From positions 12,468,187-12,532,186 of the forward strand of contig OZ020525.1 in the NCBI GenBank assembly GCA_963971425.1: a stretch of 64,000 bases of DNA. The letters are read 5' to 3'. The notes beneath the pieces are model-generated. The model ran no database searches, was not told the origin of the DNA, and was given only the letters and a program-made list of their open reading frames with translations. Position numbers and translations under genes: made by a program. Positions 1-64,000 of the stretch are shown here, piece by piece. Source of the DNA: Bryoerythrophyllum caledonicum (lineage: Eukaryota > Streptophyta > Bryopsida > Pottiales > Pottiaceae). The first letter of the stretch is position 1; every line of letters begins with the position of its first letter.

Positions 1-1306
1 TCTGAAAAACCCCCCAACTTAATTGATTTTCACTCAAAGGTTAATACAACACATCAAAGGGTAAAAGTGGTGAGAGACACGTAGGATGTCAATGCCACAT
101 AGGACGGCCACGTCGACGCCGAGGTAACATATGTACCATACATAGGGTTAAAGTTCAGCTTTGACCCTAGGTTGACTCTATTGTGTCGTGACGAGAGGGT
201 CCGTCACGACAGGTCACGTCATGATGGCACGTCACTGTCACAATGTCACGATAGACAACCCTGCCCGCTATGTCCAATGTTTGGACGGGACCGACCGCTC
301 TGTCTGTCTAGTCCACCGGATTTTGGCCATGTCTGTCCTTTATGACAACCCAGCTCCAAGTTCATGCTCTAGTTCCAGCATAAAATGACATGCCACAAAG
401 TAACGTGTCATTTACAGCCAAATGTTCTAACCTTGGACAAACTTCAAGGCCTACTTGAGAAAAGTTGTCCAGACTGTCCGCCCGTCCCGTCCGATACCCC
501 TGATCTGCTCATTAGGAAAACCCTGGCAAAGACAAAAGCCGGATCACTTCTTGGTCGCCTTGGAAACAAAGCTGCAGTGCATCATGCGTAGAAGTTCCGA
601 TGGACCAAAGATTCTGAATAAAAATGTAGCAACCAGCGGATTCACATGTGCAAATCAATGCAGAAAGTCCACTAATGTAGTTATCCATAACTGTTTGTGC
701 TGATTTGTAAGATTGCAAATGAACACAACGCAAAGCCAGTAAACGTCACTAGGGTTTCTCCACATGATCCCAACGGCAAAAGCACCAATAAACATCTCAT
801 CTGTTGAACTCACATATTGTAAAAATTACTTGCTCTTGACAGATGTACAGTAGCTCTCTAGTTTATTTTTCATCCTAATTTACCTTCTCATTCATCGCTC
901 CTGTCAACGTTGACAGACCAGTCTACATATTCTCGGCACCCTTGCCTTAACGTAGAGCTGTGCACATCCTTGCTTCAATTCAATGCAGGATCTTTCGAAG
1001 TATATTTCGAACTTCGTCTAAAACCCTGAACCCACGCCAGATCTCATGAAAACACGGGAAAGGTTCTCAATTTTTTACGCTAGGTAAAAAACATACTCTT
1101 GAACAGTTATTTCAGTACTGGAAACTGGATCTGGAGAGTATACCGCACACAATTTATCTGCTGCAGCAGTAACAATGCACTTCAAGGGCCAATTATTATT
1201 TACAGAATGCGGACTGATCGAAGAACCTACCACTGTATTCTGTTTTAACTCATCAATGCGAGGTAGAGCAAGAATGCCCAAACATAATTTCGGAAAGGAG
1301 TAGTAC
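1..1306. other. Intergenic, no supported gene
   Basis: Short open frames occur on both strands, but none resembles a known domain and none shows splice-supported continuation. The last part is the 3' flank of the aquaglyceroporin gene, whose stop codon is at 1307-1309 on the minus strand. I see no tRNA, repeat array or mobile element here. Confidence 0.5.
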
Positions 1307-4300
1307 TCAGTGAGGATGGATGCCGTTCATGACATTGTTGAAGAGAGCACCAAGAATGGCACCAAGGCATGGCGCCAGAACAGGCACCCACGCATACCAC
1401 CACTCCGAAGTCCCCTTCCCAGGGATGGGCAACAACCAGTGCGCAACGCGCGGTCCCAAGTCGCGCGCCGGGTTCAGCGCCGGTCCTGTTATGCCCCCTC
1501 CACAAAGCACTAACCTGCACACAAGTGTCACCAATGTTGCCAATGTCACCGATAGGAGTATTTAAAGCCAGTTTCTGAATCAGATGCTAGTTTCCATCCA
1601 GGAGCCCCCAACGCATGTAATGGAATCTACCAACTCAGAGACCAATGAAAATCCATACGTTTGCCATCCAGCAGCTGTTAGGTCCAGCACTCTCCGCAGC
1701 ACTGATGTGACTAATATCATGAGTCATTGCTCTGTATCAATCACGACAAGTCTAGTGTCTGTATGCTAAAGCAGGAGGGTACTTTTTGTAAGTGTGTAGA
1801 AGCACAATATTATTTTTTGCGTGGAATAAGTGATTACTTAAGAATATTTTGGAGAGGGATCTTCCTTTCAAACCAACAAGTCACGTTGAGGGATATGATG
1901 CCCAAAATCCAGAAACACCATATTCATTATATTGGGAGATTGGGAGCCTCCCAAAATATTATATGAAGCTTAAGTCAACCTAAATATGCAAATGTTTAGT
2001 GAATTTACACAATGAATTTTTTCCTATATGTACAATATGGGTACATATTCAGCTCGAGTCGAGCTGAATGTGCACAATCAATTTCTATTGGGAAAACCAT
2101 TCATACCTTTCAAAGTCCTGGAAATCTCCCAATATGATAAATATGGTGTTCAGAGGTTGACTTGCCCCTTCCGCCAGCTTTCAATTAATGGGCTGAACGG
2201 GGAAACATCTAGCTTCTTGTCATACAACTCCTTAACGAAACCGTTAATTTGGCGTGGGATTTGTTTTTGAGGATTTGGTTGGAGTGCTTACGCGAAGACT
2301 AGGAGGCCGATCAAGGCCGGCTCCATGCCTGACTTGAAGAGCTCCCTCTCGGCCGAGTACTCGAGAGGGATGAGCTTGCCCCGGTTGATGATGGCGAAGG
2401 CTCCGTACGTGAGCAGGAAGGTGAGCGCCGCCTCGGCCCAGAAGCAGTGGAACCAGAAGTGCCTGGCCACGGAGGGCCGCGTGCAGAACACGATCAGCTT
2501 CACTTCCTGGTCCTCGGCTATGCGCTGCTTCACGCTCGGCCCACACGCAGACTTCATCGACTTCGCCTGCAGGCATTTGTGAGCACAGACTGTTGCGATT
2601 ATTTACTTAGAGTTTCCATTTCATTGGAGAAAATTGAAGCACTAGAACAGTCGCAACGTTTTAACATATGATCTGAACAAGACAATCACAATTAGTTGAA
2701 GCCAATTAATTAAAGATGTGAGCTACAGAGAGAGAATGTTAGGTGTTACTGCATAATCTAGAGAAGACATGAATCAGGAGGTCGAATGCGAAACGACCAG
2801 TTTTAGGGAACCTTAATCCAACGATCGTTACAACCATGCTCTGGATGTAATTCACAACAGCTTCAAACTGTATAATTTGTTGGACGATCACACATACCCT
2901 GGCTTGGCGCAGCCTGTCGATGGAGCTTTTTGGGGAACCTTGCTTTATGTCTGCGCACGCGGTACTTCTGTTGCTGATCTGCACGATCCATATGCCGAAT
3001 GAGAGACTGATCATTCCTAAATCCACATGGGAGACCAGACCTGAGATTAAGGAAAAAAAAAAAAAAAACAGGTCCCTTACCTTGCGTTTCAAAGCAAGCC
3101 AGAATGAGTTCATAGGATGTTCGAAATCCTCGTGCTGTAGTCTCCCAATCATCATGCTTGTTTTGTCTCTCGTACCAGCAGACGCATACCTGCAAAAGCG
3201 AGTAAGATTCATGTCAAAGAAATTAGCCGACAATAATAATATGTAAAGTCATCCAAATAAGACACTCCGGGCTCTTTTTTTCATTCATGTAGCTTGAACA
3301 TCACCTGGGGTGATCTCATGCAAACTCTTTCTTCACTCTTATTGGCAGTTGAAACCACTTTCACTAGAGTTTTAGATACCACCGAGGACTGAATTGAAGG
3401 ATAAAACCACCAAGCTCTTTTGTTGATCAAATACCGCTAAACTCTCTAGAGTGAGGAAAGAGTGTAAAAGAGGAGGTATATTCTTGAAAATGAGGGTGAC
3501 TTCACAAATACCATCGAGGTGCCAGAAACTAGTATTTCCTCACCGATGAGCGGGCGCGCTGAGTTCCTGCCTGATGATGGCAACGCCGTTCGCCTCAAGA
3601 TCACAACAATCACATGAGATCGACTCCTCCGTCGACTCCACGAACTCCAGCGGCTGGAAATGCGGAATATACGTCAACCACACCAAAAAACCGCCCAGAA
3701 ACCCACCCAGCATCTCAGCCCCCACGCAAACCACAAACTTTCTCCACGTGATCTCGCCCACCACCGCCGCAGCAAGCGCCACTGCCGGGTTGATAAAACC
3801 TGCAACAGGGGCAATCAAGTCCGTATTAACATTTGTAAAGATCGTAAACTTCTAGAACAAACTCCAGAGGCAAACTCTTGAGTTTTAGAACATCACCGGT
3901 TGATTCCTTTTCTAATAGGCCACCCTCATGGACACATTTTTATTCTTCCCGTTAATGGCCACTTGCTTCATTTTCACTAGCTTCTTTCAGTTTGGTTCAA
4001 AAACATGTTTCCTCTTTTTAAACCCCTTACGTGTCTCATTTTTCCCCGATTTGAAGTGCTGAGTCCTGACATAATCACTCCCCTAAGGTGAGTCACCTAT
4101 GTGTCAAAAACAAGTTACAACAGGTGACTAGTTCTTAAAATTGGTAGGAAAAGTGAGACACATGGGGAAACATCACGAGGAAACCATACAAGACTCCTGT
4201 GAAGAAACTCTAGGCTCGTCCCGCTCCAAGTCCTAAATGGAAGACTGCACTAACAACGGTAGGAATTAGAGTGTTATGATTGAGATTTGCGATTGAGAGC

Positions 4301-4510
4301 AAGCGGTTGCAGCAGTAGTGCTACTTACCGGAGATGTGGCCGACGAATTGGAGGGGGAGGAAGACGCCCAGGCCGAAGCAGAAGGCGATTCCCAGGAAAC
4401 CGATGCCGTGGCCTTTGGTGCCGGGGAGCACAGCGTTTGCGATTCCGCCTAGTCCTACCACGCACATCGTCGCGGTGCCCAGGAGCTCGGCGGCGAACAT
4501 CTGCCCATCA
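1307..4510 (-). CDS. GlpF-type aquaglyceroporin (major intrinsic protein), five exons seen
   Basis: Membrane channel for water, glycerol or other small neutral solutes. Exons on the minus strand: 4510-4329, 3799-3544, 3189-3081, 2566-2292, 1514-1307. All junctions are GT-AG and phases agree. From the ATG at 4500 the reading is 339 codons plus stop. Exon 1 has AELLGT and GHISG, exon 2 completes the first NPA box (FINPAVALA), exon 4 has [12 protein letters not shown], and exon 5 has [18 protein letters not shown]. The aspartate after the second NPA box (NPARD) is the glycerol-facilitator signature, and the pattern fits the GIP class described in mosses better than PIP or TIP proteins. About 88 extra residues lie in loop C, encoded by the end of exon 2, all of exon 3 and the start of exon 4. 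Exon 1 may instead begin at an acceptor (4512-4511) with a further short upstream exon that I could not find, so the N-terminus is uncertain. Confidence 0.9.
3392..3510 (+). repeat. Dispersed repeat family Y, copy in an aquaporin intron
   Basis: The segment contains ACCACCAAGCTCTT, then a purine-rich GAGTGAGGAAAGAGTG block and a GTGACTTCACAAA block. The same order of blocks recurs at about 36355-36487 and 46525-46640, with partial copies near 38510-38740 and, inverted, 37560-37700. It has no coding capacity and its ends are not defined. Confidence 0.5.
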
Positions 4511-4930
4511 CTGTACACCAATGCCACCATACTAACAAACCCTCCTAGAAACTGTAATAATACGTGCGTCAAAACATTATGCAAAAACTGATGATCAAGT
4601 CCTCAAAGGTGCAAATACTGGTGCAACTTTGACAGACGAAACGTCGACGTCACTGACAGCATGCGATTCAACTTCCAGGCTAGCTCTCCACTAAACTACA
4701 ATGATCGGTGATGTCAAGCAGGGGGTGATATTTAAGTATCATTTCTGCAACCAAGTTGGTGGCAGCTAGTACTTGACAGTTGTGAAGTTTGTGAATCTGG
4801 ATGAGTCAGCGATGGGAGCTAGGTGCACGGTGCCGGGTCCAGAGCCTGAGGCATTGGAGTGACTAGCCAGCGAGCGCTACAGTTGGTCTTGTGTGCCTCC
4901 ATGCTGACAGTGATCGGAGGAAGAGAGTAT
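4511..4930. other. 5' flank of the aquaporin gene
   Basis: No ORF with recognisable similarity. A missing first exon or the promoter of the aquaglyceroporin could lie here. The right boundary is the left end of the TTAA-type element that received the large insertion. Confidence 0.4.
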
Positions 4931-5592
4931 CTAAACCCAAAGACCAAGTGTCAAATATGGGCTTTTTAAAAGTTCGGTCAGGTTCCTATGGTGTCAATTT
5001 TCAACATTCCACTTTGAAAATTTTACTGTAGTAGGACATTACTAAGACCTCAGTGGGAGAACAATTTTTTCCTAAATCCGACATACATTGAAAAAGTAAT
5101 AGGGTTTTGAATTGCAAATGGGGAGAGTGGGCACTTTGGGCACCTCCAAAAACTTTTCCTAGGACTCTCTATTGAATGTGAGATTTTCAATACTAGCAAT
5201 TGTTTTTTTTTCCCTTCATATTGTCCAAAAAAAAATTCTTGTCTTTAGTGAAAAATAGCATATTAACCCAAGTCAAACATTTTCACACATTGTTGGGCAA
5301 GGTACCTAAAAAACTTCTTCATTTCCACATAAAACTTAGAGATCTTCATATTTTTTACTTTTTTTTGTTTATCAACAATGTAGAGTGTAAATCTTTGTGT
5401 GGAGCATTGAGAATATCAATCTAAAACATTTTTAGTTCACAAAAAATTTAAACGCAAATTGGCAATTTTTGAACCTCCACTCCTTGCATAGTTGTTTTGA
5501 ATATGCTACACCCCTCTTCTACCCCTAAAATTTGGTGTGTAAGGAACTAACATCATGCTTAACACAATGGTAATAGAATTAGACTTTGTGTA

Positions 5593-5616
5593 CACTAAAT
5601 TTGATGTTTAGTGTAG
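5593..5616 (+). repeat. Left 24-bp terminal inverted repeat of the large element
   Basis: It is identical to the reverse complement of 24844-24867. The tip contains a near-palindrome (CACTAAA...TTTAGTG) that could form a short hairpin. Variants of CACTAAAT follow at about 5621, 5641, 5662 and 5682 and look like subterminal binding repeats. Confidence 0.9.
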
Positions 5617-5834
5617 GGGACACTAAATGCAAACCAGGGCACTAATTGCGAACAACGCAATTAGTGTAAGGACAATGTGTGACACTAAATGTCAACTCCA
5701 ACACTATTCACAAACTCTAGTAAAATTTGGAACAATTTCTTTTTTACTTGTTGACATTTAGTTTAGAGATCTAAAATTTCAGCAAAAGTGGGAAAGAAAA
5801 TTGTAGGAATATTGTTGATTATCCGCCCCTGTGC

Positions 5835-6165
5835 AGTAAAAATCCGAGCAACCTTTGGAAGGTCATAAGTCACTCAATTTTTTTTTGTAATTGGACATAT
5901 GAGGAGGTTTTTGACATTTGCGGAAAATGTAGATGCCGAAAAACACCTCATATGTCCAATTTGGACAAAAATTGAGTGAGTTAATTGAAATGGAATATCC
6001 ACATCTGGTTAAACATCAAATGAGTGTATTATTGGTGCTCAACACTGTGTTGCAAAAATTCCAGCAACATTTTGAAGGTTGTAAATCACTCAAATTTTGT
6101 CCAAATTGGACATATGAGGTGTTTTTTGACATCTACAAGAAATGTAGATCCTGAAAAACACCTTA
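5835..6165. repeat. Direct repeat containing a long hairpin
   Basis: A block of about 113 bp at 5835-5947 recurs as a diverged direct repeat at 6052-6165. Between them, 5870-5912 and 5938-5979 form inverted arms of about 42 bp around TTGGACATATGAGG, separated by about 25 bp. Sequence from about 5955 to 6050 is also similar to about 21538-21630 at the other side of the element. No coding capacity is seen. Confidence 0.7.
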
Positions 6166-6675
6166 AACATGCAATTAAGCAATTTTGCCCTCACCATTTA
6201 AAAGTGCACTTGAGTAAAAACGCGACCATTGTGCGCAAAATTGTCAAAATTGCAAAATTTCAAATTTTAATAAAGAAAAAAATGAAGTTTGTGCAAACAT
6301 ATTGTGTATCATCAAAATTGTTGATATAAAAAGCTATGTAATGGCATTTTCAACAAAGTTTCAATAAAATTTCAAAGAAATATTAAAAGGATTGTATTGT
6401 ACAAAAATACGCAATCACCAATAATGATACAAGAAGCAACAATTGCCAAATCATAAGTGGATATTCTAAATAGTACATGATATACAAATCAATGAAAATC
6501 AATATAAATGCATCTAAACATGGATATAAAGATGTAATTTAGCAATAGTAAAAATCTCTTTTATCCATAGAATTGCTCCACAACGTCCTACATAACCCTT
6601 TCAATATACTACCCTTGCACATACACTAAATGGCAATTATCATACACAATATACTTATAATACTTTGACTATCTA

Positions 6676-9060
6676 CTATGTAGCATTTAAGGTTGCTTGC
6701 AAGCGGTCGTCGTCGATAGCTTCGGTTTGCATTGCAATATATTCTAGTATGTGAGCCTTAGCCGATTGAAGAATGCGAATCCTACTTTCAACCTGCATTC
6801 CAAATACATTGCGCTTTCTCCACCGACAAGCACTAGTCATGATCCTTTCCGGTTCATCTACCCATGAAAAAATACATGCCTCTTTCTCTACCCAACTATG
6901 GCTCTCACCAGATGGCTCCCACAATGAATCCATGCAATTGGCATACCGTTGTGCAGATGACTCCACTCCATCAACAACCAACCCTCGAATGATGGGCCAA
7001 TACCAACAAACCTTCATCTTCAATCTCCATCGACCTTTTCCGTCTTCAATCACCTTCCCTACATAGAATGGTACACCACCTTCTACTTCTGCTCGATCAA
7101 CACTCAAGGCTACAAATTGTCCACAACCGATATCAGATTGTGGATTAAATGGTGGAAACGGGTCGTGGTTATCTTCATGGACTCCTCCTTCGCCTTGTTC
7201 CTCAACATGGTTGCGTTCCGTTCTTTGTGCCCTACGCACTGCTTGATTTGGTGGTCTTCCTCTACGAGGACCAAAATATCCTCGAGCCTCGGCATTTGGT
7301 AGCATAGCCACTATCTGGTCCACAGCAGTTATCTCGCGATTATCTTCACTTGGACCGTCCATTACATCCAAGGCTGCATTTTCTCCAGGTGCGGTGTTGG
7401 AGACCTCTGAAGGCCAAAATGGTGAAGAACAATGGTCGTTGTTGCGATTTTTGTGTGGAAATTCAGCTAGATAGAGTTTCAACTTTTCGGCCTCCTCTTT
7501 TGCATCACGATTCCTGTCCTCATGCTGCAATCTTTGAATGCACCTTTGTTTATATGCAATGAAGTCATCCAACGCCTTCAGCTCCCGCTCGTCTGCTTCA
7601 AATACTTTTGCAAAAGCTGGTCGCTCATCTCTACTTGGAAATGACCTCAAAGTCTTTGTTCCTGCCTCTGGTCCCCATGGATCCTTGCAATAATGCTTGT
7701 GTTGTACTCGAACCTCACGAATTCCCTCTCGATTATCCATATAAAATCGCATGTGGTGCGGAAATGTTATGCCAACCATTGCATCCGGACCTGTCAATAA
7801 GTGAGGAGTTATAAACAATTTCCAATCCCACACATTCTCTAACAGTCGAGCGCTAACAAATGATTCCGTAGGGGATGTTCCTCTTTCTATAAGACTAAGC
7901 ATCTCCTTCAACGAGTCCACGTCCGACCTCTTCAATGTACTTGATATACAACTGAAGCGTTGATCAATATCTTCATGTGTATGGCCCACTATAAGAAAAG
8001 AGAGTTCCACCTCTTGGAAAAAGCCCAATCTCACTAATGTAGCACATAGAGCAAACATATAAATGTTTTTATTCTCGCGTGTGCAGTTGTCCGCTTGGAT
8101 GCGCAATGTTGGTGGCAAAAATCCCTTCCTCCGCAACACATCTCCTATCACATATAACAATGTGCTGACGACCTGGTTGCTATCATGTTTGTGGTGAGCC
8201 CCAAACCACACATCGCAATATAAACCAATCCCATGTACAAGGGCCCCGCACAAGTGGGTCTTCACAAATCGGTGCTCAATGTTCTTCACAGTTTGACGCA
8301 TCCTTGGTACCATGGTTGTGTTTTGGTCCATGCCATCCACAATGATGCACATGTACAACTCAGGGCTAATATAACACGACCTCTTGAATATCCAATAATG
8401 CCTACGTTCCTCCATCTGGTTGCGGAGATGCAACATAAACAACTCTTTTATCTTTATCCTTGCATCCGCATTGGTGGTTCCCTCCATGGCACATTTATAC
8501 TCCCAACAATGATAACACTTTGAGAATCTCGAAAATGGAGGTACCTGGACGTGAGGATACCTGATGCGCCACATCTTCCGGAACGAGCTGATCGAAATGG
8601 TTTCCCCATTACAAATTCTCTTCACCTCCTCGTTCACGTAATTGAATACATCAAACTTTACTGTATTCATGGGAAGGAGAATAAGAGGCACGACTTCGTT
8701 GTCACTTTTACGGCGGATAGAACGATGTGGTTGAGGACAACCAGCTTCATCCACAAATGATTTAAAGCAGGCCTCTGCCGCGGACATTCTAGTGCTCTCT
8801 CTAACCGGGTCTGAAAGGGTGTTGCCATGAATCGCCGTCACTCTTCCATATATTAAACAATCTTTCTTCAATTGCTTAAAGCGCCTCTGCGAATAGCCAA
8901 CCCCAAGAGCGTAGCAGGCATTGCAAACTTGTTTGCCATCTAACTTCGTTACAAATTTATCCCGACGAGTTCCTTCCGTTCGTGTATAAAAAGAAACGAG
9001 CATTTGTCTCATCCACGTACTTCGTACAGAAAACTTGGAAGCCCATGCATTATATCGCAT
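6676..9060 (-). CDS. DUF7869-like protein with putative RNase H-fold core
   Basis: An open frame of about 796 codons. The first ATG is at 9060, but the open frame extends upstream, so the true start probably lies in an upstream exon. The conserved centre reads IIVDGMDQNTT (residue ~241), QADNCTRENKN (~324) and GHTHEDIDQRF (~361), in the order and spacing expected of an RNase H-fold (DDE-like) core. I recall this pattern from the DUF7869 family, common in repeat-rich plant and animal genomes. Before it lies a Cys/His-rich stretch, KCYHCWEYKC (~183), a possible zinc ribbon. The C-terminal ~140 residues are a separate region with a possible small beta-barrel (PFYVGKVIEDGKGRW). No stop interrupts it, unlike the DDE_1 copy in the same element. 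Whether it is the transposase is inference. Confidence 0.75.
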   Translation of the reverse strand: MRYNAWASKFSVRSTWMRQMLVSFYTRTEGTRRDKFVTKLDGKQVCNACYALGVGYSQRRFKQLKKDCLIYGRVTAIHGNTLSDPVRESTRMSAAEACFKSFVDEAGCPQPHRSIRRKSDNEVVPLILLPMNTVKFDVFNYVNEEVKRICNGETISISSFRKMWRIRYPHVQVPPFSRFSKCYHCWEYKCAMEGTTNADARIKIKELFMLHLRNQMEERRHYWIFKRSCYISPELYMCIIVDGMDQNTTMVPRMRQTVKNIEHRFVKTHLCGALVHGIGLYCDVWFGAHHKHDSNQVVSTLLYVIGDVLRRKGFLPPTLRIQADNCTRENKNIYMFALCATLVRLGFFQEVELSFLIVGHTHEDIDQRFSCISSTLKRSDVDSLKEMLSLIERGTSPTESFVSARLLENVWDWKLFITPHLLTGPDAMVGITFPHHMRFYMDNREGIREVRVQHKHYCKDPWGPEAGTKTLRSFPSRDERPAFAKVFEADERELKALDDFIAYKQRCIQRLQHEDRNRDAKEEAEKLKLYLAEFPHKNRNNDHCSSPFWPSEVSNTAPGENAALDVMDGPSEDNREITAVDQIVAMLPNAEARGYFGPRRGRPPNQAVRRAQRTERNHVEEQGEGGVHEDNHDPFPPFNPQSDIGCGQFVALSVDRAEVEGGVPFYVGKVIEDGKGRWRLKMKVCWYWPIIRGLVVDGVESSAQRYANCMDSLWEPSGESHSWVEKEACIFSWVDEPERIMTSACRWRKRNVFGMQVESRIRILQSAKAHILEYIAMQTEAIDDDRLQATLNAT

Positions 9061-9814
9061 GTCCAATAGGTACCTATTGCACTTTGCACGCTTGTAAGGG
9101 ATACCTTAGTTGCTGTAGTTTCTGTCAAGGATGCCTCGCTTGAGACTCTCCTTCTCCTATTCTGCATAGAATATGGACGACGCGTTGGTCTAACGTAAGC
9201 TAATCCATCTACATTGGGGAGATCTCGGATATTAGAGGCAGTACATTGAGAAAATGGCGAATTCTCATCTACGGGGTTTGAAGCTTGACTAGTGCGCCGA
9301 GACTTTCGGTGGATCTTGGTGTGTTAAACCGATCATGGAAATCAAATTCTGGAGCCATCATTCGTATAGGTGTTGTTTGAGATCCATCTTCACCATGGGC
9401 ATTTCTAATATTAGGTTCTACGGCCAAGACACGTAGCAAAGACCGGTGCCAACGAATGATCAAGCCATTGCACATGCCAAGACGCTCTCCTACAACCTCT
9501 CCGGTCCAATGCAATGCATTGTCTGCCCTAATGATACGCACCGCCACCTCGAATGGGAACAACTTTGACCCATTCAATTCCATGCCACTTTTGAATGCAT
9601 GCTCCCTTGTTCCCAAACCCACAACATCTCCACTTTCTGAGAGCAGTTCTACAGTCCTTTCCAATTCAGATGGAATAACCCCAACAGATCTTCTTTGACT
9701 TTGCCTTGCACGTGCTGCTCGTACTAATCGGGCCCCCACAGAACTATTGGAAAGGATATTATCTCTACGGGTGTTTGGAGGTGCCAAAGACGTTTGATAT
9801 GTGTTGGTCTCCAT
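9061..9814 (-). CDS. Upstream ORF, probable N-terminal part of the DUF7869-like gene
   Basis: A 181-codon ORF (9814-9269) starts at an ATG and ends just before the 796-codon frame. A second open stretch in another frame (about 9300-9105) bridges the gap, and the large ORF remains open up to about 9100. The three frames therefore follow one another with two offsets, which means either one or two short introns or two frameshifts. The 181-residue part is basic near its start (LVRAARARQSQRRS) and has no recognised domain. The bridging part contains an arginine run (QNRRRRV) that could be a nuclear localisation signal. I did not decide between introns and frameshifts. Confidence 0.45.
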
Positions 9815-10842
9815 TGTTGCTATCGGTACAAAAAAAACATAGCGGTTGCAAATTGGTCAACATATATGTAGACATTAACCTCTAAAAAATCAATTCAGGG
9901 TCAACAAGAAGGTATATACCACAATATAAAAATAAAATGCAAGAAATAATAAAATAGAACTAATTTTTAAATAGAAAACATGATATAGTTTATTTTCTTT
10001 TGTATTTGAAATTGTACATGAAAAATATATGTAACCTTGTCTGTTAATGTGTGAAATTGTTTGACTTGGATTTAGATGCACCAATTTTATTGAAGTTTAT
10101 TTCATTTTTTGATATTATCATTTCACCTCACAGTTTAATGAAGGCTTAAATACGATTTGGGGTTATTTAACAACAAATAAACATAAACTACAAATAATAT
10201 TTCAATATTTACCTCATAAGTTGTGCCTTTCTACTTCACATGTTCTCTTGCGAAGGACAAATGTTGCTTCATTGGGCCCACAATGATCTATGATAGATTG
10301 TTATAAGTTTGCCCCACGTTCACCTTGGCCAAATCCACAATACCTAATTCTTGGACCTTTGTCTCTTTTGCAGTATGTCTTAGTAGTCCTGGTTTACTTT
10401 GTAGTTCTACGCCTATCTTTTATACATTGTATGATGATAATCATTAGCGTCTTCTAGGTCATTTAGCTAGAACAATACAATAACCCCAAATTCCCAGTAG
10501 TTTGTTAAATCAATGTATCAAAAAATGTCTCTTTCACATGAGACGTTCTATGATAGATTCAACAACTTTTTACTATAGTTTTCAATCATAGGGAATTTAA
10601 GTTAACTACTACATGAATACACTTATATATTTTAGTAAACTTTAACTGCACATATCATAAGGTTTATCCTTTGAATAGTGCATTCTAGTTTTATTATTCC
10701 CTGCATGGAAATTGTTATGGTATTTTGAATAAAATTACTGACATATTTTTTTCAATAATCAATGCCTAAATTTTATGCCAAGTGTATATTCTAACTTGTA
10801 TTAGGTCATTGCAAACAAAAAAATCACAACTAATAGAGGTGT
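9815..10842. other. AT-rich non-coding part of the large element
   Basis: Nothing recognisable was found. It probably holds the upstream region of the minus-strand DUF7869-like gene. Only short low-complexity open frames occur. Confidence 0.5.
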
Positions 10843-11736
10843 TTAACCCCTAAAGGCCCAAGAGCTCCCCTCAAGGGACTCTTTAAGGTCTGGGCTAGTT
10901 TCTATGGTGTTAATTTATAACATTTCTTTTTGTAGATGGACATTTGGAAGCTTTGTGTGAGTCTAATTTTTTCCTAAATTCGACATTGTATGAAAAATCT
11001 ATAGGGTTTTGAATTTCAAATGGGGAGATCAGGCACGTTCGGCAACTCCAAAAAGTATTGCTAGGACAATCTATTGAATGTGAGATTTTCAAAACTAGAT
11101 AATAATATTATTTCCTTTCATATTGTCCAAAAATTCGCTTGTCTTAAGTGGAATATAGCATAATAATCTAAGTCAAACATTTTCACACATTGTCACACTT
11201 TGCCGGGCAAGGTACCTAAAAAACTTCTTTTTTTCCACATAAAACTTAGAGACCTTCATATTTCTTACATTTCTTATTGACCATTCGGATTATCATTCTA
11301 AAACATATTTAGTTCACAAAAAAATGAAACGTGAACTGGCAATTTTTGAACCTCCACTCGTTCCACATTTGCATAGAATATACTACACTCCTCTACCTCT
11401 AAAAATTGGTATTCTTGGAAATAACATCACGATGAACATGATGGTAATGTTCACAGACCTATATGTAAATTTGACACTAAGTGTAGTCAAAGTCTGCTGA
11501 TCCGCTCTAAGTAGGGAAAAAAGAACAATTTTCTCTACTTCAGACACTATAATCTTTCAATCCGTGCGGTCAAAATTTATGAAATTTGTGAGGACATTAA
11601 TGAAATAAGTCTTAATTTAGATCCTACGGTTAGATGTAGAAATAAAAGGTTTTGATTACCTCATTACTCATTACACTAGAACGAGTAGTTTTGAAGTGTT
11701 TTTGGTGTGAAAATGCCTTCGGCCTTTAGGGGTTAA
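10843..11736 (+). mobile_element. Complete TTAA-type MITE nested in the large element
   Basis: Intact copy, 894 bp including both TTAA sites (10843-10846 and 11733-11736). The tips are CCCCTAAAGGCCC and its near-perfect inverse, GGCCTTTAGGGG. Its interior matches the halves at 4931-5592 and 24870-25148 and the copies at 12853, 16330, 27690 and 33916. There is no coding capacity. It shows that the TTAA family has inserted into the large element as well as having received it. Confidence 0.88.
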
Positions 11737-12852
11737 GATATAAGTAGTAGAATTGCAATGACTAGGTCAATAAAAATTACTGATTTCCTTAGGAATACAA
11801 TTTAGTTTTATAACAAATAAACCATAGTAGTTTGCCTTGTACAAACAGTGGATAGAATCATGATTCTTGCTTATAGTGGGATAAAAATATATTTAGAGGT
11901 AGAATAAAATCTTTAATTTCTCCTCACCTCAAAAAAATCATTATTGAACTCTAATGTACTATTTTTGAAAAAAAATCAAAGATAATTCTCACCTAAGGTA
12001 TGTTGCAGGTCTTTGTTGGACAATCACTAGAATTGGATGGCCTTGAACGTTTGATGCTTATGTGGGCGCTAGTGGTAGTCATGTACTTCAGCTTTTGCCA
12101 AAATCCTACACAAATTGTTAAAAATTCAATTGGAGCTCTGCTTAAGACATTGATTGAAAAGTTCCTTGACCACCATCAAGGTCGCCATCAACATATTTCT
12201 TTCCAAAATAGCAAAATTGACCATGCTTGTTGATCTTTTAAAAAATCTCAATTCTTAATCAAAGCTTAAAAAATGAAATAATTAACCATGCTTGTCGATC
12301 TTCTACAAAAATATGAAGGATGTACAACATGACCCTCCATCATTCTGGTGTCACCAAACTTCAATCAAGGACGCGCTAGCTTTAGAAATCACCTGAAATG
12401 CCTTCATTTCCTCCTTAGTCATGGAATTCCTTACAAGCCGCAACTTAGTAATAGCCTGGAAATAGACACAAAATTTAGAAACAAGAAACAACTATTCGCC
12501 TTCAGAAGGTGACATCCGTAGTGCTCATCTATGTACAAAGAATAAGCAATATGCTATGTCCAACTTCATCAGACTTCCACAAATGCCATACACACAGATC
12601 AACAACATTTAACCCGAAACAAGCCGAGCTGAGTGTCTGCCAAATCAAGGAAAAAAAACTGGCAATTGTTTTATGAAGACTAAAAGGTACATAAGGCACA
12701 TGACTTATGTAAAAAGCCATGCCCAAACAATCCATACCTAGAACCTCGAAATGACGTGATCACTGAAATTGATAGCATTTTCTAAAACGGGCAAGATTCA
12801 CAACAGAAAAAGGAGGTATTGTTCAATCAAAGCAAGGAAACTTGTGAAACCA
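11737..12852. other. Non-coding region with possible exon fragments
   Basis: Two stretches look exon-like. On the plus strand, TTGCAG ends at about 12008 and opens a frame of some 75 codons with a hydrophobic stretch (LMLMWALVVVMYFSF). On the minus strand, a pyrimidine-rich tract ending CTATTTCCAG at about 12460 opens a short frame, ITKLRLVRNSMTKEEMKAFQ, that stops near 12354. Neither is recognised. They may be remnants of captured host exons. Confidence 0.3.
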
Positions 12853-13362
12853 TTAACCCCTAAAGGACCAAGTGTCAAAAATGGGCTTTTTGAAAGTTTG
12901 GTCAGGTTCCTATGGTGTCAATTTTCAACATTCCGCTTTGAAATTTTTACTATAGAAGGGCATTACTAAGACCTTAGTGGGAGAATTCTTTTCCCTAAAT
13001 TCGACATATAATGAAAAAGTTATAAGGTTTTGAATTTTAAATGGGGAGGGCGGGCACTTCAGGCACCTCCAAAAACTTTTGCTAGGACAGTCTATTGAAT
13101 GTGAGATTTTCAATACTAGCAAGTAATATTTTTTCCCTTCATATTGTGAAAAAAAAAGTTCTTGTTTTTAGTGAAAAATAGCATATTAACCCAAGTCAAA
13201 CATTTTCACACATTGTCAGACAAGGAACTAAAAAACCTTCTTCTTTTCCACATAAAAGTTAGAGATCTTTGTATTTTTTACTTTTTTTTTCCCACAACAA
13301 TATGTAGTGCAAACCTTCTTATCGACCATTCGGATTATCAATCAAAAACATACCAATGTGCT
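12853..13362 (+). mobile_element. Left half of a TTAA-type MITE
   Basis: It begins with a well-preserved TTAACCCCTAAAGGACCAAG tip and follows the family for about 510 bp, then stops near the start of a satellite array. No right end follows. It is a truncated copy, either broken by the expansion of the array or never complete. Confidence 0.8.
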
Positions 13363-13384
13363 ATTTAGTGCTCTGCTCCGAAAG

Positions 13385-14065
13385 AATTAAATCAGTGACC
13401 ATACAATCAGTGGCCATACATGTAAATCAGTGACCATACAATCAGCGGCCATACATGTAAATCAGTGACCATACACAAATCAGTGACCAAGCTTCTCTTA
13501 ACTCCAAATTCTCCAATACTGTTGGTACAAATCAGTCATGTCTGATCAGCCAACCACATCCTTCAAGCCTAAGAAAGATCACCATCTGTGATTGCAAGAT
13601 CAGTACCTGTAATGGAAATACACAATTCAGTCAACCACGTCCTTCAACCCTAAGAAAGATCATCATCTGTGATTGCAACATCAGTACCTGTGATGGAAAT
13701 ACACAATTCAGTGACCATACACAAATCAGTGACCAAGCTTCTCTTCACGCAAAATTCTCCAATATTGTTGGGTACAAATCAGTGACCAAGCTTCTCTTCA
13801 CGCCAAATTCTCCAGTACTGTTGGTACAAATCAGTCATGTCTGATCAGTCAACCACGTCCTTCAAGCCTAAGAAAGATCATCATCTGTGATTGCAACATC
13901 AGTACCTGTGATGGAAATATACAATTCAGTGACCATACACAAATCAGTGACCAAGCTTCTCTTCACGCAAAATTCTCCAGTACTGTTGGGTACAAATCAG
14001 GGACCATATACAAATCAGTGACCAAGCTTCTCTTCACGCCAAATTCTCCAGTTCTGTTGGTAGAG
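13385..14065 (+). repeat. Complex satellite array
   Basis: The array is built from short words (AATCAGTGACCATACA) inside a longer unit. That unit holds CAAGCTTCTCTTCACGC, AAATTCTCCAGTACTGTTGG and TCCTTCAAGCCTAAGAAAG. The long unit recurs at about 13475, 13620, 13720, 13785, 13850 and 13940, with internal deletions. There is no coding capacity. Confidence 0.85.
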
Positions 14066-14414
14066 AAACGTCCTGCACAGATACGGATAGACATGCCTTG
14101 TTATGACCATGTGTTGGAGCCAGGAGGTTGACACCGAATCTGTAGAATAGGTGGTGTTAATAAACACCGTTGGTTTTGAATGCACAAGACAGCGCCGCCG
14201 TTAGTTCTAAATCGGAGACTAAATCACCTGAAAAAAAAAAAACTCAATCACCTGAAGCACGAACGTCAATGTCAGCCTCTACAATCTTACTATTCTGTGC
14301 TCTGCTCCAAAAGAAATTCCTGACAACCCTCACAAGAGAGAAAGAATGCAATATTGATAGATGCCATCACAAAAGCACTAGCAGCCAATACAACATCTGA
14401 AATCCTACCTGTGA

Positions 14415-14515
14415 CGTGGACGTTGAGGAGACCCTAGCGCCGCAGGAAACCCTAGCGCCGCCTTTGTGGAAACCCTAGCGCCGCCTTTGTGGAAACCCTA
14501 GCGCCGCCTTCGTCG
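14415..14515 (+). repeat. Minisatellite of about 23 bp carrying the AAACCCTA telobox
   Basis: Four head-to-tail copies of a unit containing GAAACCCTAGCGCCGCC, the later ones separated by TTTGTG. AAACCCTA is the plant telobox, which also occurs in promoters of translation-related genes. A promoter role is only a possibility. Confidence 0.75.
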
Positions 14516-14540
14516 TGCTCTAGAACCTTTACCTCGTACA

Positions 14541-14562
14541 GAGGTGTGCGGCCGCACACCTC
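14541..14562. repeat. Perfect 22-bp palindrome
   Basis: The centre is GTGTGCGGCCGCACAC, extended by three matching bases each side. A related half-site, GGGGTGTGCGGCCGTGGACC, occurs at about 15251. It could be a protein-binding site or the centre of a former inverted duplication. Confidence 0.7.
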
Positions 14563-14639
14563 GTGACATAACAATTTCAAGGACCGTCCTAGAACCGTGT
14601 GACACCCGGAGTGAAGCTTCCACAGAACCTCGCTTGCAA

Positions 14640-15125
14640 AGTGAACCTCCTACGCCGAACACCTCCTTGCGCCGAGCACCTCCTTGCACTTGCGCACACC
14701 GGACCACCTCCGCACGCCAGAGCACCTCCTTGCACTTGCGCATGCCGGAGCACCTCTTTGCACACGCCGGACCTCCTTCTGACCTGCGCTGAGAGATCAG
14801 AGAGACTAGAGATTGGTGAGGGAGATGTGACTTGTGCCGAGACTATCAAACGCAGGTCGAACACAAGTCGACGTAAATAAGATCAAACGGTGAGACACAC
14901 AAGTCGACGCAGGTCAGATCTTCGAACGCAGGTGCACTAAACGTACGTCGAGCACCAAGTCGGCGCAGGTCCAACACAAGTCGAGCACAAGTCGACGCAT
15001 GTCGAGCACAAGTTGACGCAGGTCGAGTACAAGTGGACGCAGGTCAAGCACTAGTCGACGCAGGTCGAGCACAAGTGGACGCAGATCAAGCACCAGTCGA
15101 CGCAGGTCGAGCACAAGTCTGATAC
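14640..15125 (+). repeat. Two GC-richer minisatellites
   Basis: About 14640-14785 is a ~48-bp unit with GAGCACCTCCTTGCACTTGC in two to three copies. About 14900-15125 is a 23-24-bp unit around GTCGACGCAGGTCGAGCACA in eight or more variant copies. The open frames across them are repeat artefacts. The GC content stands out from the AT-rich surroundings. Confidence 0.8.
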
Positions 15126-15809
15126 TCTGCACACATACGATCACAGCAAGTAAACACTCTCACAACAAGTAACAGTTTGCCACACTAATCATCGCGGGTT
15201 CACAGGAGTTCCTACTTCGACTTTGCTCTCTTCGAGTTTGCACCAAGAGTTGGGGTGTGCGGCCGTGGACCTCCAGGGAAGCATTTCCAATGACCGCCCA
15301 AGATCCGGATATCACTGTGTGATATCCTTCAAATACCCTACCCTACACCAACCCTAGTTGATATGTAAGACTCGCACATTGACCTATATATTGGCATCAA
15401 GATCCAGCTGCTGGTGGAGGCCATCTAAGGGTCGTGGATCAAAGCAACGCGGTGCTTACGGTGTTAGAAGTTTTCACTTGTGACAATTTCATTAAGGTAT
15501 ATACAATTTGTGGTGGAGGGTATTGTGCAACTGCAAGAGAGGTTTAATTCAATGCGAGCCTTCTTATTAATGTCCATGATTGAATTTCTAATGAATGGCA
15601 CTAATCATGGAAGTCCTAGGGTTGAGGTGATGCTTGTGTTCTTTTGGCCTGGTGGTTTACCTTATAACCTTTTCATGTTTAATGTGATTTAAGTATACAT
15701 ATCATAGTGTTACATGTGTCACAAGAGTTGTTCATTGAGCCAATTACAATGTAAGTTGTAGCTTCTTTTAACTTTTTAACTTCAGTTGCAATTTGTATAT
15801 ACAAGCCCA
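15126..15809. other. Unassigned part of the large element
   Basis: It contains a 70-codon ORF (15480-15692, plus) without recognisable similarity. Nothing else can be supported. Confidence 0.4.
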
Positions 15810-15990
15810 TATTTTACCCAGTATAATATTTTTTTTTTATGGTTTAGCAAGACTAACACCTTCGTATTGAAGATTCTTTTACTAAGAGCTTTTATTTGGA
15901 GGTCATTTTAATATGTGAACCATATCATGTTCAAATACAACATCAGACATGGTCAATAATATGGTCACAAGTGGCACCTTCTGTGGTGTA
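15810..15990 (+). repeat. Dispersed repeat family X, copy 1
   Basis: About 180 bp sharing the ordered words TTTAGCAAGACT, CACCTTCG.ATTGAAGATTC, TTTGGAGGTCATTT, AAATACAACATCA and GTGGCACCTTCTG with copies at about 28128-28300 and 48450-48635. It is non-coding and of unknown class. Confidence 0.65.
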
Positions 15991-16039
15991 AGGATTAACC
16001 AACAATATTTGTATTTGTGTGTTTTCACACCTTTGGATT

Positions 16040-16300
16040 GAAGATTTATCAACTAAGATCTTTCATTTACAGGTCATTTTCTGTGGAGGTCATCTTTCAT
16101 TTGGAGGTCATATCAATTGGAGTTCATTTCATCTGGAGGTCATCTTTCATTTTGAGGTCATTTCATCTAGAAGCCATCTTTCATTTGGAGGTAATTTTAT
16201 TTGGAGGTCATCTTTTATTTGGAGGTAATTTCATTTGAGGTAATTTCATTTGGAGATCATTTTATTTGGAGGTCATTTCACTTTGAGGTTATTTCATTTA
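16040..16300 (+). repeat. Minisatellite grown from family X
   Basis: About twelve variant copies of an 18-22-bp unit, ATTTCATTTGGAGGTCATC. The unit equals a word inside the adjoining family X copy, so the array probably arose by local expansion of that copy. Confidence 0.8.
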
Positions 16301-16329
16301 TACATTAGTTAACTTGAAAGGCATATACA

Positions 16330-16905
16330 CCAACTTGTAGAGTTAGAAAATTGTACGATTACAAAAAATTGAAGTTATTACCAAGCCATTTTCACAAAAT
16401 TTCAAAGACTTTGACCGCACGGATTGAAAGATTATAGTGTTTGAAGTACAGGAAAGGGTTCATTTTCTTCACTGCGTTAAGTGGATCAGCAAACATTGAC
16501 TTCACTTGGTGTCCAATTTTTGCACTACACAAGGTCTAAATTCATTCCCACCATGTTAAGCATGATATGAGTACCTTGTACACCAATTTTTAGAGGTAAA
16601 TAAAAGGTGCAGCGTAGTCAAAAAAATTGTGCAAAGATTGGAGGTTCAAAAGTTGTTAATTCATGTTTTATTTTTTTGTGAACTTAATATGTTTTAGAAT
16701 GATAATCCAAATGGTCAATAAGAAGGTTTACACCACATAATGCCATGGGGAAAATAAAAAGTAAACAATATGAAAATCATAAAGTTTTATGTAGAAAGGA
16801 AGAACAATTTTTGGTAACTTGCTCGACAATGTGCAACAATGTGGGACAATGTGTCAAAATGTTTAGTTTGAATTAATATGCTAATTTCTTATTATCTTTA
16901 AGATT
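16330..16905 (-). mobile_element. Internal part of a TTAA-type MITE, inverted
   Basis: It matches the family from the GACTTTGACCGCACGGATTG block to the GTCAAAATGTTTAG block, in reverse orientation, with both tips missing. It preserves the uninterrupted sequence (GCACTACACAAGGTC) that defines the empty target of the 19.3-kb insertion. It lies directly upstream of the 1,345-codon ORF. Confidence 0.8.
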
Positions 16906-16959
16906 AAAAAACTATACAAACAAAAATAAATTTTACACCATATTAACAATTACTATTGT

Positions 16960-19900
16960 ATGGTAATATCATTCAAGTTTTTAGAGTGTGGCGTTATGGC
17001 ACCTAATATTGACAAGGACTGGGAGAGTCACGGCTGGTGGATTGCGGAAGTGGAGCCGTTTAAGCCATTCTTGTGGGTGACAATTTATTCCTTTGAGCTA
17101 TCAAAGCGTTCATCAGGATTGGGGAGACGTTGCGGCGAAATCCAAGCAATCTCTGGCCGACCCGATGATATGGTATATGTGACGTTGGTATCAGATCCAA
17201 ATACGACACCGGTGAAGTTTTCTCTTTCTAAGAAGTTGCTTCTAGCACCTGTCCCTGCAAGTCTCATCCAGAATCCAGGACAAGTGAAATTACTCAAATC
17301 ACTACAGACATTTTGGGTCAGCATACATCCTACGGTACGTACTGCTAGACACAATAATGTTTTGGCCTGTTTGGCGTTATCGCCAGAGATGGTGCTACAG
17401 GCAAAGAGGATTATGAATGAGCATATTAGATATGAGGCAATACGGACGGCCGACCCAACAAGTGCAGCAGCTCAAGCTCTACCAGAAGAACCAGAAGAGA
17501 CAGAACCAGTTTATCGTGCTATTGCACGTCGACCGCAATTGGATTGGCAACCTGCAGGGGAGAGGCGTAGGCGTGGGGACCAACAGTCTCCCGCATCCAT
17601 TGAAATGCCTACATCACCTCGTCCTCCAGTACGAAGGGAACGTCCTTCAAAGCGGCCACGACGGGATCAGAGGGATGTAGGTTCCGGTTCTGGTGGAGGC
17701 TCTTTAGGTTTGGATGCAAGAGGTACAAGGTTGATAGGAAGAGCTTCAGGATCAGGTGGCAGGGTTCCAAGGTCGAGACTCAGGGCGTCTACATGTCATC
17801 GTAGGGTCCCTACATCTACCCCGGGAGGTACTGTAAATTTGTCGCCCGTGACGCAGGAGGAAGAAGATTTCCACAATCTCGAAAACGATCCCGCAGAGGA
17901 TTCAGAGGAGGAAAGACAGATGCCAAATTATGTTCCAACTTCACATACATACAAAGTTCCAGTGCCTACAGTCGAAGAGATTTTGAAAGGATCGTTGTGG
18001 GGGAACATTGTGTTTAACGCACATGTAGATCGCATTGTCTCAGTGGAAAATCCAGAAACAAACCATCGAGTTTTATCACAGAAGAGGGCTACAGATGTGT
18101 ATAGCCGCTTACGAGATCCAGAGTTCAGAAACCGGGTGAGCAGATTGGTACTTCGACCGATTAGATACATTTTGCATACTACTGCCGACGACGGTACGAT
18201 TTCACAGGAAGAGGTGTCGTTTCCGAATGAAGGGGCAGCACGAGAGTTTGAGCGCGTTTTTCTTACACACGGGAGTGCTTCTGTAAATGGTGGTGTAGGA
18301 TCTCAGTTGGCTTGGCTTGAAGACCATATTATTTGGGAGCCAGTGGATGGGCAACATATAGTCGCAGCTTGCAAATTTGCACAGGAACAGTGGAGGAATG
18401 ATAAGATCCCGACAACTGAGTACCTCGAGTTTTTTGAGCGGCGGGAGGCAACCTTTGTGGTATATGATGATCGTCGTTTTTACATTGATAAGTCGGTGCG
18501 GATCAATGTAGCGGAGTGGGAGAGAACATCATATTCCACCGTGGAAGAAGATTTAAGGAAGCTTCGCCAGATTTGGGTTCTATATGGGAGGCCCAATAGC
18601 TTGGTCCGTGGGGATGATGCACGCAGAGGCATTGCTTTGGTGAGTGCCGCAAGCGCAGTGCATAAGTTACACAAGATGGCTGACGGTAATGAAGTTACGA
18701 TTAAGAAGCTGGCCAAGAACATGCAGGACTTGACCCGTCATGCCTGGAATCCGAGCGATGATTGTTTTGATGCTATCATTCGCTTCTGCAAAGACTACGA
18801 AGATGGACTTCTTTTTTATAGCAAGAAAGAAGAGACAAAGTGGAAGCAATATGCACAGAAGAGAGAGTTGGATTCCAATGTGGATGTGCGACCGAAACGA
18901 AAGGTGATGACTCAGAATTGGTTGAGGCCGCTCAGCTGGATTCCAGATTCACATTATCTACAGCTCATACGATCATGTGCAGCTAAGCCGTTGGGGATAA
19001 ATGGGCGTAGACCTCGCCAAGAGTATTACTTCAATGGTGTAGACGACAAGATTCCACAACGCCGTACCATTGCCTTTGCGGTCGATCGATTTCAGAGGGG
19101 AGAAGCGGTGATGAATATCATCCGTTGGTTGATGGTGGACAACAAAGAATTTGCACCAAGATCTATGGAGGAGTTCTTTTGCATATCCGTAATGAAGTAT
19201 TTTCCAAGGGGTAAGGGACAACTTTATAGTTTGGCAAAGCATTTGGATGCTCCTACGAAAACGGCATGGATTGCTCATGTACGAGAGAAGGTGTCTAAGT
19301 TGGAAGACATAGTCCATCTCATCCCTCCTTCCATCAAATATCATTATCATAATGTTGGAGCAGGGGGGCGTGGATACAATGGTTTATCTGTGGATGTGGG
19401 AGATTTGAGCACTGCTAGTTGGGAATGGCAAATGCAAGTTCAAAAGCCAGGTCATGATGATCCACAGAACTCTCTTATGGTTCGGTTTAGAAGAGGGTTA
19501 TTTCATTCAGATCATGTACGATTGGGAAAACCATGCTTGTGGGTGATTGATTGTCGGCGTGGCGGTGGGAGGCATGGAGATGGTCCATGGGATGATGAGC
19601 AATTTTCTAGAGCGTTTTCACAACTCGCATTATGGATGGCTAACATTGAACGATGGAACGTCATCTTTTTATTACCACCGGCCGTGTACGCCAATGAAGA
19701 GTTGTTCGCGAAGTTAAAGCTTCCTGAGGGTTGTTCTATGCGGCATGGAATTTGGGCATTTGATCCCAACTTGGTTGATCCATATGCTCTCGATTTTACA
19801 GAGAGTGGGCGCTTGCAACAAATGGTACAACCAATTGGAGCTGTTGTAATTTGCATGCAGCATCCTATTGGTACTTCCCCTGGCCCCAACTATGTTTCAG

Positions 19901-20997
19901 GGGATTGTCCACTTCCACTTGTATTTCAGGATTTATGGAGTGATGCATGCAAGCCTTCTGAAGCTGATCATCTGGAGAGATCACCAACGGAGCTGTCTAG
20001 GCTTGTGGGTCCGTACTTGCCTCAAAATTGGGGTTTAGTGGCATGTGGTATTTCCACGGCCATTCCTAGGATCCTTCAAGGGAATTTCCAGGGATCTGAG
20101 ATCATTGTCATTGACGATTGCACGGAGAGGGCTAGATTCCTAGACAATGAATTGTGCAACAATTTCCAAGGACAAATGTTGATCACTGAGACGACAAGTG
20201 GAAGAAATGTGGCTCCTAACACCGCACAAGAGACCGAAGAGGCGATTGGTGGAGACAGGCAAGAGAACGACGACACCGAGGAAGGAACTTTGAATGAGAG
20301 ATTGCCACGTTCACCTGGACCAGAATATTATTCGTCTGACAATAGCTTGACCGATGATGACTCAAGCACCGATGAAGAAGAAGTGGATAAGTCTCCTGCA
20401 AGGGAGAGGATTCCATCAACGCAGCCAACGGTGGGAGACACTTTGGGAGAGATGTCAGGGACACCCATGGAGAGGATGGAAGAGATTGGAGTATTGGATA
20501 GTTTGGTGGCAATGGGAAGAGAGGCAAATACATTAGTTTCTCAAAGACTTGAAGTAGAGCAAGAATTGTCCGATTCGCTTGAATTTTTCTCCGTACAGAT
20601 GAGAGTTCGGCAGCCTTCGGGGTCTTCTCAAGCACAAATTGAATCAGAGACTCAAGAGAGGGTTGTAGGTACTGGAAGTGATACGCGACCGATATTGACT
20701 TCCGTTCCAAGATCTGGCATATCGGAGGACGTCAGTGCCTTTCAGGGGGCTTTCTCCTCAGACCAAGAGATGTTGTTTAAGGATGGTTTCTACTATAATG
20801 ATGATGGTGTAAGACACACGCGGCACGGTGAGCCAGGCAGTTACGAATATGTTGAATCTGCGTCTATAAGTCTTGGAGATACGATACATCATCCGGTGCA
20901 GACTCATGAATTGTCCGCCATGGTAGCGAATGCCATAGGACACGTAGAGGGAGTCGAGTTGCCGGAGGATGATGAGAGCCTTTCTGCTATAGTATAG
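16960..20997 (+). CDS. Large unknown protein with possible ParB-like segment
   Basis: A single open frame of 1,345 codons. The first ATG is at 16960. A second at 16996 (MAPNIDKDW) follows a pyrimidine-rich stretch ending TTTTTAG and may be the real start. Order of parts: an N-terminal ordered region (~1-170); a disordered basic linker with a likely nuclear signal (SKRPRRDQR, ~228); a central region with NHRVLSQKRATDVYSRLRD, RLVLRPI and EPVDGQHIVAACKFA (~460), reminiscent of ParB/sulfiredoxin-fold domains; a region with CLWVIDCRRGGG and GDGPWDDEQFSRAF then WNVIFLLPP (~856-900), faintly like an adenine-methyltransferase core without a DPPY/DPPW motif; and an acidic disordered tail (DDDSSTDEEEVD, ~1140). 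No stop or frameshift over 4 kb argues for recent function. Both domain readings are inference, and I recognise no close family. Confidence 0.75.
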   Translation: MVISFKFLECGVMAPNIDKDWESHGWWIAEVEPFKPFLWVTIYSFELSKRSSGLGRRCGEIQAISGRPDDMVYVTLVSDPNTTPVKFSLSKKLLLAPVPASLIQNPGQVKLLKSLQTFWVSIHPTVRTARHNNVLACLALSPEMVLQAKRIMNEHIRYEAIRTADPTSAAAQALPEEPEETEPVYRAIARRPQLDWQPAGERRRRGDQQSPASIEMPTSPRPPVRRERPSKRPRRDQRDVGSGSGGGSLGLDARGTRLIGRASGSGGRVPRSRLRASTCHRRVPTSTPGGTVNLSPVTQEEEDFHNLENDPAEDSEEERQMPNYVPTSHTYKVPVPTVEEILKGSLWGNIVFNAHVDRIVSVENPETNHRVLSQKRATDVYSRLRDPEFRNRVSRLVLRPIRYILHTTADDGTISQEEVSFPNEGAAREFERVFLTHGSASVNGGVGSQLAWLEDHIIWEPVDGQHIVAACKFAQEQWRNDKIPTTEYLEFFERREATFVVYDDRRFYIDKSVRINVAEWERTSYSTVEEDLRKLRQIWVLYGRPNSLVRGDDARRGIALVSAASAVHKLHKMADGNEVTIKKLAKNMQDLTRHAWNPSDDCFDAIIRFCKDYEDGLLFYSKKEETKWKQYAQKRELDSNVDVRPKRKVMTQNWLRPLSWIPDSHYLQLIRSCAAKPLGINGRRPRQEYYFNGVDDKIPQRRTIAFAVDRFQRGEAVMNIIRWLMVDNKEFAPRSMEEFFCISVMKYFPRGKGQLYSLAKHLDAPTKTAWIAHVREKVSKLEDIVHLIPPSIKYHYHNVGAGGRGYNGLSVDVGDLSTASWEWQMQVQKPGHDDPQNSLMVRFRRGLFHSDHVRLGKPCLWVIDCRRGGGRHGDGPWDDEQFSRAFSQLALWMANIERWNVIFLLPPAVYANEELFAKLKLPEGCSMRHGIWAFDPNLVDPYALDFTESGRLQQMVQPIGAVVICMQHPIGTSPGPNYVSGDCPLPLVFQDLWSDACKPSEADHLERSPTELSRLVGPYLPQNWGLVACGISTAIPRILQGNFQGSEIIVIDDCTERARFLDNELCNNFQGQMLITETTSGRNVAPNTAQETEEAIGGDRQENDDTEEGTLNERLPRSPGPEYYSSDNSLTDDDSSTDEEEVDKSPARERIPSTQPTVGDTLGEMSGTPMERMEEIGVLDSLVAMGREANTLVSQRLEVEQELSDSLEFFSVQMRVRQPSGSSQAQIESETQERVVGTGSDTRPILTSVPRSGISEDVSAFQGAFSSDQEMLFKDGFYYNDDGVRHTRHGEPGSYEYVESASISLGDTIHHPVQTHELSAMVANAIGHVEGVELPEDDESLSAIV

Positions 20998-21807
20998 TAG
21001 AGCAAGTGATGTTTTCGTGGTAGATAGATTAGTATGATACATTTGATATGTTTAAGTTTAATATGATGTGTTTGATTTCAATATTTCTTTACAAAAATTT
21101 TAAATTGTTTGATTAACTTAGTATGTTTTTGCATATAATAAACAATGAGATACCTCACACTTTCTCACTGAATTGTGTCTTTTATTATTGCATCTTTTAT
21201 AAATTGTATTGTAGTGAGATGTACTCTAAAATTGTATAATCATACAAACGTGTATCTACAAAATGTAAGAACATCAATGTTACAATCTTAAAAGGGACAA
21301 AAATCAGATTAATAATCATGTATTCTTTATAAGTTCCAGCAAATAAAGAATGTATATCTCTTGCATGTACATATAGAAGCCAAAATTTAACGCTACAGGC
21401 ATGTAAATTTAGTACAAAAGTGATACTATTTTTTTTAATTTTTATTTTTTAACTTAAAAATTTCAAGAAAATCTTGTTGTTTTTTAGCGCCATTTTATGC
21501 ACTTAGCTAAGTGCATAATTGCTTAATTGTATGTTCTTATATGTCCAATTCAGGAAACATTTGAGTGAGTTCATGGCATTTGAATATCCACATATGCATA
21601 AATATGAAATAAGAGTGTTGAAAGTGAACAAATTTATGAATACATGAAGAAATATTTTTATTTCCAATTAAATGATTGGGTAAATGAAAGCTTAAATATG
21701 GAAGAAAAATAGAATTGTACCTTAATAATAATAATAATAATAAAACAAAGTACACAAAAAGAAATATAACTATGCTTAAAGAAAGGTAAATATAAAACTA
21801 TGAACTT
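20998..21807. other. Region between two converging genes
   Basis: AT-rich. About 21538-21630 resembles about 5955-6050 on the left side of the element. A TAA trinucleotide tract lies at about 21723-21743. It probably holds the 3' ends of the flanking genes. Confidence 0.5.
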
Positions 21808-23000
21808 TAACGTGCGCTAGGTAATTGAGGCACTTCCGATCCTTCAAAATATGTACGATGTCTCGCAACAATATCTTGAAGGTGTGGAAACAATTGACCG
21901 GTAGACCAAGTACCATCTATGTCTAAAGTCAAACCACATCTAATCATAGACTTTCTGGCATAAGACCTGTTGTCACAATCGACAAGCCGATTCACGTCTT
22001 CAATTGCATCAACTACTAATTGAAGAAAAAATCTCTTACCCGGATTGGTAAGTTTGCCGAACCATTGACCATCACCGTGGGGGTTGTTTTGCCAAGTGTT
22101 TTGTTGAATAAGCTCTGATTTCTTGGCCTCCCACCATTTCACCCACGCATCCTTGATTTTTGAAATGATGAAAGTGTCTGCCGGTTGGCAAAGGTGGATC
22201 GTACATGCCGGTAGATATCTCAAAATGGTTCATTTTTTAGCTAAAACTGCCGCTAAAGTAGGGGTGATATTGTGTGCCGAACAATTATGCACCCAAACAA
22301 ATTTAGTGCGGTTGTAAATATCGGGTTGATAAGCCTCTAGTTCTCCAAAATATTGGGGAAAATAGATTGGTCCATCCAACCTTTTGGACCGGTACGATAA
22401 CAAACCCCCAAAATATTATCCTTTAATCCATGGATGGGATAATTGCTACTCTCATTGGTGAAAATTAACATTGGAGCTTCTATAATGGATCTACGACCCC
22501 TGGAAATGCGAATGACCATGGTTATAGCATTCCCCCCGTTAACAACATCCGCGTATTTGACGGTGGAATCTCCTCAAAAACCTAGTGTTCACCCATTGTC
22601 CATGTTAATGGAAAAGTGGGTTTCATCAAGGTTTTCGATGAGATTTTCATCAAGTGTACCTTGGTGAAAATCGCGTTGTAAAACCACTAAGTGGTGGGCG
22701 GTATGCATCTCAATTCGGTTTCCTTTCTTAGGGCTACAAATTAAGCAACCTCGTTGTGATAATAAAACTATATAATGAACATCCATAAATTGAGTCACCC
22801 AAGATGTTGAAAGTTTTTTGATTAAAATACGGTTATCTCTAGGGTCTCTAGATTCATGAGTGTAAGGTGAGCCCTGAGCAATTAAAATGGATAAGGCAAG
22901 TTCAATGAGGAGTTTGGGGGAAAACTTTACCCCTAATCTCTTGTGTCCTTCAAAAGATTCAAGAAGCCGTCAATAGAGCCATTGGACCCAATCTGCCCGT
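21808..23000 (-). pseudogene. Decayed DDE_1 (pogo/jerky-type) transposase
   Basis: Homology is spread over several frames and open pieces: 22798-22589 (FSINMDNG, after NLDETHF with the first catalytic Asp), about 22580-22337 (GWMDQSIFP), about 22330-22240 (VWV.NCSAHN, where the second catalytic Asp is replaced by His), and 22223-21807 (THLCQPAD-like block, then KIKDAWVKWW). At least three in-frame TGA codons fall where tryptophan or arginine is expected, and there is a frame break near 22350. The TGG/CGA to TGA changes fit decay of methylated cytosine. The family is DDE_1 of the Tc1/mariner group, whose members duplicate TA, as the large element does. The C-terminus appears complete at 21808. 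Confidence 0.8.
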
Positions 23001-23837
23001 TTGGGTCTCCTCTCGGCAACAGCTTCGGTAAGAACTTGCTTACGTTTTCCATAGTTACTTTGGCTACAAGATATGATGTTGTTGTTGGAGGTCTCTATAG
23101 TTGGAAAAAAACATCCCGTTGTGCCCACCATCGACCCGCTCAGACCATGTTCATATTTTTTGTGCCCTAAAATGCTCCGGAAACATTTGTATGGTTCATG
23201 TATTGAGGCCTATGAGACCGTGAACGGCCTCATCCTCAATCATCTAGGCTATGACATTCTTTCGGGCGTGAATGGTGGAGACTTATTGTAAGGCTCGTAG
23301 GGGACGCTCAATCAAGGGATCCATCCCTGCAAAGATTTAAAATTTTATTTTCAATCCATAAATATGTAGATATGAAACAACGTAGTTAAAATAATTTTTA
23401 TATCACATCATTAAATCTTAAGAAACAAAAAAATAACACATATAAAATTCTTTACAACATCATGTGCAATTTTTATTGGAGCAATAAAATATGTAAGTTT
23501 CCATAATAGTCTTTTTTTTCCATTAAATAAATAAGTCTTGACTTGATAGAAGGATTTTGTGCCATAATCACCTTTGATCCACAAACACTATTGTTGTTCA
23601 AGTAGGCACCTAAAAAATTTCCTAACTTGACTCGAACTTGAGGTGACTATGTGTTTGTTTCAAAAGAAATTAAGACTTAGAGGTCTGAACCAAAGTCGTA
23701 TTTGATCAACACCTAGAAGAAAAAAAAACATGAGTAAATGGATTTGTGCTAGACCAGCTCAAATATGACTTCAACGTTCTCATGAAAATCTGTATTTTAA
23801 ATGCACTACGCTCTGGACATTATGTTGCCATTTCTGA
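23001..23837. other. Unassigned, possibly upstream part of the transposase pseudogene
   Basis: The minus strand around 23001-23330 may hold the degraded N-terminal part of the DDE_1 gene. I could not follow a frame. The remainder is AT-rich and without recognisable content. Confidence 0.35.
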
Positions 23838-24165
23838 AATGGTATGGCAAGTGACAATGTGACTAAGAACCAACAACTTATGGACGGATAAAGTATTCTC
23901 TTGTAAAGAGTTCATATGGTCATTACACATCCACTCTTCGTCCAATGGACAATTGCCAGCACAAATTCGACTCCATTTTCCACTTAGAAACCCGTAACAT
24001 AAATGCATTATGTTCACAAGATTGTGTTCCTGACTCCAAAATGCTATGGCAAGTGACATTTCAACCAAGAACAAACAACATATAGACGGATGAAGTATTA
24101 TTTTGTAGAAGTTCATCGCTTCTAACGAATCCATTCTTTGTCCGATGGACAATTGCCACATCAAT
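23838..24165 (+). repeat. Tandem duplication with period of about 202 bp
   Basis: Copy 1 starts AATGGTATGGCAAGTGAC at about 23838 and copy 2 AATGCTATGGCAAGTGAC at about 24040. Each ends near CAATGGACAATTGCC or its variant CGATGGACAATTGCC. The 114-codon minus-strand frame across it is not supported as a gene. Confidence 0.7.
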
Positions 24166-24843
24166 ATGGAATCAACAAATTACAAAGAGAGCGTGATGTG
24201 CTCAGAAATCACTTTCAATTGAAAACGCAAGAGTTAGAAATACTATACTATGTGCAGAATAGCTTATGCATTGTTATGTGTTTTCAAGTGATGACAAAGG
24301 ACGACATGTTTGACAAAGGACGACATCACCAAATAATGTGTCAGGAAAAACTAATGAAGGACAAACATGTGAAATGAAATAGAGAATTTACCTCAAATGA
24401 TGCTGTGAATTATCAAAAAATCAAACTCGAATGTGCTTCCAAGGTGGATCTGTACAAAAGAAGCCAACTCACAAACTATCACTATTCCATATGGATTACT
24501 TGTTGCCCATCCCTCAAACAAAATATAGTCCCCCCAAATTCTTGAAGTATCCAAAACAAAAGTGCACAAAATATCTTGCCCTCAATACAAAAGCGCTCAG
24601 AAAAACCCCTGAATTGTGTAGGAAGGCTTGCAAAACCTTCATGAGGAAGAGAAGGTTGGGAGGGTGGCTCATTGGAGGAGATAAGAGGGGTGGCTGGAAG
24701 TGGAGCCCGGATCCCCATAGGAGGTAAAGATGCTCATTGTATTAATGAAGTTGGCAGCCAACTCATGATGTAGCATCAATGATGTCACTAATCCTCAACT
24801 TGTTGACATTTAGTGTAGTGGGGTGACTACACTATTTGTATGA
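24166..24843. other. Right subterminal region of the large element
   Basis: Short frames only. Subterminal CACTAAAT-type motifs begin at about 24800. Confidence 0.4.
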
Positions 24844-24867
24844 CTACACTAAACATCAAATTTAGTG
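24844..24867 (-). repeat. Right 24-bp terminal inverted repeat of the large element
   Basis: It is a perfect inverted copy of 5593-5616, followed by TA at 24868-24869. Subterminal variants (GACATTTAGTGTAG and CTACACTATT) precede it at about 24804-24836 and mirror those at the left end. Confidence 0.9.
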
Positions 24868-25148
24868 TAGTGCAAAAATTTGACACCAAGTGAAGTCAAA
24901 ATTTGTTGATCTATTGAATGCAGGGAAGAAAACGAACCATTTATTTGACTTCAAACACTATAGTCTTTTAATCCGTGCGGTCAAAGTTTATGAAATTTTG
25001 TGAGCATGTTACTAAATGAGTCGCATTTGAGATCTTATAGTCAAAATTAAAAATTGAAGTTTTTGTTTTCTTCTTTATTCATTGCACTAGAATCCAAAAA
25101 TATTGAAGTGTTTTTGGTGTGAAATTGTCACGATACCTTAAGGGTTAA

Positions 25149-27689
25149 TAAAAATGAAGCAAGTGGCCTTTTCAAAAAATAAAATAGAATAAAAATAAAA
25201 TGTGTGTCCCTAAAGGATTGAGCATTGTCTATTAGAAAAGAATTGATTTATTATCAAGGCATTTGTAGTGCTTTGTAAAATTCAAGAGGTCATCTTAGCT
25301 TTGACTATAGAACGTTATGGCTTTGAATCCTTCAATCCCTAAAGGATCACACCCAATTCTGCCAAAACTAGTGCAAGACTGCCATTGTAAAAAAGAGGCA
25401 TGAAAATTACTTTTCAAAATGAAATTTAGACTTTAAACCAAAAGATCTTCAAACAAACTTCTTTATGAGCATGCAATATTTTTTTTGTTGCAATCCATTG
25501 CTGACGGATTCAGAGGAGCGCGCTTTGAGAATACGCGAGGTATCCGGCTGCAACTTAGAATAGTCTGCTATGGAATTCAGTCAAATATTGTTGTTTTCAG
25601 CCTCCAATCTTCAGACTTTAGTCTTCAGTCTTCAAACTCCTTCATGTTGACCTATTCTGTGGTGGCTCTAAAGGATTAACGATAAAGGTGGATGATAGAA
25701 ACCACAGCGTTGGGCGGGAAAAAATGGGACGGCCAAACCACGAGCTGACCGTCCAAAAATTGACTCCTAAACTTCAAACTCACGGTGACCAGCAATCGTG
25801 CTTCACCGGTGGGAACAACATAAAAGATCGACCATGTCGGTGATCAATTCCACTTTGTCGCTACAAACATAAAAATGGGACTAATAGTGAATAATCACAT
25901 AACCCGCAACAGTGTTAAGATTGCCAAAAAATGAAAATAACAAGCCTCCAAAATCGGCTAGGAGTATCAAAGGCAAACAATGAGCCTCCAAAACTGGCTT
26001 GGAATAACATAGCCACAAGCCACAATTACAAGTCTTCAATCTTCAGTCTTCAAGTCTTCAAAGTCTTCGAATATTAAGAAGAAACCGAATTCCACACTCA
26101 TTCTACTACATGAAATAAGAAGGCATTAGACCTTCTTTTGCTTCTCAACTCATAACATTTGCAACTTTCTTTCAAACCAAGAAGTTGATAGCTTTTTGGA
26201 AAGCTAACAAAATTTCCTATCTTCTCTCAAATTTTCACTACCAACCAATTCTCAAAGAAATACTGATAGCTCTACAAAGTTGCAAGTTTTATAAGATAGA
26301 GGCAGCAGTCCTACCTCTAATGAAGAACCCATTACTATTTCTATACAATTTCAACAGATTTGAATGATAGGTTTTTGGAAAGAAAAAAAATATTTTTATT
26401 ATGCCTAAAAATTTCAAAGAGAGAAACAAAAACTACAGACTTTGGTAGTCGCCCAAATCTTTGCTCTTCTTTGTTGGTTGGCAGCAGACCCTCTTCCACT
26501 CACACGCTTCTTATTTTTTATTTACAATTTCAAATTAAGCAAAAGAGATGTCTATGAAAGCTCATCATAAAGGAAAACAAATTCTCACAATTTCATTTCA
26601 ACATATTTCTTACAACAAGAGTTATAGCCGATCAAACTCACGGCTTTCTACACCCACATGCACTTCACTCTAAAAACACACTAATTTCTTTCCCACTTAA
26701 AATCCGACTAGGAGGAAGAAAGAAGATGGCTACCTACCCTCAAGACCCTTAAGGTAGGTGGAGTCAGCCCATGTCCACGTCACATAGGTCTCAATTCACC
26801 CATTGATACAAAGAAAACACTTAAAGATAAGTTCTTATTTATCTTTTTAGTCCAACGAACCTCTAGAGTTTTGACTAGGAGGTATACTACCCTCTATCTA
26901 TCATCTTTCAATTTCTAACATTCAAATGGAACAAAAAAATACTTATATTAAGTACAAAACTTCAATAAAAAATCAAGTAGAGGTAAAAATTAAAGTAAAA
27001 AAAGAGTTATACTCCATCTGCAAGAACTTGAAGATGTGCTTGATAGTAATTGCGATGTAATTTGCACGTTGAGACTTTATCAAAGGATTTACTGGCCCTT
27101 GTTATCAACAATGGTGGCCAACGCTTACCTCCATTGACCTAGATATGCAAAAACAATGGTCTTTGTTCAGACTCTCAGAACTTCTTTCTAATGTCCCTTC
27201 ACGGGTGTCTAGTTCAACACATCCAGTTTAAAGTAAGATCATTAAAGCACAAGCGTCCTTTTGGAGATTACGATGCTAATGCTGCTCAGCACGAGGTTGT
27301 TTCAGCAAACCAAAAGATCCAACTTCATCTTGTAGGTGGAATGGCAATGGTATAGAAACGGCCGGCTAAGATAGGTGAATTCGCAACTGAGACAAGGAAA
27401 GCTCTAATTCTACTTTCGGTTGAGACTCTAGATCTTGTGACTTCATAAAAACCATTTAATTCGAATTTCAAATCAAAACACAATTTCTAAGAACCTGGAA
27501 GAATACTTTGAATTAGTGAATATTGTTTATGGCTTTTTCCTTTTAAACAATTCCATGAGCAACAAGCGTTACCTTAAAGCTACTAGAAGCGTTACCAATA
27601 AGTTTTGTCCTCCTAATCAAAGATCTTTCCAAATTATAAACAAGTATATATTTTAAACACTGTAGCTATTTACATTAGGACATCGTATG
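25149..27689. other. Repeat-derived, no supported gene
   Basis: A possible ~350-bp TIR element lies at about 25329-25680: its tips, AATCCCTAAAGGATCAC and the inverse of GTGGCTCTAAAGGATTAAC, resemble the TTAA family. The word CTTCAGTCTTCAA is repeated near 25600 and 26035. No exon with splice support was found. Confidence 0.4.
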
Positions 27690-28093
27690 GATATGAAGAT
27701 TATAGCATTTGAAGTACAAGACGAAGTTTCCTCCCTTGCCCGACAATGTATGAAATTTCTTGACTTTGATTAAAATGCTTTTTCACACTAAAAACATGAA
27801 TTTTTCATATTATCTTTAAAGATAATATTATTATTTATATATGTGAAAAAATATAACCTCAATAGAAACTTCTAGCAAAATTTTGAAGCTACCCAAAGTC
27901 CCCATTTTACTCTTGAAATAGCATAACTTTCTTTTCAAAGGTTCGTTGTGAAAAAAGATTATATCCTTACAAAACTACTACTATGCTACATCTTCATAAA
28001 AAAATCAAAAATTCCTAATTAAAATTGAGAGTGTAGAAATATGCCCGAACTGGGAAACGTCCACCCGGGGAAAAATGTACTTTTAGGGATTAA
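27690..28093 (-). mobile_element. Truncated, diverged TTAA-type MITE, inverted
   Basis: It carries GATTATAGCATTTGAAGTAC, then a deletion, then the block around CCCGACAATGTATGAAA, and a terminal TTTAGGGATTAA ending at 28093. The opposite end is missing. Confidence 0.6.
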
Positions 28094-28127
28094 ACGTCAA
28101 TCGCGAACTATGTAGACATGCACGTAT

Positions 28128-28300
28128 TTTACTCTGTAGAATACAAAATATATATTAAAGTTTAGCGAGACTTATATCTTTGGATTGAAGATCCCTCAAC
28201 TAACATCTTTCATTTGGAGGCCATTTCAATATCTCAATTTCATCATGCTTAAATACAACACCATACATGTAGAATACTATGGCCACCAGTGGCACTGAAA
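28128..28300 (+). repeat. Dispersed repeat family X, copy 2
   Basis: Shares TTTAGCGAGACTTATATC, GGATTGAAGATCCCTCAAC, TTTCATTTGGAGGCCATTTC and ATACATGTAGAATACTATGG with copies 1 and 3. As in copy 3, it lies next to a TTAA-type element end. Confidence 0.65.
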
Positions 28301-28831
28301 TATGCGAAAAAGTAACTTGTTCTTAAGAGCGGAACAACTCCCTACAACGATCAAGTTCTTACCAGGCTCAAGTTCTTACCAGGCTCAACTAAGAAAGTCT
28401 CTCGTATTGATAAGCCAACTAGTCTATTCATATGAGTGCATTGTTCTGAGGAGTGCATGGTCCAACATGCTCTATCCTCCTTGTGACCAACTAATGGGTC
28501 CCTGTCATGTATCACTTGTGTGTTCTCTGTGTCTTGACCCCCTGGTCTTGGTTTTTTCTCTTGGGCATGCCCGCTCTCTATGTCCTCGCTTTATTGTCCT
28601 AGCTGTCATGTCATAACCCATTGGTTCCTTAACCGCATGCTACTGTAATGCATGGACTGTAACTAACAGGATGAAGTCTGAACTACTTGGTAACTGTCCG
28701 AACTTACGTGGTTGTCAGGATGGATGGACTAGGCGACTATGCAGGTGTGAAAATTTAGCTCATCATCTCCTCCCCAGGCTCTGTTGTAGTGCCTGCAGAC
28801 TAAGTCTGATTTAGACGTTCCAAGTAAGGTT
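28301..28831. other. Unassigned flank of the retrotransposon
   Basis: A 104-codon plus-strand frame exists but has no recognisable similarity. The retrotransposon LTR expected on this side was not identified. Confidence 0.4.
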
Positions 28832-30435
28832 TCAACTTGGATCCATTATAATTTTTTTGAGAATCACATCGTTTGGCCGGTTGAGTTGATAGGACCCGTT
28901 GTCAAAATCTCGGTGAATGACAAAAGATCCTTGCCACTTTGGTTTAAACTTTTGACCGTGTGGTTTATTTAACCAATGATCAATCATCATAACGAGATCA
29001 CCTCTCAAAAACCGAATGGTCTTTTTTGTTGTATCATGCTTGGCTTTTTGCTTACCTTGTAACACCTCATAATCTTGCAGGGCTTGTCGTTGGGATTCAT
29101 CCAGTTCCTCGAGCATAAGTATCCTTAACTATACCAACTCATCTTCTCCTAACTTGTGTTGAACGGCAGACCTGAGAGAAGTTAACTCCGGCTCTATAGG
29201 AATCAATCCTTCAAACCCAAATGCTAATTTGAACGGAGTGAAAACTGTTGAAGTTTTGAAGGTTGTGCGATATGCCCAAAGCGCCTTATCTACGTGTAAA
29301 TGCCATTTTCTTCTTTTATCTATCATTATCTTTCCTATAATATTGCCATATTCGTTAAATTGAGACATTTCACACAGTTTGTTTTCTCAACTAAACCGTT
29401 GGCTTGTGGATAGTAAGGGCTTGCTCTCATGTGTTTCACGAACAATTTTTATAGAAGTTCCTCTATCATCTCATTCACAAACTGAGTGCCTTGGCCTGTG
29501 ACTATTTCCGGGGGACATCCATATCTGCATATAATCTGGTTAAAGATAAAATCAGCAACAACTTTCGTGTTACATTTCTTAACAGGAGCTGCTTCCGCCC
29601 ATTTTGTTACTAGTTAGATAATCGGTAGCAACAATTATATACTTGTTCTTTTTTGCTATGATAGGTAATGGTCCAATGAAATCGACACCCCACTTTTCAA
29701 AGACGTTGATTGGAGAAACTGGATGTAACTTCAAATAGGTCGTTATGCGTTTGCCAAACGATTGGCCTTGTTGACGACTCTTGCAAAATTGGTTGCAATC
29801 TGCAAATAAGGAGGGCCAAAAGAGTCCAGACTGTAATACTTTTTGTGCCGTGATATTGGTCGCAAAATGTCCTCCACAGACTCCCTTGTGACAATATTCG
29901 AGAGCTCTTTGCGCTTCTTCATGATTGATAGCTCTCCGAAGTACTCCGTCTTTACCGATTCAATATAATTCATCTCCAACAAGTATATACACCATGCAGT
30001 GACGTCAAATCGCTCTACGCTGTTGTGAAGTAGCATGGCTTGGAAAGTTAGATCTTTCACGTAACCAATTACATCATCATACCAAGGTTCTGTCACACCG
30101 TGATTGCTTGACAGAACGTAATAGTCCGCATCTTCGGAAAGTTCTCCAACTTCACTGAGGGGTTGTCCAAGCTCTAAAAGCAAGTCAGCATGGGTAGCTC
30201 GTGTTTCTGCCACTGCTTTAATGTCAAGGTCGTAAGGTTGAAGTGTTGCCATGAAGCGAGCTGCTCGTCCCTTTGGACTTGTCTGTTGTATAAGTTGTTT
30301 CAAACCTTCAAATTCACCCTGCACCCGTGATGGGAAGGACCTCGCAAATAAATAGTGCTTATAATTGGTGCAAGCAAAGAGTAGTGTCAATCCGATTTTT
30401 TCCAGCGGAGCATATTTTAGCTCGTATGCAGTCAT
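28832..30435 (-). pseudogene. RNase H and integrase region
   Basis: 30435-29743 begins with an RNase H block (YAPLEKIGLTLLFACTNYKH). Integrase follows over several frames: GVDFIGPLPIIAKKNKYI near 29690, CRYGCPPEIVTGQGTQFVNE near 29500, ALWAYRTTFKTSTVFTPFKL at 29368-29129, and a C-terminal KPKWQGSFVIHRDFDNGSYQ at 29116-28832. There are at least two stops or frame breaks between the pieces. Confidence 0.8.
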
Positions 30436-30767
30436 CAGTCTAAAGGCATAGTAAATTGGATGCGCTCGACCAGAATCATCGTTCTATATTAATATCGCTG
30501 CCATGGCATATTCGGATGCCGAGGGGTTGATGATGAATTGGCGTGACCAATCTGGATTTTTGACAACTCGATTACTGGCAAGGCGATTCTTGATGAATTC
30601 AAACACTTGATCTTGTTCTTTCCTCCATTAAAAAGGGGTAGACTTGCAAGTTAAAACACACCGGGATTGTCCTACTTCGGCTAAGTTTGGCATAAATCTG
30701 TTATGGTAAATAGTGGTTCACCATAATCTTCCGACTTGTTCTCTTGTGGTTGCATCTCTAATATTCT

Positions 30768-31718
30768 CTAGACCTTATCCGGGTCAACCTTCATGCCACC
30801 CTCAAATACAATATGTCCTAATAATAGACCTTCAAAATTGAGGTGACATTTACTTGGGCTCAAGGAGCAACCATGCTCTCGTAGACGTTGAAAAGTAGCC
30901 CTAACATGATCAATATGACGTTCTCTTTCACCATAAATTGCAAAACCATCTAAATACACTCGTATAAATTTACCGATATATGGGCCAAAGATTTTGAGTT
31001 GTACATGTTGAAAAGTTCCTCCAACGTTACATGACCTGAAGGGCATATAGAGCCAAACATATGTCCCCCATGGTGTTGTAAACGTCGTATATAATATGCT
31101 ATAATCTTTGTGAATTTGTATTTGATGATAACCAGAATATCCATTGTAAAATGAGAACATCTCATGTCCAACGACTTTGTCCAATAACTCGTTGATATGG
31201 GGCAACGGTTGTCTATCTTTTCGTGTGAAATTGTTTAATGCCTTATAATTTACACAAACTCGCCATTTGCCTCCCTTTTTCAGTACAATAATGATAGGAC
31301 ATACCCACTCGGTGTTTCCGACCTCCTTTATGAAACCACCTTCCAATCTGTTAAGTTCTGCACGTAATATCGACATTTGGTTTGGTGCCATTTGTTTCTG
31401 CCTTGCGCGAACTGGCTTAGCTTGAGGTAATAATTCAATTTTATGTTCTTCTAAAGTTAGTGCTGGCAAATCACAATGCCTGGGGACAAAGAGGTCGGCG
31501 TATTCTGTTACCAACTTTTGCATATTTGTTCTTTCTTGATGAAAAATGAAAAGTCCAAATTTCACCTCGTTAAAAATCTCATCTTCTCTTAATGGTACAA
31601 TTTCGGTGTCTTCTAGGTGTTGTATTGAATGGTTGACGACTTGTGGCAATATATCGTCGCCATATAGTTCTGCCTCTGAGTCCTCTGAATTGTAACAGAG
31701 GTAAGGTTGAAACCCCAT
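30768..31718 (-). pseudogene. Reverse transcriptase domain with altered catalytic motifs
   Basis: A 316-codon frame covering most of the domain: RLEGGFIKEV, CPIIIVLKKGGKWRVCVNYK, QPLPHINELLD, GYSGYHQIQI, VYLDGFAIYGERE and SPSKCHLNFEGLLLGHIV. Two acidic positions normally needed for catalysis are replaced: FYNGYSGY has Asn in place of Asp, and YLDG has Gly in place of the second Asp. This copy should be inactive. Confidence 0.88.
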
Positions 31719-31888
31719 GAAGATTCGTCAGTGTGATAGGTAATTTCACCTTGCGAAGATTGGACTAAATAGCTGGAGCATGGTTTTGGCACAACTTGAA
31801 TGCTAATGCGGTTGTAAGCGGAACCGATCTTCATCTTTCCTTTGTCCCAATAATTGACTGTGCCCACTTGTCGTAACCACAGTCGACC

Positions 31889-32155
31889 TTAGATCATCAG
31901 ATATCCTCCTTTGCCCGTAGAAATATCCACCACATGAAAATTGAGCTTAACTGTCACACCATCTATTGTCACTAGAATCTGAGAGATTTTACCAATACAC
32001 TTTACACACCTTTGATTTGCCACTTTGAGGCGTAACGTGGACGATTTGTTGGGTTCATTCATGAACCACGTTGCTATGACATTTACAGCGGCTCCTCCGT
32101 CAATTAGATAGCTACCCACCTTGCGTCCGTTGATCGTGACTTCTACTTGCGGCAA
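31889..32155 (-). pseudogene. Retroviral-type aspartic protease domain
   Basis: An 88-codon frame with YLIDGGAAVNVI. DGG replaces the more common D-S/T-G, a variant seen in plant Ty3/gypsy elements. It follows the zinc-knuckle remnant directly, in another frame. Confidence 0.75.
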
Positions 32156-32199
32156 TTTGCGCTTTTATAATGTCCCTTCTTGCCACATCCATGATAGGC

Positions 32200-33151
32200 C
32201 ACAAACTGTACATTACGTGGAGTAGGGGACGGTTATTTGAAGCGGGGCTCTTGGCTCGGTTATTGTTGTTTTGACCTTGCAGGAAGAAAAGCTTTCAATC
32301 TCGCATATCCGAGATGAGTTGGTCATTTCTGGACTTCTAACAACTGATTCGCATTTGATCTCTGTGGGAACGACTTGGGCAAGATTTGTTACCACCGGCG
32401 TGACCGCTGCAGTAAAATTGCAGTTGAGATATACTTGTCAAATTCATTTCATTGCGTTGAGCTAACATTAGTGTTGCCTCAAAAGAAGTCGATTCTTTCC
32501 AGACCACTATTTCTTGTATTGCAGGTTTCAATCCACTTATGAAGCTTCGAAGTGCAAGTGTTTCAAATACTTCTTATATTTGCAGCCACATTTTCGAGAT
32601 TGTCTGATTATAGATTTGTTTCATTCGAAGCTGCACCATTTAAACTGCGTTGTATTCTTGATTGTAGTTTGCATACTCGTTCACTGAACTGGTGCACGCT
32701 TTCTTTGTCTCTTTGTTTAATTACGCTCAACATACTGAGGAGACTTTGGTATGACTCGCACTTTTGGAATCCTGTGATTAATGCTGACGTTAATGCCTCC
32801 AAGTTGATGAGACGAAGTCTTTCTGCAGATCATACCAAAATGAAGTTGTGTCGTCAAGATAGATTGGCAAGAGATTACGCTCACCAAATCTACAACCCTT
32901 GGAGATTCTCGTAGTGACCAGATTTGACCATTGTCCTTTAAAGAGTTAACTTGATACCCTTGCGGCATAGAATGAAGTCTTGGGAATTTAGAGGGTAAAA
33001 ATTTAAACACATTTCTTAGAAAACCTATGCACACAAAAATTGAACACCCTTTTACTACAACATAGGTGACCACCCCTATTACTACAGCATTGGTGACCAT
33101 GACAGTATACATTTGAGACGTTTGCTGGGAACATGTTACTTCACCATACAC
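32200..33151 (-). pseudogene. gag remnant
   Basis: The stretch 32802-32608 reads SVIKQRDKESVHQFSERVCK, typical of the capsid region of Ty3/gypsy gag. A degraded CCHC knuckle (GCGKKGHYKSANC) sits near 32165-32200, lacking the first cysteine and with altered spacing. Frames 33151-32717 and 32531-32337 are fragments of the same region. Confidence 0.65.
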
Positions 33152-33915
33152 ATGAGCTTACAAGTTGCACATCATGTGACCTCATGTGTGTGAGCCTTTT
33201 GTGCCAACTTCATTTCATGCACAAACCGTGAACAATTATCTGTTTGCGCCCCAAAAGTGAGCAAAAATCAGGCGACAGAACGTACCGGAACGATGATGAA
33301 AACATCTGCCAGGACTGACTCTAACACTCTTCTTTACTTCAACTTGATTAAGTAGTGAATACAAACAATCAAACTTAATCGAACTCCACGACTGACTCTA
33401 ACATTCTTCATTACTTCAACTTGATCCAAGCACTAATTCCAAACTCAAAGTAGTGATTACAAATGCCCCCCCCCAGAATGTCGTATTTAATACACAAACT
33501 TGTTATATCTATTCTAAGAGCTAGACCTAGTCTGTTGGGTGTAGCCTAACATTTATTGTTATTTACCTCATTATATAGCTCAATCAAAATATAGATAAGT
33601 GGAGATTTCGTGTGTGCTATACAATGAAGTAAATACAATCAGATTCCCCTAAAACAACCTTATTTGTTTGCCTCCTATAAAGCGAGGTTGTTATAATGAA
33701 ATTGCTTTGGTCTTGGAATGTATAGTAAGAGCATTGAGGGCAAGCTAACTATTATATTGAAATGGCTCTTGTAACAAATACTCTTGTAATAGGAGCTCAT
33801 TGTACTAGTAAATATGAAGCCAAGCTAAAAGAGGTGGAAAAACCTTGAATCAAATGCACACATGTAACTATTTTGCTTTGACAAAGAGAGTTAGATTTTC
33901 ATATAGTGTTAGCCA
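33152..33915. other. Unassigned, should contain one retrotransposon LTR
   Basis: The 5' LTR of the minus-strand Ty3 element would be expected here, but no matching copy was found at 28.3-28.8 kb. No gene is seen. Confidence 0.35.
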
Positions 33916-34848
33916 CATTTACCCCTAAAGGATCGTGGCAATTTCAAACCAAAAACACTTCAACAATTGTTGATTCTAGTGCAATGTGTATGGAAAGAAA
34001 CAAAAAGTTTGATTTCCAGCTTTGATTACAGGATATCAATAAAGACTTATTAATTTACATATTCATAAAATTTCATAAACTTCAACTATAGTGCTTAAAC
34101 GATAATTTATAGTGTTTGAAGTAGAGAAAATGGTTCATTTTCTTCCCTGCATTGAGTGGATTAGCAGACTTTGACTTCACTTGGTGTTAAATTTTTGCAC
34201 ACACAAGGTCTAAGTTCATCCCCATCATATTAATCATGATATTGGTTCCTTATAGTCTAATTCTTAGAGGTAGAGAAGGGCTGTTGCATATTCAAAACAA
34301 TTGTGCAAGAAGTGGAAGTTCAAAATTGCCAATTCAAGTTATGTTTTTTCAAGAACTTAATATATTTCCAAATGGTTGATAAGAAGATTTACACCACATA
34401 TTGTTGTGGAAAAAATAAGAAGTTCAAAAATATGAAGATTTCTAAATTTTATATAGAAAATCATTTTTTATGGTAACTTGCTTGACAATGTGTGTTAATA
34501 TGTGAAAATGTTTGACTTGATTTAATATGCTATTTATCAATGAAGATATAATTTTTTTGACAATATGAAAGGAAACAACATTACTTTCTAGTATTGAAAA
34601 TCTCACATTTGATAGAGTGTCCTAGCAAAAGTTTTTGGAATTGGTGCCTACTCTCGAGAGGTTTTTCTTCAAGATGTCATAATCTTTTCATTAATTGTTG
34701 GATTTAGGAAAAAAATCTACTTACACAAAGCTTTTAGTATTGTCCATCTAAAGTAAAATTTCAATGAAAAATGTTATAATTCACACCACATGTACCTATC
34801 CAATTTTCAAAAGTCCCTCAAGGGAATTCTTGGAAATTTAGGGATTAA
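33916..34848 (-). mobile_element. Near-complete TTAA-type MITE, inverted
   Basis: 933 bp. One tip is TTTA-CCCCTAAAGGATCG at 33916 and the other ends TTTAGGGATTAA at 34848. The interior is continuous with the family and contains the uninterrupted empty site corresponding to the 19.3-kb insertion (near 34195-34205). No ORF. Confidence 0.85.
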
Positions 34849-37276
34849 AGAACTGAAGTAAAAAATGAAAATGAAAATTTTAGGTTAAGAATTCAAGAAG
34901 AAAAGTTTGGGAAAGATTGACACTGTAAATTTCAAATAGAAAGCAATTTTTGTTTCAATTGAACATTTTGGATCTTGAATATTTAGATGATAAATTGTTT
35001 GGCACCTCAACAAGAGTTTGGGTTTCTATTCTCAATCGACTCAAATTTTCCTTGAGAGGCCAAACTCTTGGCACCAAAACCTTCAATTACCGTTACCATC
35101 AACAAGGATTTTAAAGGAGCAATGATAGCATAAAAGGGATGCTAGAAAGCAACAAAACTTACAACTTTATTCCAATGGTTCTTAAAGGACCAAAGCATTT
35201 TAAAGGAATTTCTACTCCATTGATTAAAATTGCCAACAAGAACTTTTTGAGAATGTAATTGTAGGATCTTCTTCTAAACTTTAATGGGATGATAGAGTTA
35301 TTTGTAAAGGGAACCGGTCTTTTGTCCTCATTTTTTCATTAAAATGAAAATCTAACATGTATTTGAGTGTAGCCGCAAAGTAATCATGTGAAATAAATTC
35401 AGGATTTGAGGGTTTTAGGAGGTGTCAGTTATCACAAATGGCACAAATCTCCCAAAAACAAACAAGAACAGTGTTGAACAGTGTTGGCTGATTAGACCGG
35501 TGTGGTATGCATATTCAGCAAAGTCGCTGACATTGCTAATTGAACAAGTGGCACATACAAATGCAGAATGTCGCTGACATGGCTGACTTGAACAGTGTGT
35601 ACCATATGACAACACTCGGCATTCAATAAAAGCTAGGCTCAAACTGGAATTTGTGCACTTTGGGGCTCAAAAACCAATCTGTCCAATGTTCTATTCAAGG
35701 TCAACCCTAAAACCCTACGAGTGGACTTGGCAACCCTAGCTTTTCCATTTTACAGGTCAGAAACTAGAGATTTGGGGTACTTTGCAAATAACTCTGATGT
35801 TGCAAAAATATTGTGAAATTTGACTATACAAATTGAAAAATATTTACAATAAAAGTGGAATGACTTGTAACCTGTAGGTACATTTGGTCCTTTAAGGGTC
35901 AATGTAGCTATTTTTCAGATGCATAATTTTAGAAAAGGGATAATGAAGTTGGATTTTGGTACTCACTGAAAAAATTAAAAAAGGACTCTCTACAAAATGT
36001 ATGTTGCATTCGCAATCGTGAACTAACTTACTCATTAACATGAACAAAACTTTTGTGAACATCATGAACAAAACTTTTGCAACATCATCTCATAAAAGTG
36101 AGTTTGTAAAGCCCTCTCAAAAATAACCCAACATTCTCCTTTAAAAATAAATAATGAAAAATTGATATGCTACATAGACTTAATTGACAACCACAACTTC
36201 CAACCGCATTTCTCATCTTTATCTATTAAAATCAGCTCTACATAGCTCTAAATGTCTCTAATAGGGACAACTCATGACCTCTTCTTCCTTCTCAAAGACA
36301 ACTAAAACTACATCTAACATGAGTTAGAAAATCATCAAGCTCTTTTGTACTTGTTAAGGTTTTGAGTGGAGACACCACCAAACTCTTCTTTTTCTAATAG
36401 AAATTAAGAGTGAGGAAAGAAAGAGTATAATAATACAAAAGAAGGGGTATCCTTTTTTAACTTTGAGTGACTTCATAAATAACCCTAACATGATCATGAT
36501 GTTGAGGAACTAATTGCAAATGTCCTCTCTAATAACAATCATTAACCTTGAATGCCCATAAGTACAACAATTATTTCCATTATCTCTTATAATAAAGGGA
36601 CAAATGGCAAGACAAGGGCTTAACTAAGAACTGCCCATGCCCCATTGGAGACACGGAGGTCCACTAGTAGCTCATAAATTGCAAATGAGTAACTATGCAA
36701 TGTGCCTTGTTTATTCCAACTTGAACTGCTAATAAAACTTGGACTGATTCAAAACAAAGTCAGAATTTTTAGTTGAGATAACTTGTAGATAAACTTTCTT
36801 TTATCCAAATTCCTATGATAAAATGTTGAGCTAATTGTGATTCTCAGAGTAAATATGATAATGACTATAGAGACTTCTAAAAAGACGTGAAACCTCTATA
36901 TTGAATAATGCGTGAGATTGTTTTTTTTTTTTATGACAACATTGAGATCTCTTAAGTCATCGATGAGCATATGAGGTATCCATGGAAAGCTCTTGAAACA
37001 GAGAGGTGTTTGCACAAGATTAATGTGGAGAAAAAATCCATGGACCACACCAGTTACTTAAGTTGATCCCGAACAACACACGTTACCTTAGTTGATCACT
37101 AATAGAAAGAACAAATTTACCATACAAAATTGGATAGACTGAATGCAGATGAAAATTTTCTAACTTCATTGATAAAGATCATTGACCAGCCGTTTATAAT
37201 TCTATTGTGGGAAAGATAATGGCTCCATATGAGATTGGGAATATAATACCTGTGGAAGATGATTCTGGAATAAAAG
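34849..37276. other. Intergenic, no supported gene
   Basis: Contains a solo TTAA-family-like end (TTTGGTCCTTTAAGGGTCAA, near 35885-35904) and a family Y repeat copy at about 36355-36487. The rest is AT-rich without recognised exons. Confidence 0.45.
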
Positions 37277-40760
<3,484 letters not shown>

Positions 40761-43271
40761 ACAAACCCAACCTCAAACCTCCCAAATCCGCAACCACCCA
40801 ACAAAACCCACACTCAAATCAGCAATCTGCATCCACCTCCGGCTTCGAGAGACCAGAAATCACGCATCGTCTGGTGCCAATCCACGAACAAAACGACAAC
40901 TGTCGGTAGAACTCGCTTCAATCCCAACGAGAGCCACCACATCTGGAGACAGAAACTAGAGATCGCGTTGATCCTGATTCGAGATTGATGTCAACCATGA
41001 CGCGATCCTGGTACTGTACGCGGTAAACTGAGAATGGGATGGACGAGCGGCGTAGGTGAGGAATTCCCGGAATCGTTCGCCGTTGTGCACCAACACACAC
41101 GCCCAATGCGTCCGTCGCGTGAGGATGAAGTCCGTCAGTCGTCGCCGCAACTTGGACGTCGTCGATGCGTTGAATTCCCCGGACCACTGTAGCGTAGTAT
41201 TGGCGAGGTGAGATTTGTGGGGCTTGATCATCCCAATCCTTGCCGAAAAACATTGCAAATCTCTCTCGCAACACACATTGCAACAGTCTGTCGCAGAAAG
41301 AGCAATTGCTGCAAATCTTGCAAAAGTGCACGATCAATGCTCGCAACAATTCCTCTGCCAAACCAGAAATCAATTTTTGCGAAAGCACGATCTGTGTCTG
41401 CACAATTCATGTACGAAATATCTATGTTCGTGGAATCTATGTTCGTGACAGCTACGTTTCTGTATTCTATGTTTACTCATTTGATGTTCATTGAGGGAAT
41501 TTGGACTGGATTGGAAGATTATAGCATTTGACAGGTTTCTACAACACAATAATACATTGCCTTCACATGCATAAAAAGGATTCGACGTCCATCACAGTTT
41601 CACTAGTGACAACACAAAGATATATGTTTCATGGTACATGGAGCATTGAAAAGTCTATACAATCTGTTTAAACATCTCTTTTTCTGCTACATGCCTACAC
41701 ATCCGAGCCTAAGCCAAAACCATCCTGCAAAAAATCACTCTTTTATGGTAGCATCACCGTCGTTCTTTGCAATGGAATTGTTATTTGTACGTAGCAAACT
41801 GATCGTGGTGTGCTATGGAATCATGTTCAAATAGATGCGGCTGAAGAGGACTCTAATTAATCCTCGTTGATCTACTGTAATTCTTGAAAGAACCACCTTC
41901 AGCAACCACTTCTAGCCTCTTGGGAGGTAAAGGGTTAAAAAGCCAGAGGCCCTTGTTTGCCCCTACATTGCATGTACCAATTTGTGGAGGACAAAAAGAA
42001 CATCAAAAACACAGATTTCAAAAAACTATCTGAAAGGTGACAAAACAAATCTAAAGGTAAAAATCATGCTTTCACATAATCAAACCCTTGCGACCCTACT
42101 ATGCTTGCAATTTTGAAACAACCGGTGTTAATTCTCTAGCACTTTTGAACAATTTTTGAAACCATAGAAAAATCATCTGAACAATAATTGAATTCATAAA
42201 AAAAATCTTGTCTACAACTTCAATGCTTCCAACCTCCAAAATCCAGGTCATGAGGAAGAGTCATGAAATACCTTAGTTCACCATACGCTACAAATGTAGA
42301 CAAAATTCCCAATCAAAAAAATGACATTGTCCTGCATCACAAACACAGCATAACATTTGTAAATGAAAAGCTGAACCAAGACTTCCTCTTCTTCTTCTTC
42401 CTCCACATACATGACATTAATATGATCAATCTAGTTTCATTGAAAAAAGCCCCCCAAAGGAGCAAAAAGCAACGCCCACATGACATCCCACAAAACATTT
42501 AGTACCTGGCAACATCCAAACAGAAAAATGACAGCTGAACAACCCCTGTAAAAACGGCTAAAACACAAACAAAAACATCACCCAAACCCACATGCTGTAT
42601 AATGAGGATGGAATACCAGTAAAAATTTACTTACAACTTACTAAACACTGGCTGCTTACAGTGAACGCCAACAACAAAGCCTGACAAAATATACTGTAAA
42701 TGTACCAAAAACAAAAAACAAAAACAAAAAAAAACCAACTCCACATTGATGTAAGGGGCCATCCCACCCAAAAAAGACGTTAGCAACAAATTGCCAAAGA
42801 AAGAGAAACACGCTCCACATTGATGTAAGGGGCCATCCCACCCGAAAAAGACGTTAGCAACAAATTGCTAAAGAAAGAGAAACACACTAGAGTTAGTAAA
42901 CCTTTCTTACAAACAACGACTAGAATGCAAAACTCAAAGAAATTCTAACTTGGACTTGAAAACATTAACGTGGAAATATGTGCCGAACAACATCATGGAC
43001 TTGCTCACATACGTGCCCTAAAATATGGACTTTCCCCACAAGAACACAAGAGAAATTTATGCAACGTTGAACTTCCTAAATGGGCCATGAATGGTACATT
43101 TTTCACAGGAGCAGGGTACAGCTTATGTAGTAATAATATAAAAAGCAAACAAGCTTGCTTGACTTGGAACAAGCTGGTAAATTTTTTTCCCCACCTGCAA
43201 GTTATGAATGATTGGTGTTGGCGGCGTCAATTACAGAGCCAGACTTTTACTTTTTCCCTGTTTCTACTTTC
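40761..43271. other. Intergenic between the hydroxylase and Bruno/CELF-like genes
   Basis: The GC-richer first few hundred bases (40761-41210) are the likely promoter and 5' leader of the prolyl 4-hydroxylase. Overlapping frames of 60-160 codons there show no consistent similarity. The rest is AT-rich with one 74-bp tandem duplication. Confidence 0.5.
42739..42886 (+). repeat. Tandem duplication of 74 bp
   Basis: Two adjacent copies starting CTCCACATTGATGTAAGGGG at 42739 and 42813, differing at only a few positions, so the duplication is recent. Non-coding. Confidence 0.9.
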
Positions 43272-46200
43272 TCAATAGGGCTTGCTTTGTTTAGTATCCC
43301 TCTTGAGCTGCACCTTCAACCTTTTCCCACTCAGCTGGAACCCATTCATTACATTTATTGCTGCTTGGGCAGCCTCCGGGGTATCGTAACTTACGAAACC
43401 TGAAAAAAGTATAAAAAGTCATAATGTGAGAACATATGAAAAAGTAACTAGTGAGAAAGCCTATACAAAGCGGCAATGTTTATCACAAAGAGGGTGAATG
43501 AATATATATATTGAAATAATGTACGATAATGATGCTTTCGGAAAAAGAGTAGAACTAAAATAACATGAAAAAAAGAGCATTGAAAAGGAGGGTGATAAGG
43601 GGGGGAAAGAAAAGGCTTGAGAAAAATACCAAAGCACTTGCTTGCTCCCGTTGTCTTGTCTACAAAGACTTTAGCACTAATAACATTTCCAAACGACAAA
43701 AAGGCGGTGGATAACTCGTGGTCACCGAATTCGGGCGGTATGTGGTAAATAAAAAGGTTAGCACCTGCTGGACCTGTAAAACAAGCAAGGGTTTAGGGTT
43801 TAGGGTTTAGAGGCACACTTGAATAGAGGTAGCACTACTAGCTCCTAGATGGTTGAAAATCCCTACATAAATATCCATCCAAAACTTCAGATTCATCTTG
43901 ATTATTTTATTATGTGAGTCATAATAATCTTAAGCTTTCAAGGGGAATCTTTTCACACACATTAGAGTACATTCTTTTCTGTAAAGTCACAGAGAAGATA
44001 CTTCTCTATTGATGCCCACTCGAAAATAGTTGTTAGAACAATAGTTATAATGAAAAAAAAAAGCTTCCAAACCCAAGGTAAAAAAAAGTACAATCTTGAG
44101 AAGGACAGGTTATGTTGTACCATGAATCTTATCTGACTTTTTCCTCTTTGAACTGATCACTAAGAGCTATTTACAGCTCTTTCTCAGGATAAAAATGAGA
44201 AAAGAGGTGAAAATTCACAGTATCTTTGCCTCACTTCACATGAAAGCTTTTGTGTGATGAAAGCTTGCTTACCTTCGGTTTGAGGACCTGCACTAGTTCT
44301 AACCGCCGCCGCCGCAGCGTTGTTATTCATCCCGGGTGGTGGAATTTGAGGAGGAAAGGACTGGCCCTGATGCTGATGGCCCATCATCTGGCCCTGATAT
44401 GGCACCGAAAATTGCTGGCCTCCAAAGAGAAGTGGGATGGGTGCATAAGTTGTGAGGTCCGGTTGTGCTCCGGACATGGCACCAACCATGTTAGGTGGTT
44501 GCGGGTACGTCATTGCGAAGTTGCCCATGGGCTGCACAACATATCCCATATCCCATTAAGGTCAATCCCCATGACCAACAAGTTAAGCAATGTGCATATA
44601 TGAAGAGAACAAATAATAATACATTTATTTCATTCATTTTTCAATAATAGCCAATAAGATTACAATTTCAACCTAAGTAATTTCATATCTTTCCAATCAT
44701 ATGTGAATTTTCAAAGTGTGCTGCCATGTTTAGTCGGTGACCCACAATAGGTAAAACCCCATAAGCACCGACAAAAAGTAAGGGGTCTTGACTAACAACA
44801 AACTTGAATGGATGGTAATGGGATGGAAGTGGGTTGGATATACCCCAATTTTATAAGTGTTGGTTATGAGTTTTGGTTGGTTACTGGGGTTACCTTATTT
44901 TATCTAGAACTAAGGAAAACCAACTAGTTGAGAGGATGAGAGAATACGAAGCATTATACGAAATGTTGGTTTTACCTGATAAGGATAGCCATTGTAAGGA
45001 GGTGGGCCTGTGACATAGCCCATGGGTACAGCGCCAAAGAGTGAGGGTTGCTGCTGCTGACCAGGGATTGGGGGAGACACTGATTGCGCCTTCTGCACTT
45101 TGCGCGCCTGCCTTTCTTTCTCCGTGTCCGCCCACTTCACCACCAATGCAGATGGTGAGCCCTGAACACAAGGACCACAACCAACTTCTCAGTTCAATCA
45201 GCAAACAACAAACTAAAATCTCATCGTATTGTTCTCTTCTACGTTTAACCCTTGAAGGAAACGCGACCATGGACGGAAAGTACAATGTATTCATTGCCTT
45301 GATGATGTTCTGCATAGTCTATTAAAGGGTTAACTAGATCTCTACACTAATCAAGCAAGTTCCCAAGTGTCCTTGGCATGAACCACCACTCAACCATAAG
45401 GCTCCAACTCAAAATGCTCCATTTGCATCTTTTCTTTTTTTATTTTAGTAAGTACAATCTGCTCCCTTTACAACAGCCTCATTTGTTCTATATATAGAGG
45501 TTGTTATATTGAGCAGTTGTTATAGTGGAAAGGGTGGGTAATCAGTGTTACACTTGTTGTAAAGAGGAAAGATTTGTTTTGACCCAAGCTGCTTGCTACA
45601 ATGAAATTGTTGTTGTATCATATGCTTGTATAAAGGGAGCTGATTATACCTCCATTTTGTGAACTCCATTCAAAGCCTCAATTGCGGCAATAGCTTGTTC
45701 CTTGGTCTCATATTTCAGGAAGGCACACCCTGGAAAGACAATTCAGTTACCACCACGAAGTAAAGCACTAAACATTTACTCCTGATGGACAATAGTAGGT
45801 CATGATTTCACCTTTGCTGGTTGGCTGGGAGCCTTTAATAACAGAGAGTTCCTTGATAGCCCCAAACGGCGAGAAAACGGCTAGCACATCTGCTTTAGAT
45901 GCGCCTTTAGGAAGCATGCCAATAAAAAGCTTGTGTTCTGCCAATCAATAAAAAAAATGATATAAGTGAAATTACAAGTAGAAAGATAGAAAAAATCAAC
46001 AGTGGAAAGATAGAAAGTTGGTTGCAGCACCTAATCGTTCCATTTCGCCGTCTGCGTATTTCACTTGCAAGGCACTAGCCACCTGTTACAATACAAATGA
46101 GTCAGAAATACTGATTGCAAATCCACAGTGAGTGAGACCTTAAATTATGAAACAACTAATGCTGCAACTTGCACACAAATGAAGATGGAATCTAAGAATG

Positions 46201-46938
46201 ATGGTGCTTAACTGGTTGGAGAGTACGTTTGTTGTGGAAAATCTCAATAGCATTGTCTGCCTCTAGCCTTGTAGTGTACGTGAGAAAACAGCACCCTGCA
46301 ACAACAGACATTTTTCACTTAACAAAGCAGCTACAATCTTGTAAAGGTCAACTGCAGTTTGAATAAGCTATTCCCCTCTTCTTCTTTTTTAATTAAAATC
46401 ACCTCCAAATAGCTCGCAATGAATCAAACGAGATAACAGCCTCAAAGACGGTTTGAATCCCTTTGACTTGTGTTTGGAGACCACAAGCAACTAGACTAGC
46501 TATCATGGTTGATCTCAAAGACAACCTGTGACCACCAAGCTCTTCTATTCTTCATCGAAGGAGTCCAACCTCTTCTATTGATTTAGAGGGAGGAAAGAGA
46601 GTAGTCAAAGGAGGGAGTATCTAAATGACTTTACAAAATAACTTTCAATGGGAGGTGATGTATGCATTGGTTTCGTGTGAGGAAAGAGCAGAAAAAAAAA
46701 AAGTATCTTAATGACTATGATATTATCAAATGGAGGTGATGGTATGCAAGTTACCTCGGGATTGCTTCGTGAGCTTGTCCTTGATGATATTGATCTCATA
46801 CACAGTGCCTGCTTCGGAGAATATCTCCGCTAATTGCTGCTCATTCATCTGCTTGGGCAGCTGCCCCACGAACAGCTTCACAGAATCCACGGCCCGACTA
46901 CTGCCTCCTCCATTTTCCTCCATTTTCACACCCTCCAT
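43272..46938 (-). CDS. Bruno/CELF-like RNA-binding protein with three RRMs, nine exons
   Basis: Cytoplasmic or nuclear mRNA-binding protein of the CELF/Bruno family; plant members (for example Arabidopsis BRN1/BRN2) bind U- and UG-rich 3' UTR elements and affect mRNA decay. Exons on the minus strand: 46938-46755, 46295-46213, 46082-46031, 45937-45812, 45729-45650, 45161-44976, 44531-44273, 43773-43630, 43399-43272, giving 413 codons plus stop. Introns are GT-AG with matching phase. RRM1: [29 protein letters not shown]2: [42 protein letters not shown] Gln/Pro/Gly-rich linker follows (PGQQQQPS, poly-Ala). RRM3: [24 protein letters not shown], ending [11 protein letters not shown], the conserved C-terminus of the family. 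It looks intact. Confidence 0.96.
43793..43812 (+). repeat. Short interstitial telomere-like run
   Basis: Roughly three TTTAGGG units (GGTTTAGGGTTTAGGG) lie inside intron 7 of the Bruno/CELF-like gene. They match the plant-type telomere repeat. Three units are too few to mean a former chromosome end. Confidence 0.6.
46525..46640 (+). repeat. Dispersed repeat family Y, copy in intron 1 of the Bruno/CELF-like gene
   Basis: Begins ACCACCAAGCTCTTC and continues with a GAGGAAAGAGAGTA block and GACTTTACAAAATAAC, the same order as the copies at 3392-3510 and 36355-36487. Confidence 0.5.
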
Positions 46939-48255
46939 GGCTGCAATCCATCATTCAAAATCATGCAACAAAAACCAAGCTCTAAGCTTGGATGAACAAC
47001 AAACCAATACTACTCTACTCTATGCACTGTAGTATTTTGTTGCAGTCCCCGAGCCAAATTGATTTTGGCTAAAAAAAAGAACCAGTCAAACAACAGTTTC
47101 TCAAACAACCCAACCAACTTACCAACTCCCTAACACAAAAAGATTCTAGAAAACACTAGCAAACACCTGCAAACTCCGCATGCACAGGCTCCTCACAACC
47201 ATTCCCAACCCACCTTCAAAAACGAAACCCAAATAATCAAACTCAGAAACACAAAAAATTCCAACAAAAAAAACAAAACCAAAAAAAAAAAAAAAAAACC
47301 CTCTTAAACAATAACTTCCAAAAAAAAACAATCAAGGTTCATCTCCATTCTAAAGCCTGCTAGCCGCCAATAAATGACCAAAAAAGAGAGCCTGTTACTA
47401 GACAGAATCTAGAGAGGAGGAAGAAGCATCCCACCTAGAAAGAAAGAAAGAAAGCAAGAAAGAAAGAGAGAAAGAAAAGAAAAGAAAAGATCGGTGTGAA
47501 TAAGTTGGTTGGATCGTTCTTCCCCTAGACAGTGACTGAATTCCACCTAGTACACCATTCTAATAGCAAATAATGTAAGAGGAGGGAGGGAGCAAACAAG
47601 TTGGAGTGCTACCTGGAGGGCTGAGGTGGGTGAGGAGCGATCCAACGATGGGGATGGTCACAACCAACAGTTGGATGGAGTAATGGTGATGTGGGCGTGT
47701 GAGTGTGAGTGTAGGTGTGTGTGTGTGCGCGCGCGCGCGTGAGAAGGAGCTTGGAAAAGGGCGGAGGAGGAGTCGGCAACAAGGGCAGCTTTGGAGGTAC
47801 CTGAACTGACGAGTGCCGTGCTACAGTACGAGTACTACAGTTGTGTGCAAGCTGTGTAGAAGCACATCCTAGGGCTCCACTGGCAACGACCCAGTCTCTC
47901 GGGCCACATGGGAACGTCGACTGGTGTGGGAACGTGAAGGGAACGGCGATGTTGGCGTGAGAACTTTTAGGGAACCTGTAGGAACTTTGAGGACGTCGAG
48001 ATCTTGTTGGAGACTGTTTCTAACAGAGTACTGTACTCTGAAATGTTGAGCGACTGTAACCCTTAAGCGTCAGTCGGGAAGAAGGAGAAGAACTTGAGTC
48101 TCCGAAGGAGAGTAGCGTGAATATAGCGTTTGTTCATTCTCTTCACTAAGTATATGGCCACGGGACATAGGCTAGTGTGATAGAACTACTTCCCCCTTTT
48201 GAGGGTAAACACTTTTCAACACTAAGTGCTTCCCTACACTAATTGCCTTAGAGAC
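46939..48255. other. 5' region of the Bruno/CELF-like gene
   Basis: Contains an imperfect AAAG tract at about 47437-47490 and an alternating GTGTGCGCGC tract at about 47712-47740, able to form Z-DNA. Pyrimidine/purine-rich sequence around 47260-47520 could be the 5' leader or an upstream intron. No separate gene is supported. Confidence 0.45.
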
Positions 48256-48355
48256 AACCGACATGTCATCTCCCCCAAGGGCTTTGTGGGTCCCCATACA
48301 ACGAGGCCTTGGGACCCCCCACCATAATTGGGTGGACTATGGTGGTAGGCACCAC

Positions 48356-48426
48356 GCCGGCAATAGGACTTGAACTCACAACCACCTCACCGGTGTGCCA
48401 TGACTCAAACCACCCGTGGTGCCGAC
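48356..48426 (-). tRNA. tRNA-like sequence (tRNA pseudogene or SINE head)
   Basis: 71 nt on the minus strand. The ends GTCGGCA and TGCCGGC can pair as an acceptor stem with one G-U pair. GTGGTTTGAGTCAT resembles the D-arm box A region and GAGTTCAAGTCC matches box B at tRNA-like spacing. The T-stem has mismatches, so it is not a good functional tRNA. It is followed by a ~100-bp body (48260-48355), as in a tRNA-derived SINE. Confidence 0.5.
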
Positions 48427-48449
48427 AGTTGAGAACTTTATATACAGGG

Positions 48450-48635
48450 ATGTATTTTACTCTGTAGGATATCAAAAAAATACTACAGTCTAGTAAGACT
48501 TACACCTTCGGATTGAAAATTCTTCAACTAACAACTTTCATTTGGAGGTTATTTCAATATCTCAATCTTATCAAGTTCAAATACAACATTATACATGTAG
48601 AATAATGTGGCGACCACCAGCACCTTCTGACATTT
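48450..48635 (+). repeat. Dispersed repeat family X, copy 3
   Basis: Shares TTTACTCTGTAGGATA, GATTGAAAATTCTTCAAC, TTTCATTTGGAGGTTATTTC and CATTATACATGTAGAATAA with copies 1 and 2. A TTAA-type element end (TTAACCCCTAGAGGACCAGG) follows at 48651. Confidence 0.65.
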
Positions 48636-48650
48636 GAGTATTAACCCCTA

Positions 48651-49080
48651 GAGGACCAGGTGTTTGTTGTTTTATCATTATTTTTGTTGTTATACGCATC
48701 TCTTCAAAAATGCACATTGCTTATTTTAGAGGTAATAGGTTGGATTACCTTATGTTGTATTTCATACACATGCAGAACAATTTTTCTTTTAAACTTTGAT
48801 TGAAATTTGCTTTAAAGAAACTCTTAATTTTTTTGTGATTGTTAATATCTCTCGTCCCATATAGAAATTACGGTTTATTTGTGTAAGTTTTGAAATATTT
48901 CTATATATATATAATCAAGTATATAAAAATAAAAAATCATCAAAATTCATGCATCACGGTTTACACCACATATCGTATGTTAATGCAAAGCTATCAACCT
49001 AGTACATGTCTAAACCTTGGAGTATGGAAACTTAAGAGTGAAGAGTCATGAGGGTTCAGGGTGCTCCACTTTTTCTAGTG
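48651..49080 (+). mobile_element. Diverged TTAA-type element, left end only
   Basis: TTAACCCCTAGAGGACCAGG is a clear family tip, but the following sequence soon leaves the family and no matching right end was found. The right limit given is arbitrary. Confidence 0.4.
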
Positions 49081-51063
49081 AGGGGGAGAAAACGTCTTAG
49101 TCTCAGATCTTGCTTGTACAAGCAACGAGAGGTAGATGGACTTGTTGGGGCTCTTGCACGTTGTAGATCTGAGCTTAGGGAGGTCAAGGGAAGCAGTTTG
49201 TATGTAGGATAGTGCCCAAACTCCAAATTTGTGGTTAGTCCATGTAGAAAAGTGGAAGTTTACTTAGTTCCGAGTGAAGTGAAATCTATAAGCAAGCGAC
49301 TTTGTGTTGGAACTCTAATTTATGTTCATTGAGCCAATTTTGAAGCAAGATTAGACCCAGATCTCTAGGAGTATGAGATAGAGCTGCAAATCTCCTACAA
49401 ATCTATCTCTACCCGATCCGGACGCATTTTTTTCAAAATTGAGAGGGCATTCAACACCACGTTGCATCATGGCATCAACCATTCTCCAACTCAAATTACC
49501 TCTTACACCTTTCATTGTGTTTTTTTTCTTTGGATCTTGTCTCGCATCTACACCTTCTCTCACTCACATAATACACACATTCTTAGTGCACCACACAGCC
49601 TAAATCACTATAAGCGCAATGCACACATATATTTATCTTCTCTAACTTCTTGCTATAGGAGATTAAACTGTTACAAGCCACAACTTGTATTTGCACATTT
49701 TAAAATTGTCGATGTTTTTCAAGCACAATTTGCACTACTTATTCACAAAAACTAGAAATCACATCTAGCTTGAATCTAACCTACACTACCCCTAGTACTA
49801 ACATACTAGAGTATATTCCATATAAAGCATTGGAGCAGCTGAAGGTCACACGAGACACGAACTACACTAAGGACGAGCAAACACCACTGCAACAAAAACT
49901 ACATGAAGATCAAGATTTTGCAGATCTACACTACCAAGGAGTGTCGCAGTGGACCTCGTTGCCCACAACATCACAACATGTACCCGCCTCCTACACCACT
50001 CAATTTCAGTCCCACCGAGCTTGGAGCAACATCAATCTGCATCACCCAAAAGCAAAGAGATTGTCTAAATCAGAGACATCCCAAAGAAAGAGTGGCCAAA
50101 ACAAGACTCAAAATCCCAGTATGTTGCTACGGAATCAACTCCTAGACTTGCATTAATACATCATTTGCGCTGCACACCCAAGACCCTCAAGAAAATTAAG
50201 CTCAGTACCTACAATTTGCACAACAGATCAAAACTCAACATCTTCAAGACAACAACCAAAGGCTACACACAAATCCTATTATTCTACAATCTTAGCTTAA
50301 ACTTTGTGCCTTTGCATACATCAGTGTCGTATTTTATTTTTACCCAAGTTTTGTTCCATACAAGAATATCAATGTACACACCATCTATATCAATCTAAAA
50401 AATACTAACCAATCTTTCTAGATAAGTGTCGTAGTTTTGTAGTTCTTAATTCTCAAAGTTAACCGAAATTAACCTTAAGCGAGCCCACCTAACCAGATCA
50501 TTTCCAGGGATATTTATCTTGTGTCAAACTTTCTAAATCTAAGGACGATTTATACTTAATACCTCAGCACATCCGGGAGGATGGCTTCCCCAGTAACTTT
50601 ATGCCTGGTAAGAAGTAATCACAATTGTTTAATTTAATCTCTATTGAACGTCAGAGTAGTTTTCCGGTAAGTTTTTACACTACCCTGAAAGTCACTGCAC
50701 TCCGTTCTCACAGTCCAGAGGCCACAATCACCACAACCTAAATCTACACTATGCAAGAGTTAAAAGGTTGCAGCTAGTTCACCGGCCTTTACAATTTACT
50801 AGAAAATAGTCCCGGTAAATTGATTACCCAAAGCCGGATTTCAACTACAACCACATCCAATGAATCAAACTTGGAAGATACAAGAATCATAACAATCTAA
50901 TGCTAAGTAATTTACATAAGCAAGACAACCTTCCACGGGGATCAAGGGACCCCATTCATTGTAAGGGTAGAAAACTGGGAATACTTCAGACTCAAGCTTA
51001 GCCGGGATCTCTCCTCGTGTACCAGGAGGGGGGATGTCACCTCTCCTCCCTATCACAAGACGT
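49081..51063. other. Unassigned
   Basis: Contains a 128-codon plus-strand frame (49770-50156) and smaller ones with ordinary composition and no recognised similarity. A 63-codon minus frame at 51056-50865 (PPPGTRGEIPAKLESEVFPV) looks compositionally coding but is unknown. No splice-supported gene. Confidence 0.35.
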
Positions 51064-52219
51064 GGTGTCGCGGGCCTCTCTGTATTGTAGTTTTTGCGTA
51101 GATTAGTTTGTTATTAATCTACGTGTGTTCAACGCAGGGATGAACGGTGGCGCACCGCATTCATCCATTCACTTAGGATTGTTTGTGTGTGCGTGTAGCG
51201 CCGCACATATTTTTGACTTGACGTCTTTGTCAAGTCAAACTTTGTGAATGAGTTACCGAGTGTTTGGTGAGTTCTTTGCTTGTAAGTGATGGTTTCTCAT
51301 TAATAAAGGCTTTGCATTCACTACTTAGTTGCACTCGTTGATTCTCCCCTTGTGAAGTGCATGCCGCTTGATTTCTTATGGAAAACACATGTATCTTTCC
51401 TTGAGGATGTATTCCGTATACTTGTTTTAGTGTATGTTTTTCATTTATTTAATGTTGATTAGGACTCTCGATCTGATGTGGTTATCGATCTTTCTTTACA
51501 CGACATCCCCACCAATCCAAACACTTCCAACTTAAGGAATGCTATCATAAATAGCTGTGGGCTTTCCGGATCCCATCCGATATGCAACTCTATCCGATCC
51601 AATCGGTCTAGGGTTTGAAGTAGATCCCGGATCTTACTCCACCATCTAGCCTGGATATCTTACTCCTTCGAGAAGCCTTAGCTTACATTCAACCACATGA
51701 CATTCAACAAGCCACAACCTTATACATCCTAGCAAAGACCCACTAGGAGGACTCAACTTTCTTCCTCTGTACTTACGCAAGCTCAAGAATAGCTCTAGAC
51801 ACAAGCAATGAAGGCAAGACACAAGCAAAGCAACAAAAAGAAAAGTACTTAAACCAAGAGTGCAAGGCTCCTTAACTACATAAAGGTCACTAGCTACCCC
51901 TCAAAACTAAATCCCCAAAAGGTGGGAAACGGCATCTAGATCCTAGAATTGAGGGTTGCCTAGTCACCGGTGGATTACCGGTTAGACCAAAAAATCGGAA
52001 GACTTCCGGTCCGAGATCGGTAAAATATACTTTAACAAAAATAGGTAGCCGGAGAAATTACACAAGTGGTAGTGACCGGGTGCACAATGGGGCCCCATCG
52101 ACATCACTACTCTCACCCTATGGTTATTCTACCGCACCTAGCAACATCTTATCAATAGATAGGATAAATCCACAATAACATATAATATATAATATAGGCT
52201 CATCCGGAAGACTTATCCG

Positions 52220-52400
52220 GAGGAGTAGACTTATCTCCCAATAAATCCATGGAAGGATTAACTGGAAGATTGGGAGTATCCACGAGTACATAGTCAAGAG
52301 AATCCACCGGAAGGTCTACCGGTAGGTAGGGAGTATCCACCAGTATATTGGAAGTATGCACCGGTATATTGGGAGTATCCACCAATACATGAGAAGTCTC
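52220..52400 (+). repeat. Imperfect minisatellite inside the 8.1-kb element
   Basis: A ~27-bp unit around GGGAGTATCCACC and ACCGGTATATT repeats about five times. The minus-strand frame reads a heptad-like VDTPNLPV repeat, which may only reflect the DNA repeat. Confidence 0.6.
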
Positions 52401-52870
52401 CACCAGATCAATAAGCATAGCTACCGGAGACTCAACCAAAGAATTTGTTTGTGAAAAAGAAAGATCAACCGGTTTCTTCCTAAGAGGTTTGACCGGGAGA
52501 CCTCATTGCCTCTTATAGACTTTCACACCCCACTCTTTGGAAGATGGAGAATCCACTCCACTCACTGGACATTGAGTGGGTAGATCATCATCTTCTGAAG
52601 AAAGAGAACTGGTATAGACAAATCTTCTCTTCTTCTAGATTGGGCTCCGGTCTTGCATTGGTATGGTAGCACTCGTTCATTCAGCAAGTAGCTTGGTTAG
52701 TGCCACCATAGTCTCTTGTGCCTTGACCATTGTGTCAAGGTGCTCCTTCTGGGATGTCCGAAAATCCTTCTTCACCTCGATCAATTGTTTTTGGTCTGCA
52801 CGAGCTGTAGCCAAAATGTCTCTGGTGTTTTCTACTTGAAACACCTTCCTGAGAGCCCTCTAAAGATTCC

Positions 52871-53161
52871 TTGCCTCGAGAAGCTCCATCTCCATCTGCT
52901 GGAATCCCGGGGACATTGAAGCTTTCCAAGATTGATCCTCACATGTGGAAGGGAATAGAGCAAGGAGGAGAATTGGAGGAAGAGCTCACCCGGATGGGTT
53001 GCATGGGATTATATGAGAAACCGTGGCTCTTCCAGAAGGAATATGCGGTTGCCGAGTTGATACCTCCCGGGACACCCCGAGGAGTCTATTGGGCTAATCC
53101 CCAGACAAGGATTAGAGAAGTATGGCGTAAGGTGTATTCTTTTCAAGAAAGAGAGGGATAG
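52871..53161 (+). pseudogene. Unknown-domain ORF, copy A
   Basis: A 96-codon frame containing RMGCMGLYEKPWLFQKEYAV, PPGTPRGVYWANPQ and REVWRKVYSFQERE. It is homologous to the minus-strand copy B at 58990-58500 (IMGCVGLMEVPW, IGTPDK, TQSFRDGE). The shared pattern is MGC.GL.E.PW..K...GTP...Y..N......W....SF. Function unknown; possibly a gag-like or element-encoded domain. Confidence 0.5.
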
Positions 53162-54039
53162 ATACCCGGGATCAACCGGAAGTTGTTGGAGTCATGTTTG
53201 TTCGGAATGGATTAACTCCGAGATGTGCCTGTACTTTGACCAATCACCCTATCAACTTATCACAATTTCCGGTTCGGCCCGGAAAACACAAGTATACCAG
53301 ACAACCAATGTACTTTTCTCCGGAACACTTTTTTAGATTATCGTGGATAGGCATCTCACGTATCTAGTAGCTCAACTAACGAAACAACATAACAATTGAC
53401 TACTTCAAGTAAAAGAGATGACTTAGGAGAACAAGAAACTTTGAAGGGAATTTTCCAGGTGACCAAAGAGACCGAGAAAAAGATGGAAAATTTAGGCAAG
53501 ACCTAGGAAAGGAGGAAGAATAGGGAAAACATAAAAGATGATTCGTCACAAGGCCGGGATTATGGAAAACAAATGATGGGACAAAACGTAGACGCACAAA
53601 TAACAAGAATTTGAGATCTAGGACGTATGGGATCTAAGTAGAGTCTACCAGGAGGCTTTTCCCTAGACCGGAAATGAGGCAACTGGAATTAATCCCTGGA
53701 AAAGAAAAATGAGAAGAAATCTAACAAACGAGGAAGTTATACAAACAAGAAGAATCCATCAATTGTCAAGAACCACCTTGTTCTCGACTCTTGCCACCTC
53801 CTTGTTGCACCCGCAACCTCCTTGAAATCGTGGTTCAGTCACTGAATCTTCTTGCTGTGGTTGTGAATCTCTTGTCACCGCCTTTACGCCTAGAAATCTC
53901 CACCTTGTTATGTCTAAAATCTCTTTCACCACCACCTTCCACCAATTCTAGTTTCCAACTTCCAAACCTTAGGTGGTTGCAACTCTCCTTCCACTTTTCT
54001 CCACAACCCTTCCTCTTCTTCATCCTTCTTCTTTGTCTT

Positions 54040-54182
54040 GTGTTCCTTGCCCTTGAGGTCTTCGTGATCTTCCTCCTCTCATCTGATGTGTTATTTGCCT
54101 TCGTGGTCTTTGTGATCTTCCTCCTCTCGCCTGCTGCGTTCCTCGCCCTCGTGGTCTTCGTGGTCTTCTTCCTCTCAATTGA
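54040..54182 (+). repeat. Minisatellite of about 60 bp
   Basis: Three variant copies of a unit containing GTGGTCTTCGTGATCTTCCT and CCTCTC. It creates the leucine/phenylalanine-rich plus-strand frame at 53791-54189, which I do not accept as a gene. Confidence 0.65.
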
Positions 54183-54229
54183 GGTCTAACCAGGCATATA
54201 CTCGGTAGGCATATATCCAGGTAGGCATA

Positions 54230-57069
54230 TATCGTACCCGACTGATATTCGGGTTCTGCCCGGATATCAGCGAATGTATAATTTATTTTTAATTTTTGAT
54301 TTATCTGTTTTTCTTATTTTTTCTTATATTTAATATTGAACTCTTATCTTTCCAAATAAGAATTTAAGTTTCCAAGAATACTTAACCAAAATAAAAAGAG
54401 GGACCTAAGCAATTAAAAGAAAAACTACAACTAATCTATCCATCTAAGGAAAGCTTTGACTAGTCAATTTAGCCCAAGTGGTGTTTGGGCTCCTTTTTCT
54501 TGGAGACCTTTCCCGGTCATTCTTTTTAGGTTTTATCGGGCATTAACTTGATGGTTTTAAGGCCTAGTTTTATTACCATTATAACACTAATTAACTAGTT
54601 AAACATTCACTAATTATTATACAACCTACTTCCACGTAATACTAACTACTTTGCCGGTCATCTAAACTAAAAATCACAGTTTTAGCTAATTTTTTTGGTA
54701 GAAATAAGAAATAAGAAATATAAAGCTTGGAGGTTAGTTTAGGGGAAGAAATATGGTGCCAACTTGTAGTAGAGTTATAGGTTAGAAAATAAAAGTCAAG
54801 CTAGGCTTATGTGGGAAGTTATGGATGAGATTTGGAGGTAAAATGGACTTTGGTGACCAAGTGTGGATCAAAAGGAAGGCTAGAGAGGCATGGGCTGATG
54901 TAGGCCTTTGACTTTCCTTCCCTCCTCCCTTGACCAACGCCTCCTTCCTTTAGCATAAAAAGACGCTCGGATTTTCTAGTGTAGCAGATACAATGTTTTT
55001 AGTTTTGATGTCAATTTTGTAAGTGTTGTGGAACTTGTTAATAGCTTTTTAACAAGCTATCACACGCTTCAATCGATGTTATGTAGAAGCCGTGGTATGG
55101 ATTTGAATAAAGAAGGTACTCCTACCATGAATTTTCGAGAGCAGTAACTTTGATTTTATGTAGAAATTTGTATACAAAGAATGAGATAGTGAAACTTTGT
55201 GTATATAAAGGTGATTGTATTAGATTTTCAACGAGCTATTACAAGCTCAAATCCAAGTTGTAATGGAGCCGTGGCACTTGATCGATTGAAGGGGTGTTCT
55301 CGGAGGAGCGGTTTTTTTTCCACAAGTTTTAAGTAGTAACTTTGAGCAACCATAGTATATTATGTATAAAGTCATTAGAGTTGAAACTCTTATCACTTGT
55401 TTATCTTGTTTTAGCTTTACAAGAAGCTATTATAAGTTTGATTTCAAGTAGTATTGCAAGAGTTATGCTAGTTTGAGTGGGAAAGGGTTGGTTGCCTTGA
55501 ATAATTTAGAGCAGTTACTTTGACTCTTCATAGAAATAGTTGTAAGGTTTTTCTCGTATTGAAACTTTGCTGATATGAGCCTTATTGTATTAGTTTTTTG
55601 AAAAGCTATTGCATGTCTATATAGAGTTATTTACAAAGTAGAAAAGCCCAATTTTGTGAAGAAGAGTTTTGTTGTCTCAAGTTTACACAACTTTTATGTT
55701 GGCTACTTGCAAGAGTTTATCAAGATGAGCCAAGATTTTGAATTTTTGATGAAGTTCAAGGCTTTACCTATCATTATCTATTGAAGAAGTTTATATCTAT
55801 AGCACCTCCTTTCTCTTTTGACTAAAGTTGGTAGCAGCCAAGAACCCGGTGTTTTTCCGAGGCAAATTCTCTCTCCACGACACCGGATCTCTACTCTCAT
55901 TTGTTCTACAACAATATCGGGATTCTTCCGGATTCCGGATTCTTACAATAATTTTCGGAACTAATTTCTGGATAATTAACAAGGGAGTTTAACTTTGTCT
56001 CTTTTAACTCCTTAGAGATTTCTCTGGTCGGTTTAAACAAGTGGCCGGAAGACCACTGATCCTATCCATTTAAGTGGTCGGATTCCCCAAAGTCTAGTAA
56101 CTTAAAGTGGCTAGACACCCACTCTTCCTTCTCTACTAACCGGTAGATGATTGTTGCTGCTGAATTTATACTCTCACATCATCCAGATGGCCAACCAAAC
56201 GCGGTCACACAGAGATATTAAGTTTGGACTATAACGACATTCCGGTAAGTACTGTCGTGATTCTACCAAGCAAGTATCGTAGATTTGCAAAGAGAACCCC
56301 TTCTAGACATATTCATCAAGTTCTTTCCTAATCGTAGTGGTAGATTCCGGCTTCAACCGGAATCCGGGTTCACATGGAGCTTTCGTGCAATAGAGACTAC
56401 CAGGCCCACCTCTGTAATACGTCTCTTCCCCTCCTTGCTACTTCCGGACCCTGGAGAATATCAGGCCTCTCCCTGAGCTTGTCTCCAGCTCTTCCAGGCC
56501 TTCTCTTGATGCAAGTCCCAAGCGGTTACCTCAAGTGCAAATACAATAAGACTCACTACAGAAGAACTAATCCACAAGTATACAAACCACAATGGATCCG
56601 TTCATCCCAAAAGAAATACTTAACACCAGAATATAAAGGAAGACATTGATATATTGCAAGCCTTGAACGTTTTCAGCGAGAGAAAATTAGATGATGAGTT
56701 TCCTAAAACTCATCTTATTAAATACTAACTAAGCTGCTATTTTTACTCTAACCTTATCTACAAGAAATCCGGAAAGTCTAATGCTAAATTTCAGGAAATC
56801 TTATGTTGAAACCTAATAATTCCTTGGCAAAATCATGAATTTCCATGTAGAATCGTTAATTCCTAGACAAATTTCCGGACTTTTAATTTTCTGGATATAG
56901 CCCTTCCGGATTACAAAAACTATTCTTAGTCCCCTAGTTAGCAGCCGGGTGCAATTCTAAGCCCCATCGTTAATCGCTACTAGTTCTAAGTGATTTAATA
57001 ATTCCTACTTGCTAAAATAATAAAATCTAAAGAGTCTTCTGGACTTCCTTGATCCTACCGCTCCTACGC
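54230..57069. other. Interior of the 8.1-kb element, no supported gene
   Basis: AT-rich stretches alternate with CCGG-rich ones. Several blocks between 54980 and 55640 share the pattern of GAGCAGTAACTTTGA followed by GTAGAAA, about 200 bp apart, suggesting an old degraded tandem array. Confidence 0.4.
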
Positions 57070-57663
57070 CTATGAGACTCCTCTATCTCCTATCCGGAGG
57101 GCTTTGGTTGCCTTGATCCGGATATGGAAGCTTCTATTGGAGGTTCGTTTCTTAATTGCACAGCCTTTGTTGCCGGCTTTGGTTGCTCCAATTTGCCTTT
57201 CGATAAGGTCCCGAAAACTTCCGCTCGAGCTGGGGGTCTCTTCCATGGGTCTCACCATCACTGGTGAAGTTGACCTCCGATGAATGCCAAGGAGTGATGT
57301 CGAGGATACCCAGAAGATCGAAGGAGTTTCTTGGGAGAGTCCTTCCGGAAGCATGCTCTTCCATGTCTTTAGCGTTTCTGTGCTCGAGAGGGGAAACTTA
57401 GTCTAGCTCATGGGAGAGGCACGTTTAGGAATATTCAACGCCTCCTTCTTTTGTCTAGAACTCTCCGGATTTCCAAATGCTTTGGTTACCTCCGAAATCA
57501 TACTAATTCTTATTGAAGTTGCCGGATCTTCCGCGGTTTGGGTTTCTCAAGTCTACGGACCTTCCAGAATCAAGTTGCTCACTAACTCCTCCATCCGTCC
57601 CGAAGTCTTCTCCATCTTCCAGCCCTAGTCAAGGTGGAACCGGATGATCTCTCTGCCGTTAAG

Positions 57664-58990
57664 TTATTCCTTCTTCTCAAGAATCTCTGTACAGAGGAGG
57701 CTCCGGTTGCCAGTATCAACCGGAAAGCTGAGCGCGGTCCAGACTGCCGTCAATGCACGTGCAAAGGCGTAAGCCCGCTTCTCTGTCTTTTCTGTGCCAC
57801 CTGCGCTTTGCAAAGGCCGTCTTTGCCTCCTTGAGCTGCTCCTCGAGTCTTGCCTGGTTCCGGATGAAAGGAGCATGCTGGTCTTCCAACACCTTTAGAC
57901 GGACCTCATTTGTTTTGAGCTCCTTCAGCCGCGACAAGATGTTGGCTATCTCCTCGACTTCCACCTCATGTAGGACTTCCTTGATGACCTTAATGCCATC
58001 CAAATTTATGTGATTGAGGAGTGCGATTTGCCACGCTATATGAGTCAGCAGCTCTATAATATCTATTCCGGGACAACCAGTGAGTTCCGGAAGTTCAGTT
58101 GGAGGTACCCGGCCGTGTGCTGTTGTCGGTCGGCCTCGTTCCGGATCGGTGCGCTCCTCTTCCGACTGGCTTGGGTTGGCGGGTTTCGGCTCTGGCTCCT
58201 TCGTCACCGACGTGCTCCTATTCTGTATTGGCGGCTAGAGGGGGAGGCGGACAGTCGGATTCATCTTCGGACTCGACCTCTGGTCCTCCGTACTCCTGAA
58301 TGCTCAGGAGCTCCTCGTACACGTCATATTCCGCCGGGGGGAGAACCTCATGCTTGGCGTATAAATGCGTCAAGTATGAGGAGAGCGGTGTTTTGCCCTT
58401 CTTCGCCTTCCGGAGGTTCTTGACCATCCGGTTGACCAGGAGACTCTTTAAGGAGGCCCAGTCTACGGAGATATTTCCCTTCATCGCTTCCTGAAACGTG
58501 CATGTCCATTTGCACACTATGCGTTTCGCCCCTCTGGATGGAAGATGGAATTGAGAAATTCAATGACTAACCAGGCATGGGGATCACGGAGATCGTTGGC
58601 GCTAAAGCCATCCTTTGGGTCGGCGTTTCGGAAGAATTCTCCTTCCAGCATCTCGTCCCTCCGCTCCACTATTTTCACCTCTCCGTCCCTGAAGCTCTGG
58701 GTCCGCTTCAATTCCAGTGTTGCCCAATTCTCCGGATGTGCTCTGAGGTTGTTGTTATACTATTTGTCCGGAGTTCCAATTGACTCCGTGACGAGGTTTT
58801 TGTCCTTGGTTTTCCATGGCACCTCCATCAGGCCAACGCACCCCATGATCTCTAGGTAGTTGGCCAAAATCTTGATATCTTCCTCGTCCGTGGGGTACGC
58901 TGGCATCACCTTCTGGATGGTTGGAGCTCCGGTGGTGGCACTAGTTGTATTGAGCTACCTAGCGGCCCGGTCTCCTGCTCCATCCATGGT
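57664..58990 (-). pseudogene. Unknown-domain ORF copy B with coiled-coil tail, broken
   Basis: Successive frames on the minus strand read as one degraded gene: 58990-58500 (MGC.GL.E.PW domain, interrupted by at least two stops), 58517-58218 (SVDWASLKSLLVNRMVKN, then EYDVYEELLSIQEY and an acidic stretch) and 58207-57664 (proline-rich start, then IIELLTHIAWQIALLNHINL and a long charged helix likely to be a coiled coil). A gag-like protein of an unknown element is one possibility. The family is not recognised. Confidence 0.5.
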
Positions 58991-59198
58991 GCTGGACTAG
59001 ATGCTTACAATCTCTTCGGTTGCACCTGCACGCACTCTCCTCACAAAAACTCTTCGCTACTAGAATACTTCTGGACTATATAATGGAGAAGACGGAAAGG
59101 TAGAATATGGTGCGCCTTCCGTACATCCCTAAACCCGTAGATTAGTAACAAACTAATCTATGCTAAAATACTACAATGCAAAGAGGCCCTCGATGCCC

Positions 59199-60123
59199 TG
59201 TTCCATGACAAATTCTTTTTACAGAAGCATTTGTTACAACAATCATTTATTATAACAATTATAATGAAATGGTTGTCAACCACTCTTTGATAGCATGCAA
59301 ACAAACAAGGTTGTTGTGAGGAATTGATTGTAGTCCTATTTGGTTCCAATCCAAAGTAAAGACAATGTGATTGGAATAGTTTTTGAAATAGCTAAACTTT
59401 TCTACTAATTTTGAACTTTTTTTCATGTATCTAATGTGCTTTTTAAAACTTCTTTAGGAAACTTTCATACTATCTTTGGTAGTATGAAAATTTCATATTT
59501 CAAATCAAAGCAAGCTAACCTTATATAACAAGGCCCCTTTAAAAACAATATTCATTTAACTTGAAATTTTGTTATTTTTCAATCTATGGTTGACAGCAAA
59601 AAAAAATGAGTAACTTTATTTATGTTCTATAGCATAAAATTTTGGAGCACTTTTAAAGAAAACAATGTCAAGGAATCTCAAGGATCTAGTACCATTGGTT
59701 ATTAGAATGACCTAATTTACATTGATAAAAGCAATTTTTTTACTTAATCAAATATCAAAGAATTATCTAGCCTCATGTTGAATAAAAGATATCATTGTAT
59801 ATAATTGTGTTATTAAAACTTATCTACCATCCATTTTGACATTTAATTTTACTTTGAAAGTAGAATAGAAATTTTTGTAAGATTTAGACTTAACAATCTC
59901 CAATACTACATTCTTCACAAATATACAAATCCATTGTAAGATTTTGGCAAGAGTTTATTTTGCTTCACATATTGGTACTTAATTTGTTCAAGTTAAGCAA
60001 ATTATGAATACTCTTATTTGTATGAACAATATAAAGGCTTTTCTTCCTATGGTACAATAAACATTGCATTTTACCTAGTGTACTTACAATACAATAGAGA
60101 ACATAAACTTATAATAACTCAAT
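59199..60123. other. AT-rich intergenic
   Basis: No ORF, repeat array or RNA gene could be supported. Confidence 0.5.
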
Positions 60124-60675
60124 TTATCCTAATATGTTTGATGGCCTAAAACCTTGCATCTCAGAAGCTTTATGTTGCATCCAATACGAGAATAAAATTG
60201 TTACAACTATGATCATTGCATCTCGAAAAGGAAATTTTGAAACACAAGTTGGAACATGACTAGTAAGAGTGTTAGCTGAAGGGGAATGAGTAACATTGGG
60301 TTTACATCCACGTCGTCTACGATGATGCATCACCGGCCTTCTACGACGTCTTCTTTGTCTTTTTCGTCTAATTGGAGTGTTAGCTATAGGACAATGAGCA
60401 ACATTAGGTTTACATCGACGTCGTCTACGATGATGCATTAATAGCTTCTTACGACGTTTTCTTCGTCTTCTCTGTCGAGGTGCACTTATTGGAGTGTTAG
60501 CTACAAGACAATGAGCAACATAGGGCTTACATCGAGGTTGTATACGATGATGCATTAACGGCCTTCTACCACAACTACGGATTTTTCTTCTGGTTGGACT
60601 CATACTAACACTACAAGGACTTGAACTTCGATATCTTCGTCTTCTTTTGTGAACATTTTGTGTTTCTCTACACAC
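60124..60675 (-). CDS. Small arginine-rich repeat protein, unknown
   Basis: A 183-codon frame. It begins with HKRRRRYRSSSP, then three tandem repeats of roughly 37-40 residues, each with a basic block (RQRRRRKRRK), MHHRRRRRCKPNV and AHCPIANTP. A hydrophobic segment near the C-terminus (AMIIVVTILFSYW) could be a membrane anchor. The DNA repeats have periods of about 111 and 116 bp. Repeat residues such as MHHR.R..CKPNVAHC are kept better than the linkers, which hints at protein-level constraint. It may also be a satellite that happens to be open. Function unknown. Confidence 0.4.
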   Translation of the reverse strand: MCRETQNVHKRRRRYRSSSPCSVSMSPTRRKIRSCGRRPLMHHRIQPRCKPYVAHCLVANTPISAPRQRRRRKRRKKLLMHHRRRRRCKPNVAHCPIANTPIRRKRQRRRRRRPVMHHRRRRGCKPNVTHSPSANTLTSHVPTCVSKFPFRDAMIIVVTILFSYWMQHKASEMQGFRPSNILG

Positions 60676-60922
60676 AAGAGATTTATATCAATTTACAAAC
60701 TTTTTTTTTATTCTTTGTATTTTCATTTAATTCAAAAATTATATGTGTTTCAAATTACTATATTTTCTACTATTATAGAAGAAATTAATTGATATATATA
60801 CAATTAATAACATTCAATCCAACACATATCTTATTTTTGAATCCTCATGCACCAACTTACACATAATACAATAGAAATTATCATAATCATTTGCTTATGG
60901 ACTAAACGTTTTTATGTTTAAG

Positions 60923-61120
60923 TCATAGTAATGACTTGCACCTTGCACATGTTACAATTGAACATCGAGGCCCACATTTTCTCATTGAGCTTGATTCCAT
61001 GCGTCTTGTAAGCTCACGTTTGATTTGTTGTCGAGTTGCTTGAGGTTTTTGTTTTAGACAATCCATGGCCACCTTCACCATACATTTGTACAAACTTTGT
61101 TGTCTTTTTCTCCTACCCAT
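60923..61120 (-). CDS. Small basic protein, unknown
   Basis: A 65-codon frame, MGRRKRQQSLYKCMVKVAMD, ending with a Cys-rich part (CGPRCSIVTCARCKSLL). It is on the same strand as, and about 250 bp upstream of, the arginine-rich repeat ORF, so it could be an exon of the same gene. No recognised family. Confidence 0.35.
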   Translation of the reverse strand: MGRRKRQQSLYKCMVKVAMDCLKQKPQATRQQIKRELTRRMESSSMRKCGPRCSIVTCARCKSLL

Positions 61121-62167
61121 CTTCCATTGTAATGTTTAATAAAAAAATTGATCTACTAGTTCTATTAAAAATCTTCCTCTGCCTTTTGAATGAGTCTACT
61201 AAAATTAATATAACTAAGATGATTAGAATTTATATATATGAAATTTGATGGTCTTGATTTTCAAAAGAGGCTTTACATTTGTCATTTTATGTGATACATT
61301 TGTCAAAAAAGAAATACAACAAATAAATAGCTCTATATTAATGCAATTAGAATCAAATTATATCATACCCAAATAGCTTCAGCTATTTATAAACCCTTCT
61401 TCTTGTACGTACGATGTTCTTAGGTATTTCATATTGTTGTCAAAATGTTTTGCTTTGAACTCTAACTTTTTCTTCAAAGTCAAGTTTTTGAATAAATGAA
61501 AGGTTGGTTTTTCCTTTCATAGAATAACCATTGAGTACAACGATTCTATAAATTTTACACCGTTTCATGATTGAAGGGTTTTGATGAGGCCATATTGGTT
61601 TTTATCATCATAGAAATTTATCATCAAAAAAATTATCATCAAAAAAATTTATCATCAAAATTTAGTACTTATTAGTTTATTTCAATAAATTGGTAAAAAT
61701 CATTACTTTTCATTATAAACATCATAACCTATATCTCTTTACTTGTTTGTTGGTAGCATGCTTGTCCTACATGGAATCCAAAATATAACCTAATCCTCAA
61801 TTTAAATTCACATCATTTAAGTAATTACTTATTTTAAATCTCTATTTTAATCATGTATTTTATAATGCATTTTATAACGAATTTTAATTATTTTGTAATC
61901 AAACATCATTTAAAAATTTGGTGTGTTTTATATATTTATCTTTGCAAATTGCATTTTCAGTCTCCATTTCTTTCTAAACCAATGAAGTGACATACATTTT
62001 AAAACCACGTTAATCAAAGCTCATTCTACCACATTATCAAAAACCATAATTAAATTGAAATGTTGTATATTTGTGATTCTTTTGTGTGTATCCATTCAAC
62101 CATTTGGTCACAAGCCAAATATTACAAAAGATATATCGTATTTGAAGCAACAAAAATGATAAAGATT
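61121..62167. other. AT-rich intergenic
   Basis: Only very AT-rich sequence with short repeats of TTATCATCAAAA at about 61615-61660. No gene. Confidence 0.5.
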
Positions 62168-63055
62168 TTAACCTCTAAGGACCAAATGAGCTTTTTTACA
62201 ACATAGACAAATTCATGCCGTGTCAATTTTTAACAATTATCTTTCAAATTTTGATTGTAGATAGGCACTTTTGAAAGTTCTATGAAAGTACAATTTTTTT
62301 CTTCAAAATCCAACATTTGGTGAAAAAGGTTATGCCACTAAAGTAATTTTTCTTGGAAAGCACGGTAGTTTGGGCAATTTGCTAAGTTACTTTGAAAAAA
62401 TTGAAAATTTTCACAAACTAATCAATGTCACTTCCTTGGAGATTTTACAAAAAGAAATATCTCAATAGTGCAAGTGCCAAGAATTTTACACCGAGAGGCG
62501 TCAAAATTTTAGACTTGCAAAAAAACCTTTCATCTTTCACATAAATAGGCACAAAATAATGATTTTATGCACTTTTTGTATTTATTTTTTCCTACCTCAA
62601 GAAAAAATAATAATCTTTATGTTCACTACTTGAGATTTGACATGAAAATGAGATTAAAAATAATGTTTCAAATGTCTTTTATGTGATTTTGGACCCCTTC
62701 TTGTTGCAAGATTGTTTTGAATATGCAAGTTCAACATACCTAAATTTTTCGTACAAGTACTTCACATTGTATAGATTGTGATGGTGATATTTGTAAATTT
62801 TGCATAATATAGAATCTCATCATATAAAAAAACTTGGAATGATGTCCCTACAAGAAGACCATTGAAAATGTCTGAAATGCTCCATTTCAATCATTGTGGT
62901 CAATTTAAAAAATAAATAAAATGATATGTTCTCCTAATAGTACAAATAAGATCCTATGGATGGATGTTATTATTTGTAAATTTATTTGTTGGCACCACAA
63001 CCGGTAATTATGGAGCTCATTTTTGAAAAACAGACTTGTGGTCCTTTAGGAATTA
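62168..63055 (+). mobile_element. Diverged TTAA-type MITE
   Basis: Left tip TTAACCTCTAAGGACCAAAT at 62168; right tip GTGGTCCTTTAGGAATTAG ending at 63055; 888 bp. The order of internal blocks follows the family, but identity is low, so this is an old copy or a sister family. No ORF. Confidence 0.65.
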
Positions 63056-64000
63056 GATTCAATGCAACCAATGCAAAAAGTCATACTACATTTCAAAAGT
63101 ATAAATTGATTAGTTAACATGTTAATGTATTTGTAAAATTGTATTCTTATTAGTGCTGTAAACACCATTAGTTAGCAATGGCCGATAGGTACTGAATAAC
63201 CTTGGTATATATATTACGAAATGAGTTCTTAAAATACATTACACTGGGGCTGATACTTTGTATCAATCATGAGGCCATTACTTGACTAGTCTATATAATT
63301 TTTTTTGGATGAATATGATAACAAATAATGTCACTTGATTTTATTTTTCTCATTTAAATAAATGAATAATCATTTATATATATTCTTGATTAAATGCTCA
63401 ATGAGAACTTAATGAGAATGAAAATTACAAATTTCACATAAATACCCAATAGATAGAGATTAAATTTCATTATTGTTCGTTCTTTTTTAGTGGTATTTAA
63501 GTATTATACTAATATCATAGAAATATCTAAATAGCATGCCTTCTTTAGATGATAACAATAGATATACAAGACACAATAAAGTAGATTTTTGCATTCACAA
63601 TGGATATAAGTCAATACATTTTATATAGAAGACTACAAATTGCTAGTAGTTACTGAAGTGACATATGCTAACTGTAATGAGTTGAGAAATAAAATAACCT
63701 AGCCACTCATGCTTGCAAAGACGTGTAAGGGTCGAATTCATCGGATACAATTCATCCACCTTAAAGCTAATTGGTCTAAGTTGTAGGGTAGAGGTAAACA
63801 TAAAGTGAGGGATTAGAGACCCCCTATTTGTAAGTTGATTGAACATCTCAAAATTTCAAAACATCTCAAAATCACGTAGCATATGACCTGGTTCTACATA
63901 GATTAGTGGGTTCTACATAAATATGGAAGAAACATAATTAGGTTTAGACAAGTTCTCTAAAGACAAGGAATTGCTTCCACAAACCTATATCCTAATACCT
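63056..64000. other. AT-rich intergenic
   Basis: One 67-codon minus-strand frame (63846-63643) without recognised similarity. Nothing else is supported. Confidence 0.45.

Follow-up and report, generated by a model that had tools for sequence, protein, structure and literature searches.

Several described groups of elements are relevant to the present locus. In PMC10045372, Polinton/Maverick elements are given a 6-bp target duplication, Ginger1 one of 4 bp and MuDR elements 4–10 bp, and a C/DxxH motif is placed between the second D and the last E of hAT, MuDR, P, Kolobok and Dada transposases; the size of Polinton/Maverick elements is given elsewhere as 15–25 kb (PMC6431247). The CMCT group, made up of EnSpm/CACTA, Mirage, Chapaev, Transib and Plavaka, is described with C(2)C and H(3-4)H motifs between the second D and the last E, 5'-CA..TG-3' termini in most cases and duplications of 2–5 bp (PMC12730594). 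The piggyBac target is TTAA (PMC7351741), and VANC is described as countering silencing for VANDAL elements, plant transposons of the MuDR type. As a criterion for a superfamily, PMC4455052 uses the convergence of a transposase with a named superfamily in iterated searches.

The window analysed here, a 64-kb stretch of the moss Bryoerythrophyllum caledonicum, contains a 19.3-kb segment bounded by inverted tips and TA dinucleotides. An earlier note had interpreted it as a single transposon, perhaps a giant cargo-carrying branch of the TA-inserting transposons or a new superfamily. Its description of the borders was accurate: the tips (5591–5616 versus 24844–24869) are 100% complementary over 26 bp, TA included, and the empty target site can be read from another copy of the surrounding repeat, since the flanks joined at one TA align without a break to the copy at 16828–16392 (78.5% identity, 438 columns). 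This unbroken target implies that a real element was inserted at TA 5591–5592. The features of this outer element are as follows:

5593–24867, outer pogo/Tc1-type element including the nested part, with TA at 5591–5592 and 24868–24869
5593–5616, plus strand, left tip, complementary to the right tip
24844–24867, minus strand, right tip, complementary to the left tip
5593–6165 plus 21540–24867, outer element without the nested part (3.9 kb), as defined by tip-sharing copies
21807–24179, minus strand, interrupted pogo-like transposase gene, from sub-threshold Pfam pieces

The surrounding repeat, of about 900 bp, occurs at 10840–11736, 12853–13352, 16392–16852, ~4990–5592 with 24868–25467, and 33917–34786; one copy hosts the outer element and other copies lie within the inner element described below. 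The copy at 10840–11736 has inverted ends (TTAACCCCTAAAGG) like those of a TTAA-inserting MITE. Elsewhere in the window, two open frames on the minus strand (29743–31727) resemble by eye the remnant of a Gypsy-type retrotransposon polyprotein; Rfam and tRNA scans of the 64 kb returned nothing.

A search of the genome (437 Mb, 894 contigs) for the outer tips yielded at least 45 matches to the left end and at least 40 to the right end. The assembly also gave 58 matches to chlorophyll a/b-binding proteins, as expected of a green plant. The 15.4 kb between 6166 and 21540 was absent from all nine tip-sharing copies examined across this junction (L013, L014, L015, L016, L017, L018, L020, L021 and L026), in which the flanking parts were contiguous, with identities of 84–94% over 133–147 columns. 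Because these copies run directly from 6166 into 21540, the segment 6166–21535 is a later insertion. Among ten copies measured, four (L013–L016) were 3.7–4.0 kb long, two (L022 and L023) 0.57 kb and one (L027) 3.0 kb, while L017, L018 and L021 reached 8.0–8.9 kb through other inserts at other places. Both flanks carry TA in the window copy, and the same holds for nine of the ten other copies, the exception being L018, with CA on the left. The inserts of L018 (2130–6433, ~4.3 kb) and L021 (2110–6929, ~4.8 kb) gave no match to either of the two genes considered below. Two transposase pieces in the window (21807–22229 and 22589–22969) gave sub-threshold Pfam matches to DDE_1 and HTH_Tnp_Tc5, and the DDE_1 match of copy L026 scored 35.3 bits, above the Pfam cut-off of 22. 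The outer element is an ordinary 3.9-kb pogo/Tc1-type transposon: TA duplication, inverted tips, a DDE_1 transposase remnant and 0.57-kb derivatives are all as in Tc1/mariner-pogo elements, with no notable difference. Its apparent size of 19.3 kb is due to a 15,370-bp transposon nested inside it. The features of this inner element are:

6166–21535, inner two-gene transposon (15,370 bp), with its own tips, 4-bp duplications and other copies
6162–6165, target duplication CTTA (4 bp), left copy
21536–21539, target duplication CTTA (4 bp), right copy
6166–6184, plus strand, left inverted tip AACATGCAATTAAGCAATT
21517–21535, minus strand, right inverted tip, with one mismatch in the window copy
6682–9814, minus strand, DUF7869 gene, encoding a predicted DDE/D transposase (frames 9272–9814, 9075–9299 and 6682–9075)
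7963–8337, minus strand, stretch of the DUF7869 gene with three conserved Asp codons
8335–8337, minus strand, codon of D257 (809-aa frame), first conserved Asp
8089–8091, minus strand, codon of D339 (809-aa frame), second conserved Asp
7963–7965, minus strand, codon of D381 (809-aa frame), third conserved Asp
9860–16929, middle region separating the two divergent genes and containing tandem repeats and a GC-rich block
16996–20997, plus strand, gene 2, likely start ATG 16996 (open from 16930 to 20997, at most 1355 codons)

The reading of the 19.3 kb as one TA-inserting pogo/Tc1-mariner giant carrying two cargo genes draws on the exact outer tips, the TA duplication and the empty site. However, the inner 15.4 kb is missing from nine of nine examined tip-sharing copies, and it occurs at many other places, with tips and duplications of its own, which leaves next to no room for such an element. 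Mobilisation of everything between the outer tips as one unit is excluded by the same absence and by the inner tips. As far as the outer tips are concerned, the outcome is one that the earlier note had itself named as refuting its reading. This nest shows how exact tips together with an exact empty site can suggest a giant element that does not exist.

The genome search with both ends and both genes recovered 20 copies of the inner element with ends 15.0–15.9 kb apart. Nine copies, the window's included, have ends 99–100% identical to those in the window, and the middle part (14400–16380) was found in all nine of these near-identical copies. Perfect 4-bp duplications flank 13 of the 18 full-length copies examined, compared with a mean of 0.9 and a maximum of 6 in 2000 shuffles of the partners. 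As to the other five, one has a duplication of 5 bp, one matches at three of four bases (C7:16.4 Mb) and three are without duplication; the 5-bp case is a full-length copy at C11:14047994-14063707 (L036, L065), flanked by CAGTT. Targets vary (CTTA, AACC, CATG, CACC and others), which excludes piggyBac membership. Among the matches listed, both genes are present in 17 of the 18 full-length copies, that at C10:17.8 Mb having gene 2 only.

In the genome, 797 occurrences of the tip AACAYGCAATTAAGCAATT were counted on either strand, and none of its reversed control. Among 100 tip places listed, 36 have a neighbour within 30 kb, and 34 of these 36 face inward, 1.6–25 kb apart; ten of these 34 pairs were read, and nine have perfect 4-bp duplications. 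A second subfamily (gene 2 ~66% identical, DUF7869 ~89%) is represented by one copy read, 13.0 kb long, with tips AACACGC... and duplication CCTA. The 5-kb insert in outer copy L017 is related to the inner family and decayed; both genes persist in it as remnants, and its duplication is AATA. That in L027 is a 2.4-kb relative with a duplication matching at three of four bases. Just inside the inner tip (window 21496–21535), and also in L017, L027, L073 and L074, a near-palindrome TGCACTTRGCYAAGTGCA was observed, which some copies have at one end and others at both; it is possibly an enzyme-binding site.

The two long open frames pointed out in the earlier note are real (809 aa, minus strand, 6676–9105; 1355 aa, plus strand, 16930–20997). 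Their location in separate nested insertions is ruled out, as ends, genes and middle part co-occur at near-constant spacing and orientation. Pairing was counted for 150 gene-2 places against 162 DUF7869 places among the matches listed: 60 of the 150 have a listed DUF7869 gene within 20 kb, divergent in 60 of 60, whereas random DUF7869 placement gave a mean of 0.5 and a maximum of 3; the remaining 90 have no DUF7869 gene within 20 kb among the matches listed. Between the divergent genes, a GC-rich block (14426–15119; 55% at 14500–15249) carries 23-bp GGAAACCCTAGCGCCGCCTTTGT and 21-bp tandem repeats and could be a shared promoter region.

Since the DUF7869 gene of the window is divided among three frames, a complete protein is probably not made from this copy. 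Many of the DUF7869 domains scored (best 150 of 3608 candidates) lie in frames of 1066–1087 aa. The structural model predicts an RNase H-like fold with a D, D, D triad, 41 residues separating D339 from D381 in the window frame, and additional N- and C-terminal domains. Integrase folds were among its top structural matches, Foldseek alone being weak. With an E limit of 0.5, none of 45 DUF7869 proteins matched any transposase or integrase family in Pfam. PDB sequence searches with DUF7869 and gene-2 profiles gave nothing convincing, no relative of either protein was confirmed in the viral contigs searched, and the BFVD fold search gave only weak hits, all with E above 0.001. DUF7869 is widespread in eukaryotes, with named relatives in Riccia, Branchiostoma, Lytechinus, Darwinula and Mytilus. 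The DUF7869 protein is very probably the DDE/D transposase of the inner element and would catalyse DNA cleavage and strand transfer. A testable function is thereby proposed for a Pfam domain that occurs in both plants and animals and had been assigned none.

Gene 2, unlike the DUF7869 gene, is open in the window copy. Pfam and NCBIfam contained no known domain for it, sub-threshold rows only being returned (e.g. N6_N4_Mtase, E 0.081), and its predicted structure (mean pLDDT 37.9) was unusable. Seven relatives were found; the 160-aa core was scored for the best 150 of 862 candidates. Its DGQH stretch (codons 473–476) resembles, by eye, DGQHR motifs of the ParB/DndB type. Seven young copies diverge by 0.3–0.6% over the gene. 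Relative to the window copy, dN/dS is 0.18–0.24 in seven copies; three more decayed copies gave 0.31–0.44. Gene 2 is under purifying selection. It is probably an accessory factor, acting in end binding or in escape from host silencing.

The inner element is a class II DNA transposon, in this respect of a known kind, with inverted tips, a fixed 4-bp duplication and a predicted DDE/D enzyme. We hold with considerable confidence that the locus is a nest, in which a 15,370-bp cut-and-paste DUF7869 DDE/D transposon with a selected accessory partner later entered a 3.9-kb pogo/Tc1-type element. The latter inserted at a TA, and the two-gene transposon later entered it at CTTA 6162–6165, duplicating these 4 bp. 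The DUF7869 enzyme, with its RNase H-like core (D257, D339, D381), would bind the ~19-bp inverted tips, excise the element and insert it into a target cut with a stagger of 4 bp; the gene 2 protein may help by binding the ends or may counter silencing as VANC does for VANDAL. Cut-and-paste movement is most likely. The six frames scanned with Pfam showed no recognisable gene for a polymerase or for packaging, and self-replication of the Polinton kind is therefore unlikely.

It may also be asked whether DUF7869 and gene 2 are themselves cargo of a 4-bp-duplicating non-autonomous element, the true transposase being encoded elsewhere. Many tip pairs are only 1.6–9 kb apart and may lack both genes (among the gene matches listed, none falls within 27 of 34 pairs), and no Pfam transposase family matches DUF7869, but the predicted DDE/D fold with three Asp, the fixed place of DUF7869 near one end and its wide distribution in eukaryotes make this explanation quite improbable. 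A placement of the inner element within a catalogued superfamily (a divergent Ginger, IS3EU, a CMCT branch or a Repbase entry), only host, size and partner gene being new, deserves more weight, although we consider it rather unlikely. The 4-bp duplication is that given for Ginger1 and lies within the 2–5-bp range of CMCT (PMC10045372, PMC12730594), and the best structural matches of DUF7869 include integrase folds. Against this stand the absence of Pfam transposase and integrase matches noted above and the rarity or absence of group signatures between the second and third Asp of the 45 proteins: C(2)C was found in none and H(3-4)H in five, at variance with CMCT, and C/DxxH in none, at variance with hAT, MuDR, P, Kolobok and Dada. 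The word DUF7869 was not found in open PMC papers, a weak point given that the name is recent; nor was a description of the inner element found in this literature, such absence being weak evidence, or a transposon paper by title for the letters HTHEDID/GHTHEDI.

Set apart by the signatures tested from CMCT, from hAT, MuDR, P, Kolobok and Dada and from piggyBac, the inner element may represent a new superfamily. The earlier suggestion to this effect stands as regards a large, repeated two-gene transposon lacking a known transposase match by sequence; the element concerned, however, has its own tips, a 4-bp rather than a TA duplication, and ends at 6166 and 21535. Chances appear about even that an ancient superfamily of DNA transposons, so far unrecognised and present in plants and several animal lineages, uses DUF7869 proteins as its transposases, and that a very abundant, recently active giant branch of it is seen here, in which a second, undescribed protein family is the obligate divergent partner. 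The inner element is in any case an abundant, young transposon of 13–15 kb with two genes, one encoding a selected partner protein that fits no known family; repeat annotation may have overlooked the element or broken it up. As near-identical copies with open frames exist, an activity test is practical.

Compared with described systems, the inner element shares with Polinton/Maverick its size class and a predicted integrase-fold enzyme, and differs in having two long genes only, no polymerase or packaging gene recognised in the frames scanned, and a 4-bp duplication. With respect to CMCT, the duplication length fits, and the inner termini are AA..TT. Like VANDAL, it is found in a plant and carries a further gene that does not encode the transposase; the likeness of gene 2, which has no known domain, to VANC is a hypothesis by analogy. 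With regard to Ginger1, Ginger2 and IS3EU, an integrase fold is predicted and the 4-bp duplication is compatible, without a Pfam integrase match. Ginger1 in particular resembles it in duplication length and predicted integrase-like fold and differs in Pfam integrase match, tips (here AACA..TGTT) and second gene, which is unlike anything known. Ginger tips begin with TGT. The known systems closest to DUF7869 itself are DDE/D enzymes of the integrase fold (retroviral integrases, Mos1 mariner and IstA), with no sequence relation detectable by Pfam; it is distinguished from them by the conserved GHTHEDIDQRFS at the third Asp and, in the model, by its extra N- and C-terminal domains.
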